DNA of 64,000 bases. Origin: a virus. The stretch is from the IMG/VR virus record IMGVR_UViG_3300008108_000067, positions 1-64,000 of that record. One strand, 5' to 3'. Position numbers and translations under genes: made by a program. Below the pieces are notes generated by a model. That model had not been told where the DNA came from, did no database searches, and worked only from the letters and a program-made list of their open reading frames with translations. Numbering within the stretch: position 1 is the first letter of the stretch; each line of letters opens with the position of its first letter. Positions 1-64,000 of this stretch are shown here, in pieces.

Positions 1-125
1 AAGGTACTTTGTGAAATAAAACTAATAGAGGATGACCCTTGTACCACCAAGTTTTGACTAATAAATAATGAACCCGTGATGGTTTGATTTGCTGTAAATG
101 TGTTCGACCCCGTAGTTGCTAATGC
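1..125. repeat. Dispersed DNA repeat, copy A (tail-fibre module)
   Basis: This stretch is nearly identical to 6523-6647, with scattered mostly silent differences. Both copies encode the module ending ITGSLFISQNLVVQGSSSIS in different fibre genes. It shows that fibre modules have been exchanged or duplicated at DNA level. Confidence 0.75.
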
Positions 126-1463
126 ACCAATACCCGTAGTGTTTTGTACAACAATTTGTGCGGAACTAGTTACCCACCCAGGATATTGTAATGACGATGA
201 AACGGTACCACCAGGAAGTAATGGTTGGACTTGTGCGGAGGAAGAAACAACACCCGATAATTTATTGGTGATACTATTATAATCAATTTGACTTGATGCG
301 GTGACCCATCCTGGGTATTGTGATGATGCAGAAACAACACCCGGGGATAAAATTGATCCTGTGTGTGGTCCGATAAATGATGATGCGGAAGCAGCACCTT
401 GTACATGTAACAATGCACCAGGTGTAATAGTTCCAATACCGACACCAGTTGCGTTAGAATAGATAACTTGACCATTACTTCCCAACTTAATAGCACCAAC
501 CGTACTATCTTGCACACCATACACGCCTAATGTATTTGCTACGTTTACATCGTGTAATGCCGAATCATCACCACCTTGTAAAAATTTTGCATTATTTGTA
601 CTAATTGCTAATACTGTTCCATCGTAGGTGAGGGTAGATTCTGCGTTTATTCCCCCCGCACCCGTTGATGTTATTACACGATTATCGGTTGCATTTGTAT
701 ATGAGGAAACAGCAGAAGCTGCTGCTTGTAAGTTTGTTCCCGCTGCTCCGGAGCCGGAAGTCACATCTACGAAGAATCCACGAGCACTACCACCTTGTTC
801 AAAAAATCGTAATTTATTTTGAAAAATGTCAATGGTTACACCAGTACCCGCTATTGTACTATTAGTTTGTGGTTTTGCTAGTAAAATTTCTCCACCTTCA
901 TCACCAATTGAATTATTTGATATGAGGTTGGCACCCGCAGCTATATTACCCGATGCACTAACGGTTTGTAATAATGTATTAACAAATGATGCGGTTGCTG
1001 CAAATGATGCCGAAGTGCTTGTTAACGCATTGAACTGCGTCGAACTACTAATAACCCCACTTAATTTATTAGTGATGTTATTATAATCTATTTGTGATGA
1101 TGCGGTGACCCATCCTGAATATTGAGCAGAACTAGATACCGTACCACCAGGAAGTAATGGTTGAACTTGCGTAGATGCAGATACTACGCCTGAAAGTTTA
1201 TTTGTAATTAAGTTATAATCTACTTGACCAGAACTAGATACTGTTCCACCAGGAAGTAATGGTTGAACTTGTGTAGAGGAAGATACCACTCCACTCAACT
1301 TATTGGTAATATTATTATAATCTACCTGACCAGATGATGATACCGTACCCGCTGGTAAACTTGTAATAATTTGCACCGACGACGATACCACCCCACCACC
1401 CAATGCGGTAGTGGGTATACTTCCACTGCGAATAAATGTACCTGTTAATCTCGTAGCTGGCAT
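1..1463 (-). CDS. Tail-fibre-like repeat protein, C-terminus beyond the window
   Basis: The frame is open from the ATG at 1463 to the window edge, 487 codons with no stop, so the C-terminus is missing. The protein starts MPATRLTGTFIRSG and is mostly repeats of the type IDYNNITNKLSGVVSSS-TQVQPLLPGGTVSSSAQYPGW-VTASSQ, with TSASFAATASF stretches. This low-complexity Ser/Thr/Gly/Ala beta-strand pattern is typical of trimeric fibre shafts in large aquatic phages. It is the last member seen of a six-gene fibre-like array and shares modules with the genes at 4570, 5772, 7653 and 8313. A GAG lies 8 nt before the ATG as a weak ribosome site, and a promoter-like element sits 26 nt upstream. The receptor-binding tip or chaperone domain, if present, lies outside the window. 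Confidence 0.75.
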   Translation of the reverse strand, partial: MPATRLTGTFIRSGSIPTTALGGGVVSSSVQIITSLPAGTVSSSGQVDYNNITNKLSGVVSSSTQVQPLLPGGTVSSSGQVDYNLITNKLSGVVSASTQVQPLLPGGTVSSSAQYSGWVTASSQIDYNNITNKLSGVISSSTQFNALTSTSASFAATASFVNTLLQTVSASGNIAAGANLISNNSIGDEGGEILLAKPQTNSTIAGTGVTIDIFQNKLRFFEQGGSARGFFVDVTSGSGAAGTNLQAAASAVSSYTNATDNRVITSTGAGGINAESTLTYDGTVLAISTNNAKFLQGGDDSALHDVNVANTLGVYGVQDSTVGAIKLGSNGQVIYSNATGVGIGTITPGALLHVQGAASASSFIGPHTGSILSPGVVSASSQYPGWVTASSQIDYNSITNKLSGVVSSSAQVQPLLPGGTVSSSLQYPGWVTSSAQIVVQNTTGIGALATTGSNTFTANQTITGSLFISQNLVVQGSSSISFISQST

Positions 1464-1489
1464 CAGTTCATCTCGTTACAAAGGAGTTA

Positions 1490-1499
1490 CTATAAATAG
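1490..1499 (-). promoter_or_regulatory. Late-promoter-like element (CTATTTATAG)
   Basis: The coding strand reads CTATTTATAG, 26 nt before the ATG of the fibre gene at 1463. It lies in the only gap between that gene and the tail assembly chaperone-like gene. The same core recurs in eight other gaps. Promoter function is inferred. Confidence 0.5.
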
Positions 1500-1505
1500 T
1501 TTATG

Positions 1506-1952
1506 TTATATCTTTTCTGGGAATACTACGGTCCATATAGAATCGAAGGTTTGTGGTATGTCTCGTAATGCTTGACGATAAGTTGCCCATGCCGTTTTTT
1601 CTTCGTCAGTTAGAGTTGACCACCGATCAGCCATTGTGATATAATCGGTTTCTGCTAATAATTTATTTCGTTCTTCTCGAATCGGTTTCCATTCTGCTGT
1701 TATCGTTGCATTCATTTCTTCTTCGGTCTTATCTCGTTTGGTATAAGTTGCGGTTACAAACCCGTCACCAATTTCTAAGATAGGTTCATTTAATACTTCG
1801 GTACGTTCTTTAAACGTTTCGGGCATATTTTGTATTACCGGATACCATCCAAGTTTCACCAGTTCTTCTGGTGGTGTCAATTGGAATTGTGCAGGTAATA
1901 AGGTTGGTCCATCAATGATGGTGTTATCTGTTACAATGTAATATAATGACAT
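1506..1952 (-). CDS. Tail-fibre assembly chaperone-like protein (Phage_tail_APC type)
   Basis: This 148-residue protein ends with the pattern expected of the Phage_tail_APC family: a W-x(3)-R-x(2)-RN-x-LL-x(2)-TDY core around residues 91-104, then W-x(2)-YRQALRDIPQ near residues 122-134. Family members sit beside tail-fibre genes and are thought to assist fibre folding or attachment. Its position between fibre genes fits. The ATG at 1952 follows AGAGG at about 9 nt. The N-terminal half (MSLYYIVTDNTIIDG) is a generic fibre-chaperone-like region. It probably helps assemble one of the neighbouring fibres, but which one cannot be told. It is presumably not a virion component. Confidence 0.7.
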   Translation of the reverse strand: MSLYYIVTDNTIIDGPTLLPAQFQLTPPEELVKLGWYPVIQNMPETFKERTEVLNEPILEIGDGFVTATYTKRDKTEEEMNATITAEWKPIREERNKLLAETDYITMADRWSTLTDEEKTAWATYRQALRDIPQTFDSIWTVVFPEKI

Positions 1953-1978
1953 ATAAAATATCCTCTAAATTAACTTTG

Positions 1979-2013
1979 GTAGAGATGTTAGCCACAAGCA
2001 CTAACATCTCTAC
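1979..2013 (-). other. Perfect 13-bp hairpin over a stop codon
   Basis: GTAGAGATGTTAG and CTAACATCTCTAC form a perfect 13-bp stem with a 9-nt loop. It spans the last codons and the stop of the small cysteine-rich gene. There is no U-tract after it on the minus strand, so it is not a standard intrinsic terminator. RNA processing or 3'-end protection is possible. Confidence 0.6.
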
Positions 2014-2368
2014 TAATAAACTGATAACAAGTTGCCCCAGGATCTCGAACATAGTAGTCGTAATATGTACCACAACAGTAACCAGTATATGGTATGTCGG
2101 AGCAGGGTCCGCTAAATGTTTCTCCTACTGAGTAGTCAGCGGAGCAACTTGTGTATGCACATCCAAGATTGTTTATTGAAAATCCGCAAGCACCATTCCC
2201 GGTGGTTGCTACAAACTGACCACTACCGTTACACGAACCAGCCAACACAGCGCCATTACCTGGACAATAATTTGCGGTAATTGATGCAGTAGTTGGTGAC
2301 GGGATTCCATTTTTAATATATCGTAAATCATGTCTGATATTAATTGAATATGATGGTGGTGAAATCAA
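1988..2368 (-). CDS. Cysteine-rich small protein, possible fibre-tip extension
   Basis: 126 residues with 12 cysteines, in motifs such as CPGNG, GACGF, CAYTSC and GYCCGTYYDYY, plus many Gly, Ser and Tyr. I do not recognise the family; it looks like a disulfide-bonded or metal-binding extracellular module. It overlaps the last 29 nt of the RCC1-like fibre gene in another frame. There is no ATG or GTG near the beginning: the first possible start is TTG at 2368 with no ribosome site, and an in-frame TGA lies just upstream. Translation may therefore rely on coupling or on a frameshift out of the fibre gene, which would append it to that protein. The stop codon sits inside a 13-bp hairpin. Confidence 0.5.
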   Translation of the reverse strand: MISPPSYSINIRHDLRYIKNGIPSPTTASITANYCPGNGAVLAGSCNGSGQFVATTGNGACGFSINNLGCAYTSCSADYSVGETFSGPCSDIPYTGYCCGTYYDYYVRDPGATCYQFISRDVSACG

Positions 2369-4532
2369 TATAAGTCACAAATCGACTACCCGTTGCGTTA
2401 GGATAACTACTGGATACTTGTATTTCCGCATCATCTAGACTACTACTAAATTCTATATAAGCAAATCGTGGAACATCATTATTAGAACTACCCGTGAATA
2501 TTTTAAACGATAGATTGGTTGGTGCTCCAGACGCAGTAGGAAAACTAGATCCGGATATCTTTTTGCCCAGTACCAATAATGTAGGTCGATCATTTGAAGT
2601 TACATTATATACCGTACCCTTTGCAAAATTTTGCCAATTGTAAGTAGAAGATACACGAAATTTTGATCCAACAGTTTTACTATTATTCATACCCCAGTTC
2701 ATATTATTAACTTCGGACGATACATATGGTGAAACTAATTGTGCTTGTTGTGGAGTAAGAGTTAATCCTGCAATTGTACTTGCGATTGGTAATGTTGTAC
2801 CATAAGTAAGTTGTGCAGATATAGATGTCGGATGTCCCCACGCATTTAATGATCCAGTACTATCTATTTCATAAATAACTCTACCGACCATGCAAATATT
2901 TGCACTGGTTGTAATAAATGGATCTAATACAGGTGTACTCGAAGCTGATTGTAACTGGTTGGATGATACAATATTTTGTTTTCTAGTATGAATAAAATCT
3001 TGTATATATCCACCCCATCCATAGAACCGTGTACCGGCAACACCATATGATGCTTGGTATCTCAACGATCGATCAGGTCCGACTTGAAATTCAGTAGTTG
3101 CATTGGTTATAAAATCGCTGGATCCTCGTGACGGAATAACTGTTACCCAATCTGTTAATCCATTATTTTCTTGTGATGGTGTAGTTAAATTGGCGACGGT
3201 TGTGTTACCTAGTAGTGAGAATGCATTATTTCCCCATGCCCACAAGGTTCCATTATTTTTAATTGCATATGTTGTTCTGTCTGCTGCTGCAAATATTCTT
3301 GGTGACCAATTATCTCCATTTACTTGATTAAATAAATGTACGTTTGTACTACCAGTTATTCCAAGTCCCAATTGACCTCTATTATTAGCACCAGTAGCCC
3401 ATAAGGTAGTGTCTACTTTTAATGCCAATGTCATCTCATTACCACACGAAACAGCTACCCAATCCGAATCTGTTCCCACTCTCATAGGAATGCTTGCAGT
3501 TGTTATTGTTGGACCCAACCCCAATGCTCCCGATACACTAGATCCCCAAGTCCATAATGTACCATCATTGCGTATGGCCGCGGCATGTCTGAGTCCAATT
3601 GAATGTTGAACCCAGACCGAACTAGAAAATGATCCTGTACCGACTCGTGTTGGTGTTCTAGAACCACCCCCATTTACATTTGTTGATCCTGTTCCAAATA
3701 AACTTCCTGTGCTGCCCCACGCGTATAAAATTCCATCAAATGTTGTAGCGAGAACATTTGATCCATTCGTGGATGCTGATTCCCATGTTGTCAAAGCACT
3801 AACCAATTGAGGACCACCAGTACCAACCAATTGACTAGAATTTCCATTATATCCCGATGAAGTTGGTATAGCAAATGTACCGGCGTTGCCCAATGCATTT
3901 AATGATAATGGATCTACAATTGTAAATGTAATTGGAGTTAATAAACTACCACTAATAGAACCCGATACAGTGAACGATCCAGTGATTTTGTTTGGTCCTG
4001 TTACCGACGAGGTAAATATTCCACTTGCAGAATATACGGTTGGTGTATATGTACCGTCTGATCCTGTAATTGTTACTGGTTGATTTGTATTAATATTTAA
4101 TAATTTATTAAATCTATCTTTTAGTTGTACCGATAATGGTATAGTCGTACCTGATACAATTTTTCGTACTGATGCGGTGACAAACGAGTAAAACGTATTA
4201 CCGATAGCAATATTAGATCCCGTAGATAAATTTAACCATTCGTTGGCGTTTGCTGTTCTGTCTGAATTTACAAAGAGTTGACCAGAGGAACTATTTAACC
4301 ACAATGATCCCGTTGTTGTGGGATTTACTGTTAGTGTTGGGTCTGATGCCGTGACGAATACACCACCACCTCCACCGCCTCCACCACCTGCCGAAGTCAA
4401 TGCAAATGATGCGGTAGTAGCAAGTAAAGCAAACGATGCTGATGTAATGGATCCGGTAAATCCACCGATAGCGGTAATACCCACCGATGCTGTTAAACTT
4501 CCTGTTATCGCGGTAGATTGTAGTTGTGCCAT
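2340..4532 (-). CDS. Tail fibre/adhesin with RCC1-like beta-propeller repeats
   Basis: 730 residues. The N-terminus has fibre-type repeats (TASFALLATTASFAL), followed by nine consecutive glycines at about residues 49-57. A central region (about 245-480) has several copies of an RCC1-like unit: NDGTLWTWGSSVSGALGLG, TLWATGANNRGQLGLG and NGTLWAWGNNAFSLLG. RCC1 repeats form beta-propellers that usually bind proteins or other partners, so this is a likely receptor-binding or display domain on the tail. The segment at about 110-200 resembles an Ig-like domain (PVTITGSDGTYTP). The C-terminus is beta-rich and unknown. ATG at 4532 follows AAGG at 7 nt. The stop is overlapped by the small cysteine-rich gene. 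The propeller assignment rests on visible repeats only. Confidence 0.7.
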   Translation of the reverse strand: MAQLQSTAITGSLTASVGITAIGGFTGSITSASFALLATTASFALTSAGGGGGGGGGVFVTASDPTLTVNPTTTGSLWLNSSSGQLFVNSDRTANANEWLNLSTGSNIAIGNTFYSFVTASVRKIVSGTTIPLSVQLKDRFNKLLNINTNQPVTITGSDGTYTPTVYSASGIFTSSVTGPNKITGSFTVSGSISGSLLTPITFTIVDPLSLNALGNAGTFAIPTSSGYNGNSSQLVGTGGPQLVSALTTWESASTNGSNVLATTFDGILYAWGSTGSLFGTGSTNVNGGGSRTPTRVGTGSFSSSVWVQHSIGLRHAAAIRNDGTLWTWGSSVSGALGLGPTITTASIPMRVGTDSDWVAVSCGNEMTLALKVDTTLWATGANNRGQLGLGITGSTNVHLFNQVNGDNWSPRIFAAADRTTYAIKNNGTLWAWGNNAFSLLGNTTVANLTTPSQENNGLTDWVTVIPSRGSSDFITNATTEFQVGPDRSLRYQASYGVAGTRFYGWGGYIQDFIHTRKQNIVSSNQLQSASSTPVLDPFITTSANICMVGRVIYEIDSTGSLNAWGHPTSISAQLTYGTTLPIASTIAGLTLTPQQAQLVSPYVSSEVNNMNWGMNNSKTVGSKFRVSSTYNWQNFAKGTVYNVTSNDRPTLLVLGKKISGSSFPTASGAPTNLSFKIFTGSSNNDVPRFAYIEFSSSLDDAEIQVSSSYPNATGSRFVTYIDFTTIIFN

Positions 4533-4569
4533 ATCTTAACCTTGTTGTAAATACTTGTGTTTATACATA

Positions 4570-5685
4570 TTATTTTTGTTCAAGAATTTGTATTTTTTCT
4601 GCCATTTCCTGAATAGCTTTTAATAGCAATACGGTAAGTTTACTATATTTAACACCGATAATATTTCCTTCGGTGTCATACTTGACCAATTCAGGATAAA
4701 TTTCTTGTACTTGTTCTGCAATTAATCCGATATCTTGTTCATCATTTTCCTTCCATTCAAATCGTGATGGAGATAATTGATTAATAGTATTTAATGTGGA
4801 TTCCAACGGAATTATATTTTTCTTTAATTCTTGGGTAGAAGTTTCTACTAAGGTTTGTACGGTAGCTGTTCCTGTAATCGTGATAGATGATCCAGAAATA
4901 GAAGTTGCGGTGACTGATGATGGTGCAATATTTTGTGATGCGAGTAATGATATCACTTGCGCAGAACTAGATACCGTACCACCAGGAAGTAATGGTTGGA
5001 CTTGTACGGACGAAGAAACAACACCTGACAATTTATTGACAAGATTGTTGTAATCTATTTGAGAAGATGCGGATACTAACGTTGGTGTTCCGGTTAATCC
5101 AGAATACGGGAAGGTACCTGTGAGTGCGCCACTAACCGATCCTGTAATACCCCCAACACTTCCTGTTGGAACAACTTGTAGTGATCCTGTAATAACTGCT
5201 GACCCACTAAATGGAAATCCAGCACCAGAACCACCAGATTGTGCATTTAATGCGTAGGATGCAGTTTGCGCATAACTTGCAGACTCTATAATACCAAAAA
5301 ACGAGCCACTAAATGATCCCGTAGCGTTTTGGGTAACATTTACTAATGCTCGTACTAAAATATTTGATTGTGATGGTGGTGCTGTAACAAACGACACCGT
5401 ATTCGTTGTTACCGTATAATCTTCAATATTGGTTTGTGTTAAACCGTCAACCGATAAAAATAAGGAATTAGCATTATAACTTTGGGATAATACATAATTG
5501 GTAGTTGTACCGTTGCCAACGAATGTGTACGTATCAATATTAAGAGTTCCACTAACTGCAGCAACTGCCGCTATATTTGTCAGTTGGCTACCATCACCTT
5601 TAAAGAATGATGCCGTAACTGACCCAGATACATTGATACTTCCGCTGGATATTAGACCTTTGCGGGCTACAAATTCGTTTGCCAT
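4570..5685 (-). CDS. Tail fibre with C-terminal S74 intramolecular chaperone
   Basis: 371 residues. The start, MANEFVARKGLISSGS, is shared with the gene ending at 5772. The shaft carries TASYALNA and PLLPGGTVSSSAQV repeats. The last 90 residues match the Peptidase_S74 intramolecular chaperone domain: STQELKKNI, then SPSRFEWKENDEQDIGLIAE, QVQEIYPELV, and a helical end (LLLKAIQEMAEKIQILEQK). These domains trimerise the fibre and cut themselves off. The Ser-x4-Lys dyad is kept (Ser283, Lys288), but the Asp that usually follows the Ser is Thr. Cleavage before Ser283 is expected if active. AAGGG precedes the ATG at 5 nt. A strong terminator lies upstream, after the 5772 gene. Confidence 0.85.
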   Translation of the reverse strand: MANEFVARKGLISSGSINVSGSVTASFFKGDGSQLTNIAAVAAVSGTLNIDTYTFVGNGTTTNYVLSQSYNANSLFLSVDGLTQTNIEDYTVTTNTVSFVTAPPSQSNILVRALVNVTQNATGSFSGSFFGIIESASYAQTASYALNAQSGGSGAGFPFSGSAVITGSLQVVPTGSVGGITGSVSGALTGTFPYSGLTGTPTLVSASSQIDYNNLVNKLSGVVSSSVQVQPLLPGGTVSSSAQVISLLASQNIAPSSVTATSISGSSITITGTATVQTLVETSTQELKKNIIPLESTLNTINQLSPSRFEWKENDEQDIGLIAEQVQEIYPELVKYDTEGNIIGVKYSKLTVLLLKAIQEMAEKIQILEQK

Positions 5686-5717
5686 ATTATCCCTTTTTCA
5701 CATTTCCAAAGGTTTTT

Positions 5718-5755
5718 AAAAAAATAGGGGTGGGTAGGATTAGTACCCATCCCCT
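5718..5755 (-). terminator. Rho-independent terminator
   Basis: The coding strand forms a GC-rich stem (AGGGGATGGGTA with TACCCACCCCT, one bulge) with a 7-nt loop, followed by a run of seven T. It lies just after the stop of the gene at 5772 and should end its transcript. Confidence 0.85.
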
Positions 5756-5771
5756 TACTATTAATTACTTA

Positions 5772-7604
5772 TTACAATGCTCTGATTATGGTTTTAACTG
5801 TCCACGTACCAGAACTATTAGTAAACTTCAATCGAAGAAGTCCACCAACAATATCCACTGTAAATATTGCTTGTGCAGTATTACCAATATCATTTGTTGA
5901 TACATCCGTAAATTCTACAGCTGTACCATTTTCTATCACCATTACGGTTCCTGTTCGAGAGTTTGTACCGTCCTTAACAATGTAATCAAAGAATACACCA
6001 TCACAACTTGCCGCGAGAAGTGACGCTACCACTTGATTTGATACAGGACCAACAATGTTTGTAACCATACTACCAGAATAAATTGCATTATTAATAAATG
6101 CACTGGTACTTGCACTTACGTTACCTGTTGCCGTGATTGTTGTTGCACGGACAGTAGTAATATCTGCTTGTGATGCGGTAAGATTTGTACCAACACTTAA
6201 TCCGTTAGTGATAGATACCGTAATACCGTTATCACTAATTTGTGAATCACCGATGTGTTCTGCATTGGTTGACTTAGGAATAACATTGGTTGTTAATGTT
6301 GTTTCATTTCCAATATTATTGTAAGTCTGTGGCCCCATTATCAATATGGATGATGTTGGGGTAGTTTGGTTTTGATGGATAAATATCCATTGGTCATTGG
6401 TTGAGTCAAAGAACAATGACCCACTGCGTTGTGGTGAGGAACCAGAATCAATTACTGATAATCCACCAAATCGTGTACCAGGAGTGAGTGTATTAACAGT
6501 AATAACATTGGTACCAATATTTAACGTACTTTGCGAAATAAAACTAATAGAGGATGAACCCTGTACCACTAAGTTCTGACTAATAAACAACGAACCTGTA
6601 ATGGTTTGGTCTGCTCTAAATGTATTTGACCCCGTGGTTGCGTACGAACCAGTTACATTTTTTAGTGCGTTTATTTCTGCTTGTTGGTTTGCATCAACCG
6701 TGGATAGTGACGAACTAAATGTGGAATAACCAGTAGTTTGCGTGATATTAATTTGTGATGATGCAGTTACCCAACCAGGATATTGTGCTGAACTTGATAC
6801 CGTTCCTGCTGGAATTGTTGCGTTTGTTGCAAACGAGGCTGTAACAGCAAATGATGCCGAAGTATTAGATAATGCGTTAAATTGTGTTGAACTACTAATA
6901 ACACCACTTAACTTATTTTGAATGTTGTTATAATCAATTTGACTTGACGCAGTTACCCATCCAGGATATTGTGCGGATGATGATACTGTACCACCTGGTA
7001 AATACGCTTTAACTTGACCACTACTTGAAGCGACACCCGCTAGTTGACTTTGTAATGCATAGGAACTGGTGCTCGCAATCAATGCACCAATTTGTGCTTG
7101 TTGATTCTGGTCAACAGTTGCCAACGATTGACTAAATGTTGTATAACCCGTAGTTTGTGTTATATCAATTTGTACAGAGGAGGAAACTGTACCTGCCGCG
7201 GTGACACCAGTTAAACCAGATCCATCACCTCTAAATGATCCAGTAAATGAACCAGTGAATGGACTAGTTAGACTATTAAACTGTGTTGAACTTGATACTG
7301 TTCCTGCGGGTAATAATGGTTGAACTTGTGTTGAGGATGATACTACGCCACTGAGTTTATTTTGTATTGAATTGTAATCAATTTGCGAAGATGCCGATAC
7401 TGTACCCAGTGGTAGTCCAGACGGCAGTACATAGGACGCACTTACTGCGGTACCAATAGAACCAGAAAATGATCCAGTAATTGATGATGCAATAATACTA
7501 TATCCAGTTGCATCAATTGTACCACTAACCAGTAACGATCCAGTGATTTTTGCCCCACCAGATTGGGCTATAATACCTCGTCGTGCTACAAATTCATTTG
7601 CCAT
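5772..7604 (-). CDS. Tail-fibre-like repeat protein
   Basis: 610 residues from the ATG at 7604 (MANEFVARRGIIAQSGG), which follows GGAG at 6 nt; an upstream TTG at 7616 overlaps that ribosome site and is rejected. The body alternates GTVSSSAQYPGWVTASSQI, NKLSGVVSSSTQVQPLLPAG and TASFAT-type repeats. Around residues 320-370 is the module ITGSLFISQNLVVQGSSSIS, also found at the start of the window. The final ~90 residues (from about VGPVSNQVVASLLAASCDGV) form a distinct globular domain that resembles the C-terminal half of the neighbour at 7653, suggesting a shared tip or attachment domain. A terminator follows and a promoter-like element precedes the gene, so it may be its own transcription unit. 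Confidence 0.75.
   Translation of the reverse strand: MANEFVARRGIIAQSGGAKITGSLLVSGTIDATGYSIIASSITGSFSGSIGTAVSASYVLPSGLPLGTVSASSQIDYNSIQNKLSGVVSSSTQVQPLLPAGTVSSSTQFNSLTSPFTGSFTGSFRGDGSGLTGVTAAGTVSSSVQIDITQTTGYTTFSQSLATVDQNQQAQIGALIASTSSYALQSQLAGVASSSGQVKAYLPGGTVSSSAQYPGWVTASSQIDYNNIQNKLSGVISSSTQFNALSNTSASFAVTASFATNATIPAGTVSSSAQYPGWVTASSQINITQTTGYSTFSSSLSTVDANQQAEINALKNVTGSYATTGSNTFRADQTITGSLFISQNLVVQGSSSISFISQSTLNIGTNVITVNTLTPGTRFGGLSVIDSGSSPQRSGSLFFDSTNDQWIFIHQNQTTPTSSILIMGPQTYNNIGNETTLTTNVIPKSTNAEHIGDSQISDNGITVSITNGLSVGTNLTASQADITTVRATTITATGNVSASTSAFINNAIYSGSMVTNIVGPVSNQVVASLLAASCDGVFFDYIVKDGTNSRTGTVMVIENGTAVEFTDVSTNDIGNTAQAIFTVDIVGGLLRLKFTNSSGTWTVKTIIRAL
6523..6647. repeat. Dispersed DNA repeat, copy B (tail-fibre module)
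   Basis: Near-identical partner of positions 1-125, inside a different fibre gene. Differences are scattered substitutions without indels as far as I can read. Confidence 0.75.
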
Positions 7605-7635
7605 CGGGTTCTCCAAACGGTGCTAAATATCTAAT

Positions 7636-7645
7636 CTATAAATAG
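7636..7645 (-). promoter_or_regulatory. Late-promoter-like element (CTATTTATAG)
   Basis: The coding strand reads CTATTTATAG, 31 nt before the ATG at 7604, in the gap after the 201-residue structural gene. Confidence 0.5.
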
Positions 7646-7652
7646 TTAAATA

Positions 7653-8258
7653 CTATGATAAAGAAGGAAATAATTTAAATATACTCTGTACCGTCCACGG
7701 GTATGACCCACTTCCAGCACTTTCTACTCGTAATTTCATATAACCATTATCTTGCACCAACGAAAATCTAATATCAGATGTGTCCCCAACATCTGTACTG
7801 GATATATCGGTAACCGTACTACCCGTTCCTTGCCACGCGGACATCAACATACCGACTCGTATACCACCAGGTCTGGATGCCGCATATTCTACTGTTGCTC
7901 CAACATAACTACTGGTTGGGATGAATGGGTAGACGTATTCCGTAGCCCCAAATATTCCAGTATTAACGGACCCTGTGAATGTTAGTGAAACATTTCCAGC
8001 CTTTAATTTAAATTCATCGGATTGTACAGAATGTGGAGTAATCGTACTACCACTAATATATCCTACTATTTGAGCAGAACTGGTGGGTATTCCACCTGGT
8101 AAATTCATGTCATTTAATAATAGAATAGCTGACCCAGAACGGGTGAATAATTTTCCGTCTGCGATATTAAGTGCCAATTCACCAGGAAATAACCCAGACG
8201 CGGTGGGTACTGCTCCTGATTGACTACTAACTAGTGGTATAAAACGATTTGCTGGCAT
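7653..8258 (-). CDS. Small virion/fibre-associated protein
   Basis: 201 residues, MPANRFIPLVSSQSGAVPTA at the start. An N-terminal part typical of fibre attachment regions (GLFPGELALNIADGKLFTRS, as in many phage fibre N-termini that bind the baseplate) is followed by a beta-rich C-terminal domain ending WTVQSIFKLFPSLS. That end resembles the last domain of the 610-residue fibre gene downstream (WTVKTIIRAL). It has few of the long repeats of its neighbours, so it may be a short fibre or a collar between fibre segments. No clear Shine-Dalgarno is present; the start lies 2 nt after the stop of the out-of-frame extension at 8261, which suggests coupling. Confidence 0.6.
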   Translation of the reverse strand: MPANRFIPLVSSQSGAVPTASGLFPGELALNIADGKLFTRSGSAILLLNDMNLPGGIPTSSAQIVGYISGSTITPHSVQSDEFKLKAGNVSLTFTGSVNTGIFGATEYVYPFIPTSSYVGATVEYAASRPGGIRVGMLMSAWQGTGSTVTDISSTDVGDTSDIRFSLVQDNGYMKLRVESAGSGSYPWTVQSIFKLFPSLS

Positions 8259-8260
8259 CT

Positions 8261-8353
8261 TTAAAACCCGACTGATTGTTGAATACGTGTTACAAAATTA
8301 TCCACTACTGTTTTACATTCTGCCGCGGTTACTTGTACACCAGAAAGTTCCTG
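8261..8353 (-). other. Out-of-frame C-terminal extension of the 8313 fibre gene
   Basis: In the +1 frame relative to the fibre gene ending at 8313, the sequence from about 8353 to the TAA at 8261 reads ELSGVQVTAAECKTVV then DNFVTRIQQSVGF. It looks protein-like and stops 2 nt before the next start. It has no start codon or ribosome site of its own. Either a +1 frameshift adds it to the fibre or a single-base indel has shortened the fibre. Confidence 0.4.
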
Positions 8354-9860
8354 TGTACACGTATATGAATGAATCACTAAAATACATTGACCCAGTTTGT
8401 GGTGTGGTGGGCGCAACTGTTGGTAATATAAAATGTGTGGCTTGAAGTGAACCAGTAACAGATACACTTCCACTCGTATACATTGACCCACTTAATTCAT
8501 GATTATTATTTGCACGTAATCGTAGCTTACCATTTCTATAAGTTTCACCACCAGCAAAAATTGTTACTGCTGCATTAGGTGTAGCAGTACCAATTATTAA
8601 ATTACTACCTGTGTGGAACAAATATCCATCGTTAGGTACATCGTGAATTTTGGAACCTACGTAGTTGGTTCCATTAATACCCATATTAATATATCCGGTT
8701 TCTTCATTACCAGTATCCGATGTTGCTACGATATCGGACGAGGCATTTTGTCCAGTACTGAAATTTCGAATATTAATTTGTAGATAATCATCAACGGTAG
8801 CGTGCGCCGAAATTAAATTATACGAACCTACATTACCCGCATAAATACCAAGTACGTCAGGTGCGTTATTATCAAAAAAGTTCGATGCACCCCAGAGTAT
8901 ACTTGATCCTGTATAATATAATGGACTATTGGTTAGTCTATATGTATCCTGCCACAATGGAATATAATTTGCAGTTCCAATTGAACTAGACACCATTCCA
9001 AGTGGTAATGCTTGTTGAACTTGTGTAGAACTGGAAATTGTTCCTGCCGGTATGGTTGCTGCACCACCGTTTGCAGCGTACGATGCAGTTAATGCATAAC
9101 TTGCACTGATTACGTTTCCAGTACCACCAACTTGTAAGGCTATGGGTGTATCATTACCAGTTTGAAATCCACCAGCAAAAATAACATCTATTGCATCTGC
9201 AACACTTGCAGTTCCTAGTAGTGATCCTGTTATACTTGGGGCTTCTACTACGTTTGACTGTACGAACCCAGCGATGAATTCATTTTGAGCAAAGATTGCA
9301 CCAGAAACAATTAAACTATTTCCAGAGGTAACTACTATGTTACCCGCATCAATTTCCAAATCACCAAATATGGTTTGATTACCATTAAATGTATTTGAAC
9401 CAAGTTTTGCTACACCAGTTAATTCACTACCATCACCTTTAAATGATCCTGTAACTGATCCCGTGATACCACCAACACTTCCCGTGCTGAGTACTTGTAG
9501 TGATCCTGTAATAACTGCTGACCCACTAAACGGAAACCCTGATCCAGCTCCAGCGTTGAGCGCATACGATGCAGTTTGTGCATAGGAAGCAGATACCGCA
9601 GTATCAATTGAACCACTAACTCCAAGTGCATAACTCGCTGTGTTTGCAAATAATGCAGATACCGCCAGCGACGGCAAAGACCCCGTTCGTTGAACTACTA
9701 ACGAACTGGGTTGTACACTTACCTTATAATCAGGTGATGTTTCAATATTAACACTAATATTTGGTACATCTACTAAAACTTTATTAGCGTCACTATTTTC
9801 TCTGACTACAACTGTTATGTCTGGTACACCTAAATTAATTGGACGTAATGATCCACTCAT
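8313..9860 (-). CDS. Tail-fibre-like protein
   Basis: 515 residues. After an N-terminal region with IDTAVSASYAQTASYALNAG repeats comes a middle part typical of fibre knobs (LGTASVADAIDVIFAGGF, SSSTQVQQALPLGMVSSS), then a beta-rich region (residues about 290-450) and the common fibre ending GSMYFSDSFIYVYTGTFW. The normal continuation of that ending is lost: the frame stops after CTSNRGRM, while the alternate frame stays open to 8261. The ATG at 9860 follows a weak GAG and lies 3 nt after the stop of the Ig-like gene at 9864, so the two are probably coupled. Probably a fibre or fibre connector; its exact place in the tail is unknown. Confidence 0.7.
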   Translation of the reverse strand: MSGSLRPINLGVPDITVVVRENSDANKVLVDVPNISVNIETSPDYKVSVQPSSLVVQRTGSLPSLAVSALFANTASYALGVSGSIDTAVSASYAQTASYALNAGAGSGFPFSGSAVITGSLQVLSTGSVGGITGSVTGSFKGDGSELTGVAKLGSNTFNGNQTIFGDLEIDAGNIVVTSGNSLIVSGAIFAQNEFIAGFVQSNVVEAPSITGSLLGTASVADAIDVIFAGGFQTGNDTPIALQVGGTGNVISASYALTASYAANGGAATIPAGTISSSTQVQQALPLGMVSSSIGTANYIPLWQDTYRLTNSPLYYTGSSILWGASNFFDNNAPDVLGIYAGNVGSYNLISAHATVDDYLQINIRNFSTGQNASSDIVATSDTGNEETGYINMGINGTNYVGSKIHDVPNDGYLFHTGSNLIIGTATPNAAVTIFAGGETYRNGKLRLRANNNHELSGSMYTSGSVSVTGSLQATHFILPTVAPTTPQTGSMYFSDSFIYVYTGTFWCTSNRGRM

Positions 9861-9863
9861 TAA

Positions 9864-10211
9864 TTATCTCGTAGCTGTGGGGCGGACAGTCAATGCTCCT
9901 TCTAGGATTCTTCGTTTTATTGGACTAACTGACCCACTTACCATATTTACATCATACACATATTTTCTTTGTGTTAATGCTAATGTTTGATCGGGAGTTA
10001 ACTCTACAATAATTGAGCCAGAATTTAATGGTGCTAGTTTTGTAATATTAAATGTAGCAGCAACTTCATCGGTGGTATAATTTTCTCTAACTTGACCACT
10101 AAATACATAATCTGTTATATTAAGTGGGATACTTCCACTATCGCTGATAATCGTTGCTGCGATACGAAATGTTTCACCTTGACCTACATTGAATTCGGTA
10201 AGTTCTGCCAT
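9864..10211 (-). CDS. Small Ig-like tail/baseplate protein
   Basis: 115 residues, all beta-strand in appearance: GQGETFRIAATII, PLNITDYVFSGQVRENY, IIVELTPDQTLALTQRKYVY and GALTVRPTATR. The order resembles the N-terminal Ig-like domain of phage upper-baseplate proteins (BppU type), which link receptor-binding fibres to the baseplate. This is a pattern match, not a firm family call. The gene follows the tube-gene terminator immediately and sits first in the fibre array, which fits an adaptor between tail and fibres. Confidence 0.5.
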   Translation of the reverse strand: MAELTEFNVGQGETFRIAATIISDSGSIPLNITDYVFSGQVRENYTTDEVAATFNITKLAPLNSGSIIVELTPDQTLALTQRKYVYDVNMVSGSVSPIKRRILEGALTVRPTATR

Positions 10212-10222
10212 AGCTTATACCC

Positions 10223-10282
10223 AAAAAAGAAAGTGTCCCACTGCCCAATTATACTCTATATAAGTATCAGACAGTGAGACAC
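10223..10282 (-). terminator. Rho-independent terminator after the tube gene
   Basis: GTGTCTCACTG and CAGTGGGACAC form an 11-bp stem with one G-T pair. A 28-nt loop holds a nested ATACT/AGTAT stem, and TTTCTTTTTT follows. It lies between the tube gene and the Ig-like gene and separates the sheath-tube operon from the fibre array. Confidence 0.85.
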
Positions 10283-10304
10283 ACCTTCTATTTTTAACTA
10301 CTGA

Positions 10305-10799
10305 TTAGTAGTTCAATACACAATAGTCTGGTTGAATTTCTAGTTCGATTGCCACATTGTCTGTGGTTTCCGCCCATTCTAAATCACCAAATGTTGCACG
10401 TGTAATTTGTGCACCCTTGATAATCCATTCTTCAACCTTATCACCTACTGGTCCAAGAACTTGAAGGGTTAAATCTTTCTTATAGAATTCCGCGTATCCA
10501 TCACGACCTGTTACTGATTCGTGATGTAGACGAACCCATTCCATTACTGCTTGTGCGCCAGATGGAACTACTGGATCGTACAACGTAAGGGTCATTGGTT
10601 GCCATACAGAAATACCCTTGACAAAGCGAACGGTATTGATGTGTGGAACCTTAATCGTATCTTGACGAATTTCAGGACGGCTTACTTTCTTAACGATGTA
10701 AGCTGGGATTCCTTCAATTAACATTAAAAAGCGATTTTTAACCTTTGGTTCAAATGCCGTAAAAAATATTTCATTTTCGGCTACTATATTGTTTGCCAT
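10305..10799 (-). CDS. 19: Tail tube protein (gp19-like)
   Basis: 164 residues, the usual length for T4 gp19 and relatives. It stacks as hexameric rings to form the inner tail tube through which DNA passes. Recognisable parts are KVKNRFLMLIEGIPAYIVKK near the N-terminus, the VSRPEIRQDTIKVPHINTVR strand, PMTLTLYDPVVPSG, and the EWIIKGAQITRATFGDLEWA end typical of tube proteins. AGGAG precedes the ATG by 7 nt. It directly follows the sheath gene and is followed by a strong terminator. A promoter-like element 22 nt before its start suggests extra transcription, as expected for an abundant protein. Confidence 0.9.
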   Translation of the reverse strand: MANNIVAENEIFFTAFEPKVKNRFLMLIEGIPAYIVKKVSRPEIRQDTIKVPHINTVRFVKGISVWQPMTLTLYDPVVPSGAQAVMEWVRLHHESVTGRDGYAEFYKKDLTLQVLGPVGDKVEEWIIKGAQITRATFGDLEWAETTDNVAIELEIQPDYCVLNY

Positions 10800-10821
10800 T
10801 CGTATCTCCTAACGGATTTAA

Positions 10822-10831
10822 CTATAAATAG
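10822..10831 (-). promoter_or_regulatory. Late-promoter-like element (CTATTTATAG)
   Basis: The coding strand reads CTATTTATAG, 22 nt before the tail tube start, in the 61-nt gap between sheath and tube genes. Confidence 0.5.
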
Positions 10832-10860
10832 TCAGTTTGTTAAAAATATAACCTATTTTA

Positions 10861-13212
10861 TTAAGCCCCAGGGAATGTAGCACCCGTTGGGAGAATGTTG
10901 AATTCGAGTTTGATGAATTCAGCAGTCTTTGTTGGTTGGAGATACAATTGACCAACCAAGATGTTACGGTCAATTACGTCTGGTGTATTATTGGTTTCGT
11001 CCATAATGACACGGAATGCGTATAGACCTGAACGTTCTTGGACGTTTGCCAAATATGGGTTGACGATGTTCAAGAAACGACGACGAGTTGATTCAACGTT
11101 TTGTTCAAATACGAGGAATCGTGCCGAACTTGCGATGAACTTCTTCACTGCGATTAATAAGCGACGAACGTTTACACGGTCAAGTGCTGATGAGCGACGT
11201 TGTAATGTCTTTTGACCCCATACACAAATACCTTGTCCTGGGAATTGTGCGATTGGGTTGACCTTACCATCATACAATTCATCACGTTGTACTTGACTTA
11301 AACGTAACTTAACACCTGCTGCTCCTGGGATTCCACCACGATTCAAACCTGCTGGTGCAAACCATTCTGCTGCTGTGTTGTCACTATATGCGTATACTTC
11401 TGGAAGTACTGCTGATGGTGGAACAAATGCGAATTTGTTTGTATTATCATCTAGTACTCGAATCCAAGGATAGTATGCTGCTGCGTAGTTACTATCAAGT
11501 AATGCTGCTTGGTTGACTGCTGTTGTGATTGTTGAACTTGCTTGTGTTAAATCCATAATATAGAAACAATCACCACGTTGTTCACATACACTTAATGCGT
11601 AGTTAGCTACGTACGGATGTAATTCATAAACAACACCAGGAAGTACCAACAAGTTAATATCGTATGCATCAGGATTGCTAATTGCATCTAATGCTTTCTT
11701 ATATGCTCGTGAACCTGCACTTGTTGCAGTTTGTAAGTTAAATCCTTGTGTGTTATTTGATGTAATACCGTCATACATGTTGATATAACGTGCTGGGTTA
11801 TCACCATCAAATCCACCTTGAAGTGGTACAGTAAACTTCAAATATGCCGTAACTGATGGCGTTGTTAAGAAGTTTGCAACTGCTACAGCGTTTCCAGAAT
11901 CGTCATACAATTCATTTGCTGGAAGATTTTCAAGGTTAAATGCTGCACCGCGTGTTACTGAACCACTTGGAAGTGGTGCCAAGTAAGACATATTGGTGTT
12001 AGGTGTATCTGAGTATTGGAATCCGTAGAATTCATTTACATTGTATGTTGCTTGTGTACTGTATCCACGGGTACTTCCAGAAATCCAAGATGAACTAATA
12101 AATGTTGGAATTGGAAGAACTGATCCAGATGTTCCAATTGGTGAGTTCAATGATGCAAATCCGAATGGTAATGCATCTGTTGATACGTTATCAGCACCAG
12201 GTGCCATTTCAACACGAATGAATTGTGAGTTATTACGATAGTCACCTTCAAAATAACGTTCACCTGAACTATTTTCTACTGGTGCACTATTACCAATTCG
12301 TCGTGCGATATAATTTGGACTATTTGGGTCCATACTTAAATTATCATACTGTTCCAATACTGATGGTTGTGCATCGGTATCTGTGAAGTCACGTACTAAT
12401 AATGTAAATGTACCATAGTCACCAGAAATTTGTGCTTTCTTAGGACCAACGATGGAAATCTTGACATCCTTGTTTGCTGCATTACCATCTGTTAATGTAT
12501 GCACCTTAAACAAATTATCGTTTGAACCACCAAGTGTTTGTGATTGTATCCAAGGTGTACTTGCAAAACTATATTTACCGTATGTACTACCAGTTAAGAA
12601 TAGTGCATCGGAACTAGTTACTGCTGACATACTAACGGAAGCACCTGCCATTGTAATTGCTTCTGGGAAGATTCCGTAGATATATCCGTTCTTTGCGCCT
12701 GTTGGACCGTAGCCAAGATAATTTCCAATATAAGAAGCTGCGGATGTTGTTGTACTGAGTCCTGTTGTTGTTACATCCGTGACTGCTGATGAAGAAATGG
12801 TAAGTGAGAAATTACTTGCTGGCCCCGTTGCATTAATTGCTTCAATACTACTACCCGATACTGTTGGGTGGATAACTGCGTAAACAAATGAACCACTCGT
12901 ACCGGTAGCTGTTAAAATTGCTGGTGTTGCTGTGGTTGGACTATATCCGTCCAATCCAAGAACACGAACAACTGTTGCTCGTCCTGATTCTCTGAGATAA
13001 TTCTTAACAGTTAATCCCAAAAATGACTTTCCATCAGGTGTTCCAAATACGTTTTCAAACGCTTGTTGATTTTCAACAATCGTTGGAATAAAAGCTGGAC
13101 CTTTTGGTGTTGGTCCGATAAATGCTCCAGCAATTTCACCAACGCCTTGTTCTAAGAAACTAAGGTCACGTTCTTGTGTGAAAACGCCAGGACTCACAAT
13201 GCGTTCTGCCAT
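10861..13212 (-). CDS. 18: Contractile tail sheath protein (gp18-like)
   Basis: 783 residues; T4 gp18 has 659, so this sheath carries extra surface material. The N-terminus (MAERIVSPGVFTQERDLSFL) and the GEIAGAFIGPTPKGPAFIP stretch are classic sheath features. The C-terminal core includes FPGQGICVWGQKTLQ, DRVNVRRLLIAVKKFIASSA and the final GQLYLQPTKTAEFIKLEFNI, which form the handshake strands between subunits. The middle (about 90-480) is Ser/Thr-rich and is probably the exposed protrusion domains. GGAG precedes the ATG by 8 nt. It forms an operon with the coiled-coil gene at 13232 upstream and the tube gene downstream. Confidence 0.95.
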   Translation of the reverse strand: MAERIVSPGVFTQERDLSFLEQGVGEIAGAFIGPTPKGPAFIPTIVENQQAFENVFGTPDGKSFLGLTVKNYLRESGRATVVRVLGLDGYSPTTATPAILTATGTSGSFVYAVIHPTVSGSSIEAINATGPASNFSLTISSSAVTDVTTTGLSTTTSAASYIGNYLGYGPTGAKNGYIYGIFPEAITMAGASVSMSAVTSSDALFLTGSTYGKYSFASTPWIQSQTLGGSNDNLFKVHTLTDGNAANKDVKISIVGPKKAQISGDYGTFTLLVRDFTDTDAQPSVLEQYDNLSMDPNSPNYIARRIGNSAPVENSSGERYFEGDYRNNSQFIRVEMAPGADNVSTDALPFGFASLNSPIGTSGSVLPIPTFISSSWISGSTRGYSTQATYNVNEFYGFQYSDTPNTNMSYLAPLPSGSVTRGAAFNLENLPANELYDDSGNAVAVANFLTTPSVTAYLKFTVPLQGGFDGDNPARYINMYDGITSNNTQGFNLQTATSAGSRAYKKALDAISNPDAYDINLLVLPGVVYELHPYVANYALSVCEQRGDCFYIMDLTQASSTITTAVNQAALLDSNYAAAYYPWIRVLDDNTNKFAFVPPSAVLPEVYAYSDNTAAEWFAPAGLNRGGIPGAAGVKLRLSQVQRDELYDGKVNPIAQFPGQGICVWGQKTLQRRSSALDRVNVRRLLIAVKKFIASSARFLVFEQNVESTRRRFLNIVNPYLANVQERSGLYAFRVIMDETNNTPDVIDRNILVGQLYLQPTKTAEFIKLEFNILPTGATFPGA

Positions 13213-13231
13213 ACGGAATCTCCAATATTAC

Positions 13232-13507
13232 TTATTGCTCAGGGGTAAATACACCAGTTTCTACATCCAAAGAACCCATTCCATATTTTTGTAAAAGAGT
13301 ATCAATTAATTCTTTCTCTTTAACCAACAACTCTTTATATTTTGTTGTTTGTTCAGATAATTTTAGTTTCGTATTAGTTAAATCTTCCTCAATTAAATCA
13401 TGCGTTAGTTTTAATTGACCCACGGAAGAAATAACATTAACAATCTCATCTCGCAAACCTTTAACAGACGTTAATTCTTCGTCTGTTAACTTCTGTACTT
13501 CACTCAT
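13232..13507 (-). CDS. Small coiled-coil protein between neck and sheath genes
   Basis: 91 residues, mostly helical: a heptad-like coiled coil from about residue 20 to 75 (DEIVNVISSVGQLKLTHDLI then KLKLSEQTTKYKELLVKEKE), ending with an acidic tail VFTPEQ. No family recognised. A near-perfect ribosome site (AAGGAGG) precedes the ATG and a promoter-like element lies 29 nt upstream, so it is probably well expressed with the sheath. Its place suggests a tail assembly or sheath-polymerisation helper, but this is inference from position only. Confidence 0.65.
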   Translation of the reverse strand: MSEVQKLTDEELTSVKGLRDEIVNVISSVGQLKLTHDLIEEDLTNTKLKLSEQTTKYKELLVKEKELIDTLLQKYGMGSLDVETGVFTPEQ

Positions 13508-13536
13508 ATAACCTCCTTAAAGATATCTGTACTCGT

Positions 13537-13546
13537 ATTATAAATA
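13537..13546 (-). promoter_or_regulatory. Late-promoter-like element (variant, TATTTATA core)
   Basis: The coding strand reads CTATATTTATAATA across this site, 29 nt before the start of the coiled-coil gene that leads into the sheath operon. Confidence 0.45.
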
Positions 13547-13572
13547 TAGATTATTTTGTCCAAACCTTACTT

Positions 13573-14382
13573 TTAACCTTCTTCTATCTCTGAAAATGTA
13601 ACGATTTTTTTGGTAGAGAATCGTTGTTGAGAAGTTTGCATAATTTGGTTGGTCTTGTTAACCATTCTTTCTGGTAACAGATATGCCGAAACAGACAAAT
13701 TAAAACTGGTTCTCACTAATCTATCTTGTACATCTGGGAGTACCGTATCGGTTTTGTATTCGTCTATTCTAGTTCTAAATTTATATTGTCCTCTATCACC
13801 CCAATATTCATCATCTTCGAATGATATTTGTTCTATAAGACGATTCATTTGTTCCATATATTCCGTCCATACCATACACTCATACGTAAGGTCGAAATAG
13901 TCTGGTGTGATTGTCGTAACGTACTGTTTAACGGGCTTAATGCCGTTTACGGCCGCAAATCTATCGTAGGGGTTATATTTGTTCCATCCTGTTTCAAACT
14001 CACGTTCTAAGTACTTGTTTACGGGTGAATTGGTACTCAGATTCTTCTTCATACTAGTTCTACGAATCATAATAATTGGTAATTGTATTTTACCTTTATT
14101 ATCTCGTAATATACCATCACGTTGAACACTTTTCCAACGTTCCGGATTACCGTAAATAATCGGAACTTTCACAGACTTGGAATCTTGTGTTAAAATAGGT
14201 TGTATTCGATTTGTTAAATACTTTATAAGAGTATCGTCAATAGTTAATAGTGTAACAGTAATCGGAGTATCACTATTTTCCGTTTTGGTATCGTATCCAC
14301 GATTTTGTGTAGGTGATGGTACGATATTATCGGTTACTTTTTTTATCTTATCGGTTGATTTTCTGTTACTGTAATCAGCCAT
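13573..14382 (-). CDS. 15: Tail sheath stabiliser/neck protein (gp15-like)
   Basis: 269 residues, close to the 272 of T4 gp15, the hexameric ring that caps the finished tail and joins it to the neck. Matching features are the KVPIIYGNPERWKSVQRDG strand-turn, then LPIIMIRRTSM, and the TITPDYFDLTYECMVWTEY-MEQMNRLIEQI segment followed by YKFRTRIDEYKTDT. The order 13-14-15 upstream of the sheath supports the call. Its start overlaps the gp14-like stop by one base (TAATG), with GAGGAGG upstream, so the two are translationally coupled. A low-complexity basic N-terminus of about 40 residues is extra. Confidence 0.7.
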   Translation of the reverse strand: MADYSNRKSTDKIKKVTDNIVPSPTQNRGYDTKTENSDTPITVTLLTIDDTLIKYLTNRIQPILTQDSKSVKVPIIYGNPERWKSVQRDGILRDNKGKIQLPIIMIRRTSMKKNLSTNSPVNKYLEREFETGWNKYNPYDRFAAVNGIKPVKQYVTTITPDYFDLTYECMVWTEYMEQMNRLIEQISFEDDEYWGDRGQYKFRTRIDEYKTDTVLPDVQDRLVRTSFNLSVSAYLLPERMVNKTNQIMQTSQQRFSTKKIVTFSEIEEG

Positions 14383-14840
14383 TATGTGTTAGCCTCCTCA
14401 ATTTGGATATTACTACGACGAGTTAAGTGAGCGTTACACAAAATTGATGTTGTGTATTGTGGTTGACCCGCAACAAGTTGTGTATCATTGACATTATCAA
14501 TTTCATAGTATGCTTCGTCATAAAAAATAATATCACCTGCTTCTGGGTAGGTTTTTACTTGTTCGAGTAATGCACGGACAAATCTAAATTCAACATTTTG
14601 TTCTACATCAACACCAAATCCATCTTTTGTATTACTAATATTTTTTGGATATCGTACAAGTGATTTCAATTCCACACCAGTGTATCTTGCCTTTTCTGTT
14701 GCTTCACCATACAAATTTACCGCAGTAGTTTCTAATGCAATCTTATATAAAATTACATCTACATCAACTACATCACTAACTAATTCACGATTGATGTGTT
14801 GAAAAAAATTAAAATCTTTCTGAGATACGAAACGTGGCAT
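14382..14840 (-). CDS. 14: Head-tail neck protein (gp14-like)
   Basis: 152 residues, shorter than T4 gp14 (256). The core (NLYGEATEKARYTGVELKSL, EFRFVRALLEQVK, then GDIIFYDEAYYEIDNVNDTQ) fits the neck-protein fold seen in gp14-type proteins, in which a GDIIYY-x(3)-YYE stretch is common. The position between gp13-like and gp15-like genes is the T4 order. It should form part of the neck ring where tail and head meet and where whiskers attach. AGGA precedes the ATG by 5 nt. The short length may mean that the peripheral domain of T4 gp14 is absent. Confidence 0.65.
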   Translation of the reverse strand: MPRFVSQKDFNFFQHINRELVSDVVDVDVILYKIALETTAVNLYGEATEKARYTGVELKSLVRYPKNISNTKDGFGVDVEQNVEFRFVRALLEQVKTYPEAGDIIFYDEAYYEIDNVNDTQLVAGQPQYTTSILCNAHLTRRSNIQIEEANT

Positions 14841-14841
14841 G

Positions 14842-16008
14842 TTATCCTATGTAGATAAGTGTTGGAACTTTCTGGTACATTTCTTGCATAAATTTAGCAT
14901 TTTCTGCTTGTTTTTTCATTTGTGCTTGTAATCCAGTTTGTTCTAATGTTTCACGAAGTTCTTTTATCAATTGTTCTTTCATTTCCTTTGCTTCTCTGCG
15001 GAGAAGTTCACCATCCAATTTAATAATTGCGTCTGGGATAGGTATATTTTCGTATTTTGAACGAATCATACCCAATGTTTCTTTAGCCAATGCAAGTGTA
15101 TAATCAAATATCCAAGTTTTTCCTATGGAATTTATTGTGGTATATGGTATATGATTATATGGAACATTGGAATAATCCGATGTCACATTACTTGCTGAAT
15201 TATAAGTTTGATTCGCACCTTGCTTATCACCAACTACTATATAATCAAACCATACGGTAGCTTCTTTCTTAAATATTGGTGAGAATCTAATAACGTTATT
15301 GGAAACTTCAAATGAGTACTGACTTTTACGAATCATATCATTAATTTCAATCGCTTGAATACGAAGTAAATCTTCGTATGCGGGCATCATTACGAAGGTA
15401 ACTGGTGGTGAATATCCATCGAATCCAAACTCTGCCATTAAGTTTGTTAAACCAAGACCCGTGGTTGCAAATGGGTCATAATATCGTGCAACCGCCGGTG
15501 GCATATAGTGGTAGATACGACGAATTTCTATTGCAGAACCACTTTCATGTACGTCAGCCCACAAAGTTTTTAAATCATATGATTGAGTATATGCCGATGC
15601 AGAGATGTATCCTTTCTTTACTTCTACATTACCACCAGATTGTGCTTCCGTACCGTATTGTGCAGATAGTTGAATAATTTGTGGTAATGGTGACCCTATT
15701 ATATTTTTTTGTGTAATGTTATTAGTTGTAGACAATCCTTGTAATGTCAACATGTGTTCCCGAGCGTTAAATTGATTTACTTGGGATCCATATGTTATAA
15801 TTGCATCTTCAAAACACGCATAGAATATTTTATCTGTCAATTCGACATCAACGACACTATATCCCAAACGACGAGAAATATATTCTGCTATTTTTGGTGC
15901 ATCTGATTGAAACGCGGCTTCATCATCAAATATACCAAATGGAGTTATTCCACTTGGATTAACTGGACTGCCATCATATACAATCGGATCATCACTTAAT
16001 ATTGTCAT
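14842..16008 (-). CDS. 13: Neck protein (gp13-like)
   Basis: 388 residues (T4 gp13 has 309). N-terminal helices (PKIAEYISRRLGYSVVDVEL, then FYACFEDAIITYGSQVNQF) and the C-terminal block WIFDYTLALAKETLGMIRSK followed by IKLDGELLRREAKEMKEQLI are characteristic of gp13-type head-completion proteins. It should bind the portal after packaging and allow tail joining. A middle segment IRRIYHYMPPAVARYYDPFA followed by a variable loop is usual in marine relatives. The gene is separated from the capsid gene by a terminator and preceded by a promoter-like element, so it begins the neck operon 13-14-15. GAGA lies 7 nt before the ATG. Confidence 0.8.
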   Translation of the reverse strand: MTILSDDPIVYDGSPVNPSGITPFGIFDDEAAFQSDAPKIAEYISRRLGYSVVDVELTDKIFYACFEDAIITYGSQVNQFNAREHMLTLQGLSTTNNITQKNIIGSPLPQIIQLSAQYGTEAQSGGNVEVKKGYISASAYTQSYDLKTLWADVHESGSAIEIRRIYHYMPPAVARYYDPFATTGLGLTNLMAEFGFDGYSPPVTFVMMPAYEDLLRIQAIEINDMIRKSQYSFEVSNNVIRFSPIFKKEATVWFDYIVVGDKQGANQTYNSASNVTSDYSNVPYNHIPYTTINSIGKTWIFDYTLALAKETLGMIRSKYENIPIPDAIIKLDGELLRREAKEMKEQLIKELRETLEQTGLQAQMKKQAENAKFMQEMYQKVPTLIYIG

Positions 16009-16037
16009 AGTATTCTCATAGATAAAAGAACTCTAAA

Positions 16038-16047
16038 CTATAAATAG
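16038..16047 (-). promoter_or_regulatory. Late-promoter-like element (CTATTTATAG)
   Basis: The coding strand reads CTATTTATAG, 29 nt before the neck gp13-like start and directly after the capsid terminator. This order (terminator, element, gene) is the best support for promoter function. Confidence 0.6.
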
Positions 16048-16060
16048 TAGTTTACTTTAT

Positions 16061-16095
16061 ATAAAAAGAAAAAGGGGTGACCTTTCGGCCACCCC
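16061..16095 (-). terminator. Rho-independent terminator after the major capsid gene
   Basis: GGGGTGGCC-GAAA-GGTCACCCC forms a 9-bp GC-rich stem with a GNRA-type tetraloop, followed by TTTTTCTTTTT. It lies 29 nt after the capsid stop codon. Confidence 0.95.
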
Positions 16096-16123
16096 AGTTT
16101 CGTATACCCACCTCTTACATCTA

Positions 16124-17692
16124 TTAGATTGTTGCCAATCCGTCGATGAAGATTTTGCCGAAGAATTCTGGACGTACGATCTTCTTCGCGTAGCGGGTCA
16201 TTACGCCGCGACGTGGTGTGAAGTTGTTTGGATCGTAGACCAATGGGGTCATGATGAGTGGGATATATGGTGCGTAGACTGCACCAGTTTCGAGGAAGTT
16301 ACTTCCACGGAAGCCCATCAACAATGTGTTTTCGGTCATGTATGGGTTCTTGTAGATTGTGTAACGGTTTTGGAATGAACCAACCTTGGTTACGCCACCT
16401 GCAAATTCCATCTTGTCACCGTCTGTTGCTGCCATAAAACCAGGGATGGTTTCGATGATTGTTGCAACTGTTGGTGAAACCACTGCGAAGTTAGCACCGC
16501 CACGCATTGTGAGTTGGTGGATACGGTTACTGACTTTTTGCATCTTCTGACCAAGTGTTTGGTACCAGGTCATGTTTGTCCAAGCTTGACCACTGAGTGT
16601 TGCACTTGGTACGAATGCTGTACCATTCCATACCTTACCGACTTCTGCGTGCCAGTATTCGGTTGTTGTTGCGTTGTTGATTAACATGTCAAGGATTTCG
16701 AGGTCGATTTCTGTTGAGATGTAATCACTTAACATTGCTGTTAATTCTGCTTCTGCGTCAACACTGTGGTATGCGTTCAAGTCTTGTGCAAGTTCTGGTG
16801 ACCAGACTGCCTTCAACTTACGTGTCTTAGCAACGATTGTTTCTGAACGAAGTTCCAAATCAATTTGTGGAATGTTCAAGTTTGTTACTGAGTTGTCACG
16901 ATCTTCGAAGTCACCACGAGTTGTTTCAGTTGGTTGCTTACTGTATTCAACTGCTGTGATTGTTGCTGCAGCTGCTGCTGAACCACTTACGATGAAGGTT
17001 ACGTTTGTACCATCATACTTGGTGAATTCTGGGAGTAAGTCACCTGTTACGGTGTCTGTAATGCGGAATGAACGAACTGCGTTGAAATCTGCATTTGAGA
17101 AACTTACTGCTGGAACAACGAACTTGAAGAATGATGCAAATGATGAAGAATATGCATCGTTATAGTTTACATCACCGTATGAAGTTACAGATGATGATGC
17201 GATTGCTGGAGCAAGTGTTAATGTTGCATCATTTACTGAGTATGCATATTCACCAGCACCGTAGAAACCACCGCGTGGAAGAACACCTGAACCACTGGTT
17301 GTTCCATATACTGAACCACCTGCTGTCTTACCGTTGATTGTGTTTGCGTACTTGAAGTCCATGAAGAATACCAAACCTGCTGGTAAGTTCATTGGTTGGA
17401 CTGATACGAAGTTCTTCGATGCGATTGAACCGAATACCTTACGTACTAATGGAAGTGCGACACCTGCCCAGTTTTCACCAGCTGTGCCCGAACCACCTGG
17501 GTTTGTGGTTGTTGCTTCTGAAAGAAGTTGTGTTGCTTGGTTTTCCAACATTACTGCCATGCCTTGCTTTTCGTGGCCAGTTAAGCCTTCGAGAAGGCCT
17601 GACTTTTCCCACTTGCCTGCCAATTGGCGGGTCTTTTCAACTACCACGCGGTGTGCTGAACCGGCTTCGTTGATAAATTCTGATACTGACAT
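16124..17692 (-). CDS. 23: Major capsid protein (gp23-like)
   Basis: 522 residues, almost the exact length of T4 gp23 (521). The N-terminal helical propeptide (KWEKSGLLEGLTGHEKQGMA then VMLENQATQLLSE) ends at L57-S58-E59, which fits the (L/I)xE rule for gp21 cleavage, so the mature shell protein probably starts at Ala60. VQPMNLPAGLVFFMDFKYA, TIIETIPGFMAATDG and the C-terminal RYAKKIVRPEFFGKIFIDGL are gp23 signatures. AGGAG precedes the ATG. It follows the scaffold gene by 19 nt and ends at a strong terminator. Its codon and base use is visibly more GC-rich than its neighbours, as expected for a highly expressed gene. Confidence 0.97.
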   Translation of the reverse strand: MSVSEFINEAGSAHRVVVEKTRQLAGKWEKSGLLEGLTGHEKQGMAVMLENQATQLLSEATTTNPGGSGTAGENWAGVALPLVRKVFGSIASKNFVSVQPMNLPAGLVFFMDFKYANTINGKTAGGSVYGTTSGSGVLPRGGFYGAGEYAYSVNDATLTLAPAIASSSVTSYGDVNYNDAYSSSFASFFKFVVPAVSFSNADFNAVRSFRITDTVTGDLLPEFTKYDGTNVTFIVSGSAAAAATITAVEYSKQPTETTRGDFEDRDNSVTNLNIPQIDLELRSETIVAKTRKLKAVWSPELAQDLNAYHSVDAEAELTAMLSDYISTEIDLEILDMLINNATTTEYWHAEVGKVWNGTAFVPSATLSGQAWTNMTWYQTLGQKMQKVSNRIHQLTMRGGANFAVVSPTVATIIETIPGFMAATDGDKMEFAGGVTKVGSFQNRYTIYKNPYMTENTLLMGFRGSNFLETGAVYAPYIPLIMTPLVYDPNNFTPRRGVMTRYAKKIVRPEFFGKIFIDGLATI

Positions 17693-17711
17693 ATGATTTA
17701 TCTCCTAAAAG

Positions 17712-18905
17712 TTATAGAATGCCTGCGAGTTGTTGTAGACGTTTTGCTACTGTGTTTTCTTCTAAAATTTCTTTCTTTGGCGCGGTACTTGGGGTTGCCT
17801 TACTTGCTAACCCTTCCGTAACCACCTTACTTGATACGGTGCGACCCTTATTCATAGTCTTAGCTGCTACTGACATTGCTTCGACCAATGTTGTGTATAC
17901 CATCTTAACTTCACGAACATTTACTGCACGATCAAATGATTCTAAGATTGTAACTTTTTGTTCGTTGGTCAAACCTTCCTTACGGAAGATTCTGTTGGTA
18001 TATAAGAGTTTTGCGTTTAGAAGATTTACTTCTTGTAGCTTGCCTCGTAGGACATTTACAACCTTACGATATTCTGCGAGCTCATTGTGAAGCGCTGCCA
18101 TTTCAGCTGCCATTTTTTCAGATGATTCTTTTTCTTTTTCATCTTCGGCTTCTAATTCACGGAGAATTGCTTCAATATCAAGTTCTTCTTCGCCTTCACC
18201 TTCTTCGTGACCCTTTTCCATATCCATTCCCATTTCCATTCTTGGTTCGGCTGGATTTACTGCTCTCTTGTGTGGATCAGATGCATCTGTTGCTGCTTCT
18301 GTTTTTCCAATATCTGATGAGTGTGCTGGAATAGTCTTGTCATGAACGTCTGCTGGTGATGCTGCTGGGAGTTTTTCTCCACCTTCTTCACCATCTGCCC
18401 AACTTTCATCCATTTCTTCCTCTTCCTCTTCTTCACCTTCATGCTTAGCTTCGTCGAGTTCTTCTTCTTTTTCCTCTTCTTCAGCTTCTGAAAGTGCCTT
18501 CACATCTGCTTCTAATTCCTTAATTACTTCGTCAAGGTCAAAGTCTGATTCTGACCAGTCATCGTACCAATCAGTACTACTATCAGCTTCTCCCTCACCT
18601 CCTTGATCAATTCCTGATGAATCCCAGGATGCTGCTGAAGGTTCTTTGTTGTCACCTGTGCCGATACCAGATGTATCTTCTGGACCGCCACCTGTTACGT
18701 GAGTTGCGTCTTGGAATGGTTCTTCCTTCGCCTTCTCTTCGGTTTCCATTGTTGCTTCAGCGCGAAGGCGCTTTGCTAACATGGACTTAATTTGGGGTGT
18801 GAATGTTTCTTCCAATGCAATCTTTGCATTTGCGATAGCTGTTTGACGTACAGCTTCTGCATCTGCAATTGCTTGCTTTAGAAGTTCGTTTGTGATTTCT
18901 GCCAT
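17712..18905 (-). CDS. 22: Prohead core scaffold protein (gp22-like)
   Basis: 397 residues from ATG 18905, which has GAGAGG 6 nt upstream; the TTG at 18929 overlaps that site and is rejected. The N-terminus (LLKQAIADAEAVRQTAIANA then KIALEETFTPQIKSMLAKRL) and the C-terminus (LLNAKLLYTNRIFRKEGLTN then VTILESFDRAVNVREVKMVY) match gp22-type scaffolds. Between them lies a long acidic region (about 60-250) with Glu-rich runs, expected of a core that is degraded by gp21 and expelled. T4 gp22 has 269 residues, so the acidic part is expanded. It lies directly upstream of the capsid gene, in the T4 order. Confidence 0.88.
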   Translation of the reverse strand: MAEITNELLKQAIADAEAVRQTAIANAKIALEETFTPQIKSMLAKRLRAEATMETEEKAKEEPFQDATHVTGGGPEDTSGIGTGDNKEPSAASWDSSGIDQGGEGEADSSTDWYDDWSESDFDLDEVIKELEADVKALSEAEEEEKEEELDEAKHEGEEEEEEEMDESWADGEEGGEKLPAASPADVHDKTIPAHSSDIGKTEAATDASDPHKRAVNPAEPRMEMGMDMEKGHEEGEGEEELDIEAILRELEAEDEKEKESSEKMAAEMAALHNELAEYRKVVNVLRGKLQEVNLLNAKLLYTNRIFRKEGLTNEQKVTILESFDRAVNVREVKMVYTTLVEAMSVAAKTMNKGRTVSSKVVTEGLASKATPSTAPKKEILEENTVAKRLQQLAGIL

Positions 18906-19004
18906 ATAATGCCTCTCAGTTTGTTTCAATAGTTATTCGAACTATTATACGGTTATTAATACAAATAGCTACACACCCCAAGAGAGGTGTAATCTATATA
19001 ATAT

Positions 19005-19032
19005 ATAGTGTTATATTATCAAAAAACACTAT
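19005..19032 (-). other. Hairpin downstream of the bS21 gene
   Basis: ATAGTGTT and AACACTAT form an 8-bp stem with a 12-nt loop, a few bases after the bS21 stop. The U-tract lies on the plus-strand side, so it would terminate plus-strand transcription better; on the coding strand it may be a weak terminator or an RNA-stability hairpin. Confidence 0.45.
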
Positions 19033-19035
19033 TTT

Positions 19036-19254
19036 TTACCACTCGGAAGTTTTTCTTTTTTCCTGTTTCTTTTCTTCACGTATCTTACGACGAAGTGCTT
19101 CTTGTTGTTTTAGAATTTTTTTCTTTGACTTTTTAACATAAAATTCGCGGCGTTTTACTTCATTTACAATTTCCGCTTTTTTAACCATTTTTGAGAACTG
19201 TCGTAACGCTCTATCTAAGTCACCCAGTCCTTCTCCTTTTACTTCAACGTGCAT
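19036..19254 (-). CDS. rpsU: Phage-encoded ribosomal protein bS21-like
   Basis: 72 residues, strongly basic. The core GLGDLDRALRQFSKMVKKAE then VNEVKRREFYVKKSKKK follows the bS21 pattern: an N-terminal strand, an LxRALRxFxxxxxKAxIxxE helix, KRRExYxKxSxK, and a helical Lys/Arg tail. Bacterial bS21 sits on the small ribosomal subunit near the anti-Shine-Dalgarno sequence and helps mRNA binding. Phage copies have been described and are thought to bias initiation to phage messages. The extended tail (QQEALRRKIREEKKQEKRK) is longer than in most bacterial forms. A near-perfect AAGGAGG precedes the ATG by 4 nt. It sits between head genes and is therefore likely expressed late. Confidence 0.85.
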   Translation of the reverse strand: MHVEVKGEGLGDLDRALRQFSKMVKKAEIVNEVKRREFYVKKSKKKILKQQEALRRKIREEKKQEKRKTSEW

Positions 19255-19266
19255 ACAACCTCCTTA

Positions 19267-19590
19267 TTATCCAGCTAATGTACTTGAAAGTGATTGTCCA
19301 TCTTCTTCATCCATCTTTTGTACTAACATCTTGTCCTTGTCGGTATCTGAGAACCAGTAGTCAATAATCTTGCCGTAACTACCGATAAATGCACCCAACA
19401 TAAGAAGAAGAATTTCCTTCCATTCTTGATCTAATACAGACTTACTTTCAATGGCCATGGCAATACCAATGGCAATGAATAAAAATGTTGTTAATACGAT
19501 AGCAGTAATGCCCCAACGACGGGACATAGTTTGGTTAAGTAATTGACTAAACTTACTTTCTTGATTAATTGTTTCTTGTTCCGTTGCCAT
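19267..19590 (-). CDS. Small membrane protein, holin-like
   Basis: 107 residues from ATG 19590 (MATEQETINQ), chosen over ATG 19596 because GGAG lies 6 nt before it and abuts the other. Two membrane segments are visible: WGITAIVLTTFLFIAIGIAM (about 27-46) and ILLLMLGAFIGSYGKIIDYW (about 60-79), then a short charged tail. Length, two segments and the GAFIGSYGKIIDYWF motif resemble small holin families. The real role is unproven: membrane proteins among head genes could also anchor assembly. It lies 12 nt upstream of the bS21 gene. Confidence 0.5.
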   Translation of the reverse strand: MATEQETINQESKFSQLLNQTMSRRWGITAIVLTTFLFIAIGIAMAIESKSVLDQEWKEILLLMLGAFIGSYGKIIDYWFSDTDKDKMLVQKMDEEDGQSLSSTLAG

Positions 19591-19626
19591 AATCATCTCC
19601 GTTTATGAAACTAAAACATAAGTAGT

Positions 19627-20310
19627 TTATTTCATATTCTTAGCTACATAATTTATTGCTACTTTTCGTACGTTTGAATCTTGCGAATATCCCAATGCAC
19701 TCTTGACCAAAATATCTCTGCCGGTTTGTGGATTCTTAATACGATGTTTTAATAAATCTTTTAGTCGTATTTGTTTCGTTGGTGTCTCACCAGTTTTCTT
19801 GGTATCCTTTTCTTGAGCTTGCTGTACTACCAATTTTGTTTGCGGATACTTTGTAAGTAGTGTTTTAACTGCCTTTACATTTTTGGGAGCATCATCTACG
19901 AATACAATTCTGTCAAATCCATCATTGATATGTTTTTCAATGTACCGTGCTTTTGCCATTGGATCAGAGTTACCCAAAGCAGCAATAGTAATACCAGAAG
20001 TAATTCCTTGTAATTTAAGAAATTTTGCAATAGGTTTGGTGTGACCACGAGCTGTGAGTACAACTATTTTATCAGCTTTCTTTTGGTCAACGACTTTCTT
20101 TAATAAGTCTGTATATTTTTTGATAGGACGAGGATTTTTTAATTGTTCAAACTCCGAAAAATCAAATGTATCACCATCTTGCTTTTCATATGCAGCGTAT
20201 TCCGCTGGTGATATTGTTCTTCGTTTACCGTCCTTATCAATGACAATAACCCTAGCGTCAGTATGCACTAGGGTATCATCAAAGTCCGTAATATATGCCG
20301 TTTTTCCCAC
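19627..20310 (-). CDS. HAD-superfamily phosphatase with a C-terminal tag module
   Basis: 227 residues starting at a GTG (20310) with no clear ribosome site, 4 nt after the previous stop. HAD motifs: motif I DFDDTL (nucleophile Asp9, Asp11), motif II TAR (about 86-88), motif IV VDDAPKN (Asp139, Asp140). These fold types remove phosphate from nucleotides, sugars or nucleic-acid ends; the cap region (about 25-70) is acidic. Residues 181-226 (KDLLKHRIKNPQTGRDILVK then SALGY) are a separate module that also ends the 950-residue fusion at 31830. That shared end suggests a common destination or partner, perhaps the capsid. Substrate is unknown; a 5' or 3' nucleic-acid phosphatase is plausible but unproven. 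Confidence 0.75.
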   Translation of the reverse strand: MGKTAYITDFDDTLVHTDARVIVIDKDGKRRTISPAEYAAYEKQDGDTFDFSEFEQLKNPRPIKKYTDLLKKVVDQKKADKIVVLTARGHTKPIAKFLKLQGITSGITIAALGNSDPMAKARYIEKHINDGFDRIVFVDDAPKNVKAVKTLLTKYPQTKLVVQQAQEKDTKKTGETPTKQIRLKDLLKHRIKNPQTGRDILVKSALGYSQDSNVRKVAINYVAKNMK

Positions 20311-20314
20311 GATA

Positions 20315-20797
20315 TTATCGGGTAACTAATTTATATGCAGTAGCCACCATCTTTTCTAATGGAAGTGCCAACATTTTCTTACGATTTTCTGGTGCCAACT
20401 TATGTAAAACTTTTGTAAGTAATGCGGCAGTGTATACGTCAACTAACGTACCATCTATCTCTGCTGGGTGTTTATCCTTGACAATACTCAAAATCTTACT
20501 TTGTTTTTCACTATAATTTTCATCAGTAGTGACCAGATGTGGATCATTTGATACTGTTGGTGTAGTATCGTTGGATGCCACTGGAAAGTCAGATACAGGA
20601 ACTGCTCCTGCTACTTCATCCTTTTTCTTTGGTAATTTGGAAATTGGAGTTGATGCGTATTTTTTCACATCACTCTTAGACATTGTTTGTGCCAACTTTT
20701 GTGCAGTTGGACTAAAATCCGTTGCTTTTGCTCTTCCGGTTTGGATAGCATGAACGATACCAAATAATTTTTGTTGTGCTTTACTGACTGATGGCAT
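20315..20797 (-). CDS. DUF3008-like head-region protein
   Basis: 160 residues from ATG 20797 with GGAG 9 nt upstream and one base after the previous stop; the longer reading back to 20881 lies inside the protease gene and is rejected. The N-terminus MPSVSKAQQKLFGIVHAIQT resembles the DUF3008 pattern (MPxxSKAQQRLM), a short basic helical unit common in phages. A Pro/Thr/Asp-rich linker (about 70-100) leads to a helical C-terminal half (YTAALLTKVLHKLAPENRKK). Function unknown. It lies in the cluster of candidate internal proteins. Confidence 0.6.
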   Translation of the reverse strand: MPSVSKAQQKLFGIVHAIQTGRAKATDFSPTAQKLAQTMSKSDVKKYASTPISKLPKKKDEVAGAVPVSDFPVASNDTTPTVSNDPHLVTTDENYSEKQSKILSIVKDKHPAEIDGTLVDVYTAALLTKVLHKLAPENRKKMLALPLEKMVATAYKLVTR

Positions 20798-20798
20798 C

Positions 20799-21179
20799 CT
20801 ATTTCTCCGAATACATTTCAGGATACAAATATCTAAATTTACGTAGTAATGTACCTGCCATTGCGTTGGCTTCATTTTCAATTTCAGAACCGTCTGTACC
20901 GTCTAGTTCTTTTTGTTCTTCACGTTGTTTGTGATGAACCAATTCATGCGCAAGTGTTCGTAATGTGTCAACCATGTGTCTACCATTTTTGACAATTACA
21001 ATTTCATCATTATCTGGTTGGTATGTACCAAATGTAAGATGTTGTTTGGAATAATCACTACCTACCATTTTAATTTTGGCAGGTAGTGATTTGAGTTGTA
21101 ATTCCTTTGCTGTAAACTTTACAAACTCATTTACTATATTTTTGTTGTAAACTTCGTTTAGTAAAGTTTTTAATTGCAT
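20799..21179 (-). CDS. Zinc metalloprotease-like protein (HExxH)
   Basis: 126 residues. HELVH at 78-82 with ENEANAMAG around 101-109 (Glu103 as likely third zinc ligand) is the minigluzincin pattern. The core domain, including the strand EIVIVKNGRH before the active-site helix, is small and complete. The first nine residues MQLKTLLNE match the short N-terminal peptides of nearby genes and end in L-N-E, a gp21-type cleavage site, so the protein may be packaged in the head and delivered to the cell. The target could be a host protein or a head component. It starts 6 nt after the previous stop, with only a weak AGG upstream. Confidence 0.7.
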   Translation of the reverse strand: MQLKTLLNEVYNKNIVNEFVKFTAKELQLKSLPAKIKMVGSDYSKQHLTFGTYQPDNDEIVIVKNGRHMVDTLRTLAHELVHHKQREEQKELDGTDGSEIENEANAMAGTLLRKFRYLYPEMYSEK

Positions 21180-21185
21180 AAATTA

Positions 21186-21449
21186 TTACTTACCTTTTTT
21201 CTTGGTAGTAATTTTTGCTGCCTTCTTAACCACTTTCTTTCCTGTTTGTTCAACAGCCTTAACTGCTGCGACAACATCCTTGATGTCAACCTTTCCATCG
21301 TTATTGACATCTGCGATATCTTTTGCAGCAGTTTCAACTTTCTTAGCTGCAACAAATAGTGGTTTCTTTTCCATCTCTGTCATATTTTTGTGGTTAATCC
21401 ACCATGCGATAACCACAAGAACAACGACAACACTTAAAAATAGTAACAT
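21186..21449 (-). CDS. Membrane-anchored protein with a dockerin/EF-hand loop
   Basis: 87 residues. An N-terminal hydrophobic segment (LLFLSVVVVLVVIAWWI) acts as a membrane anchor or signal anchor. Then comes one Ca-binding-type loop, DVNNDGKVDIKD (about 46-57), followed by a helix and a Lys-rich tail (KKAAKITTKKKGK). The loop resembles dockerin or EF-hand units and is also found in two nearby proteins. AAGGAG precedes the ATG. Function unknown; membrane targeting plus a basic tail could link membrane and DNA or capsid. Confidence 0.6.
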   Translation of the reverse strand: MLLFLSVVVVLVVIAWWINHKNMTEMEKKPLFVAAKKVETAAKDIADVNNDGKVDIKDVVAAVKAVEQTGKKVVKKAAKITTKKKGK

Positions 21450-21468
21450 ATAAACTCCTTATGAAGAA

Positions 21469-22056
21469 TTATTTTAACTCACCTAGGAAATCGTAGATGA
21501 GAGTATCAATACGAGAATAAGGTGTAATGATTTGAGTTCCCTTATTTTCGTTGATGAACGCACCATGTGTAGATGGGTTACTTACGATGTCAAAACAAAT
21601 AAGAGAAAAATCTTCACCAACTTCTACGGTGTTTTCTCCAATAGGTTTGACTGAACCCAATCCACGCGATGATACACCCAAACGAATATTATTCTTAATT
21701 AATTCACGAACAATATTACCGGACGGAGTAGATAAAATTTCAATATTACCCTTCACATCCGCGCCTTCGAACCAAAGGTCTGTGACGTTACAACAAACAT
21801 TTTTTAGATTTACAACTGGGCTTTCTGGGTGGTCTAATTCACCCAGAGCTCGTCGTTGTGTAACGAAATTATTTTTATATACCATTGCTTCACGTGCCAA
21901 AATATCCTTTGGATAAATTCGACCATTTTGATTTTTATGATCTGCACGTTGTAGTACCACATCTTTCAAAACCAATGGTTTTGAAATGTCGGAAGCTTCG
22001 GTTAATAATTTACTGTCATAAGAAATGACGTTATATTCTACTAGTAGTGATTGCAT
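21469..22056 (-). CDS. 21: Prohead core protease (gp21-like, Peptidase S80)
   Basis: 195 residues from ATG 22056, preceded by AGAGGA at 7 nt and one base after the previous stop; the TTG at 22098 is rejected. Signatures are NQNGRIYPKDILAREAM, LGELDHPESP with catalytic His76, and GVSSRGLGS with the catalytic Ser at 129-130. T4 gp21 has 212 residues. It sits in the scaffold, digests gp22 and trims gp23 and internal proteins after (L/I)xE, and finally cuts itself. Its own N-terminus SLLVE contains such a site (L5-V6-E7), like the self-cleavage site of T4 gp21, and LTE20 is a second one. Confidence 0.95.
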   Translation of the reverse strand: MQSLLVEYNVISYDSKLLTEASDISKPLVLKDVVLQRADHKNQNGRIYPKDILAREAMVYKNNFVTQRRALGELDHPESPVVNLKNVCCNVTDLWFEGADVKGNIEILSTPSGNIVRELIKNNIRLGVSSRGLGSVKPIGENTVEVGEDFSLICFDIVSNPSTHGAFINENKGTQIITPYSRIDTLIYDFLGELK

Positions 22057-22057
22057 C

Positions 22058-22552
22058 TTATTGTCCTCTAATTTCACGAATTCGAGTAGCGATACCAAGG
22101 AGTTTTGCTTCCAACTTTAATAATCCTTGTTGGGTACGTTTCCACAGTTGTTCACTTGTAATTCCCGATTCGTTTTTTAAACGAGCGTTCATTCTAATAA
22201 CTCGTTCAACTTCATTTAAATTTTTATTTAACTGAGATATTGCGTCAGCAATTTTCTTGTGTGGTGACTTTGTATCATCATTTCTATATTGATAATATTT
22301 GTTCTCTGCTAATTCGCGTGTCACCACTTCCATCTTATCTGCTGGACGGTTTGCATCTTTTTCACCCTTGGGTGTGAGTTTATATCCAGTTTGATTTGCT
22401 AGATGCTTTGCTCTATCTACATTTGTCTTTTTATTACCACGAAATGCCATAGGAGTTAGATAACCAGCAACCATGCCAGTTGTTGACATTTCATCCAATT
22501 CTTTCTTAATCAGTTCACGGATAGTTTGACGAAGCGCTTCTTTTTTGTCCAT
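22058..22552 (-). CDS. Helical head-region protein of unknown function
   Basis: 164 residues, mostly helical and basic. The N-terminus (KKEALRQTIRELIKKELDEM) is followed by STTGMVAGYLTPMAFRGNKK, a Gly/Thr-rich strip like that seen in other phage head-region proteins, and a C-terminal helix pair (ISQLNKNLNEVERVIRMNAR). GAAGAG lies 6 nt before the ATG, overlapping the previous stop region. Being directly upstream of the protease and downstream of the portal suggests a prohead core component. I do not know its T4 counterpart; positionally, gp67/68 lie here in T4. Confidence 0.55.
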   Translation of the reverse strand: MDKKEALRQTIRELIKKELDEMSTTGMVAGYLTPMAFRGNKKTNVDRAKHLANQTGYKLTPKGEKDANRPADKMEVVTRELAENKYYQYRNDDTKSPHKKIADAISQLNKNLNEVERVIRMNARLKNESGITSEQLWKRTQQGLLKLEAKLLGIATRIREIRGQ

Positions 22553-22554
22553 AA

Positions 22555-23433
22555 TTAACTCTTCAAATTGTCTAACGTTTTGGTAATTTCCAAAGCGATA
22601 AGTAACGCTGTCATATGATTTTCTTTAATGACTTGTGTAGTCTTAATTTTTTCCAGCTGACTAACTACTTCTGACAACTTAATTTTTACAATTTTGTCTT
22701 GTACGTAATTAAGTTTAGACTTGATTTCCGTTATTAATACGTTACATTCACTAACTGCACACTTACGAAGTGTTGCACTGTTAGACACATTATTAATGTA
22801 TTCACGAAGAAGATTTTTCTGACGGTCATTCAATCCTTGATATTTTTCGTTGAATTTTTCCATCAAAATTTTGTATGACAACAGACGTAAATCTTCTTCT
22901 TGTCCCTTGACGGTTTCGAATAACGCTGTGTCGTTTTTAATTTCTTTGTTGGTAATCGTACCACTTAAATGTTCTACTATGGTAAACTTTGCTTCTACCA
23001 TTCCTTCGATTTCATTGAAATCTTTAAGTTCGTTGATAACCCCATCAAAAACTTTATACACGGATGCGTAAACTTTGTATGACGGAACACGGGCACCCAA
23101 AAATTCTTTTAAGTCATAATTATTTTTTATTTCTTTAATTAACTTATATTTTTGAGTGTTAAGTGCTATCTCATTAAGTTTCTTACGTTGATTAATAATA
23201 AGATTTAATAATTCGAATGCCTTTGCTTCACTTAAATGCGAAGCATTGAAAAATGATCTATACAGAATTAATTCTTTACCTAGTTCTGTTTTAGAGTTGA
23301 AGTACTCCTTCATTAGCTTAACTGCAACATCGCTGTTACGGTTCTCTAATGCATCGGAGGTGATTTTACGGACTAATAATTCAAAGAGAATGCCCGTATT
23401 CCGTATTTTATTGTGCTTGACGTTAGATTTCAT
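22555..23433 (-). CDS. Conserved all-helical head-region protein
   Basis: 292 residues from ATG 23433; ATG 23439 is two codons upstream and directly abuts the GGG that could serve as ribosome site, so the inner start is preferred weakly. Almost entirely helical: NKIRNTGILFELLVRKITSD, KLMKEYFNSKTELGKELILY, LIKEIKNNYDLKEFLGARVP. This arrangement resembles conserved proteins found next to portal genes in marine T4-like phages, with no known function. Possible roles are portal assembly or scaffold initiation. A lone TATAAATA on the coding strand lies 50 nt upstream (23484-23491). Confidence 0.6.
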   Translation of the reverse strand: MKSNVKHNKIRNTGILFELLVRKITSDALENRNSDVAVKLMKEYFNSKTELGKELILYRSFFNASHLSEAKAFELLNLIINQRKKLNEIALNTQKYKLIKEIKNNYDLKEFLGARVPSYKVYASVYKVFDGVINELKDFNEIEGMVEAKFTIVEHLSGTITNKEIKNDTALFETVKGQEEDLRLLSYKILMEKFNEKYQGLNDRQKNLLREYINNVSNSATLRKCAVSECNVLITEIKSKLNYVQDKIVKIKLSEVVSQLEKIKTTQVIKENHMTALLIALEITKTLDNLKS

Positions 23434-23496
23434 ACACATCCCGTTTTGGTGACATTATACCGTCATATATTAAATATAACGAATATTTATAAGACT

Positions 23497-25380
23497 TTAA
23501 TTTTCTAGGTCCAAAATGTTACTTTCGTCCAACAATGTTTGTGAAGATAAGGTAGATTCCATAATAATTTTTTTAGAATTTGCCTTATTCAAGAATGCTT
23601 GTACTTCCAAAGATAGTGGTGATTTACGTTTGTCGTTTCTCTGCTTACCCACTTTAAAAACTTTTTTATTTTCTTTGTGTCCTAGTGGATCACGACCTCG
23701 TGGGTGACTATCTTGACCAAATTTCATTCCTTCTCGTGGACGACCCATCTTAGCTTCTTCTAATTCTTCCTCTGGAATTTCCAGTTCACTTTCTTCACTT
23801 GGTTCTTCAAGAGAGGATAAAATGGTATTAACATCATCTATTTGTTGATCTTGTTCCGGAGCTGCCTGACTGTCTGGTTCTCCTGCGGGAAGTTCCTCTG
23901 GTGGTGCTTCCGTTGGCTGACCTGCCTGTTGCTCAATTCCAGTCAACTCCGACATACGTTTGACATCTTCTATAATCTTTTTACGTTCCGTAATAATTTC
24001 ATCTTCTGATAATTCTAGGATGTTGTGGTAAACCCAATCTTGGGATAACATCTTAGATTCCATAATTTGTGTAGCAACACCTACCTTTTCCTTCCACAAA
24101 TTTAATTTTTCTTGTTCGTAGATGACCGATGGATTGGTTAATGATAGTTCAAAATCAACTAAATCTTCATCTGTAAATCCTTGAACGTATAGATGGATAA
24201 TCGCAATCTTAGTTAATTCCGATACCATGATTCTCTGGATACGTTCGATTGTACGAGCAAATCGTACATCTTGCGCAGCCAACGTAGCTTTTCCACTAAT
24301 ATCTTCATCATATCCTATAAATGATTTGGGGACTTTAAATGCTGCCAAAAGTTTTCTACGGAGATATTCAATATCTTCAATTGCATTGAATTGTAACCCA
24401 GGAAGATTCTGAATGTCAGTACCACTATCTTTTCCACGGGTTGGTAAGAAGAAATCTTCTGTGATATTTTGCATATTATATCGAAGATTATAATCACCCG
24501 TTTGTGGATCAACTAATGGTGTCTTTTTCATACGGTCAATAATACGACTCATAAACGTATCAATTTCGGCAGGTGGTATATTACCAATATCTACTAAAAT
24601 CTTACGTTTATCTGGTGCTCTCATAATACGATGAATTAACATCGCATCTTCCATCAATTGAAGTTGCTTCCACACACGACGACCACCTTCAATCATACTT
24701 TTTCCATATGGAAGGAAGTTGGTGTCTGCTAATAATCGGAAGTGGGCAATTTCGTAATTATCAAATTCTGTTTTACCCAGTGCCAAGAAATCGTTTTCAA
24801 TCTTGAATTTTACAGAGAATGGATTGCCTGGGTCTTGTCCTTCAATACGGATGGTTTCATATACAGATAACGGCAATACGTTGACAACACCATATTCCGG
24901 GTCAATGTCGAGATATAAGAAGAAATCTCCATACTTACACATATTTCTGACCCACGGCCAGAGATTAAATTCTACGTTGAGAATGTCGTAAAATAAATTG
25001 TGAAGAATTTCTTGTATTTGAGTGTTTTTTGAATGGATACTGATTATTTGATTGAATTCGTCTTTAACAGTACTTTCGTCTGCATAGATATCCATAACCG
25101 ATGCGATAATAGGGTCATTATCCATCATGTCGTAGTCACGGAATAATTGTAACCGTGAACCTTGGAACGCCGCGGCTGCTTCATATCGTCCGTGGGCAGA
25201 ACCATATCCACCCGTCATTGACGAATAGACGCGATGGTATCTATCAATACCGCGTCTATTGATAAATGCTTGAATATTATCGGTGTCTGCGATTCTTAAC
25301 TTTTTTCCACCAACATTACGAACTATCGTGTTAGAAGAAAAAAGTTTCTTTAATCTGCCAAATATGCCGTTGTCAGCCAT
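23497..25380 (-). CDS. 20: Portal protein (gp20-like)
   Basis: 627 residues (T4 gp20 has 524; the excess is a charged C-terminal tail). Portal features are AFQGSRLQLFRDYDMMDNDP then IIASVMDIYADEST, MCKYGDFFLYLDIDPEYGVV, PYGKSMIEGGRRVWKQLQLM, LVDIGNIPPAEIDTFM and FKVPKSFIGYDEDISGKATL. It forms the dodecameric ring at one vertex, nucleates the prohead and binds terminase. The tail after about residue 490 is rich in Pro, Glu and Gln and then basic (RPREGMKFGQDSHPRGRDPL). It is followed by the helical gene at 22555 and preceded by a small gene at 25394. Confidence 0.95.
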   Translation of the reverse strand: MADNGIFGRLKKLFSSNTIVRNVGGKKLRIADTDNIQAFINRRGIDRYHRVYSSMTGGYGSAHGRYEAAAAFQGSRLQLFRDYDMMDNDPIIASVMDIYADESTVKDEFNQIISIHSKNTQIQEILHNLFYDILNVEFNLWPWVRNMCKYGDFFLYLDIDPEYGVVNVLPLSVYETIRIEGQDPGNPFSVKFKIENDFLALGKTEFDNYEIAHFRLLADTNFLPYGKSMIEGGRRVWKQLQLMEDAMLIHRIMRAPDKRKILVDIGNIPPAEIDTFMSRIIDRMKKTPLVDPQTGDYNLRYNMQNITEDFFLPTRGKDSGTDIQNLPGLQFNAIEDIEYLRRKLLAAFKVPKSFIGYDEDISGKATLAAQDVRFARTIERIQRIMVSELTKIAIIHLYVQGFTDEDLVDFELSLTNPSVIYEQEKLNLWKEKVGVATQIMESKMLSQDWVYHNILELSEDEIITERKKIIEDVKRMSELTGIEQQAGQPTEAPPEELPAGEPDSQAAPEQDQQIDDVNTILSSLEEPSEESELEIPEEELEEAKMGRPREGMKFGQDSHPRGRDPLGHKENKKVFKVGKQRNDKRKSPLSLEVQAFLNKANSKKIIMESTLSSQTLLDESNILDLEN

Positions 25381-25393
25381 AACCCCTCAACTG

Positions 25394-25744
25394 TTAGTAG
25401 ATATATAATTCGTCTAATGCAATAACCGTTAGACGAACTGCTTCCGTATCTAATCCCGTAGTTGGTTTTTGCAATAGACTGTTTAATTTTTCGTGTAATG
25501 CACGTGCTGGTATTACTACATCTACGAGTTCTTTCATATGCCATGCGGACATTGTATTATAATTGTATGGCATTTCATTGACCGCAGTAATACCTTCCAT
25601 TAACTTTGCTACCAATTCGGTAATTTCATTCTGCTGCGACTCTTTTAAAGAGGGCATTAATTTTTCAAGTAGGGCAACTAATCGTGTAGAATTAATACGA
25701 TTTTCCTTACCTGCTTCTGTTACTAAGTGTGTTAACTTAATCAT
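25394..25744 (-). CDS. Small helical protein with a targeting-like N-terminus
   Basis: 116 residues. MIKLTHLVTE at the start matches the short N-terminal peptides of other genes in this cluster and ends with V-T-E before Ala, a possible gp21-type site. The rest is helical (STRLVALLEKLMPSLKES, ELVDVVIPARALHEKLNSLL). No family recognised. GGAG lies 7 nt before the ATG and the start overlaps the previous gene by 8 nt. Probably a head internal or assembly protein. Confidence 0.55.
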   Translation of the reverse strand: MIKLTHLVTEAGKENRINSTRLVALLEKLMPSLKESQQNEITELVAKLMEGITAVNEMPYNYNTMSAWHMKELVDVVIPARALHEKLNSLLQKPTTGLDTEAVRLTVIALDELYIY

Positions 25745-26102
25745 GCTTCTTCTCCTTATCTAATGCTCTTCGCATTTTCTTAACATCTTTTGGTTTCGGT
25801 GCGCCTCGAATGACACCACCAGGTCCAACTAATCCCATTGCGGGTGCCGCTGCCGCTGGTGCTGCTCCTGCCATTTGTTCCGAAACCTTTTTCTCTACGT
25901 TCTTTAATAATAGAGAATAATACTTTGGATTTTCTTTCAAATGTGCTGCTGCAATTTTTGCAGTCTTAACCACGTTTCCGTGGGTCACATCTTGATGTTC
26001 CAATTCAGTATTCATTCCCAAAAAGAATTCTGTTGGGTTAAACTTATAACCCATTTTATCTAACATCTTGTCGGATTGTTTCCGTGAAATTTTCTTTTTC
26101 AT
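25737..26102 (-). CDS. DUF5661-like protein
   Basis: 121 residues. The centre reads NPTEFFLGMNTELEHQDVTH then VVKTAKIAAAHLKENPKYYS, which matches what I remember of DUF5661: a short helical unit with ExELEH and KIAxxHLxExPxYY, widespread in phages and of unknown function. After it come an Ala/Pro-rich linker (EQMAGAAPAAAAPAMG) and a basic end (KPKDVKKMRRALDKEKKHD). The His/Glu pairs (ELEH, AHLKE) could bind metal. It overlaps the next gene slightly and lacks a strong ribosome site. Confidence 0.6.
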   Translation of the reverse strand: MKKKISRKQSDKMLDKMGYKFNPTEFFLGMNTELEHQDVTHGNVVKTAKIAAAHLKENPKYYSLLLKNVEKKVSEQMAGAAPAAAAPAMGLVGPGGVIRGAPKPKDVKKMRRALDKEKKHD

Positions 26103-26105
26103 ATG

Positions 26106-26660
26106 TTACCAAGTACGACATGCCCAGTAACGAGCTTTCGTTCTTGGACCTGGGTTATCACAGTTGTGTCTAGCACGGAATGCTTTACGGCGAGAAGGAA
26201 TGTTCTTTTTAATTTTCATTGTCTTTTCACCACGGCGTTTTGCCGAAGTTCCACCGTGACCAAAGCTAACTTTCTTAATATTTCCACTCTTTGGGTCACG
26301 AACATATACCTTGAACTTCTTGACATCCCCTCTCATAATCTTACCAAGAGGAACTTTACGTCCTTGGTATTCTGCTTCACCAAGTTGATTTTCGTGTAGT
26401 CCTTCAAGAACTTCTATTAAACACTCATTACAGAACTCGCCTTCATGTAATTCATCAACTGCTTCCGAACCAAATTGGTTACGTTCGTGGTCTTGGTCTG
26501 GTTTGAAGTCACTATCCGAAGTAACATCACTTTCTGGACGATGATATAATTCTTTAACTGGAACACAGTTTGGAACCATTTTACCGTTTAGTTCCTTCAT
26601 TCCAACTTGCTTATATCCGTCCCAGCAGGATTCACATAGAATATCAGTCAATCTAATCAT
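26106..26660 (-). CDS. Basic Cys/Trp-rich candidate internal head protein
   Basis: 184 residues from ATG 26660 (GAGAG 5 nt upstream); the TTG 18 nt further up is rejected. The N-terminus MIRLTDILCE is a targeting-like peptide ending L-C-E. It is followed by CWDGYKQVGMKELNGKMVP-NCVP, a short unit I recall from other T4-like phage proteins. The C-terminus is basic and ends RRKAFRARHNCDNPGPRTKA-RYWACRTW, with Cys/His residues that could hold zinc; KFKVYVRDPKSGNIKKVSFG precedes it. This end also recurs in phage head-region proteins. Function unknown; DNA binding in the head is plausible because of its charge. Confidence 0.6.
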   Translation of the reverse strand: MIRLTDILCESCWDGYKQVGMKELNGKMVPNCVPVKELYHRPESDVTSDSDFKPDQDHERNQFGSEAVDELHEGEFCNECLIEVLEGLHENQLGEAEYQGRKVPLGKIMRGDVKKFKVYVRDPKSGNIKKVSFGHGGTSAKRRGEKTMKIKKNIPSRRKAFRARHNCDNPGPRTKARYWACRTW

Positions 26661-26683
26661 AGTTGCTCTCAATGTCAAGAGTT

Positions 26684-27010
26684 TTATTTCTTTTTAAAAG
26701 TAGAAACCATAGTTGGTTTTCCACCTGGATTTCCTGCTTTTCTCTTTCTTGTTACAGCTGAACGTTTTTCACCTTTACTCATTGCTGCTGCGGAACGAGC
26801 AGGTCTACATTTTGGATATTTAGCCGACCCACCTTTACGCTCTTTTTTACCAGCGGAAGCACCACACGGTGGATGCTTTCCAGTTTTCGGGTCTTTTCTG
26901 GAAATATCCACCCATTTTTGCTTCAACCACTTACCCAATTCACCTTTTGGTTTATACTTCTCATCCAAAATATCTTCGGTAAGTTCAACTAAAATATCTT
27001 GTAATTTCAT
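26684..27010 (-). CDS. DUF5872-like basic protein with targeting-like N-terminus
   Basis: 108 residues. MKLQDILVE at the start ends L-V-E, a gp21-type site. The rest, GKWLKQKWVDISRKDPKTGK, PPCGASAGKKERKGGSAKYP, KCRPARSAA and RSAVTRKRKAGNPGGKPTMV, matches the DUF5872 pattern (W-V-x-x-S-R, PCGR, PKCRPA, KRxAGNPGGKP) as I remember it. It is highly basic, with two Cys pairs suggesting a small zinc site. Its start shares one base with the previous stop (TAATG). Likely a nucleic-acid-binding internal protein; function not established. Confidence 0.65.
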   Translation of the reverse strand: MKLQDILVELTEDILDEKYKPKGELGKWLKQKWVDISRKDPKTGKHPPCGASAGKKERKGGSAKYPKCRPARSAAAMSKGEKRSAVTRKRKAGNPGGKPTMVSTFKKK

Positions 27011-27372
27011 TACTTTAAGAACTTCAACTTATAAATTGTGGAATTCACCAATCCAGAAATTTCATCTACGATATTATTGAGGTCACCATCTTGTGGCAAT
27101 CCCTTGCGAACACTATCAATATAGGTTGATAATCCAGTAAAATACTTTACTATTTCATCACCTTCGAAGTATTGCTTTTGTGGAGTATATCCACGAATAA
27201 TACCATAACGACCTTGGCAGGTTTCTGCGTACTTATCTACCAAATCTACGATATCATCATAGTATTCATTCAATGCCTTGTGAGCGGCATATGATGAAGT
27301 TTGTAAGTGGAAGATGTGTGCTTGGTCACGACTATTGAATAGTGTGGACAAAAACTTTGCTACGGTTCCCAT
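27010..27372 (-). CDS. DUF5856-like, Dps/ferritin-like helical protein
   Basis: 120 residues, all helical. RDQAHIFHLQTSSYAAHKAL then NEYYDDIVDLVDKYAETCQG resembles DUF5856 and, more distantly, the first two helices of Dps or ferritin-like proteins (H-x(2)-T-x-SYAxHxAL and a D/E-rich second helix). If the fold is right, the His and Glu/Asp residues could bind iron or oxidise it; no ferroxidase activity can be claimed. GGAG precedes the ATG, which overlaps the previous stop by one base. It sits in the candidate internal-protein cluster. Confidence 0.55.
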   Translation of the reverse strand: MGTVAKFLSTLFNSRDQAHIFHLQTSSYAAHKALNEYYDDIVDLVDKYAETCQGRYGIIRGYTPQKQYFEGDEIVKYFTGLSTYIDSVRKGLPQDGDLNNIVDEISGLVNSTIYKLKFLK

Positions 27373-28019
27373 TACATTGCTCCAGCGTCAGAGGCTGGTT
27401 GCTCCTTTTGTCCGTATTCGTGATAACTTGTATTTGCTTGGTCCAAGTTATTTTCTGCCACTGCGATATGGTCTTGAATCCATGCTGGAATGTCCTTTTC
27501 GTCCATTCCAAGCTTACCCTTTAATTCGGTTGCGTGACGGATGATGGAGTCAAGAGTTTTAGTTGCCATTGAAACTTCGTGATCTTCACCTTCAGCACCT
27601 TCCTTCTTCATTGCCTTGCCGATTGCGTCACGACGAGCTTGTAAATACTTGTCGGAAGAGTCTTTATCTCCATCGTTATCAATGTCACCATCTTCTTTAC
27701 CAACTGGATCCATTGCTTCCAGTTGTGCGATTAATTCATCAAGTTTTGCAGATTGTTCTTCGGAGAGTTCAGTTTCTTCCTTGAGCTTCTTCAAGGTCAT
27801 AGCTAAACGAGCACGTTGGCCTAGCTTACCACCCTTTTCGGCAGCAGCCTTTAACTTACCGGCTGGGATTGGTTCATCTGCCGATACACCAAGTTGTTTC
27901 TTTAATGCACCTGGTTTCTTGATTGCTTGTTGAATCCACTTTTCTTCTTCGTTCATCGAACCAACTGGTTTGTTACCAATTGCTTTAATACCAGGTACTA
28001 ATCCCATTAATTTAATCAT
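27372..28019 (-). CDS. Modular head-region protein with Ca-loop and helical modules
   Basis: 215 residues made of short phage modules. After MIKLMGLVPGIK comes WIQQAIKKPGALKKQLGVSA with GKLGQRARLAMTLKKL (about 28-80), a basic helical unit common in phages. A Ca-loop-like unit follows, DIDNDGDKDSSDKYLQARRD (about 112-131), inside a module shared with the gene at 28036. A C-terminal helical unit reads LDSIIRHATELKGKLGMDEK then AWIQDHIAVAENNL. GGAG precedes the ATG. None of these modules has a known function; the composition suggests a structural or DNA-binding internal protein rather than an enzyme. Confidence 0.6.
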   Translation of the reverse strand: MIKLMGLVPGIKAIGNKPVGSMNEEEKWIQQAIKKPGALKKQLGVSADEPIPAGKLKAAAEKGGKLGQRARLAMTLKKLKEETELSEEQSAKLDELIAQLEAMDPVGKEDGDIDNDGDKDSSDKYLQARRDAIGKAMKKEGAEGEDHEVSMATKTLDSIIRHATELKGKLGMDEKDIPAWIQDHIAVAENNLDQANTSYHEYGQKEQPASDAGAM

Positions 28020-28035
28020 CGTGCTTCTCCAAATG

Positions 28036-28518
28036 TTATAGGGAGGTTTGTCCCTTCTTTTTTGCTATTAAATACCGCTTATATAAATCTCTTTTTGCTT
28101 TCATCAACTTATCTGTTAAATCTACCTTTCCATCATTGTTGATGTCTGCGTCCTCTTGACCCATTGGATCACGACGAACGTGTGGATAATGTACTTCTTT
28201 CTTACCACTTCTCCATCCACCACCCATACTCTTGTACTTTTTTGCTGCCCATAAGTTAGCGTATGCTGATGGATAGACTTTAAACTTACGTTTTGCAGCT
28301 GCCTTGGCTGCAGCCCACTTTGATGGATTGGTTGGAATTGACTTTTCTAATAATGCGGAAAGTTCTTCCATTTTTTGTAGTCGTGGGTCTGCAAAGTCAC
28401 TTTCAGTTTCTTTATATCCACCCCACGGATAACCTTCATCTTGTTTGCAATCACAACCTTCGGTTTGCAAACAACCACAATCCTCAAAGATATATGAATA
28501 GTAATCCTTGTAATTCAT
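28036..28518 (-). CDS. Head-region protein with Ca-loop module
   Basis: 160 residues from ATG 28518 (MNYKDYYSYIFEDC), two bases after the previous stop, with GAAGG upstream; the extension to 28593 lies inside the preceding gene and is rejected. The N-terminus is Cys-rich and acidic (EDCGCLQTEGCDCKQDEG). A middle basic unit reads KWAAAKAAAKRKFKVYPSAY then NLWAAKKYKSMGGGW. The C-terminus DPMGQEDADINNDGKVDLTD then KLMKAKRD is the same Ca-loop module as in the gene at 27372. Function unknown. Confidence 0.6.
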   Translation of the reverse strand: MNYKDYYSYIFEDCGCLQTEGCDCKQDEGYPWGGYKETESDFADPRLQKMEELSALLEKSIPTNPSKWAAAKAAAKRKFKVYPSAYANLWAAKKYKSMGGGWRSGKKEVHYPHVRRDPMGQEDADINNDGKVDLTDKLMKAKRDLYKRYLIAKKKGQTSL

Positions 28519-28520
28519 TG

Positions 28521-28817
28521 TTATTTTGCCTTCTTTTTCTTTTTGGAATCTATTGCTCTGTTGGTAGCTGTTGCATATAGGTATGACTTCCAATCGTCAC
28601 CAAATTTATCTTTGAAATAACGAACCGAACGTTTGTTTTTTAGTAATTTCTTACCAATCTTATCACGACCTTGAACTTGTCCCTTGGTCATCTTTCGTGG
28701 TGGTTCACGACTTGCAACCGTACGTTCGTCGAGTTCCTCTTCTTCTGGCTTTTGCATTTCTTGAAGAACTGCTGCCAATTCTTCACGGATGATTTCTAAA
28801 ATTTCATCTTTGGTCAT
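28521..28817 (-). CDS. Small basic head-region protein
   Basis: 98 residues. An acidic helix at the start (KDEILEIIREELAAVLQEMQ) is followed by MTKGQVQGRDKIGKKLLKNK then SVRYFKDKFGDDWKSYLYAT, and a Lys run at the end. The second half resembles a unit seen in other phage head-region proteins. Function unknown; charge and place suggest a nucleic-acid-binding or core protein. No strong ribosome site; the start is 3 nt after the previous stop, so coupling is likely. Confidence 0.55.
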   Translation of the reverse strand: MTKDEILEIIREELAAVLQEMQKPEEEELDERTVASREPPRKMTKGQVQGRDKIGKKLLKNKRSVRYFKDKFGDDWKSYLYATATNRAIDSKKKKKAK

Positions 28818-28820
28818 ATC

Positions 28821-28979
28821 TTATACCGGTTTAGATTTGGTTACACCACCACGTTTGCGTTTTTTACGTCCTGCGCAATGTGCTTTTTGACTGAAACCTT
28901 TGGGGTTACTACAATTTATGGACTTTTTATACTTCTTTGTCCATTTTTCAGTTAGTAAAATATCAACTAGTTTAATCAT
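28821..28979 (-). CDS. 52-residue basic Cys protein, first gene of the head operon
   Basis: This short gene encodes MIKLVDILLTEKWTKKYKKS followed by INCSNPKGFSQKAHCAGRKK and a Lys/Arg-rich end. The N-terminus is the targeting-like peptide ending L-T-E. The CSNPKGFSQKAHCAGR unit is one I recall from many phage proteins and may form a small zinc or disulfide knot. ATG 28979 lies just after the terminase terminator and a promoter-like element, so it leads the portal-protease operon. It has only a weak ribosome site (GGATTTAACT). Confidence 0.7.
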   Translation of the reverse strand: MIKLVDILLTEKWTKKYKKSINCSNPKGFSQKAHCAGRKKRKRGGVTKSKPV

Positions 28980-28991
28980 AGTTAAATCCAA

Positions 28992-29017
28992 TAAAAACAC
29001 TACATTATAAATAGTGT
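28992..29017 (-). terminator. Terminator-like hairpin after terminase
   Basis: ACACTA and TAGTGT form a 6-bp stem with a 9-nt loop followed by TTTTTATT, 2 nt after the terminase stop. The loop and one stem arm contain the promoter-like TATTTATA element, so terminator and promoter overlap. The stem is AT-rich and probably weak. Confidence 0.55.
29005..29014 (-). promoter_or_regulatory. Late-promoter-like element (CTATTTATAA)
   Basis: The coding strand reads CTATTTATAA, 25 nt before the 52-residue gene that starts the head operon. It lies within the hairpin at 28992-29017. Confidence 0.5.
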
Positions 29018-29018
29018 A

Positions 29019-30605
29019 TTATCCTAGTAACCACGATATATTTTCCTTCTTACCACCAATTTCCATTTCATATGGATTGTGTGTAACATGCTTATTTGTG
29101 TACACCATACCTTCTACACTATACCTTGTCTTGTCCAATGTTAACTTCGTCAGTTCTATACCCTCCTGGCGCAACCTGAGGGCGGTGTCCCGTACCCATA
29201 GACCTATACACAATGCCATCGTCAAGTCATCGTTATAACCAGATAATGCTTCTGGTCTACCGTTCTTCCAAATAAAAGTATCTAATTCGGCGCACATACG
29301 AGATGACCGAATAGTAAAACTATTTTCTAACATATATTCTTTTAATCGTGCGATAACCAACGGACGAGTTCTTTGCGAGGTGGTGAACCCAGGTACCATA
29401 TTTCGTTCTTCACGATAATACTTTCCGGTCATTTGATGCTCGACATCCACATATTGTAAATCTTTGGACATATAAAAGAGATTTTTATATCCTCGGTCTA
29501 TAACTTGTTGTATTGCGTTCCATCCTATACTACTATTTTCTGGGATGAGTAGTGCATCATTGTATTCTGTTGCGATGGACACCAACATATTACCAAACTG
29601 TTTGGTTTCTACCTTTCCTTTATATTCTGCCACTTGGGTTGACGTTTCTACATCAATCACATGAAATGCGGAATAGTCCTCACCATCTCCACGAGATACG
29701 TCAGCCGAAACAATATAGGATTTCCCGGATTGTGGGTACTCCCATATCCATAAGTTTCCATCAAACCCACCCTTACTAATAGGTTCTTTCACAAACGTGG
29801 ATTTGTAGAATTCAATAATTTCTGGTGGGACAACTGTATTACCTGAGAATATAAACGAGGCATCATGTTCTTGTGCTGCCTGCATTTCACCAAGAATTTC
29901 TGTTTGACGGTCACGCCATGCCTGGTCACGTTCTGGATGTACTTGCCAATCCAACAAGATTGGATTAAATTCGTTTGCTTGACTTTCTGCTTGTTGCCAC
30001 ATCTTGTGGAAGAAGTTACCCACACCGTTTGGAGTGGAAATAAGAATAGCTTTTCCACCCGTGGATAACGTACTTGATGCTGCCGTCCAGATAATGTCGG
30101 CGTTATCAATAAATGCACACTCGTCAAGAATCAATAGAGACAATGCTTCGGAACGTCCAGCGTCTTTACTACTTGCCACAGCTTTAATCTGTGACCCGTT
30201 GGTAAATTGTAATGACAGTTTATTATCTGTTAATATTTCACCACGTAACCACACAGGAAGGTTTTGATGCATAAAACGAACTTTGGTTACTAAGTTTTTT
30301 GCAGTTTCTTGCTTGGTTGCGATAACAAGAATATTCTTGTCTTTGTGAAACAACATCAACCACAACGCATACCCCGCAACTAATGTAGAGAAACCTAACT
30401 GACGCCCTTTAAGTACAATGTTATATCGGTTTTCTTCAAACTCTCCCATCGCCTTTGCTTGGTATGGATATAAGTCAAACAACACCCGACCACGAATCGG
30501 GTGTTGAATATACGAATATTTAGATAAAAAGTACTCAGGCTGGAGTGCGCACTTTTTATATTCTTCTTTAATACGTTCACGTAACTGTTGTGCTGTTGTA
30601 TTCAT
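29019..30605 (-). CDS. 17: Terminase large subunit (gp17-like)
   Basis: 528 residues (T4 gp17 has 610). The N-terminal ATPase has Walker A KGRQLGFST (66-74), Walker B LLILDE (157-162, Asp161 and Glu162) and the coupling motif STPNG (190-194). The C-terminal RNase H-like nuclease starts at SADVSRGDGEDYSAF with Asp302 as first metal ligand. It packages DNA into the prohead and cuts the concatemer. AGAGG precedes the ATG by 4 nt. No obvious small terminase subunit (gp16) was found next to it. In T4, gene 17 sits beside 18; here it is upstream of the portal cluster. Confidence 0.95.
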   Translation of the reverse strand: MNTTAQQLRERIKEEYKKCALQPEYFLSKYSYIQHPIRGRVLFDLYPYQAKAMGEFEENRYNIVLKGRQLGFSTLVAGYALWLMLFHKDKNILVIATKQETAKNLVTKVRFMHQNLPVWLRGEILTDNKLSLQFTNGSQIKAVASSKDAGRSEALSLLILDECAFIDNADIIWTAASSTLSTGGKAILISTPNGVGNFFHKMWQQAESQANEFNPILLDWQVHPERDQAWRDRQTEILGEMQAAQEHDASFIFSGNTVVPPEIIEFYKSTFVKEPISKGGFDGNLWIWEYPQSGKSYIVSADVSRGDGEDYSAFHVIDVETSTQVAEYKGKVETKQFGNMLVSIATEYNDALLIPENSSIGWNAIQQVIDRGYKNLFYMSKDLQYVDVEHQMTGKYYREERNMVPGFTTSQRTRPLVIARLKEYMLENSFTIRSSRMCAELDTFIWKNGRPEALSGYNDDLTMALCIGLWVRDTALRLRQEGIELTKLTLDKTRYSVEGMVYTNKHVTHNPYEMEIGGKKENISWLLG

Positions 30606-30613
30606 AATACCTC

Positions 30614-31249
30614 TTATTTGACTACAAGGACTCCCGATACTACACCGACTCCGATACCAACCAAAAATGACATTTTACGACTTGGTAACTTGATACCAAA
30701 CATACGGTTGGGATTTTTTGGTGCTTGTGGGATATTAATAACTACTTTTTGTAAACTATCCCGTGATGTTGTAAGTAATAAAATAGCGTTATCTTTGTTT
30801 TTTAATGCTCGTTCCAACTCAGATACTTGCGATGCTTGGGTTTCAATTGTAATTTCTTGTTGTGCAATAATAGAATCTTTCACTGGTAGTATTGCTCGTG
30901 CCAATTCCAGTGTGTCTGTTATTGTTTTCGACATTGTTGCCGCTACAGTTTTTAAATTAGTAGTGGATGTTCGAAGTTCAACAACTTGTGACCCCAGAAC
31001 TTTTGCACGTGACTCCGCCGCACGAGCTTCATTTTCTTCTATTGTAATTTGTGTTTTTAAACTATCTGCAAAATGTATAGCAGAATCAGCTTGTGCTTGA
31101 AACTTTTTATATTCCGCTATATACTTGTCCATTTCATCTTGCTTAGCAGATGTTGTAACACAATACGATAATGATGCAATTACCGATATTATTACGATAG
31201 ACTTAGTTGTTTTCAGTATATGCGGGATCACCAAATTTACCCGTTTCAT
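30614..31249 (-). CDS. Coiled-coil membrane protein of unknown function
   Basis: 211 residues. A hydrophobic segment near the N-terminus (SIVIISVIASLSYCV, about 17-31), a long coiled coil (about 36-165, e.g. EEDARAAESRAKVLG-type heptads), and a Gly/Val-rich second hydrophobic segment at the end (LVGIGVGVVSGVLVV). This could be an envelope-spanning lysis protein of spanin type or an assembly protein, but neither is certain. ATG 31249 has CGGAGA 5 nt upstream even though it lies 47 nt inside the preceding gene. It sits directly before terminase. Confidence 0.55.
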   Translation of the reverse strand: MKRVNLVIPHILKTTKSIVIISVIASLSYCVTTSAKQDEMDKYIAEYKKFQAQADSAIHFADSLKTQITIEENEARAAESRAKVLGSQVVELRTSTTNLKTVAATMSKTITDTLELARAILPVKDSIIAQQEITIETQASQVSELERALKNKDNAILLLTTSRDSLQKVVINIPQAPKNPNRMFGIKLPSRKMSFLVGIGVGVVSGVLVVK

Positions 31250-31820
31250 CGAATTCTCCGGCTTCGACCTTTATTAAATGGTCTTTGAGTTTTTGTATTT
31301 CTTCTTCTAAATCTCTTCGAACAGTAGTTAAATCAACATTCCATTTTTCAATCATCAAAATCTTTTCTTGGTCTGCATGAATAAATTCTGGTTGTGATAG
31401 ATTTTCGTGGTAATTTTGAAGTTCTTGTATTCTATCTTTTACCCAGGCAATATGATTTTGTTTACCTTTTTCTACAATTGTTTCTACCCATTTACCCTGA
31501 CGTTTTAATTCCATCTCTTCTCTTTCTATACAATTATAACAAACACCACGTTTTTTATAAGCTTTTAGATGAACACCATTCAAGGGAGTGTCGCACTTTG
31601 GACACCACCACGGCGTTTTAAAACCATCCAGTTTAGTGACCGATTGGATTAATCCATTTTTCCTAGTCCACTTTGTACCATTTACATCCACCCACACTTC
31701 ACCTTCTTTTCGTTCAACTTGTTTCGGTGTCCAACCAAACGTAAGTTTTTGTTCCTGCTTGTTCATTACTTCACCAATTTTTCTTCTTACGTTCTTCATT
31801 GCATCTTCATTTGTTGCCAT
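31203..31820 (-). CDS. Zinc-ribbon, coiled-coil protein before terminase
   Basis: 205 residues. A four-cysteine zinc ribbon (CPKC and CYNC about 20 residues apart, around residues 73-96) lies after a small beta domain (EVWVDVNGTKWTRKNGLIQS). A coiled coil follows (KDRIQELQNYHENL, DLTTVRRDLEEEIQKLKDHL). Its position two genes upstream of terminase makes a packaging or recognition role possible, but it does not look like T4 gp16. GAGAGG lies 5 nt before the ATG. Confidence 0.6.
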   Translation of the reverse strand: MATNEDAMKNVRRKIGEVMNKQEQKLTFGWTPKQVERKEGEVWVDVNGTKWTRKNGLIQSVTKLDGFKTPWWCPKCDTPLNGVHLKAYKKRGVCYNCIEREEMELKRQGKWVETIVEKGKQNHIAWVKDRIQELQNYHENLSQPEFIHADQEKILMIEKWNVDLTTVRRDLEEEIQKLKDHLIKVEAGEFDETGKFGDPAYTENN

Positions 31821-31829
31821 AGTAACCTC

Positions 31830-34682
31830 TCAGTTTGATATTGCTTTTTTAACTATACTCATTGCTGCGGTATATACTGGTTCTTTTTTATCGTATTTTA
31901 ACGCGGTTCCTACAAATATATCTCTATCCGTTTTTGGATTTCTAACTTTCTGTTTTAATACCTTTGCCAAAGTTTGACGTTTTGCCGGTGGTACGTTTGA
32001 TACCATATCTTTGGGTGATTTTGTCGGTGTAACTTTTGGCTTTTGTTTCATTTTTGGAGCAGTTACATCTTTACCATGTGTCTGCGTCAACTTCAAAGCT
32101 TCCTCTGAATCTGTTGTTACTTTAACAATTTTATCAAAGATTTTTTTGTCAAATTTACCGTATACTTTGGTAAATATTTCTTGCTTTGCTCTATCTGTTA
32201 TGTTTGGATTTCCCATAACAGACCGAAGTTGTGTACCACTAATATTTTTACCATCAATTTGTAGTTGCATCTCAGGAGCAACTATAAAGTATCCTTGATC
32301 TGCGTATCCTTTGAGGTCTTTTTCTGGTACTTCTTCGTATGGTTTGAAATATTTTCCTCCCAACCGGTCAGCATCTTTTTGACTGACTGCTGTAACGTAC
32401 ACCGCGTCTGGTGGTAATTTACTTAATACTTCCGATGGTGCGTATGGATTTTTAACTTGTATTACGTTATCGTCTGGTATTCCAAACATACGAGTCATAA
32501 TTTCTTTTTTGTCTTTGAACCCGAACGGTGATTTGGTTGCATCGGTTTTATCGCTCGATGCGATATATACATTATCTTTACCAAATTTCTTTACCATTGC
32601 TTGATAGATACTATAATGTCCAGCATGAAATGGTTGAAATCTTCCGGTAAATATAGCAGCAATTTTACGTTCCCCAACAGGTGTGGGTTCTGTCTTTTGC
32701 GCTTCCGGTTCTTTCTTTGGTTCTTCTACTGGTGCTTCTTCGGCTTTACCCTTCGCAAACTTCAAAGTTCCTAAAATTTGATTTACTGGTGCGAATGTAC
32801 CTGTAAATTTATATGGTTTGCCGTTATATATAAACACCAATCCTTCTGATGGTACGACATTATCAATACCAATATCGTCCAATCGTTCAATTTGTGTTTG
32901 TAGTTTTGCAAGTTTATTTATATCGTCTGTATCTTGTAGAGACTTAATAGTATCTAATAATTCTTTCTTCAACGATGCAGTTAATTCTGGATTGTTTGCC
33001 GATAACGTATTGGTAACACGACGAAGTGTATCAGCTCCTACTTTCAGAAAAATACTTTCTAATGGGCGTGTAACAGCTCGTTCCGAATTCGTTAATTCAG
33101 TTGCTTCAAATTGCCTAAACCATTTTTTGGTTTCTGGATCTTCAAAGTCCTTAACTCCAATAGCTTTCTTGTCTCCCGTTGCCCATCGTTTAACCAATCC
33201 ATTAAATTGTTCTTCCGATAATTCCAATCCTTGTGTTTCTACTTGTCTGGTAAGTTCTCTTTCCCACCATGCTATTTTATAATCTTCCAAGGTATTTTTA
33301 TCGTCAAGATCAAATTCTTGTTGTAGTCGTGTCAATGCTGCACCATACTCTTGCATTTTTTCTTTATTACGAGCAGTATCTGCGTCGCTAAATGCAATAC
33401 TACGTGGTCCAGATATACCAAACGTTTTTTGTTGCTGTGCGTTTACTTTTGTAATTTGATCAGAAAGTTTTTTACTATCCTCTATATCACGACCAATTTC
33501 GTTTCCTTCTTCGTCGTATTTAACAGTTCCATGAAATACCAAAACACTCTTGTCGTATGGTATAACGTTCTTTGTGTCTGGAAATATTATCTCAACGTTC
33601 ATAAATTTTGAACCGTCAGCAAACATCTGATCACGTTCTTCTTGTGGTAAAGCTTGAATAGCTTTAGTGATATCATCCGCAGCACCACCAAAAGCTTTTT
33701 CAACGTTACCTCGTCCGGCAAACATCTGTCGTAAATCTGCCGCAGGTAGTGCGTTTTTTGCTTTATTTTTTACTTGGCCTTTATTACGAGCAAAAACAAC
33801 TTGACCATCTCTAACAGAAAACATGATATTTTGTCCATCAAGTTTTTCTGTGACAGGTGCTTCCGCATCTAACCCACCTACCAATCCACGTTTAATCATT
33901 TCTTTTACATCAGAAAACTTTAATGTATCATCTTCATACGGATGTGCTAAATGTCCTGCCGCACCACCCTCAGATATTAATTGCCATGGACCATTAGGAA
34001 CATTACCTTCATATAGTTCAGAAAGATAAACATATTCTAAGCCTTCATTCTTTTTATCTCGTCCGTGGTCTTTACGAGCAAGTTTCCAGTTACCATTTTT
34101 TGCACCATTGGGATGATGTACATCATGGTTTTTCATTTTTGATTTGCCGTACTTCTTAACTGCCTTTTTGCGGTCACGGTTACGGGCAACACGGTCATCC
34201 TGAGTCTTTTTAAGGTAGTTACGAACTTTTTCGGGATGACGGCGATTGTATCTCCGCATTCGTTCCGTGCTTGATAGTGCTTCATTATTGATGAATTCAT
34301 CATCATGCTCCGGTCCAATAGAGTAAGGGTATGCAAATGCATTATCTTTATTTTGTGGTTTAATTTCATCCACTCCACCTTCACCTGCACCTGTCTCTCC
34401 ACCAGTATCACCGCTGTCTGTTGGTGGTGTTGTTGGTTCTTCTGCTGGTTGTTCACCAGTTTTTATTACACGAGGATATAATGGATAGAAAAATCCATAA
34501 TTTTTTATTTTTTCTTTTGCTTTTTTACGCTTCTTCTTCATCTCATCCATTGAATCTGTGTGATTAATGGTTAGTTCACCAACAAGTTCTGGTGCCAACT
34601 TCGCAACCAAAAAATTATGTTGGTCAACATATTCATTTTCATTCAATATATTTTCAAATAAATTATTTATTGGATTACTCAT
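31830..34682 (-). CDS. HNH-like, nucleotide ligase and nucleotidyltransferase fusion
   Basis: 950 residues with at least four parts. (1) Residues 1-120: linker; the start INNLFENILNE could be a targeting peptide. (2) About 135-215: basic region with DVHHPNGAKNGNW and DHGRDK, a His-Me-finger (HNH)-like pattern. (3) About 270-640: a covalent nucleotidyltransferase (ligase) core with motif I EKLDGQN (Lys280), ARNKG (299-302), MNVEIIFP (Glu364), EGLVF (Glu613) and YKFTG (Lys625). (4) 672-840: a cytidylyltransferase/NMNAT-like domain with GRFQPFHAGH (680-689) and ISGTQLR (814-820). Residues 906-950 are the tag module also ending the HAD protein at 19627. It likely joins or caps nucleic acid and transfers a nucleotide; the substrates are unknown. 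The start overlaps the previous stop (ATGA). Confidence 0.8.
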   Translation of the reverse strand: MSNPINNLFENILNENEYVDQHNFLVAKLAPELVGELTINHTDSMDEMKKKRKKAKEKIKNYGFFYPLYPRVIKTGEQPAEEPTTPPTDSGDTGGETGAGEGGVDEIKPQNKDNAFAYPYSIGPEHDDEFINNEALSSTERMRRYNRRHPEKVRNYLKKTQDDRVARNRDRKKAVKKYGKSKMKNHDVHHPNGAKNGNWKLARKDHGRDKKNEGLEYVYLSELYEGNVPNGPWQLISEGGAAGHLAHPYEDDTLKFSDVKEMIKRGLVGGLDAEAPVTEKLDGQNIMFSVRDGQVVFARNKGQVKNKAKNALPAADLRQMFAGRGNVEKAFGGAADDITKAIQALPQEERDQMFADGSKFMNVEIIFPDTKNVIPYDKSVLVFHGTVKYDEEGNEIGRDIEDSKKLSDQITKVNAQQQKTFGISGPRSIAFSDADTARNKEKMQEYGAALTRLQQEFDLDDKNTLEDYKIAWWERELTRQVETQGLELSEEQFNGLVKRWATGDKKAIGVKDFEDPETKKWFRQFEATELTNSERAVTRPLESIFLKVGADTLRRVTNTLSANNPELTASLKKELLDTIKSLQDTDDINKLAKLQTQIERLDDIGIDNVVPSEGLVFIYNGKPYKFTGTFAPVNQILGTLKFAKGKAEEAPVEEPKKEPEAQKTEPTPVGERKIAAIFTGRFQPFHAGHYSIYQAMVKKFGKDNVYIASSDKTDATKSPFGFKDKKEIMTRMFGIPDDNVIQVKNPYAPSEVLSKLPPDAVYVTAVSQKDADRLGGKYFKPYEEVPEKDLKGYADQGYFIVAPEMQLQIDGKNISGTQLRSVMGNPNITDRAKQEIFTKVYGKFDKKIFDKIVKVTTDSEEALKLTQTHGKDVTAPKMKQKPKVTPTKSPKDMVSNVPPAKRQTLAKVLKQKVRNPKTDRDIFVGTALKYDKKEPVYTAAMSIVKKAISN

Positions 34683-36499
34683 AGTTGTGAACCTGAGAAG
34701 AAGGTAGGTGTTGAAATTATATCCAGATTTAGTGCATTGTTGTTCAAATCAAACAACTCTGTTTTGAATACCAAACTAGATGTAATCTGTGAATTGTTTG
34801 GGATTGTAATTGTAACTTCGTCTGGACTAAATGCATATTCTTCTGCAACTTTCAAAGAAACATTTGCAAATTGCCAAAATCCGTTCGATACTACAAATCG
34901 TAACCCAGCACTACCACTCTGTGTAATTCTAAAATTAAATGTCTTTTGTGGAAAATATGCTACCTTTTCCGTGGTTGAGATAGAACCTATCTTTTGTCCA
35001 AGTTTATCTCTACCAATTACCGCCGATCCTGTTAAATAAATATCTACATTGTAGTTACTTGCTGTAAAAGCGGCGGATTGTGAAGTGGTATATACGAAAC
35101 TGTCTAGTTTCAAGGTATATTCGGATGTTGGGAACAATCCAAATTCTTGTCGTGTACCGATGAAATAACTACTTGCCGTAGTCAACGCATAGACAGCATC
35201 CAGCATATGACTGTCATCACGGGGTAAAGTAAATTGGTACGACGAAGATACCGCGTCATCGTAATAGGACGGATCAGGGATTGCTGATCCTGTCATCCGA
35301 TATCCATACCAACTAGAAGATATTATTTGATTAGTACTGAATACCCCAATCGGTTGTTCTCTGTTTGCCAGTCCTGTTGAACTTGTTATTAGTAATTCAC
35401 CAACAACCGTTGGCGTATCAGCAATAAATTCAAAGTCGGTTACTATTGCAGCTTCTCTGTTTGATGCCTTAATTCTAAATATTTGTCCGCTAACTGTATC
35501 TAGATTAATTAATCGTAACTTTGCAAATGAACGTATATTTGTTGGTAATATTCTAACACTTTCACTTACATAGTAATAGTTTATAGATCCTGTTATAGAT
35601 GATGCCGTACGGACATATGTAGTATTTGATGCGGTGTATAAACTTTCACCCAATTCGTACTGCCCATTATATAATGTAGGTATACTTAGAATATTTCCAT
35701 CAGTTGAACTTGTAATGTTTATATCAGTAAATGATTTAGATGCATTTAAATGACTGAGTGGTAAGTTCAACGATGCCGTGTGATTTTCCAACACTGTGTA
35801 CGATTCCGTAGTTGCCGGTATTGTACCCAAATATTTTCTTTTCTGTAATGTAACACTTCCTGTGATTTTTGGAGTTAGATGAAATGATCTAAATTGAAAC
35901 GTGTTACAATCATTTACAACTATGTATCCCCGTTGCTTGTTGAGTACACTCTTAGGTTTTAATACTATATTAGAAACTGCTTGATTAATTATTGACTGAC
36001 TCAACAACGAACCCGTTAATAACAATTCGTTTGTTATTATCTGCGGTTGTACTTTTAATCGAATTGGCGTTATGTTTTGGTTTTTTGGTTCTATGATAAT
36101 TTTCTTCTGCCAACTTACATTTGAACGACCTTTCCAATCACTTGGTATTGGATTTCCGTTTGCCAATTGTCTAGCGGTTCCCACAATAGTAAGAATTGCT
36201 GCACCACGAGCTGAGTTTTCATAAACTTCGACAACTATAACTCTAGCTCCACCTTCTGCAAAGTTTTTGATAGCTTCCACATACATACTTTTTCCATTGA
36301 CATCAAGTAGTTCAATAAAAATGTTTGTATTTGGTTCTAACAATCCCGTTCCTGTTATAAGGAATGCGTTACGTCCACCAGTAAAATAACTATTTAATTG
36401 TTTTATATTAAAATATACAGATTCCTGTGCGGTATCCTTCACCAACACAGGAATCTTGTCTAAATTTTGTTTAAATAATTCTTTTCTAGTTCTTGGCAT
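34679..36499 (-). CDS. Large beta-rich virion structural protein
   Basis: 606 residues, beta-rich with many Ser/Thr/Asn, e.g. NAFLITGTGLLEPNTNIFIE, ARVIVVEVYENSARGAAILT, and short SSITGSI and TASSYF stretches typical of virion proteins here. I do not recognise the family; it may be a head or tail decoration, a fibre attachment or a large neck protein. GAGAG precedes the ATG and a promoter-like element lies 25 nt upstream, so it begins the operon that includes the 950-residue fusion and terminase. Its stop overlaps the next start by ATGA. Confidence 0.6.
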   Translation of the reverse strand: MPRTRKELFKQNLDKIPVLVKDTAQESVYFNIKQLNSYFTGGRNAFLITGTGLLEPNTNIFIELLDVNGKSMYVEAIKNFAEGGARVIVVEVYENSARGAAILTIVGTARQLANGNPIPSDWKGRSNVSWQKKIIIEPKNQNITPIRLKVQPQIITNELLLTGSLLSQSIINQAVSNIVLKPKSVLNKQRGYIVVNDCNTFQFRSFHLTPKITGSVTLQKRKYLGTIPATTESYTVLENHTASLNLPLSHLNASKSFTDINITSSTDGNILSIPTLYNGQYELGESLYTASNTTYVRTASSITGSINYYYVSESVRILPTNIRSFAKLRLINLDTVSGQIFRIKASNREAAIVTDFEFIADTPTVVGELLITSSTGLANREQPIGVFSTNQIISSSWYGYRMTGSAIPDPSYYDDAVSSSYQFTLPRDDSHMLDAVYALTTASSYFIGTRQEFGLFPTSEYTLKLDSFVYTTSQSAAFTASNYNVDIYLTGSAVIGRDKLGQKIGSISTTEKVAYFPQKTFNFRITQSGSAGLRFVVSNGFWQFANVSLKVAEEYAFSPDEVTITIPNNSQITSSLVFKTELFDLNNNALNLDIISTPTFFSGSQL

Positions 36500-36524
36500 A
36501 GTCTCTCAACGTGAATACTACTCA

Positions 36525-36534
36525 ATATAAATAG
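36525..36534 (-). promoter_or_regulatory. Late-promoter-like element (CTATTTATAT)
   Basis: The coding strand reads CTATTTATAT, 25 nt before the structural gene start, in the 38-nt gap after the Mre11-Rad50 gene. It separates the replication block from a late operon. A short imperfect stem (CGTGA/TCACG) brackets the site. Confidence 0.5.
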
Positions 36535-36537
36535 TTA

Positions 36538-39500
36538 TCACGATTGGATATAGGAGAATCCGTCCTCTCTTTTTATCTCAATTAAATTGTCCACCATATC
36601 TCTAGCCGCATCCAAATGACTGATGACAATAAGGAAATCGAATTGAGTTTTGAGAATACCGAACATCGTATGCATTGAACTTAAATTTTCCGCATCAAGA
36701 GTACCCAATCCTTCATCAATAATCATAAAGTTAGACTTTGGTAAGTTTGAAGCGTTCATCAATGCCACACGGATAGCCAAACTACTGATGAACCGTTCCA
36801 TACCCGACGAGTTTTCCAACGGCCAGATACGGTCATAATCGTAGTTTAATTTACCCACGATGTTTTTTCCATCCACTTCGAGAGAAATAGTAAAGTCCAC
36901 TATTTGTGACAGAATATTGTTAATTTCTGCCTCAATATTTGGTATAGCTTTACTCATCAAGTCGTACGGAATACCATCACGACCAACAGCTTCCATATAA
37001 TACTTATATGCTTCGTAAGTATTCTCCAACTCTTCGGCTTCCTTAATCTGGTTCATAATATCGGTCTTGGTGGCTTCCAGTACCTTGACCTCACCGTGAA
37101 GTTCACGGATAACCTTTTCCATATGGTCAGCCTTCTTCTTTGCCGATGCAATATCGTGTTCGACAAAAGAGATTTGCTTATCAATATCTACATTATGTTC
37201 GATATTTTCTTTGTTCAACCGATGAAGTTCAATATCATTTTCTATTTGTTCCCGCTTACGGTCACACTTTTCGATGTTGGTAATCAACTTCTGGATTTCC
37301 AGTTCAACTCCACTTGCATTCTTTTGAAGCTGTTGGACTTCGGTTTGTAACTTTTCATAACTTACACAAAGATTGACCTTCTCGACCAACGGTTCCATCT
37401 GCTCCTTAATTGTGGTAAGGGCATCTTCTTGGTCAAATCGGAGTCTATCCAACTGTACCAGTTCTGCGTTTACTTGGTCCTTATCAGCGATAACTGACTT
37501 ATTGTTTTCTACACACACCAAACAGTCTGAATTGTACTTGTACCCAGATAACTTCTGCTGGAACTTCTCCTTCTCAGTAATCTTGGAAACGGTAAGTTTC
37601 AATGCAGATGACCCCTTGTTAAATAATCCAGTTAATCTCTCGTATTCACTTACCGCCTGCTTTAGTTCTGGAATATTTGCCTCTACCACCCGATGTGTCT
37701 TTTCAGTGATGTTCTGGTTGAGCAGTTTTAGTCGTTCCTCTGCTTCCGTTTTTTGTTGTTCGTAGGTTGCAGACAATTCTATGGTCTTGTCTTTGTTTGA
37801 TAAGAGTGTATCAATGTCTAGTTCAATATTTGGAACAGGACGTTTCTTATCTTGGAATTCCTTTAATTTTTCATAAAAAGTTTCTTGTTCTTGTTTGAGC
37901 CTTGTAAATATACCTTCAATCCGTTCATGCTCCTCACGAGTCGTATCCAACTTGGTCTGAGTATCCGATAAAGTTTGGGTAAAATCTATCTTCTTAAACT
38001 TACGAAGTGCCCCAGAAATTTCCTTCATCTCATCATTTGCTGTGTCACATAACTTATCAAAGATACTTAATCCCATAAACTGAATGAGAAGGTCTTTACG
38101 TTCAGAATGTGACTTATCAATAAACAATGCGTTACTAGTTTGACCACTTAATGCAGTCAAGACGAAATCTTCATAACTACCAACATAATTACGAATGTTG
38201 GCATTAGTATCACGACGGTCCTCACCATTGAGTGAAGTATGTGTTCCGTCCTCGTTTTCCTTCCAGAACAAGACATCTACCTTGACATCACCATTCTTCT
38301 TACGAGTTCCAGTTCTACGGATGTAGAATATTTCATCGTTGATTTCAAACTTTAATTGACAGGTGAATTCGTTTTTACGGTTGTTCATGATGTGGTCACC
38401 ACGGAACGCACGTGGTGTCTTGTCGTAAAGACAGAAGATGAGTGCATCCATTGAAGAACTCTTTCCCGTTGCGTTCTGAGCAAACACTCCGTATATTCCC
38501 TTCATCTTCCCAAAGTTAATCACATTGTCCTCACCATAGGAGAACATATTAGAAAACTTTAATTGAATAGGACGCCAATGTACATTTCTAGAATGATCAT
38601 CGTGACTAATTTGTGCATTGAGATTTTTATTAACATCCAAAATTTTTGTCATCAATGGACGGTCAATTGTATTATCATACTGACGTTCCAACCAATCTTG
38701 AATGAGTTGGTTCTGTATGTTTAGATTGTTTACATCAACAATATCTGATCCACTCTTAATTTTGTCACGATTGGTATTATCGGTTCTGGACTTGTTAATG
38801 CTTAGTTCAATAATATTATATTGTTTGCGTAGTGTTGCTACTACCTTCTTAACACCAGAATTATCAAGAGTTCCCGTAAAAAGTCGCATGCGAACATTTT
38901 TTGGAACATCCGTAGGGAATGGTAATTTTCCATTCTTAACTTCCAACGTATAATATCCATAATTATTTTGTAATGACTTGAATTCATGTGTGCATGCACT
39001 GACATCCCACATACACCAACCGTGATTATCTACCGTTTCTCCGTGGTTCTGCTGAATGAGTGAGGATGCGTACACTATAATTGGTTTCTTTGCGTGTACA
39101 TCTCGTTCTTGTAGTATCTGGTATTTGTGGATGTCACCCAACAGTACCATATCAAATCCGTTGAACAATGATGTTTCAACGTGACGGTTAGTAATTACGT
39201 ACCGTGCATCGGTTTGTGCACCGTGTACTGGTCCGTGGTATAATGCAATCTTACGGCGACCCTCACAATCCTTTACGGAAGGCCACTGTTCTCTATCATC
39301 CAAAATGGAAAATACAGCAAAATCAGTATCACCAACTTGATAGATACCAGAATGTTTTAGATAGTGTAATTGTTCGTGGTTAATACTTTTGATTAGTGGT
39401 GTCAAACTATCCAATCGGTTCATATTGGACAGATTCAAATCGTGATTACCAGCAATCACTAAGGTGGGAGCTATGTTAGCTAGGTTCTTTAAAAACTCCG

Positions 39501-39717
39501 TTGCCATCATCACCATTTCAGGACTCATGTCCGTCTTTGCGTGCAGAATATCACCAGCAACAACAATAACCGAGTCAGTCAAATCTTCTTGACGTAACTG
39601 GTTATATAGTGTTTCAAAACATTCCCGATATTCATCGTGTCGTTTAAATAGTCGTATATGAATATCCGCAAGGTGTACAATTTTATTAAGCTTGTTAATA
39701 CCAGCGATATGTGTCAT
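36538..39717 (-). CDS. 47-46: Fused Mre11-Rad50 recombination nuclease (gp47-gp46 type)
   Basis: 1059 residues in one chain. Residues 1-370 are the Mre11/SbcD phosphoesterase: HLADIH (Asp18, His20), VVAGDILH (Asp56 region), GNHD (91-93), YHGPVHG (His161) and LLGDIHK (Asp195, His197). From about 385 comes Rad50/SbcC: Walker A AQNATGKS (413-420), long coiled coils with a zinc hook CLVC (732-735), a degenerate signature SSGMERF (about 970) and Walker B FMIIDE (997-1002). T4 makes these as separate gp47 and gp46. The complex processes DNA ends for recombination-dependent replication and degrades host DNA. The start overlaps the primase stop (ATGA). Confidence 0.95.
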   Translation of the reverse strand: MTHIAGINKLNKIVHLADIHIRLFKRHDEYRECFETLYNQLRQEDLTDSVIVVAGDILHAKTDMSPEMVMMATEFLKNLANIAPTLVIAGNHDLNLSNMNRLDSLTPLIKSINHEQLHYLKHSGIYQVGDTDFAVFSILDDREQWPSVKDCEGRRKIALYHGPVHGAQTDARYVITNRHVETSLFNGFDMVLLGDIHKYQILQERDVHAKKPIIVYASSLIQQNHGETVDNHGWCMWDVSACTHEFKSLQNNYGYYTLEVKNGKLPFPTDVPKNVRMRLFTGTLDNSGVKKVVATLRKQYNIIELSINKSRTDNTNRDKIKSGSDIVDVNNLNIQNQLIQDWLERQYDNTIDRPLMTKILDVNKNLNAQISHDDHSRNVHWRPIQLKFSNMFSYGEDNVINFGKMKGIYGVFAQNATGKSSSMDALIFCLYDKTPRAFRGDHIMNNRKNEFTCQLKFEINDEIFYIRRTGTRKKNGDVKVDVLFWKENEDGTHTSLNGEDRRDTNANIRNYVGSYEDFVLTALSGQTSNALFIDKSHSERKDLLIQFMGLSIFDKLCDTANDEMKEISGALRKFKKIDFTQTLSDTQTKLDTTREEHERIEGIFTRLKQEQETFYEKLKEFQDKKRPVPNIELDIDTLLSNKDKTIELSATYEQQKTEAEERLKLLNQNITEKTHRVVEANIPELKQAVSEYERLTGLFNKGSSALKLTVSKITEKEKFQQKLSGYKYNSDCLVCVENNKSVIADKDQVNAELVQLDRLRFDQEDALTTIKEQMEPLVEKVNLCVSYEKLQTEVQQLQKNASGVELEIQKLITNIEKCDRKREQIENDIELHRLNKENIEHNVDIDKQISFVEHDIASAKKKADHMEKVIRELHGEVKVLEATKTDIMNQIKEAEELENTYEAYKYYMEAVGRDGIPYDLMSKAIPNIEAEINNILSQIVDFTISLEVDGKNIVGKLNYDYDRIWPLENSSGMERFISSLAIRVALMNASNLPKSNFMIIDEGLGTLDAENLSSMHTMFGILKTQFDFLIVISHLDAARDMVDNLIEIKREDGFSYIQS

Positions 39718-40628
39718 GTGTTTTGTAACCTATTTTGTATAAAGTCCTTAAATGTCGTTGCCTTTGAGTTATTTATAAACTCCCAGGTCTTTTGAAATCC
39801 AAGGTCGGCGGCGTCCCCACCACTCACCGATACTTGTGATACATTAATACCATATGATGTTAACTTTCGTTCCAGATTCAATGCTTCTGTCTTTGCATCA
39901 TCGTCAAGAAGAATATACACGTTCTTGACTTTATTTTCAAGTAGTTTTACTTCTAATTTTTTCGGTAAAAACTTCCCCAACATTGGAATTGCATTCCGTC
40001 GAACTGAGATAGCGTCAAACACTCCTTCCACTAATACAATCGGTTCGTTCCAATTAATCTGTTCTTCAAATACCACCACATTCTTTGATACTGGTGGGTT
40101 CTTGTACTTCATATTTGTATCGTGATATGCACGTGCGATGAAGTAATTTAGCTTTCCATCTACACCATACGAAGGGACAATAATACGACCACCATACTGA
40201 CCTGTCTCACAATATCCCATTCGATAACGGATAATATCGTATCCAGAAATGCTACGCTTCTTTAAGTAATTGATTGCGTGTTTGTATTCAAATGTATTGG
40301 TGGGTTTCCAAAGTGGTTTAAATTCGTGTGGAAGGTGAAGCTCAACAATTTCGTCCGTTGATGTATCTGTATAACTCTTAACATCTTCTTCACTCAAACA
40401 CTTTTTAAGCTCTTTTATTTGTGCGGGTGACACATCCAGTTTTCTAAACAAACCAAGTAGGTGCCCACCTTTTGCACCACACACCCAACACTTCCATTTA
40501 TTCTTTACAACATTAACTGCGAACTTCTTGTTACGATGATGGCAAAACGGGCAGGAGAAGTAGTGTTCTCCTTTGCCCATATGGTCATAATTGCCGAGTA
40601 TTTGTGATAAGAGAGAGATTAGATTCAT
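39714..40628 (-). CDS. 61: DNA primase, DnaG/Toprim type (gp61-like)
   Basis: 304 residues. An N-terminal zinc finger (C26-P-F-C29 and C47-W-V-C50) with the FAVNVVKNKWKCWVCGAKGG turn, then a Toprim core: VLVEGVFDAISV (Glu201, Asp205) and YILLDDDAKTEAL (Asp242-Asp244). It synthesises RNA primers for lagging-strand replication; in T4 this is gp61, which works with helicase gp41 (not in the window). The message has an unusual leader: the Shine-Dalgarno GGAGAG lies 16 nt before the ATG, with a 14-nt hairpin between. Its stop overlaps the Mre11-Rad50 start, so the two are coupled. Confidence 0.9.
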   Translation of the reverse strand: MNLISLLSQILGNYDHMGKGEHYFSCPFCHHRNKKFAVNVVKNKWKCWVCGAKGGHLLGLFRKLDVSPAQIKELKKCLSEEDVKSYTDTSTDEIVELHLPHEFKPLWKPTNTFEYKHAINYLKKRSISGYDIIRYRMGYCETGQYGGRIIVPSYGVDGKLNYFIARAYHDTNMKYKNPPVSKNVVVFEEQINWNEPIVLVEGVFDAISVRRNAIPMLGKFLPKKLEVKLLENKVKNVYILLDDDAKTEALNLERKLTSYGINVSQVSVSGGDAADLGFQKTWEFINNSKATTFKDFIQNRLQNT

Positions 40629-40630
40629 AT

Positions 40631-40652
40631 GTTAGAAATCTAACCTCTCTCC
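40631..40652 (-). promoter_or_regulatory. RBS with intervening hairpin for primase
   Basis: GGAGAGAG (40645-40652) is followed by GTTAGATTTCTAAC, a perfect 5-bp hairpin with a 4-nt loop, then AT and the ATG. Folding the hairpin shortens the effective distance from GGAG to ATG from about 20 to about 6 nt, an arrangement known from T4 gene 25. Confidence 0.55.
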
Positions 40653-40676
40653 TTCAAAAAAACAAGTGTTAATTTA

Positions 40677-41027
40677 TTAATTTATATTTTTTGGTTTGGT
40701 CAATTCAAAAAAATGTTCTGCTTCTATAACAGCGTATGTTTTTGTATTATTTCTTTTAAAGAACACTACTGGGTGGGTATTTTCCTTATTATTTTTCTCT
40801 GCTTGTTGTAGTGCTGACCAAATATTAACTTTTTCTTGGTTCTTACACTCAGGAGAATACGGAAACACTTTCCGAGCAGCGGGGCTGAGTTTTATATCAG
40901 CCCCCGAATCACCCATCAATGTAGATACTACATCGTCTGGTTCTAGCTGTGGAAAGTGTTCGAGTATAAGATCACGGATTGCGTTCTGCAATCGTTTTCC
41001 TTTGTTTTTTGCGCTGCGAGCCTTCAT
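40677..41027 (-). CDS. PD-(D/E)XK nuclease-like protein
   Basis: 116 residues. GDSGADIKL (Asp44) followed by YSPECKNQEKVNIW (Glu60, Lys62) and HPVVFFKRNN is the PD-(D/E)XK core, close in layout to Holliday-junction resolvase-like and short phage nucleases. An N-terminal basic helix KARSAKNKGKRLQNAIRDLI probably contacts DNA. Its place before primase and Mre11-Rad50 supports a role in recombination or branch cutting. AGAGG precedes the ATG by 4 nt. The exact substrate is not known. Confidence 0.7.
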   Translation of the reverse strand: MKARSAKNKGKRLQNAIRDLILEHFPQLEPDDVVSTLMGDSGADIKLSPAARKVFPYSPECKNQEKVNIWSALQQAEKNNKENTHPVVFFKRNNTKTYAVIEAEHFFELTKPKNIN

Positions 41028-41046
41028 ATAACCTCTTTATAATTTA

Positions 41047-41499
41047 TTATGCTGGTGTGTATCCTAGTACTACTCCAGCCGATGTTGAATTTTTAGTTAA
41101 GTACTTTTCATTATTATCTGTTGCCAAATAACGATGTACTAACTTCGAATTATAATTTTTACGAGATGAATCTATTGCGAAACGATAATATGTGTCAAAC
41201 GCTGAGTTTACATTTGTTCCAGGTGCACCTGTTGTTGTACCTGTAAAATCGGAATCTTGTGTGTTTACCGACTTTTGAAATCCAGCGACACTCAAACTTG
41301 GTTTGTCAACATTAAATCCGTTTTGGTATGTATTTGGAATAAAATCAACGGCGTTTGTTTGTCTAATTTCTTTTGTAACATCCGATTGCTTACGAACACT
41401 GAAATTTTTTGGATTTGCAGTGTTTGGTGAATGTCCAGCAATTGTATTTAATCTGCTATACACTTCTGAATTTTGTAGTAATTCAACTAACTTTGACAT
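41047..41499 (-). CDS. Small virion structural protein
   Basis: 150 residues from ATG 41499 (MSKLVELLQNSEVYSRLN), with GGAG 6 nt upstream; the TTG eight codons further up is rejected. No family recognised. It is polar, rich in Asn/Ser/Thr (SVRKQSDVTKEIRQTNAVDF, TDNNEKYLTKNSTSAGVVLG). It follows two related structural genes and precedes the replication block. Its ending (AGVVLGYTPA) looks like a complete C-terminus. A tail or baseplate role is inferred from position only. Confidence 0.5.
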   Translation of the reverse strand: MSKLVELLQNSEVYSRLNTIAGHSPNTANPKNFSVRKQSDVTKEIRQTNAVDFIPNTYQNGFNVDKPSLSVAGFQKSVNTQDSDFTGTTTGAPGTNVNSAFDTYYRFAIDSSRKNYNSKLVHRYLATDNNEKYLTKNSTSAGVVLGYTPA

Positions 41500-41512
41500 G
41501 GGAATCTCCACA

Positions 41513-42448
41513 TTAGGTATCAAACTTTACAATGAAAGTTTGGTCTACATTTTTTGCTCGTGGTACTGGATTTGCCAACTTAGCAATTGCAAGTAGCTCG
41601 TAATTGTTGTTATATAACCCAATTGTCGTAACATACGGAGTCAATGTACCAGAATCAAACAATCCAGTTATTGATTCACCAGATGTTGCTTTTGTAGACG
41701 ATGATACATTCGGAACAAAATTATTATATGTAACCGTGGTTGACCCCGAAACGTAAGAACCTGTTACTGTTTTATAATATCCGACTGTGTGATTAAACAC
41801 CGATGCGTTAAATTCTGATGGTCCCATTTTACATACGACTGTATGTTCAGTTATTTCAAACGAGGATGAGAACTTAACATCTACCGATTTAAATCTTTCC
41901 AGTCTTAATCCACTAGTTGTTATGGATTGAGTTGGTGCAGAAAGATTATTTTGTACCACTACAATTCCATGCTTATAAAATATATTACCAACTACATTCG
42001 TAGTATTATTAACATATAATCTACCATAACCGTCATCTAGTATTGGTGATGATCCAGAAACTCTTATACTAAACGTACCTGCTCCAATTCCCTCACCAAC
42101 TGCATCGTTTACGATATTAAACACATACAGCGATGCAGTTGGTGTGTACTTATTTACTGCGATAGATTCTGTGCCATATTCAACAATAGACTGCGATGAA
42201 TAAAATGCATGATTTATCAAACTAAACAACGGGTACGAGTACACACCACTTGCAGAATTATATGTTCCTAAATCTGTATCACTAGTATTTTGGTATTTCC
42301 AATCACTAGGTGGTTGTTCCGCAAAGTCAATAGTTACCAAATCTGTGTTTACTGGTGATCCGGAAACTATTGTATAACTTTGCGATATGTACGCGGTATA
42401 ATTGTTTCTAGTATAACCATCAGTACTGAGAGGTTTGAGAGCTCTCAT
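41513..42448 (-). CDS. Virion structural protein, paralogue of the 42467 gene
   Basis: 311 residues, beta-rich. Its C-terminus YVTTIGLYNNNYELLAIAKL then PVPRAKNVDQTFIVKFDT matches the C-terminus of the next gene upstream (VYATTIGLYNNSNELVAVAK), so the two share a terminal domain of about 45 residues. This ending is one I recall from structural proteins of large phages. GGGAGG precedes the ATG by 4 nt. Likely a baseplate or tail component; its N-terminal part (SQSYTIVSGSPVNTDLVTID) has no match I recognise. Confidence 0.6.
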   Translation of the reverse strand: MRALKPLSTDGYTRNNYTAYISQSYTIVSGSPVNTDLVTIDFAEQPPSDWKYQNTSDTDLGTYNSASGVYSYPLFSLINHAFYSSQSIVEYGTESIAVNKYTPTASLYVFNIVNDAVGEGIGAGTFSIRVSGSSPILDDGYGRLYVNNTTNVVGNIFYKHGIVVVQNNLSAPTQSITTSGLRLERFKSVDVKFSSSFEITEHTVVCKMGPSEFNASVFNHTVGYYKTVTGSYVSGSTTVTYNNFVPNVSSSTKATSGESITGLFDSGTLTPYVTTIGLYNNNYELLAIAKLANPVPRAKNVDQTFIVKFDT

Positions 42449-42466
42449 AAAACCTCCCGTAGTTCA

Positions 42467-43585
42467 TTAGAAATCAAGTCTGACGCGGATAAGTGCTTCC
42501 TTGTCGAAACTCTTTTCTAGTGGGCGACTTAACTTTGCAACTGCTACCAACTCATTACTATTATTATATAATCCAATTGTTGTTGCGTATACTCGTGGGT
42601 CTTGTACGAAGTCCTCATTCAAGATTTGACCATTTGTATTATTATAGAACGTTGGATTATTGGAATAGTTGAAATCTTTGTTACGTAAACGTACGAAGAA
42701 GTGTGTTGATGCAATTGTTTCTGCCGAACGTGCTTGGAAGTCACCACCCAACTTAATTGAACGAACTAAACCGTCGTGGTTACGTTGTTCACGGATAGTT
42801 GCGCCAACCAATGATGCTGTATATGGTGCAAATGGTACTGATGTATTCGTTGTATCGTATGAATAATCTTGTTGTGTACCACAACCAAATCCTGCTGATG
42901 CTGAACTAAATCCAACTGTTGGGATAATTGCATCTGGATTTAATACGATGATACCCAAGTCTGGGTATACAAGACCAAATCCTTTACCTGCTGCAGATTG
43001 ACTGGTCAATACTGTACTTCCACTTGTACCTGTCAATGAACCTGAGCAAACATTGAACACACGACCAGATTTACTTGTCTTTGATTTTGCACTTAGTGTT
43101 TGACCACTATCATCAATAAATGTAAATTTACCAAGTGAACCAGAAAGTGTTAACAACCAGTTACCTGGGTCTAGTTGCTCACGTAGTCGTGCACGTTGAA
43201 TGTTAACCACGTAAATATGGTCTGCATTTGTAGTACCAAATGTAAACAAATCGTCAGATGGATCTAACAATATGTTTTTATATTGTAAATATGTTGTTTT
43301 TGTAGCAACAACCGATAAATCGTCTTGTGCTAATGTTGGTGAACCACCACCAGAAATGTGTCCGTATGCTACGGCAAATTGAACTTCTGCGGTAGTATCG
43401 GTTGCTGGATTCTTATCGTATGCGTCAAAATAATACTCACCACTTGCAGAAATCTGCGTAGTTGACGTAAAGAGCGTCGTTAAACTACCTGTATCACCGG
43501 ACCACAGACCAGTTGTAACCGTGGTTTGACTACCACGAACGATATCTTCATCTACGTTAAATGGAACGAAAGTTCTAATTGCCAT
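42467..43585 (-). CDS. Virion structural protein, paralogue of the 41513 gene
   Basis: 372 residues. MAIRTFVPFNVDEDIVRGSQ at the start and a beta-rich body with HIYVVNIQRARLREQLDPGN-WLLTLSG. The end YATTIGLYNNSNELVAVAKL then EALIRVRLDF is the domain shared with the downstream neighbour. It resembles conserved large-phage virion proteins of unknown place. AGGGG lies 11 nt before the ATG, 14 nt after the previous stop. Higher GC and more regular codons than nearby genes suggest strong expression. Confidence 0.65.
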   Translation of the reverse strand: MAIRTFVPFNVDEDIVRGSQTTVTTGLWSGDTGSLTTLFTSTTQISASGEYYFDAYDKNPATDTTAEVQFAVAYGHISGGGSPTLAQDDLSVVATKTTYLQYKNILLDPSDDLFTFGTTNADHIYVVNIQRARLREQLDPGNWLLTLSGSLGKFTFIDDSGQTLSAKSKTSKSGRVFNVCSGSLTGTSGSTVLTSQSAAGKGFGLVYPDLGIIVLNPDAIIPTVGFSSASAGFGCGTQQDYSYDTTNTSVPFAPYTASLVGATIREQRNHDGLVRSIKLGGDFQARSAETIASTHFFVRLRNKDFNYSNNPTFYNNTNGQILNEDFVQDPRVYATTIGLYNNSNELVAVAKLSRPLEKSFDKEALIRVRLDF

Positions 43586-43599
43586 ATATTAAACCCCTA

Positions 43600-44229
43600 T
43601 TATACTGTTGGCTTCGCAGATACGGTAACCGTAACCGTCTTTGTTGCGCCCGTAAGATTGTTGATGATTGTCAACTGCGTTGTACGATCAACAGTCAATT
43701 CTTTTGCAGATAAATTGAAACTAAATCCTTGTACAACCACAGCATTTGCTGATGTTGGTTGGTTAATTGAGAAGAATGGAACTGTTGTGCCAGCTGCCAA
43801 TGGTTGGTTTGTAGTTAATGTTGCTACGTTACCATCATATAGGATTGCTGTGTATCCAGCAGTTGCCAATTCTGCGGTAGTTGTTGGACTGACCACAACC
43901 GAGTCATTGAAGTTAAGCGAGTATGCAGCAACACCCAACGAAATTGTTGGAATTTCTTTTGTTCCTTGGTCGAGAGATACTAGTTTATATCTCATAGCTT
44001 GTGTTTCATCAGTTGATGCTTCAAGTACCGGCATGCTTTCAATTAAAGCGCCGTAGTACGATGAACCAAGTGGATGTGAAGTGGTATAAAGAGTGTAGTC
44101 TACCTCGTCATCAGCTACAGCAAATTGCGTAATTTCTGCCGCAGCTTGCTGTCCCTTGGACAAGATTTCTCTACCTTTCTTTGTTAACACCGCATCAACT
44201 GTAATCGTTGACTTGTTTAGATATCCCAT
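43600..44229 (-). CDS. Conserved virion structural protein
   Basis: 209 residues. The N-terminus MGYLNKSTITVDAVLTKKGR then EILSKGQ and FAVADDEVDYTLYTTSHPLG is a strongly conserved start in T4-like phages of aquatic origin, as I remember, with unknown function. The C-terminal half is an Ig-like beta domain (ELTVDRTTQLTIINNLTGAT). GGGAGAGG precedes the ATG, with a promoter-like element upstream, so it begins the small structural operon. It probably belongs to the baseplate or tail because of its neighbours. Confidence 0.65.
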   Translation of the reverse strand: MGYLNKSTITVDAVLTKKGREILSKGQQAAAEITQFAVADDEVDYTLYTTSHPLGSSYYGALIESMPVLEASTDETQAMRYKLVSLDQGTKEIPTISLGVAAYSLNFNDSVVVSPTTTAELATAGYTAILYDGNVATLTTNQPLAAGTTVPFFSINQPTSANAVVVQGFSFNLSAKELTVDRTTQLTIINNLTGATKTVTVTVSAKPTV

Positions 44230-44260
44230 AGTAAGTACCTCTCCCGACTTAAATTGTCTA

Positions 44261-44270
44261 ATATAAATAT
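44261..44270 (-). promoter_or_regulatory. Late-promoter-like element (ATATTTATAT)
   Basis: The coding strand reads ATATTTATAT, 31 nt before the start at 44229, in the gap after the giant baseplate gene. It has the shared TATTTATA core but lacks the leading C. Confidence 0.45.
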
Positions 44271-44284
44271 GTTATACATTGGTT

Positions 44285-47200
44285 TTAGTTCACATTTAGG
44301 TTAATTCCACCCAAACTTTCTTCTTCTTGTAGAATGTTTGGAGATACCGTTAACGTGGTACCTGCGGTAAATGTAACTTCTACTGGTGAACGTCCATCTG
44401 TTGTTGTGTCTTGCGTTTGTAAACATCCCAAATAATTTCTACGTTTGGTAGCCAATGCATTATCACGATAGAATTTATAATGTCTTGGCAAGTATCCAAT
44501 GGGTAATTGGATAGGTGCTTCGATAGCGAAATAATTAAATGTAACAATAAATCCGTTTGTATACGTATTACCCGCTAATTCTTCAATCGTATAATATATA
44601 ACTGGACTTGAACTACTTCCTTCGTCATTATTGATAAGGGTTACCGGAGGATATAATCCTACGTTTCTACTTACGGACCCATTTTCAACTTTCATATCCA
44701 GTAATACACCGTGATTGTCCAATGGTTCTATTCCAAAGGCTCGATTTACGTCAGCATCACGAGAAGTCGAAGTATCATATAATCTTACACGTATTGCTGG
44801 AAGTGGTACATCCGCTACACCAACGTTTACAGAAAATAGTGTTGCTAGTGCCTGTAATCTGACCAATCCAGTAGTTCTACTATTTGCTGCGACAGATCCT
44901 AGTGTCAATTTGGTACTGTATCGTTTTGGTTCTACGATAGGACGATTAATTGATACTCTGGTAGTTGGTAATTCAAATACCGATTCGTTACCACTAGCTT
45001 TATTAACGTCGAAAATAATACGATACGGAGTCTGGACCGCCTTCCCTCTATAAAACACAGGTACCCATCGGTTTTGATCAAGCGATGGATAATTGTATGA
45101 TACGGACGGTGCATCTTGGGCTATATATCTAAATAGTTTACCATTTGCCGTTTTTGCCGAACCGTTGGTTGCCCCGTACTGTACTACAACATCATTTTTA
45201 TTATATGTTGTTCCAAATGACCACGTTGCGGCAGCTCCCGACAAGAAATTTAATTGGTTTAATCCAATAATTTCTTTATAAACAGTTTCAAAATTATAAA
45301 TACCATTATTTTTGATATAATAATTTGCTACGCTATAGTCAGTTAAATCTGTTCTTGGTGGAATTACATTAATAATGTTTGCTTGGTTAATGTTTTCACT
45401 AACACCAATCAAGTCACCAATATCAATTATATTACCAGCTTTGTATCCGATAGCCATTTCTTCAGCTTCTCGTAACGACAATCCGGCGTATTTACGCAAG
45501 TACTGTATGTAACTTATCTTTTCTACATCCGAATCAAATAATGCAAAGTCGGACGATACGGATTCAGAAACAATCGTACTACGCGTGGTTCCTTCATAAT
45601 AATTGAAATCACCACGAACAGTTCCACCAGGAGCTTCAATGGATACCCCATTTAATAATCCTGTGAGAATTTCCCCCATAGGCATTGATTGCGTTATATG
45701 GAGAGTATTTGCATTGTATGTCGAATACAATCCAGAACCAGTAACTTGCGTCGGGCTGAATCGTGCGTTAAAGGTTAGATTTGCATCACCCGTTGGAACT
45801 GTATACGAATTTATATTAAATCTGGTGTTGTAATCCGTATAGAAGGCCACCTGGTTAGTGATTCCACTAGCCGATGGTATCTTTGCCTCTGTTGACAGTG
45901 TGATGTCAAAATCACGTGCGTATGTACGTTCAGTGTTAGCAAATCTACTATTTCTTCTAGTGTTCGCACCACTTAATTTTACAGGTTTTTCAGCTGTTAG
46001 TTTTTTGCGTTCGAGAATATTTGGTTCAATTACTATACCAGTAGCTAAAATAGTTTTTGCTGGTACCAATTGACTTGCTTGTTCAAATAATGTCGGTGCT
46101 AACTCATCAAAGAAACGTACGAATTGTGGTATATTAACTGTGGCGTTATAATATTGTTTATAATAGTTTTGTAGTGCCTCTATGTCTGCGTACTTTGATT
46201 TGTAACGAGTACCATACCCAACACGACTATTAACGTCAACATTACCCAATGCACGAATTAATAAATTATTAACCGCATCGGTTGGTGATACGAAGAATCC
46301 TAAATAACTCTTCGATTGCTGTTGTTTTCTACGTGTTTCGTTATCAACAATACTCTTCTTTCTATGGAGTATTAGTTCACCACCAGGTGAAACCTCAGTA
46401 AATACTGGTGGTGGTGCGATGATAATTTTGTTACTTCCGTATGAGTATGCTCCCGTGTTAGTAGTGTATTGACGAATTTTTCTACTTACACGAGTCATGC
46501 TGTATGGATATACAGATTTATTTTCAAATCCTACTGCTATAATATTTGTGATATTTGGTAGTAGTGATAATGTAGGATCGGACACACCATCTTTATTTCT
46601 GTATGGTGATTCATTTGGAATACTTCCTGACGATAGATTTTTTGGTGTGTGGAAGGACATACGAACCCACAAACTTTCTACCGGTGATGTGTAGTCATTA
46701 CCTACAAAACTACCAGGGTCTAGTACCTGTGCCTTAAACACAGAGTCACTTATCTGTTCACCCCACACACGAACTTCGTCAATGTATCCACCAAAATTAT
46801 TTAGACTTAGTGAACCAGAACCACCCAAGTAAAAGTTTTTTGTTAATGGCCATGCATCTCGTAAGTAAGAACCCGTGGTGCTCATACTGGACGAGAATAG
46901 TATTTGTTCACCGTCTGATTGTGCAACTTGTAGATTTACACTTGATGTACTGTATCTAAGCATTACATCAAAATAATCTTCTGTATCAAACATATCTGCG
47001 TAACTACTACTTAATAAAACTTCTCCAATATTATCAGTTACTTCGATACGCCCATATGGTGATGATGCGGATGGATGTGTTGCAAGTTTAACGATCCACG
47101 ATCCTGATGGTGATGCTGTGTCACCGACACCCAACGTGGTAGTTTGTTTAATAGAATTATTAAATCTAAATTGTAATGTACCTACTGGTCGGTTTGAGGC

Positions 47201-49222
47201 AGACATTGGTAATACAAGATACGATCCTGTATTAAAATTCAATGCGTTTGTAACTTCATCAAATATTTCGAAACTACCAGTTGTAGTTGTGTCGGTTTCT
47301 CTAATACCGACAACTTGTTCATTCAATCCAAAAATACTAAGTAGTGCTTTTAATGCGTTGGCAGTACCACGGGTTTTGTTGAGGTACGGTCCATTGTGAA
47401 GAAAACGTTTCCAGAGTTCTGTTGTTGATTCACGTTTTTTCGTTATATCCGTATCTGTTGTAAAGTTGTATAGTGACGCTGCAGCGTTTGGATTAGTTAA
47501 TGACAATCCAAATGATTTTGCAACATCCCATACCAAATCTTGTGACAAACCAGTAGTTGCGGTAACTTGTCTATCGTAAATTCTTGGTAAATGGTCAATG
47601 TATAGTTTTACATTATCAAAGAAATGACCAATTAAATTTGTGAACTTTATAAATTCTTGTGAATTTACATCATCGTGGAGATATAATGGTATTCCTCTGG
47701 ACATTAGGTTTGCATTATTTTCATCATATCTTTGTGCAATTGCAGACTGTTCTTCGTACCAAGCAGTCGCTTGTGCACTGGTTGGAAGATATATGGTTCC
47801 GTCAGTATCTTTCTTTGGCCACGTTCCATCTGCATGGTATTCTGTACCATTTAATTGCCAGTACACACTTGCACTGTATGCACTTCCAGATTGATAGAAA
47901 AGATAACGTTCGTACCCATCAAATCCACGAATAATATTTTCAATTTCCAACGCTGCTGTTTTTGAACCTTCTACAAGATACAACGATGCAGATGGTATCT
48001 CATCTGGTGAGTAAATGGTAAGTATTGAACCAGTAGATACAGTTATTGATCCTGAATCGGTGACTAGTACAGGACTTGCGTATGTGGTATTGGTATTGAT
48101 AACCACATCCGTATCAATAATCGTTGCTTCACTACCAAAAATTGAACTTGATGCAAGTCCAGCAATAAATCTTGATGAATTTTCTAATTCACGTATTTTT
48201 GTTAATTTTTGTCTAAATGTTTGTAGTCTTAATTGGGCAGAACTATACGTTATAAAATTTGCATAATTCGTATAATCTACATTCAACTCTGCTGATCTAT
48301 AATCATCCGTATACCATTTACGTAATATATCATCTTCAAACGTGTATCCACCGTAATTATCTGCCGACCCTGTTAGGTTAATTCCTAGGGTAGCTAATGT
48401 TTGATTTGATACCGTGTGATTATAGATGTTTAGTAATTCAGTATCCGTTATAAAACTTCTTGGTTGCGTATTCTTTGGACGTAACCACAACGATGTATCT
48501 GGTTGTGGGAGTAATTCAAATTTAATTGTATCTGCTATTGGATTTGCAACTTCACGACTGATGAATACATTATTACCGACATCTAATTCAAAGTCGAGCG
48601 GAGATAATAATTTAACCAATAACTTACTAGGATCGTTTGGATCTAACTTCCAGTTAGTTAACAACCGTTGAGTATCTTCACCAAAATTTAATAATGTCTT
48701 TAAAAATCTATCTCTATCAAAATATTGATTTACTCTGTTAGAAACTTCATCCGTAATTACTTTTACCAACGCAGCACGTAAAGGTACTTCAACGGGGTCA
48801 TATCCAGAAATATTAATATTTAACGGAATAGTTTTTTCAGAAACAATCGCATCTTCTGCAAATATTGTAACTACAACTGGTAGGGTTTTTGTTGATCCTA
48901 CTAATGGTGGTAATGTTCCCAATACTGTAACAGGTGGTTGTGCTGCAACGTATTGGGCAGTTGAACTAAAATTTGATGGTGACGGTGCAGGATTTGGCAT
49001 ACCTCGTAGTAAAACACCACCTGGTGTTGCCTGTTCACCACCAGTTAATTCACCACTTCGATATTGTTGTATTAAATCTGTTTGATCTGCTCGTATAAAT
49101 ACAACACCACCAACAGCCGTAGGCACAGCTACGGCGTCTGGATAATCTCGTCCTATAAAAGAATTTGCTTCTTTTAATGATTGTATTTCCGAATTACTTA
49201 GTGGTATGTATTCGTTTGCCAT
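44285..49222 (-). CDS. Giant baseplate wedge-like protein with gpI-like and LamG-like parts
   Basis: 1645 residues, the largest protein in the window. The first 600 residues are mixed alpha/beta. Around residues 600-635, WKRFLHNGPYLNKTRGTANA-LKALLSIFGL resembles the P2 gpI-type tail-protein motif (K-T-RGTxxAL). About 640-830 is a concanavalin/LamG-like beta sandwich ending NNFGGYIDEVRVWGEQISD. Later parts include helical RFFDELAPTLFEQASQLVPA and a beta-rich end. The position beside gp6 and gp25 genes points to a baseplate wedge or an arm, as gp7 and gp10 in T4, but no direct T4 match is claimed. The LamG part may bind glycans. No good ribosome site; the previous stop is 6 nt away. Confidence 0.65.
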   Translation of the reverse strand: MANEYIPLSNSEIQSLKEANSFIGRDYPDAVAVPTAVGGVVFIRADQTDLIQQYRSGELTGGEQATPGGVLLRGMPNPAPSPSNFSSTAQYVAAQPPVTVLGTLPPLVGSTKTLPVVVTIFAEDAIVSEKTIPLNINISGYDPVEVPLRAALVKVITDEVSNRVNQYFDRDRFLKTLLNFGEDTQRLLTNWKLDPNDPSKLLVKLLSPLDFELDVGNNVFISREVANPIADTIKFELLPQPDTSLWLRPKNTQPRSFITDTELLNIYNHTVSNQTLATLGINLTGSADNYGGYTFEDDILRKWYTDDYRSAELNVDYTNYANFITYSSAQLRLQTFRQKLTKIRELENSSRFIAGLASSSIFGSEATIIDTDVVINTNTTYASPVLVTDSGSITVSTGSILTIYSPDEIPSASLYLVEGSKTAALEIENIIRGFDGYERYLFYQSGSAYSASVYWQLNGTEYHADGTWPKKDTDGTIYLPTSAQATAWYEEQSAIAQRYDENNANLMSRGIPLYLHDDVNSQEFIKFTNLIGHFFDNVKLYIDHLPRIYDRQVTATTGLSQDLVWDVAKSFGLSLTNPNAAASLYNFTTDTDITKKRESTTELWKRFLHNGPYLNKTRGTANALKALLSIFGLNEQVVGIRETDTTTTGSFEIFDEVTNALNFNTGSYLVLPMSASNRPVGTLQFRFNNSIKQTTTLGVGDTASPSGSWIVKLATHPSASSPYGRIEVTDNIGEVLLSSSYADMFDTEDYFDVMLRYSTSSVNLQVAQSDGEQILFSSSMSTTGSYLRDAWPLTKNFYLGGSGSLSLNNFGGYIDEVRVWGEQISDSVFKAQVLDPGSFVGNDYTSPVESLWVRMSFHTPKNLSSGSIPNESPYRNKDGVSDPTLSLLPNITNIIAVGFENKSVYPYSMTRVSRKIRQYTTNTGAYSYGSNKIIIAPPPVFTEVSPGGELILHRKKSIVDNETRRKQQQSKSYLGFFVSPTDAVNNLLIRALGNVDVNSRVGYGTRYKSKYADIEALQNYYKQYYNATVNIPQFVRFFDELAPTLFEQASQLVPAKTILATGIVIEPNILERKKLTAEKPVKLSGANTRRNSRFANTERTYARDFDITLSTEAKIPSASGITNQVAFYTDYNTRFNINSYTVPTGDANLTFNARFSPTQVTGSGLYSTYNANTLHITQSMPMGEILTGLLNGVSIEAPGGTVRGDFNYYEGTTRSTIVSESVSSDFALFDSDVEKISYIQYLRKYAGLSLREAEEMAIGYKAGNIIDIGDLIGVSENINQANIINVIPPRTDLTDYSVANYYIKNNGIYNFETVYKEIIGLNQLNFLSGAAATWSFGTTYNKNDVVVQYGATNGSAKTANGKLFRYIAQDAPSVSYNYPSLDQNRWVPVFYRGKAVQTPYRIIFDVNKASGNESVFELPTTRVSINRPIVEPKRYSTKLTLGSVAANSRTTGLVRLQALATLFSVNVGVADVPLPAIRVRLYDTSTSRDADVNRAFGIEPLDNHGVLLDMKVENGSVSRNVGLYPPVTLINNDEGSSSSPVIYYTIEELAGNTYTNGFIVTFNYFAIEAPIQLPIGYLPRHYKFYRDNALATKRRNYLGCLQTQDTTTDGRSPVEVTFTAGTTLTVSPNILQEEESLGGINLNVN

Positions 49223-49228
49223 ATAATC

Positions 49229-50758
49229 TTAGAATTGGTTGGATGTATTTCTGTCATCACCGAAGTTTCTATTTCCATCATCATCAATGGTAATTGGACC
49301 ACCACCGCCACCACGGCCTACATTACGATTGTTGAAATCATCAACGGTAGTTCTAGGCCCATCGGTACGTGGACCTGTGCGTGGTCTGATACATACGCCC
49401 AAGTTTCCACCGACACCATCACCGTCATCACATACTAATCCTGGACAGCAGCTTCCTGAATCACATGCTTCACCTTCTTCCAAGCATCGCGTTTCATATC
49501 TACACGTTCCATTATCTCTTACAGCGTAAGGATTGTAGTTTATAGCAGATTTGTCCATACAACCAGTTACATAAATACACGAACCATCATTTTGTGTTGC
49601 ATCGGGATTATAATTGGTTGCTTGTTGATCTGTACATCCTACACGTGCAGGAGTTCCTGTGTATTCATCTGAACACGATTCACGACATCCGCCAACAAAA
49701 GTATCTTGAATTAATCGACAGACATTTGTGTATGATGGATCCTGATTGACCGGTAATCCTGTTTGTGTAATTTTACCAATTTCCAAACACGGTTCTATTT
49801 TTTTATCATATGTACAACACGAATTATTTACACATGGTTCTATATTATCACCTTGTACGTAATTATTTGCTAGCGGATCTGTACATCCTGTAAATTTACA
49901 TGTGTTATTATCTTTTTCCGCTCGTCTATCGTAATTAAACGCAAATGGATTTGTACATCCAAAAATGTATTGAATACACGTACCATTATCTAGTACAGCA
50001 CTAGGATCATAATTTTTTGCATTTCTGTCCGTACATCCTTGTATTACTGGTGGTAATGGATCAGTTCCTCTGTATTGACAGCAACCTTCACATGAAGTAT
50101 TTGCATCTGCATTGTAATTTTCTGCATTAATGTCTCTACAACCAATTACTCGTGCAATACAACTTCCATCATCTTGTGTCGCATTTTGATTATAGTTAAT
50201 AGCATTTACATTAGTACATCCGAGCACTCCTGGTAGTGGTGGTGCTACGAATTGACAGCTACCATCTTCCATATTTGCACGTGGATTATAATTTAATGCA
50301 TTAATATTTGTACAACCAAATATTTTTGGTATACATGTACCATCATTACTTGTAGCTTGCGGATTATAGTTCATTGCACTTGCATCGGTACATCCGAATA
50401 CTACCGGCGGAGCAGGTGGAGGAGGAGGCGGTGGTGGTGGGGGTGGTACCGGAATAACAACTGGAACTGCGTTAACGACGAAATTTAATGAATTTGTCAA
50501 TACACCAACAGGATATGTTTCCAATGGCGCAGTTTGAAACGTCACAGTTAGTACTGTACTTTGATTTGGTGCCAACTCAATTCTACTTGGTGAAACCGAA
50601 GCACCTTCTAAATTAGTGGATATATCTGCGGTTAAACTATAATTGGTCGCAATATTTGTAGCCGTAACATTAATCCCCGAAATAGAACGAGATCTTAACT
50701 TGTACGGTACAACTAATTGTGTCTGTGACAGTTGTAGGAAATCTGCTGCGTTTGCCAT
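49229..50758 (-). CDS. GCTD-repeat cysteine-rich adhesin-like virion protein
   Basis: 509 residues. An N-terminal Ig-like domain (about 1-100) is followed by a polyproline hinge (105-115). From residue 122, nine repeats follow the pattern GCTDxxAxNYNPxAxxDDGSC, e.g. GCTDASAMNYNPQATSNDGT. Each has two cysteines and Asp/Asn-rich turns suggesting disulfides and Ca binding. A knottin-like cluster CDSGSCCPGLVCDDG precedes a Gly/Asp-rich tail. These repeats are common in secreted proteins of aquatic bacteria, notably Bacteroidota, which may be their source. GAGG precedes the ATG. It is probably a surface-exposed baseplate appendage that binds the host. Confidence 0.7.
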   Translation of the reverse strand: MANAADFLQLSQTQLVVPYKLRSRSISGINVTATNIATNYSLTADISTNLEGASVSPSRIELAPNQSTVLTVTFQTAPLETYPVGVLTNSLNFVVNAVPVVIPVPPPPPPPPPPPAPPVVFGCTDASAMNYNPQATSNDGTCIPKIFGCTNINALNYNPRANMEDGSCQFVAPPLPGVLGCTNVNAINYNQNATQDDGSCIARVIGCRDINAENYNADANTSCEGCCQYRGTDPLPPVIQGCTDRNAKNYDPSAVLDNGTCIQYIFGCTNPFAFNYDRRAEKDNNTCKFTGCTDPLANNYVQGDNIEPCVNNSCCTYDKKIEPCLEIGKITQTGLPVNQDPSYTNVCRLIQDTFVGGCRESCSDEYTGTPARVGCTDQQATNYNPDATQNDGSCIYVTGCMDKSAINYNPYAVRDNGTCRYETRCLEEGEACDSGSCCPGLVCDDGDGVGGNLGVCIRPRTGPRTDGPRTTVDDFNNRNVGRGGGGGPITIDDDGNRNFGDDRNTSNQF

Positions 50759-50766
50759 ATGTTACC

Positions 50767-51645
50767 TCAAATATATCTAATTTGATTTTGAGTAAATAGA
50801 TTAATATTGTTGTTTGTTAGAGCATTATCAATTGCTTTTTCGATAATTGCAACAATTTCGTTTTCTTGTAATCTATCAAATTGTTTTGAACTTCTTGTAA
50901 CTTCCAATAAATTTATGAACTCATCATAAATAGCTGCTGATATGAATTCTATGGTAAGATTTAGGTTATCTGGGAGTTCTGCTTCCAAATTTGTTAACTG
51001 CGCCACTATGTCGGGATTTAAATCTTCCAAAAATTCATTTATTTTTGCTACGTATTCATTAATCTGTGCTTGTTCGTCTGGTGTCTGTGTGATTATATCG
51101 TTTTGACCGACGCCGATTGTACCACCCACCAACCCTGCAGCAAGAACTCGTGGTACACTTGGTTCCACAAATTCAAATAATTCACCTTGCTCAACCTCTG
51201 TAAATGCCGTGTTGAATCCTAAACGTAACTCCGTGCGTGATGGAGATACTTCTTCGATAGTCATTTTTCTATCGGTGTATGTACCAATTTCATCCGAAAA
51301 TAAGTTGATAATAGTGGTGTATGTGCCAGGAGGAATTATTAATCCCAATTCCTTCTGTACTCGTGTCATGTTAATAATTATTTTTTCATCTTTACTATTG
51401 TCAGGTAATAACACCGTTTTTGCACTGATTATTCCCGAACTTACTGGTATGAGTACCGACCCCACCAAATTATTCACCGAATCGTAAAAATGCATCTCAA
51501 TATTATCATCTATATCGAATCCAAATTCTGCCGGTAATCTACCTTCAATTATATCAATATCCGATTCGGATTCTGCAATACGAGAAATTGGAAATGACTG
51601 TGGTTTGTTTGGTATTACTTGTACGTAGTTTGTTTGATTTGGCAT
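50767..51645 (-). CDS. Structural protein of unknown function in the baseplate cluster
   Basis: 292 residues. The N-terminal half is beta-rich (PNKPQSFPISRIAESESDID, MTIEEVSPSRTELRLGFNTA); the C-terminal half is helical and acidic (NEYVAKINEFLEDLNPDIVA, NEIVAIIEKAIDNALTNNNI). The phrase EVSPSRTELRL also occurs, in varied form, as SPSRIELAPN in the next gene, suggesting a related Ig-like domain that packs against a partner. Structural by context; no family recognised. It lies 3 nt from the stop of the gene at 51649. Confidence 0.5.
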   Translation of the reverse strand: MPNQTNYVQVIPNKPQSFPISRIAESESDIDIIEGRLPAEFGFDIDDNIEMHFYDSVNNLVGSVLIPVSSGIISAKTVLLPDNSKDEKIIINMTRVQKELGLIIPPGTYTTIINLFSDEIGTYTDRKMTIEEVSPSRTELRLGFNTAFTEVEQGELFEFVEPSVPRVLAAGLVGGTIGVGQNDIITQTPDEQAQINEYVAKINEFLEDLNPDIVAQLTNLEAELPDNLNLTIEFISAAIYDEFINLLEVTRSSKQFDRLQENEIVAIIEKAIDNALTNNNINLFTQNQIRYI

Positions 51646-51648
51646 AGA

Positions 51649-52869
51649 TTAACAATCCTTCGCTAAAATATCTTCTAATTTTTTCTTTGTTTCTCTCAAA
51701 CTAATTAAAATTTCATTTTTAGTCATACCAACAGTTGTTCTGCCTAGTAGTGATTCGGTTATACGACCAGGAGCTAAAGGTAAAGCCAACACAGAACCTA
51801 GTAATTGTCCTGCAACACCTGCTTTAGATGCCACTCGTGTAATAGCGCCTGCTGCTCTAGCAAATATACCAACTTTTTGTTTTTTCTTACCGTATCCAGG
51901 AATTGGCCCGTTTGATGCTTCTTGCTTAGCAATTTCTTCATCAATTGTTTTAAGTTTTTCTTCAATATCGGTACGTTTAACAGTACGTTGTGATTTTTTA
52001 CCAATGCCCAAGAATCCTTTCTTTCCGTTAGCAACAATAATTTCTTTACATTGTCCATCTTCATTATACTTAGATTCTGCCTGGACTGTTTCTTCTACCG
52101 CTTGTATACCACTATTCAATAATGTAATTGCTTGATTAATAGTGTTGATACCACTGGCTTTTCCGGCAACTAGTGGTAATCGTTGAATTAAATCTTCTTC
52201 CAATACTTCTGGTGTAGGATCAATAATATCTTCGGCACCATCGGTTTGTCCATAATCATCAGTTAATCCAACAATGTCAAGTGCACTGAGTTCATCAAAT
52301 TCTTCGGGTGACAATATTGCTTCTGGTTCTGGGTCTTGTGCATTAAGTGCTGATGCAAATCCTTCGTCAAGTGCCGTATCAATTGCTTCGTTAGCTTCAT
52401 TAATTGCATCTTCATCACCAGCATCAAGTGCAGCATTTAAATCGTCAAGTGACAATGCTGCCTGTAATGCAGCATCACGTTGTTGTCGTAATGAATCAAG
52501 AGTTGTATCGTCTGGTAATGCCAAATCATCTGTAATTTCTTGAAAGAAATTATCTATTGGAACTACTTGATACATGTCACGCACAACAGAATTTGGATAA
52601 TATTGTGGTGTGGTGATATCTGTTGCACCGATTGGTAGTTTCACCACTGGAACGTTATTGGCCGTACGTTCCACCATACTTTCACTTGGTAATCCCAAAA
52701 CGTCTGATCTACTAGTAGCAATATATCTTGGTGTAAAAAATTGTGTTTCGGCAGTAAATGATACTACTTCACCATCACTTAGTGGAATACGTAGTGTTAA
52801 ATCAGATGACCCTGTGACGAAATCCGGAGCTTCTACAACAGTCTTATCTATTACCGTTAATATTGGCAT
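51649..52869 (-). CDS. Structural protein with acidic repeats
   Basis: 406 residues. The N-terminus is beta-rich (SDLTLRIPLSDGEVVSFTAE). The middle (about 125-230) is very acidic and helical with Asp/Ala-rich repeats (LDDLNAALDAGDEDAINEAN). The C-terminus is basic, with GKKGFLGIGKKSQRTVKRTD, KKKQKVGIFARAAGAITRVA and a coiled coil. No family recognised. The charge asymmetry resembles a linker or assembly protein. The start lies 1 nt after the nucleotidyltransferase stop, with GGAAG upstream. Confidence 0.5.
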   Translation of the reverse strand: MPILTVIDKTVVEAPDFVTGSSDLTLRIPLSDGEVVSFTAETQFFTPRYIATSRSDVLGLPSESMVERTANNVPVVKLPIGATDITTPQYYPNSVVRDMYQVVPIDNFFQEITDDLALPDDTTLDSLRQQRDAALQAALSLDDLNAALDAGDEDAINEANEAIDTALDEGFASALNAQDPEPEAILSPEEFDELSALDIVGLTDDYGQTDGAEDIIDPTPEVLEEDLIQRLPLVAGKASGINTINQAITLLNSGIQAVEETVQAESKYNEDGQCKEIIVANGKKGFLGIGKKSQRTVKRTDIEEKLKTIDEEIAKQEASNGPIPGYGKKKQKVGIFARAAGAITRVASKAGVAGQLLGSVLALPLAPGRITESLLGRTTVGMTKNEILISLRETKKKLEDILAKDC

Positions 52870-52870
52870 A

Positions 52871-53596
52871 TTATTTTACTTCCGTAACTGAAAGTTGTTT
52901 ATCTACCACCGCACTTTGTAACTTCGCTAATTTATCCATATACCCTGCTCTTCGTAATAACTTAAATGCAAGATTCTCTGTGGAAAATTCTCCACCCAAT
53001 TGTAATCCAGATTGTCTAAACTTACCCAACTTGTCACGAAACTTTTCAATTTTTTTATCCAATCCGTCAAGTTGGTCAGCTTGAAATTGTTTTACTAATT
53101 GATTAAACATTCCTACAAAATATTTTACCTTAGTCATTACATCTTGTTCATCATATGCGGGTGTTTCTTTCTTTGGTTCTTTAATCCATTTGTCCTTCAT
53201 TACACTATACAATCCAGTTGCAACGTGTGGTGAACTTTCATCTTCCGCATACACTTCCACATCGTATCCCTTAATTGTAATGTCGTGTTTGTCATTCCAC
53301 TTTGATTTTGCCAACAAGAAAAACTGTGCTAATAGCTCCTTATCTTTTCCAAAATCAAACAATAAGTGAAGGTCAACATCGGAGTAATCTGAGTAGTTAT
53401 AGTTTGCCAAACTTCCAGTAAATACGATGTCCTTGATTTTTGGTTTGTTTTCTAACTCAATACCATCATAGAACTCTTTTGCAATTCTCAAAAGAGCTTT
53501 ACGAATAGATGGAGTAAGTTTGTTTTCAGGTGTCCAAAACTCTCTATTAAGGTCTGGTTGCACCTTGAACGTTTTAATCAAGTCATCAAACGTCAT
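52871..53596 (-). CDS. Pol-beta-type nucleotidyltransferase (MNT-like)
   Basis: 241 residues. The core is IVFTGSLANYNYSDYSDVDL with G61-S62 and the metal-binding pair Asp73-x-Asp75; the third carboxylate is probably Glu114 in GYDVEVYAEDE. This is the minimal nucleotidyltransferase fold found in antibiotic and RNA modifiers and in MNT antitoxins. The C-terminal helical part (about 145-235) resembles a substrate-binding helical bundle. It is odd to find it between baseplate genes: it may modify a tail protein, tRNA or a defence factor, or be carried in the virion. No target can be named. Confidence 0.75.
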   Translation of the reverse strand: MTFDDLIKTFKVQPDLNREFWTPENKLTPSIRKALLRIAKEFYDGIELENKPKIKDIVFTGSLANYNYSDYSDVDLHLLFDFGKDKELLAQFFLLAKSKWNDKHDITIKGYDVEVYAEDESSPHVATGLYSVMKDKWIKEPKKETPAYDEQDVMTKVKYFVGMFNQLVKQFQADQLDGLDKKIEKFRDKLGKFRQSGLQLGGEFSTENLAFKLLRRAGYMDKLAKLQSAVVDKQLSVTEVK

Positions 53597-53597
53597 T

Positions 53598-54629
53598 TTA
53601 CTTTACCAAGAATGTGAATATTTCGGGAATGATGTTCGTGTCATCAGTACCATTTTCAAGATGTAAATTTACTGTATAATATCTGTTCTTATATAATGGT
53701 GTGGTATCTAACACGAAATATGAACCCGTTGCATCACAACTTAATTTAGCATATTGGTCTGCTGGGTAAATTGTGGTTCCTGCTTGTTTATCCACGACAC
53801 TAAAATATGATGAAGTCGGTAAATAATATACATTTTTATATCGTAACGTTGCATCAAAATTCTTTTGTGGATACTTATCACGAACCACAAGTCTTACCTT
53901 TTCTTTTGATCCACGAACGTAATTTTCCTTTACATTTTTTGGAACTACAGCAATGTCATACGTATTTGGAACACGTTTTAAAGATCCTGTGGTAAACGTG
54001 GAATCATCCCACGCAATTTCCAAAACAGGTGCATGTACCGTGTGTGTTTGTTTGGAGAAGAATTTAATGTTTCCTTCGTTATTATAATCCGCCTCTGATG
54101 CGCTTGGAAACTTTAATACAAGTCCAGTCCAAGATAATGATTGTGAGATAATTGGTTGAATTATTGATGATACATCAATACGTAAGTCTTGTAACGGATA
54201 TTCATTAAGAATTACACTAGACGATGGTGTTGTATAATAATCACCACCAGCGTTACTCCAAGATAGCGAGGTTGTTGCTTGTCTCCACGTTGCACCATCC
54301 CCAGCGTTTACAGTTTGTTGATTAAAATATCCACTACCTTCTGCCCACGACCCAGATACCTTTTGGATAATAATTTCTTGTGAATATGGAAGTTTATTTG
54401 CGTTTGCAATTTTTAAATTTAAATAGTACGATGCTGTTGGTGATATTGATGCACTATTTGGTAAATTAAAATTTAATAACGCACGTGCTGCACTACTAGA
54501 ATATGCAATTTCTATATCTTCCGGCGCTGCTACTTTACCAACTTCTAAAATTTCATCCAACCCAGCATTATTGGTTGGAAAACGTTGATACAAAGTTGTA
54601 TCTGCGGATGCGGTTAAAAATATTCTCAT
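53598..54629 (-). CDS. Baseplate-associated protein with DNRLRE-like domain
   Basis: 343 residues. FLTASADTTLYQRFPTNNAG then LDEILEVGK, RALLNFNLP and SGSWAEGSGYFNQQTVNAGD follow the DNRLRE/CBM-like pattern (DTTIYQ, LLxFDL, W-x-EGSG), a beta-sandwich common on cell-surface proteins. The C-terminal half (about 220-343) is a second beta-domain: SKEKVRLVVRDKYPQKNFDA. The start overlaps the gp6-like stop (ATGA), with AGGAAG upstream, so it is coupled to the baseplate gene. It is probably a baseplate periphery or tail-fibre attachment protein. Confidence 0.6.
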   Translation of the reverse strand: MRIFLTASADTTLYQRFPTNNAGLDEILEVGKVAAPEDIEIAYSSSAARALLNFNLPNSASISPTASYYLNLKIANANKLPYSQEIIIQKVSGSWAEGSGYFNQQTVNAGDGATWRQATTSLSWSNAGGDYYTTPSSSVILNEYPLQDLRIDVSSIIQPIISQSLSWTGLVLKFPSASEADYNNEGNIKFFSKQTHTVHAPVLEIAWDDSTFTTGSLKRVPNTYDIAVVPKNVKENYVRGSKEKVRLVVRDKYPQKNFDATLRYKNVYYLPTSSYFSVVDKQAGTTIYPADQYAKLSCDATGSYFVLDTTPLYKNRYYTVNLHLENGTDDTNIIPEIFTFLVK

Positions 54630-56569
54630 TGTCTTGCACTTCCTACGATGTCATCTTCTGGATATCTAATTTCGAATATACACGGATCCAATGATGGATA
54701 CACAACCCCGTTTTCAGTAGCTTCGGTGATGTCGTATCTATATGGTTTATAATCTCGTCCATCCTTAAAGAAATACTTATTACTAATTTCTAACTTATTG
54801 ACACTTTGTACACCGTCTTGTGCTTGAATTAACAACTGTAAGTCTCCCAAACGGATTGGTTGGTTGATGTTCCATTTATCAATATCAAAGTAGTCTTTTA
54901 TAGCACCCAAGCATACAGTTAGAACATCATTCATATTATAATTTTTAAATACAGTGATATCAAAAGTGACACCTATATTAACAACGAACGCGTCAAGAAT
55001 ATTAACTTGATCTGTCAACATTCTATATTGAGACAAGTACTGTTGTAAATTTTCCTTGACCAGTTCGTTCAAATTTGTAATCTTTTTATTTTCGTTGTAT
55101 CCCAATACATACAAATTAATTGAATTCTGTTTTGGATTATCCTCAACAAATTGTCTTACAGTTTGGTCAACTTGTTCTGGTGTTGTTAACGCCTGAATTT
55201 TTGATTGAAGTGTATCGGATATAGCAAATACTTTGGCGACAGCGCCATATTTTGCTGGCATTGCCAATGACCGTGCTTCATAGTCTCGACGAGTAACAAC
55301 ACGATTTTGTGCTGAGTACGATGCCAATGCTCGTTGACGAATTTCTTCAACCGTTTCACCATCTAATCCGCCGCGGGCTGGCATTTCATTATACACCGTT
55401 ACTGTACTTATGATATCATTAAACAATGCTAATTCAGTTGAATTTAGTTCCGTTGTTCTATTGATAACATTTAACTGTCCAATCTGTGTAATTGTTCCAG
55501 AAGCAACGTTGGTTTCTACACCACCACCAGTAACATATTCTACTGTCAATGTGGTATTTGCTGGTGCTATACCAAAATTATCTGTGTTTAATAAATCTGT
55601 ATTACTCAACGATACACTTGCTAAGTTCGTTCCATAATCAGAATTTGCTACCTGTTGAGAATCTAGATAGACTATATCTTCCGACACATTACCTCGTCCA
55701 GAACCAAATACTAATTGTGTATATTTTTCGGGAGTTAATCGTGTTGTAAATCTACGTGGAACAGATCTAAATTTTATGGAATATGAAGGACTAACTGATT
55801 CACTTACACTTGCTTGGTACGCTACTTCTCTGTCATCAATTATTGTATCTTGTGCCAAGAAGTCTACTTCATACCAAGGATACCCATCCGAATCAGTTAC
55901 GTTCGTAACGGTAGTTACGTTTGTATCATTAATTGTTACAGTTGAAAATTTTGCTGGATCACCAAAGGTGACAGTTTGCTGACGTACATCACCCGCAATT
56001 ACGTTTACCTTTTTTGTTACAAGATATGTGACGGGTAATAGTGTTACCGAATCTAATTGTCTTGGTACTATTGATCTGTCCGTTGGGTCATTAAAATCCA
56101 CCAAGTCCGTAGTTCTAAATGTAACTATATTCGGACCTTGTGTAGATATTGTAGAGTTTCTATCAATTTTCAAGAAATATGTTGCGTCTGGAATATATCC
56201 GTCAGTTGCACCCAATGCTGGAACTATCTGAGAAATTAAAACTTCTGCTGTTGCTGGAACAATTGTTTTTGGCTTGTACCCCAACGATTGTGCGATGGCA
56301 ATTATATTTTTTTCTTCTTCTGCGTATGCTAATAAATTTTCTTTGAAAGAATTATCTACATAGAAGGATAATACGTCACCAACATATGCAGCCAATTCCA
56401 ACATAATCATACCTGGATTGGCTTCGTTGAAATCTGTCCAAGTTGTTGGATAGTAATTTTTAATAAATGTAATAAGATCACCTTTGAAGTCAACGAACGA
56501 CTTGTTAAGGTATCGTACTTCTTTTGGTGCTACACTTAGTTTTTTTAATACATCATTGGTTGTAGCCAT
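54626..56569 (-). CDS. 6: Baseplate wedge protein (gp6-like)
   Basis: 647 residues (T4 gp6 has 660). VRYLNKSFVDFKGDLITFIK-NYYPTTWTDFNEANPGMIML then ELAAYVGDVLSFYVDNSFKE is the conserved gp6/J-type N-terminus. The core ARGGLDGETVEEIRQRALAS-YSAQNRVVTRRDYEARSLAM is the universal baseplate J signature. It forms the inner ring of the baseplate with gp25 and gp7-like proteins and changes shape on contraction. It follows the gp25-like gene, as in related phages. GAGA precedes the ATG by 6 nt. Confidence 0.93.
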   Translation of the reverse strand: MATTNDVLKKLSVAPKEVRYLNKSFVDFKGDLITFIKNYYPTTWTDFNEANPGMIMLELAAYVGDVLSFYVDNSFKENLLAYAEEEKNIIAIAQSLGYKPKTIVPATAEVLISQIVPALGATDGYIPDATYFLKIDRNSTISTQGPNIVTFRTTDLVDFNDPTDRSIVPRQLDSVTLLPVTYLVTKKVNVIAGDVRQQTVTFGDPAKFSTVTINDTNVTTVTNVTDSDGYPWYEVDFLAQDTIIDDREVAYQASVSESVSPSYSIKFRSVPRRFTTRLTPEKYTQLVFGSGRGNVSEDIVYLDSQQVANSDYGTNLASVSLSNTDLLNTDNFGIAPANTTLTVEYVTGGGVETNVASGTITQIGQLNVINRTTELNSTELALFNDIISTVTVYNEMPARGGLDGETVEEIRQRALASYSAQNRVVTRRDYEARSLAMPAKYGAVAKVFAISDTLQSKIQALTTPEQVDQTVRQFVEDNPKQNSINLYVLGYNENKKITNLNELVKENLQQYLSQYRMLTDQVNILDAFVVNIGVTFDITVFKNYNMNDVLTVCLGAIKDYFDIDKWNINQPIRLGDLQLLIQAQDGVQSVNKLEISNKYFFKDGRDYKPYRYDITEATENGVVYPSLDPCIFEIRYPEDDIVGSARQ

Positions 56570-56581
56570 TGTATATCTCTA

Positions 56582-57025
56582 TTAAAAATTTCTTGTTGTT
56601 AATCTTCCAGAAGCTATCAATCCACCAGTTGGTGATGATCCTAATAAAACTTGGACCTCTTCTGATATCAACGGATTGTTTGCAAAACTATAACGAACAT
56701 ATAAATTTATATCATTGTCGTTAACAAATGTATCTAAATTTAAGACTCGAATTTCTTGTAAGACAAGGTATGGCATAAAAGCATCTACTGCTTCTATGAC
56801 ATACTGTTGTGCTTTATCTTGTATCTCACCATCCTTTTGTTCAAACAATAGTCGCCACAAGTCACATCCAAAATTTGGATTTGCAACTCGTTCTCCTTTT
56901 CTAGTCAAAATTAAATTAATAAATTTTGATTTTTCGTTTGCCAACGGGTCAGGCGTAGTTTGGAAATACCCACGCCCACCACGTTGTAAAGGGAGAGTAG
57001 AACCAAGATAAACAGTTTTTGACAT
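56582..57025 (-). CDS. 25: Baseplate wedge protein (gp25-like)
   Basis: 147 residues (T4 gp25 has 132). GYFQTTPDPLANEKSKFINL-ILTRKGERVANPNFGCDLWR then LLFEQ is the gp25-like/GPW signature, with the NPxFGxxLxxLLFE motif. It joins sheath and baseplate and starts sheath assembly. Start 1 nt after the previous stop, with AAGTAAG upstream. It lies directly before gp6, as expected for a wedge module. Confidence 0.93.
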   Translation of the reverse strand: MSKTVYLGSTLPLQRGGRGYFQTTPDPLANEKSKFINLILTRKGERVANPNFGCDLWRLLFEQKDGEIQDKAQQYVIEAVDAFMPYLVLQEIRVLNLDTFVNDNDINLYVRYSFANNPLISEEVQVLLGSSPTGGLIASGRLTTRNF

Positions 57026-57026
57026 C

Positions 57027-57374
57027 TTACTTACTCAATCCCAACTTTTTCATTACGGCGCTGTAATCTTTCGTGATAGCTTCTACAGCCGGTTTGAACG
57101 CTGGATCATTTAAATTAACACCTTGTGGGATATTTTCTGGAAGTACCACATTATTTGTGGTTGCCATAATGGTATCTCCGTGGCGTTCCAATCCCATCAT
57201 CGCAGCCAACTTTGAACGGTCAAGTTTTGGCTTACTGGACGCCGATGCAGTTTCGTTAACTTGTTGTATACCTTTAATTTGGGCTACAGCTTCTCCCAAA
57301 AGGTTGGGAAGAATTCTATTAACTTCTTCTTCGACAACGGTTCTGATGTATGCTTTTAGTAATGTTTTGTCCAT
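57027..57374 (-). CDS. Small helical protein beside the wedge genes
   Basis: 115 residues. An N-terminal helix (KAYIRTVVEEEVNRILPNLL) is followed by a Ser/Lys linker, KLDRSKLAAMMGLERHGDTI and a helical end. It resembles conserved small proteins located near gp25 in large phages. Function unknown; a baseplate assembly factor is a guess. AAGGAG lies 6 nt before the ATG. Confidence 0.55.
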   Translation of the reverse strand: MDKTLLKAYIRTVVEEEVNRILPNLLGEAVAQIKGIQQVNETASASSKPKLDRSKLAAMMGLERHGDTIMATTNNVVLPENIPQGVNLNDPAFKPAVEAITKDYSAVMKKLGLSK

Positions 57375-57455
57375 TTTCTTCTCCTTAAAAAAATAACCAT
57401 TTTTATCACTCTATTTAAATATCAAAAGATATTGAATTTAAACGATTTAAGTGAG

Positions 57456-58769
57456 TTATTGTCCAACACTTAATTGATTTGTTAATTCGGATGCCAATTG
57501 TAATCCTAACTGTCTACTATTAAGTGTTGATGCTAAGTTTTGTGCTGAACTGATAGCGGAATCGACAGACCGTACAGTAGTAAGTCCTTGATTTATTGTA
57601 CCCAATGACCGTTGCTGTACATTTGTTAAAGTTTGTCTTGCTTGTGAAACTCTATTCTGAGCTCTAGTTCTTGTGTTTTGATACTGCGTAATTGCGTTTT
57701 GTTGTTCACGTAATACCTGTGAACTAATATTTCGAGTTTGTTGTATAAGATCATTTCTTGCTCTATTAACTGCTTCGGAACGTATAGCTTGTCTAGTTTG
57801 TAAGTTTGCTCTTGCCTCACGTAACGAATTTCTTGCTTGTGTCAATCCTCGTTGAATTTTGTCTTTCTTAGGATCAACAATTTCAAATCCAGCTTGTTCT
57901 ACAGCTTTTTTGTATGCTTTTTGATAAAATTCCCCATCCTTTTTCTTTAATGTTTCCAAGGCTTTCTTATATTTTGCAAAGAAATTTGCTTTGGTAAAAT
58001 TAAATGTTGGTAATTTAGGAAACTTTGGAAACCGAATGATACGTGGGATTTCTCTTAATTTTAAGATTCTACCAAGAACATCAAGTCCTTTTTTCAATGT
58101 TTCCTTTGCTTTTGGTATGTCTTGAAATAATGCTTTTAAAATTGCCTTCTTGACAGCCTGAGCAGTTTTAATCACAAGTTCTAGTGCAGCTTTTGCTCGT
58201 GTATAAGCCTGTTCTAAGCTATCAAGTTTATCAATCAGTATCGTTAGAGCAGCTGATGCTGCAGCGTCTGGTAAATTTATTAGTGCATTAAATAACGAGG
58301 TAAACTTATTAATCTGATCTTCTAATTTTCTTGTTAGTTTTGTTAGTCTATTAGTTAATTCAGTTAACGCACGTAAATCGTCTAGTTGTTCGACCAATCG
58401 TTTTATTTTTGGGTCTATTCCACGTAATATTCTATCCCGAGGATTCTCTGGAACTATTACCCCGTTAATTTTTCTACGTTGTATTGCGTTTGTCGGTAGT
58501 ACTTGTGGTTTATAATTTTTCAATCTATCCAATGATTGTTCACTAGAACTTATTAATTCTTGTGTTATCTTGGATTGTATTATTGGAAAATTTTGTCCAT
58601 ACTTTTGTACAATACCACCAGGAATTATTTCCGGTCTAAAAGTCGCCAACGCAATAAGTGTTTCCAAGGGAACTTCCCGTGGAATGTTACTGATTGTAGA
58701 TATATTCGAGGTACTATTAGTTGCTCGTTGTAAATAAGCACCAAAATATTGTTCGGATAATGTAGTCAT
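57456..58769 (-). CDS. Coiled-coil virion protein, possible tape measure
   Basis: 437 residues, mainly helical. A coiled coil (about 125-205: RLVEQLDDLRALTELTNRLT then KLTRKLEDQINKFTSLFNAL), a basic middle (PRIIRFPKFPKLPTFNFTKA) and a long C-terminal Arg/Gln-rich coiled coil (about 310-400: RNSLREARANLQTRQAIRSE). A helical, low-hydrophobicity protein next to the spike gene could be the tape measure (gp29 in T4, 590 residues) or another hub protein. The C-terminal Gln/Arg repeats could also bind DNA. No ribosome site is obvious; the gene lies 3 nt from the spike stop. Confidence 0.45.
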   Translation of the reverse strand: MTTLSEQYFGAYLQRATNSTSNISTISNIPREVPLETLIALATFRPEIIPGGIVQKYGQNFPIIQSKITQELISSSEQSLDRLKNYKPQVLPTNAIQRRKINGVIVPENPRDRILRGIDPKIKRLVEQLDDLRALTELTNRLTKLTRKLEDQINKFTSLFNALINLPDAAASAALTILIDKLDSLEQAYTRAKAALELVIKTAQAVKKAILKALFQDIPKAKETLKKGLDVLGRILKLREIPRIIRFPKFPKLPTFNFTKANFFAKYKKALETLKKKDGEFYQKAYKKAVEQAGFEIVDPKKDKIQRGLTQARNSLREARANLQTRQAIRSEAVNRARNDLIQQTRNISSQVLREQQNAITQYQNTRTRAQNRVSQARQTLTNVQQRSLGTINQGLTTVRSVDSAISSAQNLASTLNSRQLGLQLASELTNQLSVGQ

Positions 58770-58772
58770 AAA

Positions 58773-60272
58773 TTATAATTTCGAAGTAGTTTCATCGTCA
58801 AAGAACTTTCTAAGATTTCGTATAGAAGAATTGGTTGCAACTTCTCTACCGAAATCAATTGTAGAAACTCCCGAAGAACCTAGTCCAGTAACATTTTTTA
58901 AGCTTTCATTTGCTGGTAAATCTCCAGCCAATGTTCTCTCATTAGTTTTCATTACGAAATTATCGTTAGATGCCCATAGTGGTTGAAATGGGTCTGGGAA
59001 TACTTGGTACTTTGCGTATACCACCAACATTCTTGCGATTAACGCAGGATTCACGATACCAGAGGGTCCGAGAGTTAGTGGAGAGGTAGACATGATTGTT
59101 CGTAGTAATTCAAACAAAAATAATTTTAATGGTTTTGCCATTGCAATAGGAGATGCATTTGAACTTCTACCACCCAAGAATATTTCGTTACCGTGGAACG
59201 TAACATTTCTATCGGCACTAATAAGAACATCTCGTTTAGTATTCACTATGGTATCTTCTTTTGAATCTAAACTAATAGTTTTTTCTGCGAACAGATTAAT
59301 TAAATTTGGTGTTCGTATAGTAACGTTTCCGGCAGAATCTAATGTAAATCCATCATCTAACGTGTTAAGATGTATGCCTTTTTTCGAAAACATATATATG
59401 GATGTTTGTTTTGCATTAAATATTAACTTATCGGAATTTATTAATATGGATGCACCATCAAATATAGGTTTCTCAAACGTTGAACGAAGATGGATATTTG
59501 TACCATACGTTGCAGGTACCAATGGTAATATCTGTTTTGATACCATATATATCGAACTGGCGTCTGCGTTAAGTGATTCGTTCGTCAATCCAGCAGGTCC
59601 GTCAGCAGTTCTTATTACAGATGATTGTCCAGCACGTAAGATAATATTTGGAAATTGTTCACCATCGGACGCTTGACTTAACTGACTACTTCCTAGTCGA
59701 ATGGATTGTCCATATCGTCCTTGATAAATAATGTCTCCTTCAAATGCTTTGACAGGATTTACATTTAATTCTCTAAAATTATCACCTGCGTTGGTTTTAA
59801 TTTTGGATGCTTGTGTTGTGACTCCACGAAGTGCTTGTCGTTGTCTATCAATCGCATTTTCCGTTCGTGCCGCTTCTAATATAGTTCCAACAACAGGATG
59901 TGCGTTTTCTGATATTTTTCGTTTGGTGTTAAGTGGTCCTATATACCAATAAGTACCTAACATTTTAAACACCAATACATATTCTCCAACTAGTGGATAT
60001 GATGTTTGATATGGTATAAGCGGGTCCGCCCAAACCAAGTTTTTACTTCTGGTGTCTTGGTCTGTATTTACAAACCGTACTTTGGCACGACCAACGTTTG
60101 CCGTTGTACTTGCTCTATTTTGATCGTATTTATTACTTGCTTCATTAACAATGATTTCTTCAACTTGCGCAGCTTCATAGATAAAAGAGTCCGTAGCTAC
60201 TGTATTGGTGGGGGCACCTGGTAGTAGTGTTCTAACTCCGTTGTTACTGACGGGGACTCTAAATCCTGGCAT
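58773..60272 (-). CDS. 5: Baseplate hub/central spike protein (gp5-like, no lysozyme domain)
   Basis: 499 residues. About 1-110: an OB-fold-like N-terminal domain (GRAKVRFVNTDQDTRSKNLV, YPLVGEYVLVFKMLGTYWYI). Then FEGDIIYQGRYGQSIRLGSS with ILRAG, as in gp5-type hub proteins of large phages. About 270-380: a beta-helix-like part with short strands (ILINSDKLIFNAKQTSIYMF, TIRTPNLINLFAEKTISLDS) as in the needle of gp5. The T4 gp5 lysozyme domain is absent. It probably forms the trimeric membrane-piercing tip. Its start shares one base with the previous stop (TAATG), so it is coupled to the small gene at 60272. Confidence 0.7.
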   Translation of the reverse strand: MPGFRVPVSNNGVRTLLPGAPTNTVATDSFIYEAAQVEEIIVNEASNKYDQNRASTTANVGRAKVRFVNTDQDTRSKNLVWADPLIPYQTSYPLVGEYVLVFKMLGTYWYIGPLNTKRKISENAHPVVGTILEAARTENAIDRQRQALRGVTTQASKIKTNAGDNFRELNVNPVKAFEGDIIYQGRYGQSIRLGSSQLSQASDGEQFPNIILRAGQSSVIRTADGPAGLTNESLNADASSIYMVSKQILPLVPATYGTNIHLRSTFEKPIFDGASILINSDKLIFNAKQTSIYMFSKKGIHLNTLDDGFTLDSAGNVTIRTPNLINLFAEKTISLDSKEDTIVNTKRDVLISADRNVTFHGNEIFLGGRSSNASPIAMAKPLKLFLFELLRTIMSTSPLTLGPSGIVNPALIARMLVVYAKYQVFPDPFQPLWASNDNFVMKTNERTLAGDLPANESLKNVTGLGSSGVSTIDFGREVATNSSIRNLRKFFDDETTSKL

Positions 60273-60667
60273 TATTTAATTCTCTTTGAGATTGCAAATA
60301 TATCTTCTTCGATATCTTTACCTTCATCTTCCAGTTTTTCAACTTCCATCTTTAAGTCACCTAATAATGCCTGTTTTTCTGCTTCCGAAAGTAACCCATC
60401 AATGGATTCTCCCTTGGCTGCAACACCAATAATACGTTGGGCAATTTGTGCAACACGTATTAAGTGTTCATCATTTTTGACATTTACTTCAATAAAGTCT
60501 TTTATAACAGGACCAATAACTGCTGCATCTTCTGGGGTTCTGATCAGCATAACCAACTTAGAGACAAACGTATTAATTTGTTGTCTCTTAGAGTCGGTAT
60601 TCTTATAGATTTCTGAAAAGAGGTCGGAAAGTGATTTTCCCTCAAATATTTCCTTGTCTAAACTCAT
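60272..60667 (-). CDS. Small helical protein heading the baseplate operon
   Basis: 131 residues from ATG 60667, preceded by GGAGG at 5 nt; the TTG four codons upstream lies within that site and is rejected. Helical: SLSDLFSEIYKNTDSKRQQI, FVSKLVMLIRTPEDAAVIGP, EKQALLGDLKMEVEKLEDEG. It resembles a conserved small protein found near baseplate genes in marine T4-like phages. Function unknown; it is the first gene after the promoter-like element and is translationally linked to the spike gene. Confidence 0.55.
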   Translation of the reverse strand: MSLDKEIFEGKSLSDLFSEIYKNTDSKRQQINTFVSKLVMLIRTPEDAAVIGPVIKDFIEVNVKNDEHLIRVAQIAQRIIGVAAKGESIDGLLSEAEKQALLGDLKMEVEKLEDEGKDIEEDIFAISKRIK

Positions 60668-60688
60668 AATAACCTCCAAGTTACTACA

Positions 60689-60698
60689 ATATAAATAG
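60689..60698 (-). promoter_or_regulatory. Late-promoter-like element (CTATTTATAT)
   Basis: The coding strand reads CTATTTATAT, 21 nt before the start at 60667, in the only gap between the sigma-factor gene and the baseplate operon. Confidence 0.55.
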
Positions 60699-60705
60699 TT
60701 AGAGG

Positions 60706-61443
60706 CTATTTTTTATACGTAAAATATGCAGATGGGTCGGAAATATGTCCTGTTCGTCTAAATTCTTGCATTTGGACTAAAACGTGTCCTCGCATCTTGT
60801 TGATTACCTTAGTAATATGCGAAGTTTTGTGGTTAGTCATTTCCCTAATCATTAGGTAGAGAGCTTTTTTATTGAAATTATCAATGTTATCCACTCGGCG
60901 GAGTAGTTCAACAACAGCGGTGGCGATATCTAAATCTCTCTTTTTCTTGAAAATCTTCGTGGTGTTAAAATCCCAATACTGAACAAGTAGTTGGATGAAA
61001 TCACGCATATCACTCTTTACTTCGTGTTCTTCTGGCTCCGCAACTAGAATTTCTTCTAACGAAAATGTTTCATCGGTCTTGTCCGCCAAGTATACAGACC
61101 GCTTCTCTTCCTTATATGCGTTGTTATTATGTAATATAAGATAATTTTTTGCGATTACACTAAAATATGAAAACGCTTTACCTTTACCAGATGTAAATTT
61201 GTGTAAGTTTATAACCAAAAAGGAAACAACTTCCGACTTTACATCTTCAAAGCTACCTTCCATATAAGGAAACTTGAATCTATTAATTACATTTTCGGCC
61301 AATTTATCGAATGGTGCCCAAATGTACTCCCGATAGATGTATTCTCGTTCATCTTGGTCAGTACTTTGGTTATACTTTATAATTGCATCTTCGGTTTCTT
61401 GTGTAAAATAGACCTTGCCCAACTTAGTTTTCTTTCGACCCAT
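60706..61443 (-). CDS. 55: Late sigma factor-like protein (gp55-like)
   Basis: 245 residues from ATG 61443 (MGRKKTKLGKVYFTQETEDA); the ATG at 61461 lacks a ribosome site, while GGGAG lies 11 nt before the inner one. The region DKLAENVINRFKFP, EDVKSEVVSFLVINLHKFTS then GKGKAFSYFSVIAKNYLILH resembles sigma region 2 as in gp55 (R-x-N, E-x(3)-D/S, AYIT/AYFS helix). T4 gp55 (185 residues) directs host RNA polymerase to late promoters with gp45 and gp33. This protein is longer, with a C-terminal helical part (VVELLRRVDNIDNFNKKALY then LMIREMTNHKTSHI) like a region-4-type HTH. It likely reads the TATTTATA elements. Confidence 0.75.
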   Translation of the reverse strand: MGRKKTKLGKVYFTQETEDAIIKYNQSTDQDEREYIYREYIWAPFDKLAENVINRFKFPYMEGSFEDVKSEVVSFLVINLHKFTSGKGKAFSYFSVIAKNYLILHNNNAYKEEKRSVYLADKTDETFSLEEILVAEPEEHEVKSDMRDFIQLLVQYWDFNTTKIFKKKRDLDIATAVVELLRRVDNIDNFNKKALYLMIREMTNHKTSHITKVINKMRGHVLVQMQEFRRTGHISDPSAYFTYKK

Positions 61444-61702
61444 CGTTTGAATCACTCCCATAAATTAGCGGACGTAAATCATTTATGATGTCCGTAATTT
61501 GAGAAAAGACTTCACCAACCTCATCATCTTTCTCAAACATTTGTCGTTCATCAATTATCCGCATTGTGTGTAATGTTATGCTCAGACGGGAATAAAAATT
61601 GTTGACGGCATCTTCCATTATTTCAACTTTACGTAACGTATTCCATGTTGCGTAACAAAGTAGAATATTAAACAATAGACTAATAACAACAATTACTATC
61701 AT
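61424..61702 (-). CDS. Small membrane protein
   Basis: 92 residues. One N-terminal membrane segment (IVIVVISLLFNILLCYATW) followed by a cytoplasmic helix with LRKVEIMEDAVNNFYSRLSI and DERQMFEKDDEVGEVFSQI. This DERxxFExDDEVGxxF unit recurs in T4-like phages, as I remember, with no known function. Starts by ATGA overlap with the lysozyme-like gene and ends inside the sigma gene. Could be a membrane-bound regulator or superinfection factor; not known. Confidence 0.55.
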   Translation of the reverse strand: MIVIVVISLLFNILLCYATWNTLRKVEIMEDAVNNFYSRLSITLHTMRIIDERQMFEKDDEVGEVFSQITDIINDLRPLIYGSDSNDGSKEN

Positions 61703-62223
61703 ATCTTTACCAAGTTGTAGATTGAAAAGGTTTGCATGTACTCACGAATACTTGTTCCGTTCGCGTCAGTTCTACCTTTAAAATCTGAATTATTGAAAAA
61801 GTTGATAACATTCTGTGGTCCTGCCAAATGTGCTGCTGCCAAGATGCCAGAACGTGTAACTTTTATTCCCTTTACTACCTTACCGCTATATTTTATAATA
61901 ATATTATGTAATTCTTTATTGTTTAGTCGCATATTTGCAACCATTACAGAGTCTTGAAGTTCTGAGTTCTGTAAGAATTGCTTCTGTGTAACTCTAAATC
62001 CTAGCATTCTAACCGTACGAGGATCAAACTGATACTTTCCCATCATTCCGAATCTGTTCACCACATGCAAAGTATTATCACTTTCCCGTTCTGCCATATG
62101 GTTAAGAAACTTTTCAAGTTCCGTTGGTTCCGACCGAACAATACGATTCGGTACATAAACCTCATTTATTTTCAACATCAAAAGAACCATTAATGTCGAA
62201 AAGACAGTTATTACCTGTTTCAT
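61699..62223 (-). CDS. Exported lysozyme/transglycosylase-like protein
   Basis: 174 residues from ATG 62223 (AGGAG 6 nt upstream); the longer reading to 62262 is rejected. A signal peptide or anchor (VFSTLMVLLMLKINEVYV) leads to a lysozyme-like fold. ERESDNTLHVVNRFGMMGKY then QF fits the SLT pattern in which Glu47 is the acid followed by N and G-x(2)-G-x-YQF. SGILAAAHLAGPQNVINFF and DANGTSIREYMQTFS follow. It probably cuts peptidoglycan for entry or lysis. The location beside early-type genes leaves it open whether it is the endolysin. The signal suggests export without a holin. Confidence 0.65.
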   Translation of the reverse strand: MKQVITVFSTLMVLLMLKINEVYVPNRIVRSEPTELEKFLNHMAERESDNTLHVVNRFGMMGKYQFDPRTVRMLGFRVTQKQFLQNSELQDSVMVANMRLNNKELHNIIIKYSGKVVKGIKVTRSGILAAAHLAGPQNVINFFNNSDFKGRTDANGTSIREYMQTFSIYNLVKI

Positions 62224-62236
62224 AATTTCTCCTGTG

Positions 62237-63311
62237 TTAGAGAAGGTGCGGTCTTGCCTCACTAATTCCAGCGTTAGTGACTACAACATACGAGGGACAA
62301 AATTCATCAATACTCATTGCTCCTGCGTATGATAAGGCCGACCGTAATCCATCAGTTAATCCATCCACGATAAACTTTGCTTTACCCTTGAATGGAACAA
62401 TGGTGGATTCACCCTCAACATTACGAGTTTTTTGACCGTGTATACTCTTTGTTTCCAAAGAAGCTGCTCCACGATATCTTTTATATAAACCATTTTGTTT
62501 TTCAATAATAGCCCCAGGCGCTTCCTTTGTTCCTGCCAAAAGCGACCCAAGAATTACCGAACTTGCTCCAACCGCCAACGCTTTAGCAATATCACCACTA
62601 TTACGAATACCACCACATGCAATAATAGGAACAGTTACTGCGTTTGACGTTTCCAACAATGACGTAACATTTGGTACACCAAAACCAGTTTTAATACGAG
62701 TAGTACACAATGAACCACCACCGATACCTACTCGAATTGCATCTGCTCCCCAGAATTCTAATTCTTCTGCTGCTTCTGCGGTTGCTACATTTCCTGCAAT
62801 AACGTCAATATGAGGAAAGTTATCTTTAATTTTGATGATAGCTTCACGGACAAACGAATGATGACCGTGGGCTACATCAATCAATATAACATTTGCACCA
62901 GCATTAATCAAGGCTTCTGTTCGTTGGAAATAATCTCCATTGGCTCCAACCGCTGCCATAATCTCCATTGGCTCCAACCGCTGCCATAACAGGAGTTGTT
63001 TTTCCTTCCCAAGTTCTATATATAGGCCCGTCCCATATAGCCATTTTTACATTTTGTACTTGTTCTGCTTGTTCTTCAATTGACATAAAACGATGAATAC
63101 ATCCTACACCACCCAATTCTGCCATTGCAATAGCCATTTCAGACTCACATACCGTGTCCATAGGTGATGCAATGAGAGGAACTCTAATACTATAATTAGT
63201 TGTTAATCTAGTAGTAAGGTCAATTTGTGACCGTGATTCAATATCCGAATACTGTGGTATCAGCTGGATATCATCATAGGTTAGTGCTTGTTTACCGTGT
63301 AATGGTATCAT
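62237..63311 (-). pseudogene. IMP dehydrogenase/GMP reductase-family gene broken by a tandem duplication
   Basis: Two frames together encode one TIM-barrel nucleotide oxidoreductase without CBS domains. The first part (ATG 63311) has TYDDIQLIPQYSDIESRSQI, PLIASPMDTVCESEMAIAMA and GGVGCIHRF. After MAAVGANGDY the frame is lost. The second part continues with VILIDVAHGHHSFVREAIIK, the Cys loop GGGSLCTTRIKTGFGVPN, GGIRNSGDIAKALAVGASSV and VEGESTIVPFKGKAKFIVDG. A 28-bp tandem duplication at 62933-62988 causes the shift; removing one copy restores about 348 residues, the size of GMP reductase. IMPDH versus GMPR cannot be settled: the EGxxxxVPFKG piece is GMPR-like, the ending VVTNAGISEARPHLL more IMPDH-like. 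It would adjust guanine nucleotide pools if active. Confidence 0.8.
62933..62988. repeat. Perfect 28-bp tandem duplication
   Basis: ATCTCCATTGGCTCCAACCG followed by CTGCCATA occurs twice without a spacer (62933-62960 and 62961-62988). The unit length is not a multiple of three, so it shifts the frame of the IMPDH/GMPR gene. Confidence 0.95.
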
Positions 63312-63918
63312 AATATGCGTTTTGCTCCCGTTGTCTCTTGATGTCCTTGATGTGATAAAGTGACCACTCTTCTTCTGCTGGAAGTGGTGCGTGTGTTTGA
63401 TATCCTACGATTCGTTCATGCACCTTACCTTCCCATCTAATACGTTCTGTATTTTTATACAGTCTAGTTTGGTAGTCAGGAAACATTACCCATCCCTTGT
63501 CGTTCAGTGTCCATCCCCAACTACGAATATCATCTTCCGTTAATCCGTTTACCACATTTACTCGTGGAATTAAGAACATATCTACATTGGTATTATTATA
63601 CACTATATCATGCAAATATGTCAAAAGATTATTATTAAATTTTTCATCAGCATCAACTTGGAAAATGTAATCACCTTCACACAAAGAATTAAGATAATTT
63701 TTATGTGCAGCAAAATCATTATTTAATGCATGTGAAAATAGACGAATTTTGTCCTGTTGTTCATATCCATATAAAATTTGGGATGTAAATGCATCAGTAG
63801 AATGATCGTCCACAACAATAATTTCGTCACCGGTTTTTTCGCAGTGAGGAACCAACTGGTCAAGTAGTTGTTGAATATAATGACCTTCGTTGTGGGTTGT
63901 AATTGCAAAACTAATCAT
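63292..63918 (-). CDS. Family 2 glycosyltransferase
   Basis: 208 residues from ATG 63918, preceded by GGGAG at 5 nt; the TTG four codons upstream is rejected. GT-A fold features are SFAITTHNEGHYIQQLLDQL, the nucleotide-binding IIVVDDHSTD (33-42), NLCEGDYIFQVDADE-type DxD at Asp89-Asp91 and RIRWEGKVHERIVGY near the end, as in SPBc2-type GT2 proteins (WxGxVHE). It probably adds a sugar to phage DNA, virion or host surface glycans. Its start overlaps the previous stop by ATGA, and its stop overlaps the IMPDH/GMPR start by 20 nt. Confidence 0.85.
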   Translation of the reverse strand: MISFAITTHNEGHYIQQLLDQLVPHCEKTGDEIIVVDDHSTDAFTSQILYGYEQQDKIRLFSHALNNDFAAHKNYLNSLCEGDYIFQVDADEKFNNNLLTYLHDIVYNNTNVDMFLIPRVNVVNGLTEDDIRSWGWTLNDKGWVMFPDYQTRLYKNTERIRWEGKVHERIVGYQTHAPLPAEEEWSLYHIKDIKRQREQNAYYDTITR

Positions 63919-64000
63919 AGTAACTCCCAATATTTAAATAAAGCTTTTTCTTTGGCTTTTGCTTCTAGATCAATGTCAATATCTAAACCGTAGTCATCAA
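63915..64000 (-). CDS. C-terminal end of an upstream gene
   Basis: Partial: the frame is open from the window edge to TGA at 63915 and reads DDYGLDIDIDLEAKAKEKAL then FKYWELL. The stop overlaps the glycosyltransferase start (ATGA). Too short to identify. Confidence 0.6.
   Translation of the reverse strand, partial: DDYGLDIDIDLEAKAKEKALFKYWELL

Follow-up and report, generated by a model that had tools for sequence, protein, structure and literature searches.

The window analysed here is a stretch of 64,000 nt (positions 1 to 64,000) of the IMG/VR record IMGVR_UViG_3300008108_000067, which represents an uncultured T4-like phage; no near DNA matches of this phage to cultured phages were found. 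Its minus strand carries a head-gene block with the major capsid protein gene gp23 (16124-17692), the scaffold gene gp22 (17712-18905; C-terminus VAKRLQQLAGIL) and the prohead protease gene gp21 (21469-22056), as well as the portal gene gp20 (23497-25380) and the large terminase gene gp17 (29019-30605) as context. The protease was identified as a Peptidase_S77 member by Pfam (E 2.8e-26) and by phrog_207 (5e-49), and the other four genes were assigned by sequence and synteny. All five genes for which the initial annotation reported a common N-terminal peptide lie within the gp17-gp23 block, also on the minus strand, and we confirmed each of the five peptides.

The gene 25394-25744 encodes a helical protein of 116 aa with unknown function and the peptide MIKLTHLVTE (25715-25744). 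In the alignment of its family (A1, 22-67% identity) E10 is one of four invariant columns, L4 is nearly invariant, and a linker rich in indels follows directly after E10. The AlphaFold model has pLDDT below 50 for almost all of residues 1-13 and about 90 for the body; a PDB fold search with this model gave no significant match (best E 0.41). The basic protein encoded by 26106-26660, with six Cys residues, starts at the ATG at 26660 rather than the TTG at 26678 and carries MIRLTDILCE (26631-26660). Its relatives keep this peptide followed, after the predicted cut at Glu, by xCWDGYKQVG, and another clade has the same body behind the start MENITE|ACWEGYKQVG. The gene 26684-27010 (phrog_23735; basic, pI about 10) begins with MKLQDILVE (26984-27010). 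Among its close relatives, which are 82-99% identical overall, the first 14 residues are variable and the pattern is preserved (MILLTDLLDE, MISLTDILEE, MTRLSDLLVE), including the (L/I)-x-E ending even where the tag length is shifted by one residue; a distant tagged relative (L354) was also found. The fourth gene, 28821-28979, encodes a protein of 52 aa with a mature pI of 11 and the peptide MIKLVDILLTE (28947-28979), which in relatives reads MIKLMDLIPE.

The metalloprotease gene 20799-21179 (HELVHH), listed as tagged in the initial annotation, does carry the candidate peptide MQLKTLLNE (21153-21179), which is present in some orthologues and absent from others. It is the weakest of the five cases: in the structure model the peptide is the start of a longer helix. 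A sixth, informative case, previously overlooked, is gp23 itself, the N-terminus of which (MSVSEFINE, 17666-17692, followed by AG) has the same spacing and recurs among its relatives in forms such as MSGVSEFINEAG and MSDVMNLISEAG; its mature site is predicted at QLLSE|A. The product of 28036-28518, with the start MNYKDYYSYIFE (Y6-x-x-Y9-I10-x-E12), is a possible further tagged protein, the tag not being present in all relatives. The proposed DUF5872-like assignment could not be upheld, since the weak similarity of the 28036 product scores 16.9 bits against a Pfam gathering cut-off of 27.5, and the 26684 product has no Pfam match at all. The start of gp21 (from 22056) does read MQSLLVE as noted earlier, but we rejected it as a separate tag, since it is an ordinary gp21 start, the counterpart of LIE-9 in T4 gp21 (MNEPQLLIE).

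The five peptides have in common the core L-x-x-(I/L)-(L/V)-x(1-2)-E, in the register L4, I/L7, L/V8 and E10 or shifted by one residue. The pattern M-x-(K/R)-L given for them before is too narrow, as it fits three of the five, two having Leu one residue earlier, and its length does not hold for 28821-28979, with one extra residue before Glu. The accompanying statement that each peptide ends in (L/I/V)xE, the cleavage rule of gp21, is overstated for one of them: four endings (LNE, LCE, LVE, LTE) are of the (L/I)-x-E gp21 type, the exception being VTE in 25394, where relatives have ITE, LVE or LLE. At P1' the residue differs between the proteins (V, A, S, L, K).

Using the pattern ^M.{1,4}[LIVMFY]..[LIVMF][LIV].E (hydrophobic-x-x-hydrophobic-hydrophobic-x-E), we found matches in 6 of 23 head-block genes of the window record and in 1 of 83 others (Fisher p = 3.5e-4). 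The five relatives gave 4/21 versus 0/138, 4/21 versus 0/80, 4/18 versus 1/79, 4/25 versus 0/27 and 4/21 versus 0/60, which makes head-block enrichment in six genomes in all. A few of the head-block matches, e.g. MTKDEILEIIRE, are helices of another type and probably fit by chance, and a general test of N-terminal similarity without a chosen motif was weaker (p 0.006 to 0.12). As a positive control, the same pattern picked 8 of the 233 called T4 genes, including the known gp21 substrates IPII and IPIII (MKTYQEFIAE) and gp24 (MAKINELLRE). A late-promoter-like element (TATTTAT/TATAAAT) upstream was not specific for tagged genes (29 of 119, versus 189 of 992 other genes; p = 0.1).

A DNA-pattern search for MIKLxDLLxE at protein starts (class A) matched at least 120 stretches of the collection, compared with 23 for a codon-reversed control pattern, and this peptide heads at least 60 unrelated body families in aquatic viruses. 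Of the 23 tagged contigs that reach 40 kb, 15 carry gp21, compared with 1 of the 10 control contigs (p = 0.004). Seven tagged contigs in this size range, one of 207 kb, show neither gp21 nor gp23 and may be fragments; a phrog_207 search of the contigs without gp21 gave no matches, and neither did its control. The class A cargo includes relatives of ADP-ribosyltransferases, zeta-toxin-like kinases, nucleotidases, lysozymes, metallopeptidases, hydrolases and acetyltransferases along with many unknowns, and two cargo proteins match the Pfam families ART-PolyVal and MPTase-PolyVal. The strict class A pattern is absent from the cultured genomes of T4, KVP40, S-PM2, P-SSM2, Syn9, HTVC008M, Melnitz-1, S-CREM2, Mel-JY01 and C48C1, and occurs once (gene 24569) in the cultured Flavobacterium phage immuto.

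Based on the register, the (L/I)-x-E ending, the gp21/gp22/gp23 context, the T4 control, the portability among orthologues and the collection scan, we consider it highly probable that the shared peptide is a capsid targeting sequence of the T4 type, in support of the interpretation proposed at the outset. The peptide, its register, its conservation and portability, and its association with the head block and with viruses that carry gp21 are directly observed, whereas helix formation, docking, cleavage, packaging and injection are inferred. In the T4 capsid targeting sequence residues 4 and 7 serve in targeting and residues 8 and 10 in processing (PMC9026906). By analogy, a short N-terminal amphipathic helix, hydrophobic at positions 4, 7 and 8, would dock the protein on the scaffold core during prohead formation; gp21 would then cut after Glu 9-11 at (L/I/V)-x-E, releasing the peptide, and the mature protein would stay behind in the head alongside the DNA, from where it would most likely enter the cell at infection. 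This last step is inferred from cargo types only, the cargo domains being of the kind expected for injected effectors. The tag is separable from the body: orthologue pairs with and without it exist, and its low confidence in the 25394 model points to flexibility, although the metalloprotease model has it helical. Against the capsid-targeting reading stand the lack of proteomics behind it, a P1' position less uniform than a strict site would give, the orthologues without the tag, which show that function cannot need it everywhere, the longer helix in the metalloprotease model, and the seven contigs with neither gp21 nor gp23.

The alternative that survives best, though we regard it as unlikely, is that the proteins, after core targeting and trimming, work within the head, in DNA condensation or in core building like gp67/gp68, without being injected. 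Three of the five proteins are indeed small and strongly basic (mature pI 9.3, 10.4 and 11.0), and several contain small Cys-pair modules of a kind that is frequent in aquatic phages; however, the other two are not basic, and elsewhere the tag is found on enzymes that are sensible mainly in the cell, such as the ADP-ribosyltransferase, kinase, nucleotidase, lysozyme and hydrolase relatives. A helix for protein-protein docking elsewhere (tail, membrane or replication complex), with Glu present by chance, would be compatible with the absence of direct cleavage data and with the variable P1' of class A, but it is improbable given that Glu is invariant in the divergent 25394 family, that the (L/I)-x-E ending survives a change in tag length, and that tagged genes cluster with head genes. 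Duplication or recombination of DNA at gene starts could account for common first codons in adjacent genes, and repeated upstream DNA does occur in a few collection matches (L333); yet the same residues are encoded by different synonymous codons between families, so the peptide is not a DNA repeat, and the upstream DNA also differs in the window, which largely refutes this very improbable origin and rules out a DNA repeat or shared leader. Remote homology through a common N-terminal domain is hardly conceivable, as no evidence supports it and the bodies, correctly called unrelated in the initial annotation, show no kinship by BLAST, Pfam or PHROG and only 7% mean column identity over 63 tagged proteins.

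Besides the probable capsid-targeting peptide of class A, another signal was found at the N-termini of at least 66 families, namely (R)MQ(K/M)LAGIITE (class B), a by-product that may be more novel than class A. It resembles the C-terminus of the gp22 scaffold (...RLQQLAGIL), which is near-invariant in 29 related proteins. Class B may be a copy of the gp22 C-terminal tail to which a gp21-type site and then Gly or Ser are added, in which case its cargo would enter the core by mimicry of the scaffold tail. The evidence is evenly balanced on whether aquatic T4-like phages have two separate N-terminal head-cargo codes, A resembling the gp23/gp24 propeptides and B copying the gp22 tail, which together would mark more than 100 unrelated candidate injected families. 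Phage immuto also has a class B gene (111675) and related FDLKKFLVENKLT starts. No paper mentioning the peptides LAGIITE or MIKLKDLL/MIKLTDLL/MIKLIDLL was found in the literature searched.

The proteins that uncultured phages deliver with their DNA are nearly unknown, because their bodies are unrelated to one another and change quickly. An address peptide, presumably cleavable, that can be read from sequence alone turns the question of delivered proteins into a search, and offers a practical way of spotting proteins which these phages may inject into bacteria. The class A search already gives dozens of candidate effectors in aquatic phages, and the scaffold-like class B suggests how cargo may be captured.

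Judged by sequence, the window tag closely resembles the removable head-loading tag of T4. Like the capsid targeting sequence that T4 carries on its internal proteins IPI-IPIII and on Alt (Mullaney and Black 1996, cited through PMC9026906 and PMC5694885), it comprises ~10 N-terminal residues with hydrophobic positions 4, 7 and 8, Glu at 10 and an (L/I)-x-E site, on unrelated bodies and with gp21 from the same phage. Unlike the T4 tag, the aquatic flavour is MIKLxDLLxE rather than MKTYQEFIAE, many of the tagged genes are located within the gp17-gp23 block of head genes, and cleavage and packaging are only inferred. The T4 gp24 propeptide MAKINELLRE is nearest in residues, with equal length and hydrophobic positions (cf. 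MIKLTDLLKE of L054), but gp24 is a shell protein and not internal cargo. The propeptides of ejection proteins in the giant phages phiKZ and SPN3US are similarly cut by a gp21 relative after a short Glu-ending motif, but are mostly over 100 residues long and use A-x-E (PMC5694885, PMC7411985). Finally, the polyvalent proteins known from phages and from conjugative elements (PMC5512222), for which the ART-PolyVal and MPTase-PolyVal domains of the tagged cargo are named, fuse 2 to 15 domains in one polypeptide, whereas the tagged cargo consists of small proteins with a short tag.

The window comes from a 90,889-base IMG/VR record of a T4-like phage, and the genes of its head and structural region lie on the minus strand. 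In gene direction, gp17 (29019-30605) comes first and is followed by a block of small genes, the portal gene gp20 (23497-25380), the prohead protease gene gp21 (21469-22056; Peptidase_S77, E 2.8e-26; phrog_207, 5e-49), the scaffold gene gp22 (17712-18905) and gp23 (16124-17692). The identity of gp21 is 72-100% in the best 80 related contigs and 51-57% for its top matches among cultured phages, Flavobacterium phage immuto and Microcystis phage Mel-JY01. A HAD phosphatase (19627-20310) and a cytidyltransferase-like protein (31830-34682) have the C-terminal motif K-NP-T-RDI-V--AL-Y in common.

The five genes that the initial annotation had described as starting alike, named here by coordinate as 20799 (a metalloprotease), 25394, 26106, 26684 and 28821, all carry the N-terminal peptides attributed to them. 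The proposed common start holds for the core L-x-x-(I/L)-(L/V)-x-E, but in two peptides the Leu is nearer to the start by one residue, and another peptide contains an additional residue ahead of the Glu. The gp23 start, MSVSEFINE followed by AG, has the same spacing. With gene starts taken from a simple calling script, matches to the pattern ^M.{1,4}[LIVMFY]..[LIVMF][LIV].E number 6 among the 23 head-block genes (gp17-gp23) and 1 among 83 elsewhere in the record (Fisher p = 3.5e-4). The same enrichment emerged when the pattern was followed across five related genomes (head block versus elsewhere: 4/21 v 0/138, 4/21 v 0/80, 4/18 v 1/79, 4/25 v 0/27 and 4/21 v 0/60); these have families in common and are thus not five independent tests, and kinship among contigs was left uncorrected in the Fisher tests. 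A test of N-terminal similarity without a chosen motif was weaker (p 0.006 to 0.12). Sharing of the peptide as DNA can be rejected: the likeness is at the peptide level, because codons for the same residues differ between families, as does the upstream DNA. Ranked by confidence, 25394, 26106 and 26684 come first, 28821 is moderate and the metalloprotease comes last; in the model of the metalloprotease, the peptide begins a longer helix.

Members of the 25394 family are 22-67% identical to the window protein. Four alignment columns are invariant, E10 being one of them, and L4 is almost so; an indel-rich linker directly follows E10. In the AlphaFold model, pLDDT is <50 at almost every position from 1 to 13, against ~90 in the helical body. 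Close relatives of 26684 have an overall identity of 82-99%, yet their first 14 residues vary (MKLQDILVE, MILLTDLLDE, MISLTDILEE, MTRLSDLLVE, MIRFADLLVE), and starts with shifted spacing (MISLTELLED, MILLKDIILDE) keep the L-x-E ending. Such variation is the picture expected from selection on a pattern.

Both tagged and untagged orthologues exist. The 26106 family starts with either MIRLTDILCE or MENITE, continuing after the predicted cut as xCWDGYKQVG or ACWEGYKQVG, respectively. The metalloprotease starts with MQLKTLLNE or MKLMDLLCE or lacks the tag; one untagged clade (contigs L050, L052, L055 and L061) has a C-terminal extension, an apparent relative of the C-terminal part of the neighbour gene 20315-20797. 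The HAD phosphatase is untagged in the window, and its relative in contig L314 begins MIKLKDLLLE (43% identity, E 5e-45). A nucleotidase is tagged in contig L425 (MIKLLDILKE) and untagged in L426 (55% identical). Other families at the same place in relatives are also tagged (MIKLMDILLEE, MVNLTSLLLSE, MIKLTDLLKE).

Several further starts and modules were observed. Gene 27372-28019 begins with the tag-like MIKLMGLVPG without Glu; its relatives begin MIRLSGLVNLKALKEE, followed within a few residues by an L-K-E site, perhaps a longer tag like that of T4 IPI. Genes 28821-28979, 26106-26660 and 26684-27010 encode small basic modules, each with a Cys pair (CSNPKGFSQKAHC; CWDGYKQVG..VPNC; HNCDNPGPRTKARYWAC; PPCG..YPKC), several of which recur in function-unknown proteins of aquatic phages. 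Another N-terminus, approximately M(T/D)KxxLxxxIRExIxKELxE, recurs in the unrelated genes 28521-28817, 22058-22552 and 57027-57374, near head and tail genes, and occurs also in immuto and other contigs. Four immuto genes (1803, 103806, 117631 and 118632; L115-L118) start approximately NF(D/N)L(K/R)(K/S)FL(V/T)EN(K/R)LT, with the spacing L-x-x-F-L-x-E of the tag, and L425:3964-4626 starts similarly.

Scanning IMG/VR for DNA encoding MIKLxDLLxE (class A) gave at least 120 stretches, versus 23 for a codon-reversed control. Among the matches listed, 124 proteins of at least 60 residues were grouped by BLAST alone, which gave 60 body families showing no similarity to each other; mean column identity is 7% over 63 of the proteins. 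Of the 23 tagged contigs of at least 40 kb among the matches listed, 15 carry gp21, versus 1 of only 10 control contigs (p = 0.004); one further tagged contig has gp23. Two tagged records have several tagged genes side by side. In one of them, L425, the cluster sits upstream of gp17 at a distance of a few kb, an arrangement like that of the window. Pfam relatives of the tagged proteins listed include zeta toxin, ART-PolyVal (2e-10), phage lysozyme (1.5e-10), alpha/beta hydrolase, acetyltransferase and metallopeptidase, most of these being matched by just one member and several only weakly; two of the matched families bear polyvalent-protein names (PMC5512222). PHROGs matches include 5'-3' deoxyribonucleotidase and phrog_23735, the family of 26684. 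By analogy with T4 Alt, such enzymes would make sense as cargo delivered to the cell.

A second signal (class B) involves the scaffold. The gp22 C-terminus of the window clade, VAKRLQQLAGIL, is nearly invariant, and gp22 of other aquatic T4-likes ends in RFQKLAGII, RWQMLAGINKF, RMQKIAGLRK and similar. Many unrelated proteins begin with this tail peptide plus ITE, as in MTQEQLRMQMLAGIITE with GQYK after the predicted cut. (R)MQ(K/M)LAGIITE (viral contigs L119-L238) is N-terminal in 124 of 137 matches listed, and its carriers belong to at least 66 body families. Gly or Ser follows the Glu in 86 of 108; the scan gave at least 120 stretches versus 3 for the codon-reversed control. gp21 occurs in 12 of 25 class B contigs listed, a few of which are probably chance peptide matches. 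Three contigs (G014, G020, G022) have Trp (RWQ) in the N-terminal peptide as well as in the tail of gp22. In six checked genomes of the window clade, the class B pattern was found nowhere but in the tail of gp22 itself. Most simply, class B proteins would gain entry to the core by mimicking the scaffold tail and would then be cut by gp21.

What is observed is the set of peptides with a common register, together with their conservation, portability between orthologues, position in the genome and recurrence across viruses; the mechanism is inferred. The amphipathic N-terminal helix would bind the prohead core; gp21 would cut after the Glu, releasing the peptide; and the mature protein would be packaged and probably injected, all of these steps being inferred without proteomics.

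Targeting in T4 takes no more than the initial 10 residues of IPIII, of which 4 and 7 matter in targeting and 8 and 10 in processing, and gp21 cuts after (L/I)-x-E (PMC9026906); the register in the window is likewise L4, I/L7, L/V8 and E10. The enrichment pattern matches 8 of 233 called T4 genes, including IPII, IPIII and gp24, and misses IPI (MKTFKEFTSTTTPVSTITE) and Alt (MELITE), because their starts differ; it is neither complete nor fully specific. T4 gene 61.1 (54 aa, hypothetical; T4 18966-19130, L427:267-431) starts MKTFKEFIKE, and the remainder of the protein can be aligned to gp23 across the cleavage junction and the mature N-arm (score 69 versus a maximum of 43 in 500 shuffles), making it a candidate for an unrecognised head protein or gp23 mimic. 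The T4 starts of gp24 and gp22 are MAKINELLRE and MLKEQLIAE. Because class A resembles gp23/gp24 starts, and the T4 tag segment YQEFIAE resembles the gp23 scissile segment FGSFLTE, the comparison suggests, as a hypothesis, that class A imitates shell-protein propeptides.

Follow-up and report, generated by a model that had tools for sequence, protein, structure and literature searches.

One gene of a T4-like myovirus, at positions 31,830 to 34,682 (minus strand) of the 64,000-nucleotide stretch analysed here (the window), encodes in a single 950-residue chain a capsid-targeting-like leader, an HNH-like motif region, an RNA-ligase-like domain, a NadM-like nucleotidyltransferase of the HIGH superfamily (NTase) and a C-terminal module (CT), as seen from the ORF translation and motif invariance. 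Four findings are new here. Ligase and NTase form a near-universal pair, found in either order amid swapping flanking modules that include a CCA-adding enzyme and a P-loop kinase. In addition, to judge from their sequences, many family members start with a T4-style capsid-targeting-like leader, and a late-promoter-like motif stands at the start of the operon. The CT is shared with a HAD phosphatase-like gene of the head region, and cultured cyanophages probably carry a remote, unrecognised version of the pair. From the observed architecture, homology, conservation, synteny, leader enrichment and fused repair partners we infer catalysis, substrates, packaging and injection, and read the protein tentatively, with confidence a little short of even, as an enzyme for repairing RNA (tRNA) ends that is packaged in the head, injected, and joined to a NadM-like partner.

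The reading frame is intact from its ATG through all 950 codons, while the plus strand of the same span is riddled with stops. The single chain of the original prediction is confirmed by this unbroken minus-strand ORF and by its recurrence in dozens of independent contigs. An assembly fusion is ruled out because so many contigs, dozens of them, carry the chain, in two domain orders and syntenic with terminase and portal genes; relatives keep ligase and NTase together in one chain. Every motif quoted previously is present in the translation: EKLDGQN (residues 279-285), ARNKG (298-302), VEIIFP (363-368), EGLVF (613-617), YKFTG (624-628), GRFQPFHAGH (680-689) and ISGTQLR (814-820), with DVHHPNG and DHGRDK inside residues 187-210. 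Of the four-part HNH-ligase-NMNAT architecture proposed originally, the ligase and a NadM-like NTase stand, the HNH label is weakly supported, and the leader and the 58-aa CT are additional parts. The HIGH nucleotidyltransferase (PF01467) is the one part of the protein that Pfam recognises. The 90.9-kb source record is that of a T4-like myovirus, with gp17, gp20, gp21, gp23, tail sheath and a fused gp46/47-like protein; no tRNA genes were found in the window, and no kinase or CCA enzyme outside the fusion in the 90.9-kb record.

The ligase-like domain comprises residues 235-645 (32,748 to 33,980, minus strand). Nucleotidyltransferase motifs I (KxDG), Ia, III, IV and V are all present and invariant in 41 diverse homologs, as are residues E279, K280, D282, G283, R299, N300, E364, E613, G614 and K625. 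Within motif I (EKLDGQN, 33,828 to 33,848, minus strand) the E, K, D, G and Q are invariant in the 41, Lys280 is the predicted adenylylated lysine, and EKxDGQN is retained in nearly all family members outside the alignment. The AlphaFold (AF2) model has a mean pLDDT of 84 for residues 226-660. In a Foldseek search of the PDB its top 24 matches are all RNA or DNA ligases, with low TM-scores and none below E=0.001; the archaeal RNA ligase 2vug is best (E=2.3e-3), followed by T4 Rnl2, a tRNA ligase, T4 Rnl1 and a Naegleria ligase. The predicted covalent-nucleotidyltransferase core is upheld by the invariant motif residues, and the fold comparison, with weak single matches, leads to RNA ligases.

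Sequence searches with this domain give fainter signals. PF09414 (RNA_ligase) is matched by 34 of the 41 homologs scanned singly, all below the cut-off (best E=0.003), and the window protein scores 13.8 bits against a gathering score of 27; any other family is matched by at most five of the 41. A profile of the domain against PDB sequences found no ligase, only chance-like matches, and direct pairwise matches to T4 Rnl2, to a separate RNA ligase of Microcystis phage Mel-JY01 and to cyanophage GC71 are marginal (E 0.007-0.02). Motifs III and IV are separated by a long helical insertion of around 180 residues, and the ligase family is therefore divergent. Motifs I-V and, to judge from the predicted model, the fold are common to the domain and to Rnl2, Rnl3 and Rnl1 (T4 gp24.1; archaeal 2vug); unlike these, it carries the helical insertion and a fused NTase, and falls below the Pfam cut-off. 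The domain resembles RNA ligases, and membership of Rnl2 is not claimed.

The NTase (residues 672-855; 32,118 to 32,669, minus strand) bears out the adenylyl- or cytidylyl-transferase domain predicted originally. PF01467 is matched at residues 677-820 with 37.2 bits against a cut-off of 21 (E=4e-9), and a profile of 29 NTase homologs finds the archaeal NMN adenylyltransferase MJ0541 best (E=7e-9) and NadM-type enzymes at E=9e-8. The fold check on this region agrees, with matches to NadD, PPAT and FAD synthetase (FADS) folds at best probabilities of 0.95-1.0. All 29 homologs match NadM models, at around 32 bits, which does not reach the NCBIfam equivalog cut-offs of 127-449. GRFQPFHxGH, S/NPFxF, GYxxxxPE and SGTxxR are common to the domain and to NadM enzymes (MJ0541, NadM-Nudix); unlike those, it has no Nudix domain, its profile match to MJ0541 leaves the central (nicotinamide-site) segment unaligned, and a NadV partner was not found. 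In the 29-sequence alignment HxGH is invariant and SxTxxR shows conservative variation, and both are kept throughout the clade of the window; GPHH or similar replaces HxGH in around 40 marine-type copies. NadM enzymes are the nearest solved relatives, making the domain, from its sequence, a candidate NMN adenylyltransferase. Its role is the weakest link of the proposed mechanism.

The HH...H region (residues 137-213; 34,044 to 34,274, minus strand) is among the most conserved stretches of the protein (columns average 70% identity across 40 homologs), with the HH and a downstream H invariant and the middle Asn variable. The HNH domain originally assigned here finds no support in the searches or in structure prediction: neither Pfam HNH families nor PDB sequences are matched by residues 137-213, the AlphaFold model of the region is disordered (pLDDT below 50), and the phage collection gave no match. 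In published HNH-Rnl2 fusions (PMC7824862) an HNH-like part likewise precedes the RNA ligase, with the difference that HNH is unconfirmed in the window.

Relatives were found in 108 viral stretches in a first scan and in 304 in a scan seeded by the Mel-JY01 protein, two sets that may overlap. In a non-redundant set of 64 full-length proteins, nearly all have the ligase as well as the NTase, in either order. Most cases scored as ligase-only dissolve on inspection: in L090 a divergent HIGH domain (GSFKPMTGGH...ISASTIR) is visible in the sequence, in L105 the NTase lies on an overlapping upstream ORF, and in L047 and L091 the genes are broken across frames. The only stand-alone ligase among them is that of the huge phage LR756500 (L004, the same as L092). 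Divergence of one domain tracks that of the other (Mantel r=0.92, 0 of 999 permutations, 69 proteins), and ligase and NTase are conserved to about the same degree. Ligase-first proteins form one clade on the ligase tree, so a single order swap suffices.

Around the pair, the variable modules are the HNH-like region, an M78-type metallopeptidase, PGDYG, a DUF5872-like module, ParB_N, a P-loop kinase (AAA_33) and a class-II CCA-adding enzyme. The last is fused in L088 and L093 (PolyA_pol E=1.5e-29 and 4.5e-31) and solidly matches CCA-adding enzymes in the PDB (E=1.1e-32); the CCA domain is found in only three relatives. The kinase is fused in 14 of the 64 proteins and is an unfused, upstream gene in L166 and L168; among solved structures, L-seryl-tRNA(Sec) kinase comes closest to it (E=0.002). 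These partner modules (CCA-adding enzyme, kinase, metallopeptidase) indicate RNA-end repair. Like polyvalent injected proteins (PMC5512222), the family has several unrelated enzymatic domains per chain, adjoins virion genes, and has metallopeptidase and ParB-type partners. An unfused M78-type metallopeptidase (HELVHH) is encoded in the window at 20,799-21,179.

The CT (NPxTGRxIxVxTALxYxKxHPxxKxA; residues 890-948, 31,839 to 32,015, minus strand) also ends a HAD phosphatase-like protein (E=8e-24). The separate gene for the latter (DFDDTL...LTARG...VFVDDAPKN; 19,627 to 20,310, minus strand) lies between gp21 and gp23, matches phrog_415 'polynucleotide kinase' (E=7.9e-7) and has homologs in related records; the protein has no match in the phage collection. 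Across seven records searched, CT copies are confined to the fusion protein and the HAD protein, plus a single 297-aa ORF between these two.

The packaging-operon placement claimed originally is confirmed with a correction: the fusion is upstream of gp17, and two small genes intervene. The operon opens with a 606-aa ORF (34,679 to 36,499, minus strand) that overlaps the fusion gene (ATGA). Downstream of the fusion follow a Cys-rich 205-aa ORF (31,203 to 31,820, minus strand), a 211-aa ORF and the large terminase gp17 (29,019 to 30,605, minus strand; PF03237, phrog_2). In nearly all loci the 205-aa ORF is the next gene after the fusion, and nearly all that are sufficiently long continue from there to terminase and then portal. 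The late-promoter-like motif TATTTATA (36,526 to 36,533, minus strand) lies 34 nt upstream of the 606-aa gene and is conserved there in about 30 relatives. It occurs 18-40 nt before seven gene starts, that of the 606-aa gene included, and 7 of its 11 minus-strand copies fall within 60 nt upstream of genes, a space making up 5.5% of the window.

In T4, proteins are loaded into the head by N-terminal propeptides of 10-19 residues that gp21 cuts after (L/I)xE (PMC9026906). Residues 1-16 of the fusion protein (34,635 to 34,682, minus strand) follow this rule as a capsid-targeting-like leader, MSNPINNLFENILNE/N (the slash marks the putative cut), which ends ILNE at residue 15, with putative gp21 cleavage after LNE-15; the window also encodes a prohead protease gp21 (21,469 to 22,098, minus strand; Peptidase_S77 E=2.8e-26), the predicted leader processor. 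(L/I)xE occurs in the first 30 residues of 39 of 59 family N-termini against about 11 expected, a count inflated by kinship among the sequences. The kinase/CCA group shows the strongest enrichment, with the motif in 13 of 15 (one example being MNKLTEWLTKPFLDE/N), and the LR756500 protein starts with MKFLKSYEEFLNE/N. For the first 25 residues of window proteins, 12 of 25 from the head region carry the motif (5.5 expected; 4 of 500 shuffle sets were as high), against 7 of 33 outside it (6.1 expected). The NTase-first clade with HNH second has no N-terminal (L/I)xE leader, and several to many freshwater relatives have Asp in place of Glu at the putative cleavage site. In T4, an IPIII leader with Asp at position 10 is still able to target, although its processing is inhibited (PMC9026906). 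Virion delivery of the fusion protein is plausible.

Earlier publications describe HNH-Rnl2 fusions (PMC7824862), NadM in phages (PMC9503650) and injected polyvalent proteins (PMC5512222), and no report of a ligase-NadM-like fusion was found in the literature searched. The one cultured close relative is Mel-JY01, recorded from a Microcystis host. Its WWT39297.1 ('cytidylyltransferase like protein') likewise has a HIGH NTase and the ligase in one chain upstream of terminase (33-38% identity), and differs in that the NTase comes first, the HNH-like region and CT are lacking, and the ligase is unannotated. Near 67-71 kb, Mel-JY01 has separate genes for an annotated RNA ligase and an AAA_33 kinase. 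The fusion is therefore not needed there for ordinary tRNA repair and must do something else, for instance act immediately on entry.

A remote version of the pair is probably carried by cultured cyanophages, as a 'hypothetical' gene beside or fused to a 'cytidyltransferase'. Against viral models, Foldseek finds the 'Cytidyltransferase-like' protein A0A0M6VVW4 of Synechococcus phage S-PM2 (591 aa, E=3e-5, probability 1.0), a frame that the S-PM2 GenBank record splits into 'hypothetical' T4-GC71 and 'cytidyltransferase' T4-GC190; in P-HM1 the two are adjacent, overlapping genes. GC71 has the same motif layout as the ligase domain (TKWDGAP...GTKSVF...QGDLLF...PEGYV...IKLV), and its partner GC190 is a HIGH NTase, although a profile comparison of GC71 with the ligase domain found no significant sequence match. 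They differ in being sited in the replication block, not among head genes, and in a TTGH-type HIGH motif. GC71-like sequences are present in 471 phage records, mostly cyanophages. From this likeness, the ligase-NTase pair probably extends far beyond the clade of the window, with the ligase unrecognised.

In the proposed mechanism, the protein would be synthesised late together with head genes, and the T4-style leader would carry it into the prohead, where gp21 may clip the leader. Delivered with the DNA, it could work ahead of the phage early genes and reseal RNAs, most probably tRNAs, that host defence nucleases have cut: Lys280 would take AMP and pass it to a 5'-phosphate end, allowing sealing. 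The HAD protein with the CT would supply a 3'-phosphatase, and kinase and CCA-adding domains are fused directly in relatives. From a nicotinamide-type mononucleotide, the NadM-like domain would probably produce NAD+ or a related dinucleotide, which may feed repair or counter NADases. Counting against this reading are the leaderless NTase-first clade, Asp at the cleavage site, the replication-block location of the cyanophage version, the weak single fold matches, sub-cut-off PF09414, CCA in only three relatives, GPHH in marine copies, and the separate RNA ligase and kinase of Mel-JY01.

Some of these points would suit a late-expressed repair enzyme that works unpackaged in the producing cell, its leader resemblance incidental. 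The leader is absent in one clade, its Glu is not conserved in several freshwater relatives, and 950 to 2000 aa is large for head cargo; leader enrichment is, however, specific to head-region and family proteins, and the CT is confined to few head-block genes in the records searched, and we consider this explanation rather unlikely. It is also unlikely that the protein serves packaging-linked DNA processing, with the ligase, and the HNH-like part as nuclease, sealing or trimming concatemer nicks and branches around terminase action. T4 gp49 and gp30 process nicks and branches in concatemeric DNA, and strict synteny beside gp17 and gp20, the HH...H motif and a gp46/47-like recombination nuclease gene close upstream are all compatible with such a role. 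Against it, homology favours RNA over DNA ligases, the CCA-adding enzymes fused in relatives act on tRNA, an HNH fold is unsupported, and the NadM-like domain would be left unexplained.

The NAD-restoring role suggested in the original prediction would make the NadM-like domain central, rebuilding NAD+ after host NADase attack, with the ligase-like domain secondary. A NadM-like signature is seen in all members tested, and phage NAD salvage is known, but in the survey every phage with NadM also carries NadV (PMC9503650), and NadV (PF04095) was found in none of 17 records searched, most of them fragments, nor was an NAD-salvage operon. Together with the unaligned nicotinamide-site segment, GPHH in many marine relatives and a ligase about as conserved as the NTase, this makes such a counter-defence role quite unlikely. 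A virion structural or scaffold protein with decayed enzyme domains would fit the head-operon location and GPHH in part of the family; given that the ligase catalytic residues are invariant in 41 sequences, that EKxDGQN is kept in nearly all others and that the window's clade retains HxGH and SxTxxR, this is very improbable.

Within the preferred reading of a packaged RNA-repair enzyme, the two domains could conceivably form a pre-packed self-recharging ligase, in which AMP is taken from NAD+, NMN is released and the NadM-like domain re-adenylates NMN with ATP. This elaboration is speculative and we hold it to be improbable; if true, RNA repair would be protected from host NADase defence, and the cyanophage T4-GC71/GC190 pair would do likewise, so that hundreds of genes now listed as 'hypothetical' or 'cytidyltransferase' would gain a function. 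More generally, the repair reading would tie genes annotated separately or not at all ('cytidyltransferase', hypothetical ligase-like, HAD, kinase) into one modular RNA-repair system, probably head-packaged, across many uncultured T4-like phages, and suggests a role for T4-GC71/GC190 in cyanophages.

A small HExxH metallopeptidase of the M78/IrrE-like type is encoded at 20799-21179, and begins with a head-targeting-like leader (MQLKTLLNE), that is, an N-terminal stretch resembling the T4 capsid-targeting propeptide. In the related viral stretches L042-L062 and L080, an M78-type domain is located between the HNH-like part and the ligase domain of the same chain. Relatives also carry variants of the CT module, the 58-residue C-terminal part of the fusion protein. 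An insert-bearing form, exemplified by VKYKNPDGTEGEATVKTLLGYDKDHPGRKAA, is found in other head-region proteins (L024, 11268-11993; L009, 11813-12373; L081, 9928-10455). Homologs in relatives of the HAD phosphatase-like protein ending in this module, the 496-residue ORFs of L181 and L182, have an additional middle domain that, judged by eye, resembles a GNAT of the Mom type, a DNA-modification enzyme.

Two head-region proteins (27372-28019 and 28036-28518) have in common an IDNDGD-type, Ca-binding-like motif, which is also carried by the P-HM1 "possible cytitidyltransferase". The former protein additionally matches an N-terminal stretch of phrog_764 "cytidyltransferase", as well as several families of unknown function. 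A tail-region protein (2340-4532) contains RCC1-like repeats and matches, at E=4e-22, a phrog annotated as "regulator of chromosome condensation". A gene that by eye resembles IMP dehydrogenase (GuaB) is divided between two overlapping frames at 62237-63311 (62237-62977 and 62904-63311), possibly due to a frameshift or assembly error.

At 36538-39717, a single 1059-residue protein has matches to Metallophos and SMC/SbcC; gp47 (Mre11-like) and gp46 (Rad50-like) appear from sequence to be joined in one chain. The motif TATTTATA, frequently in the form CTATTTATA, occurs on the minus strand at 36526-36533, 44262-44269, 16039-16046, 13539-13546, 10823-10830 and 7637-7644, 18-40 nt from the start of downstream late genes. 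Its reverse complement gives the T4 late box TATAAATA, and the motif is a late-promoter candidate for this group of phages.
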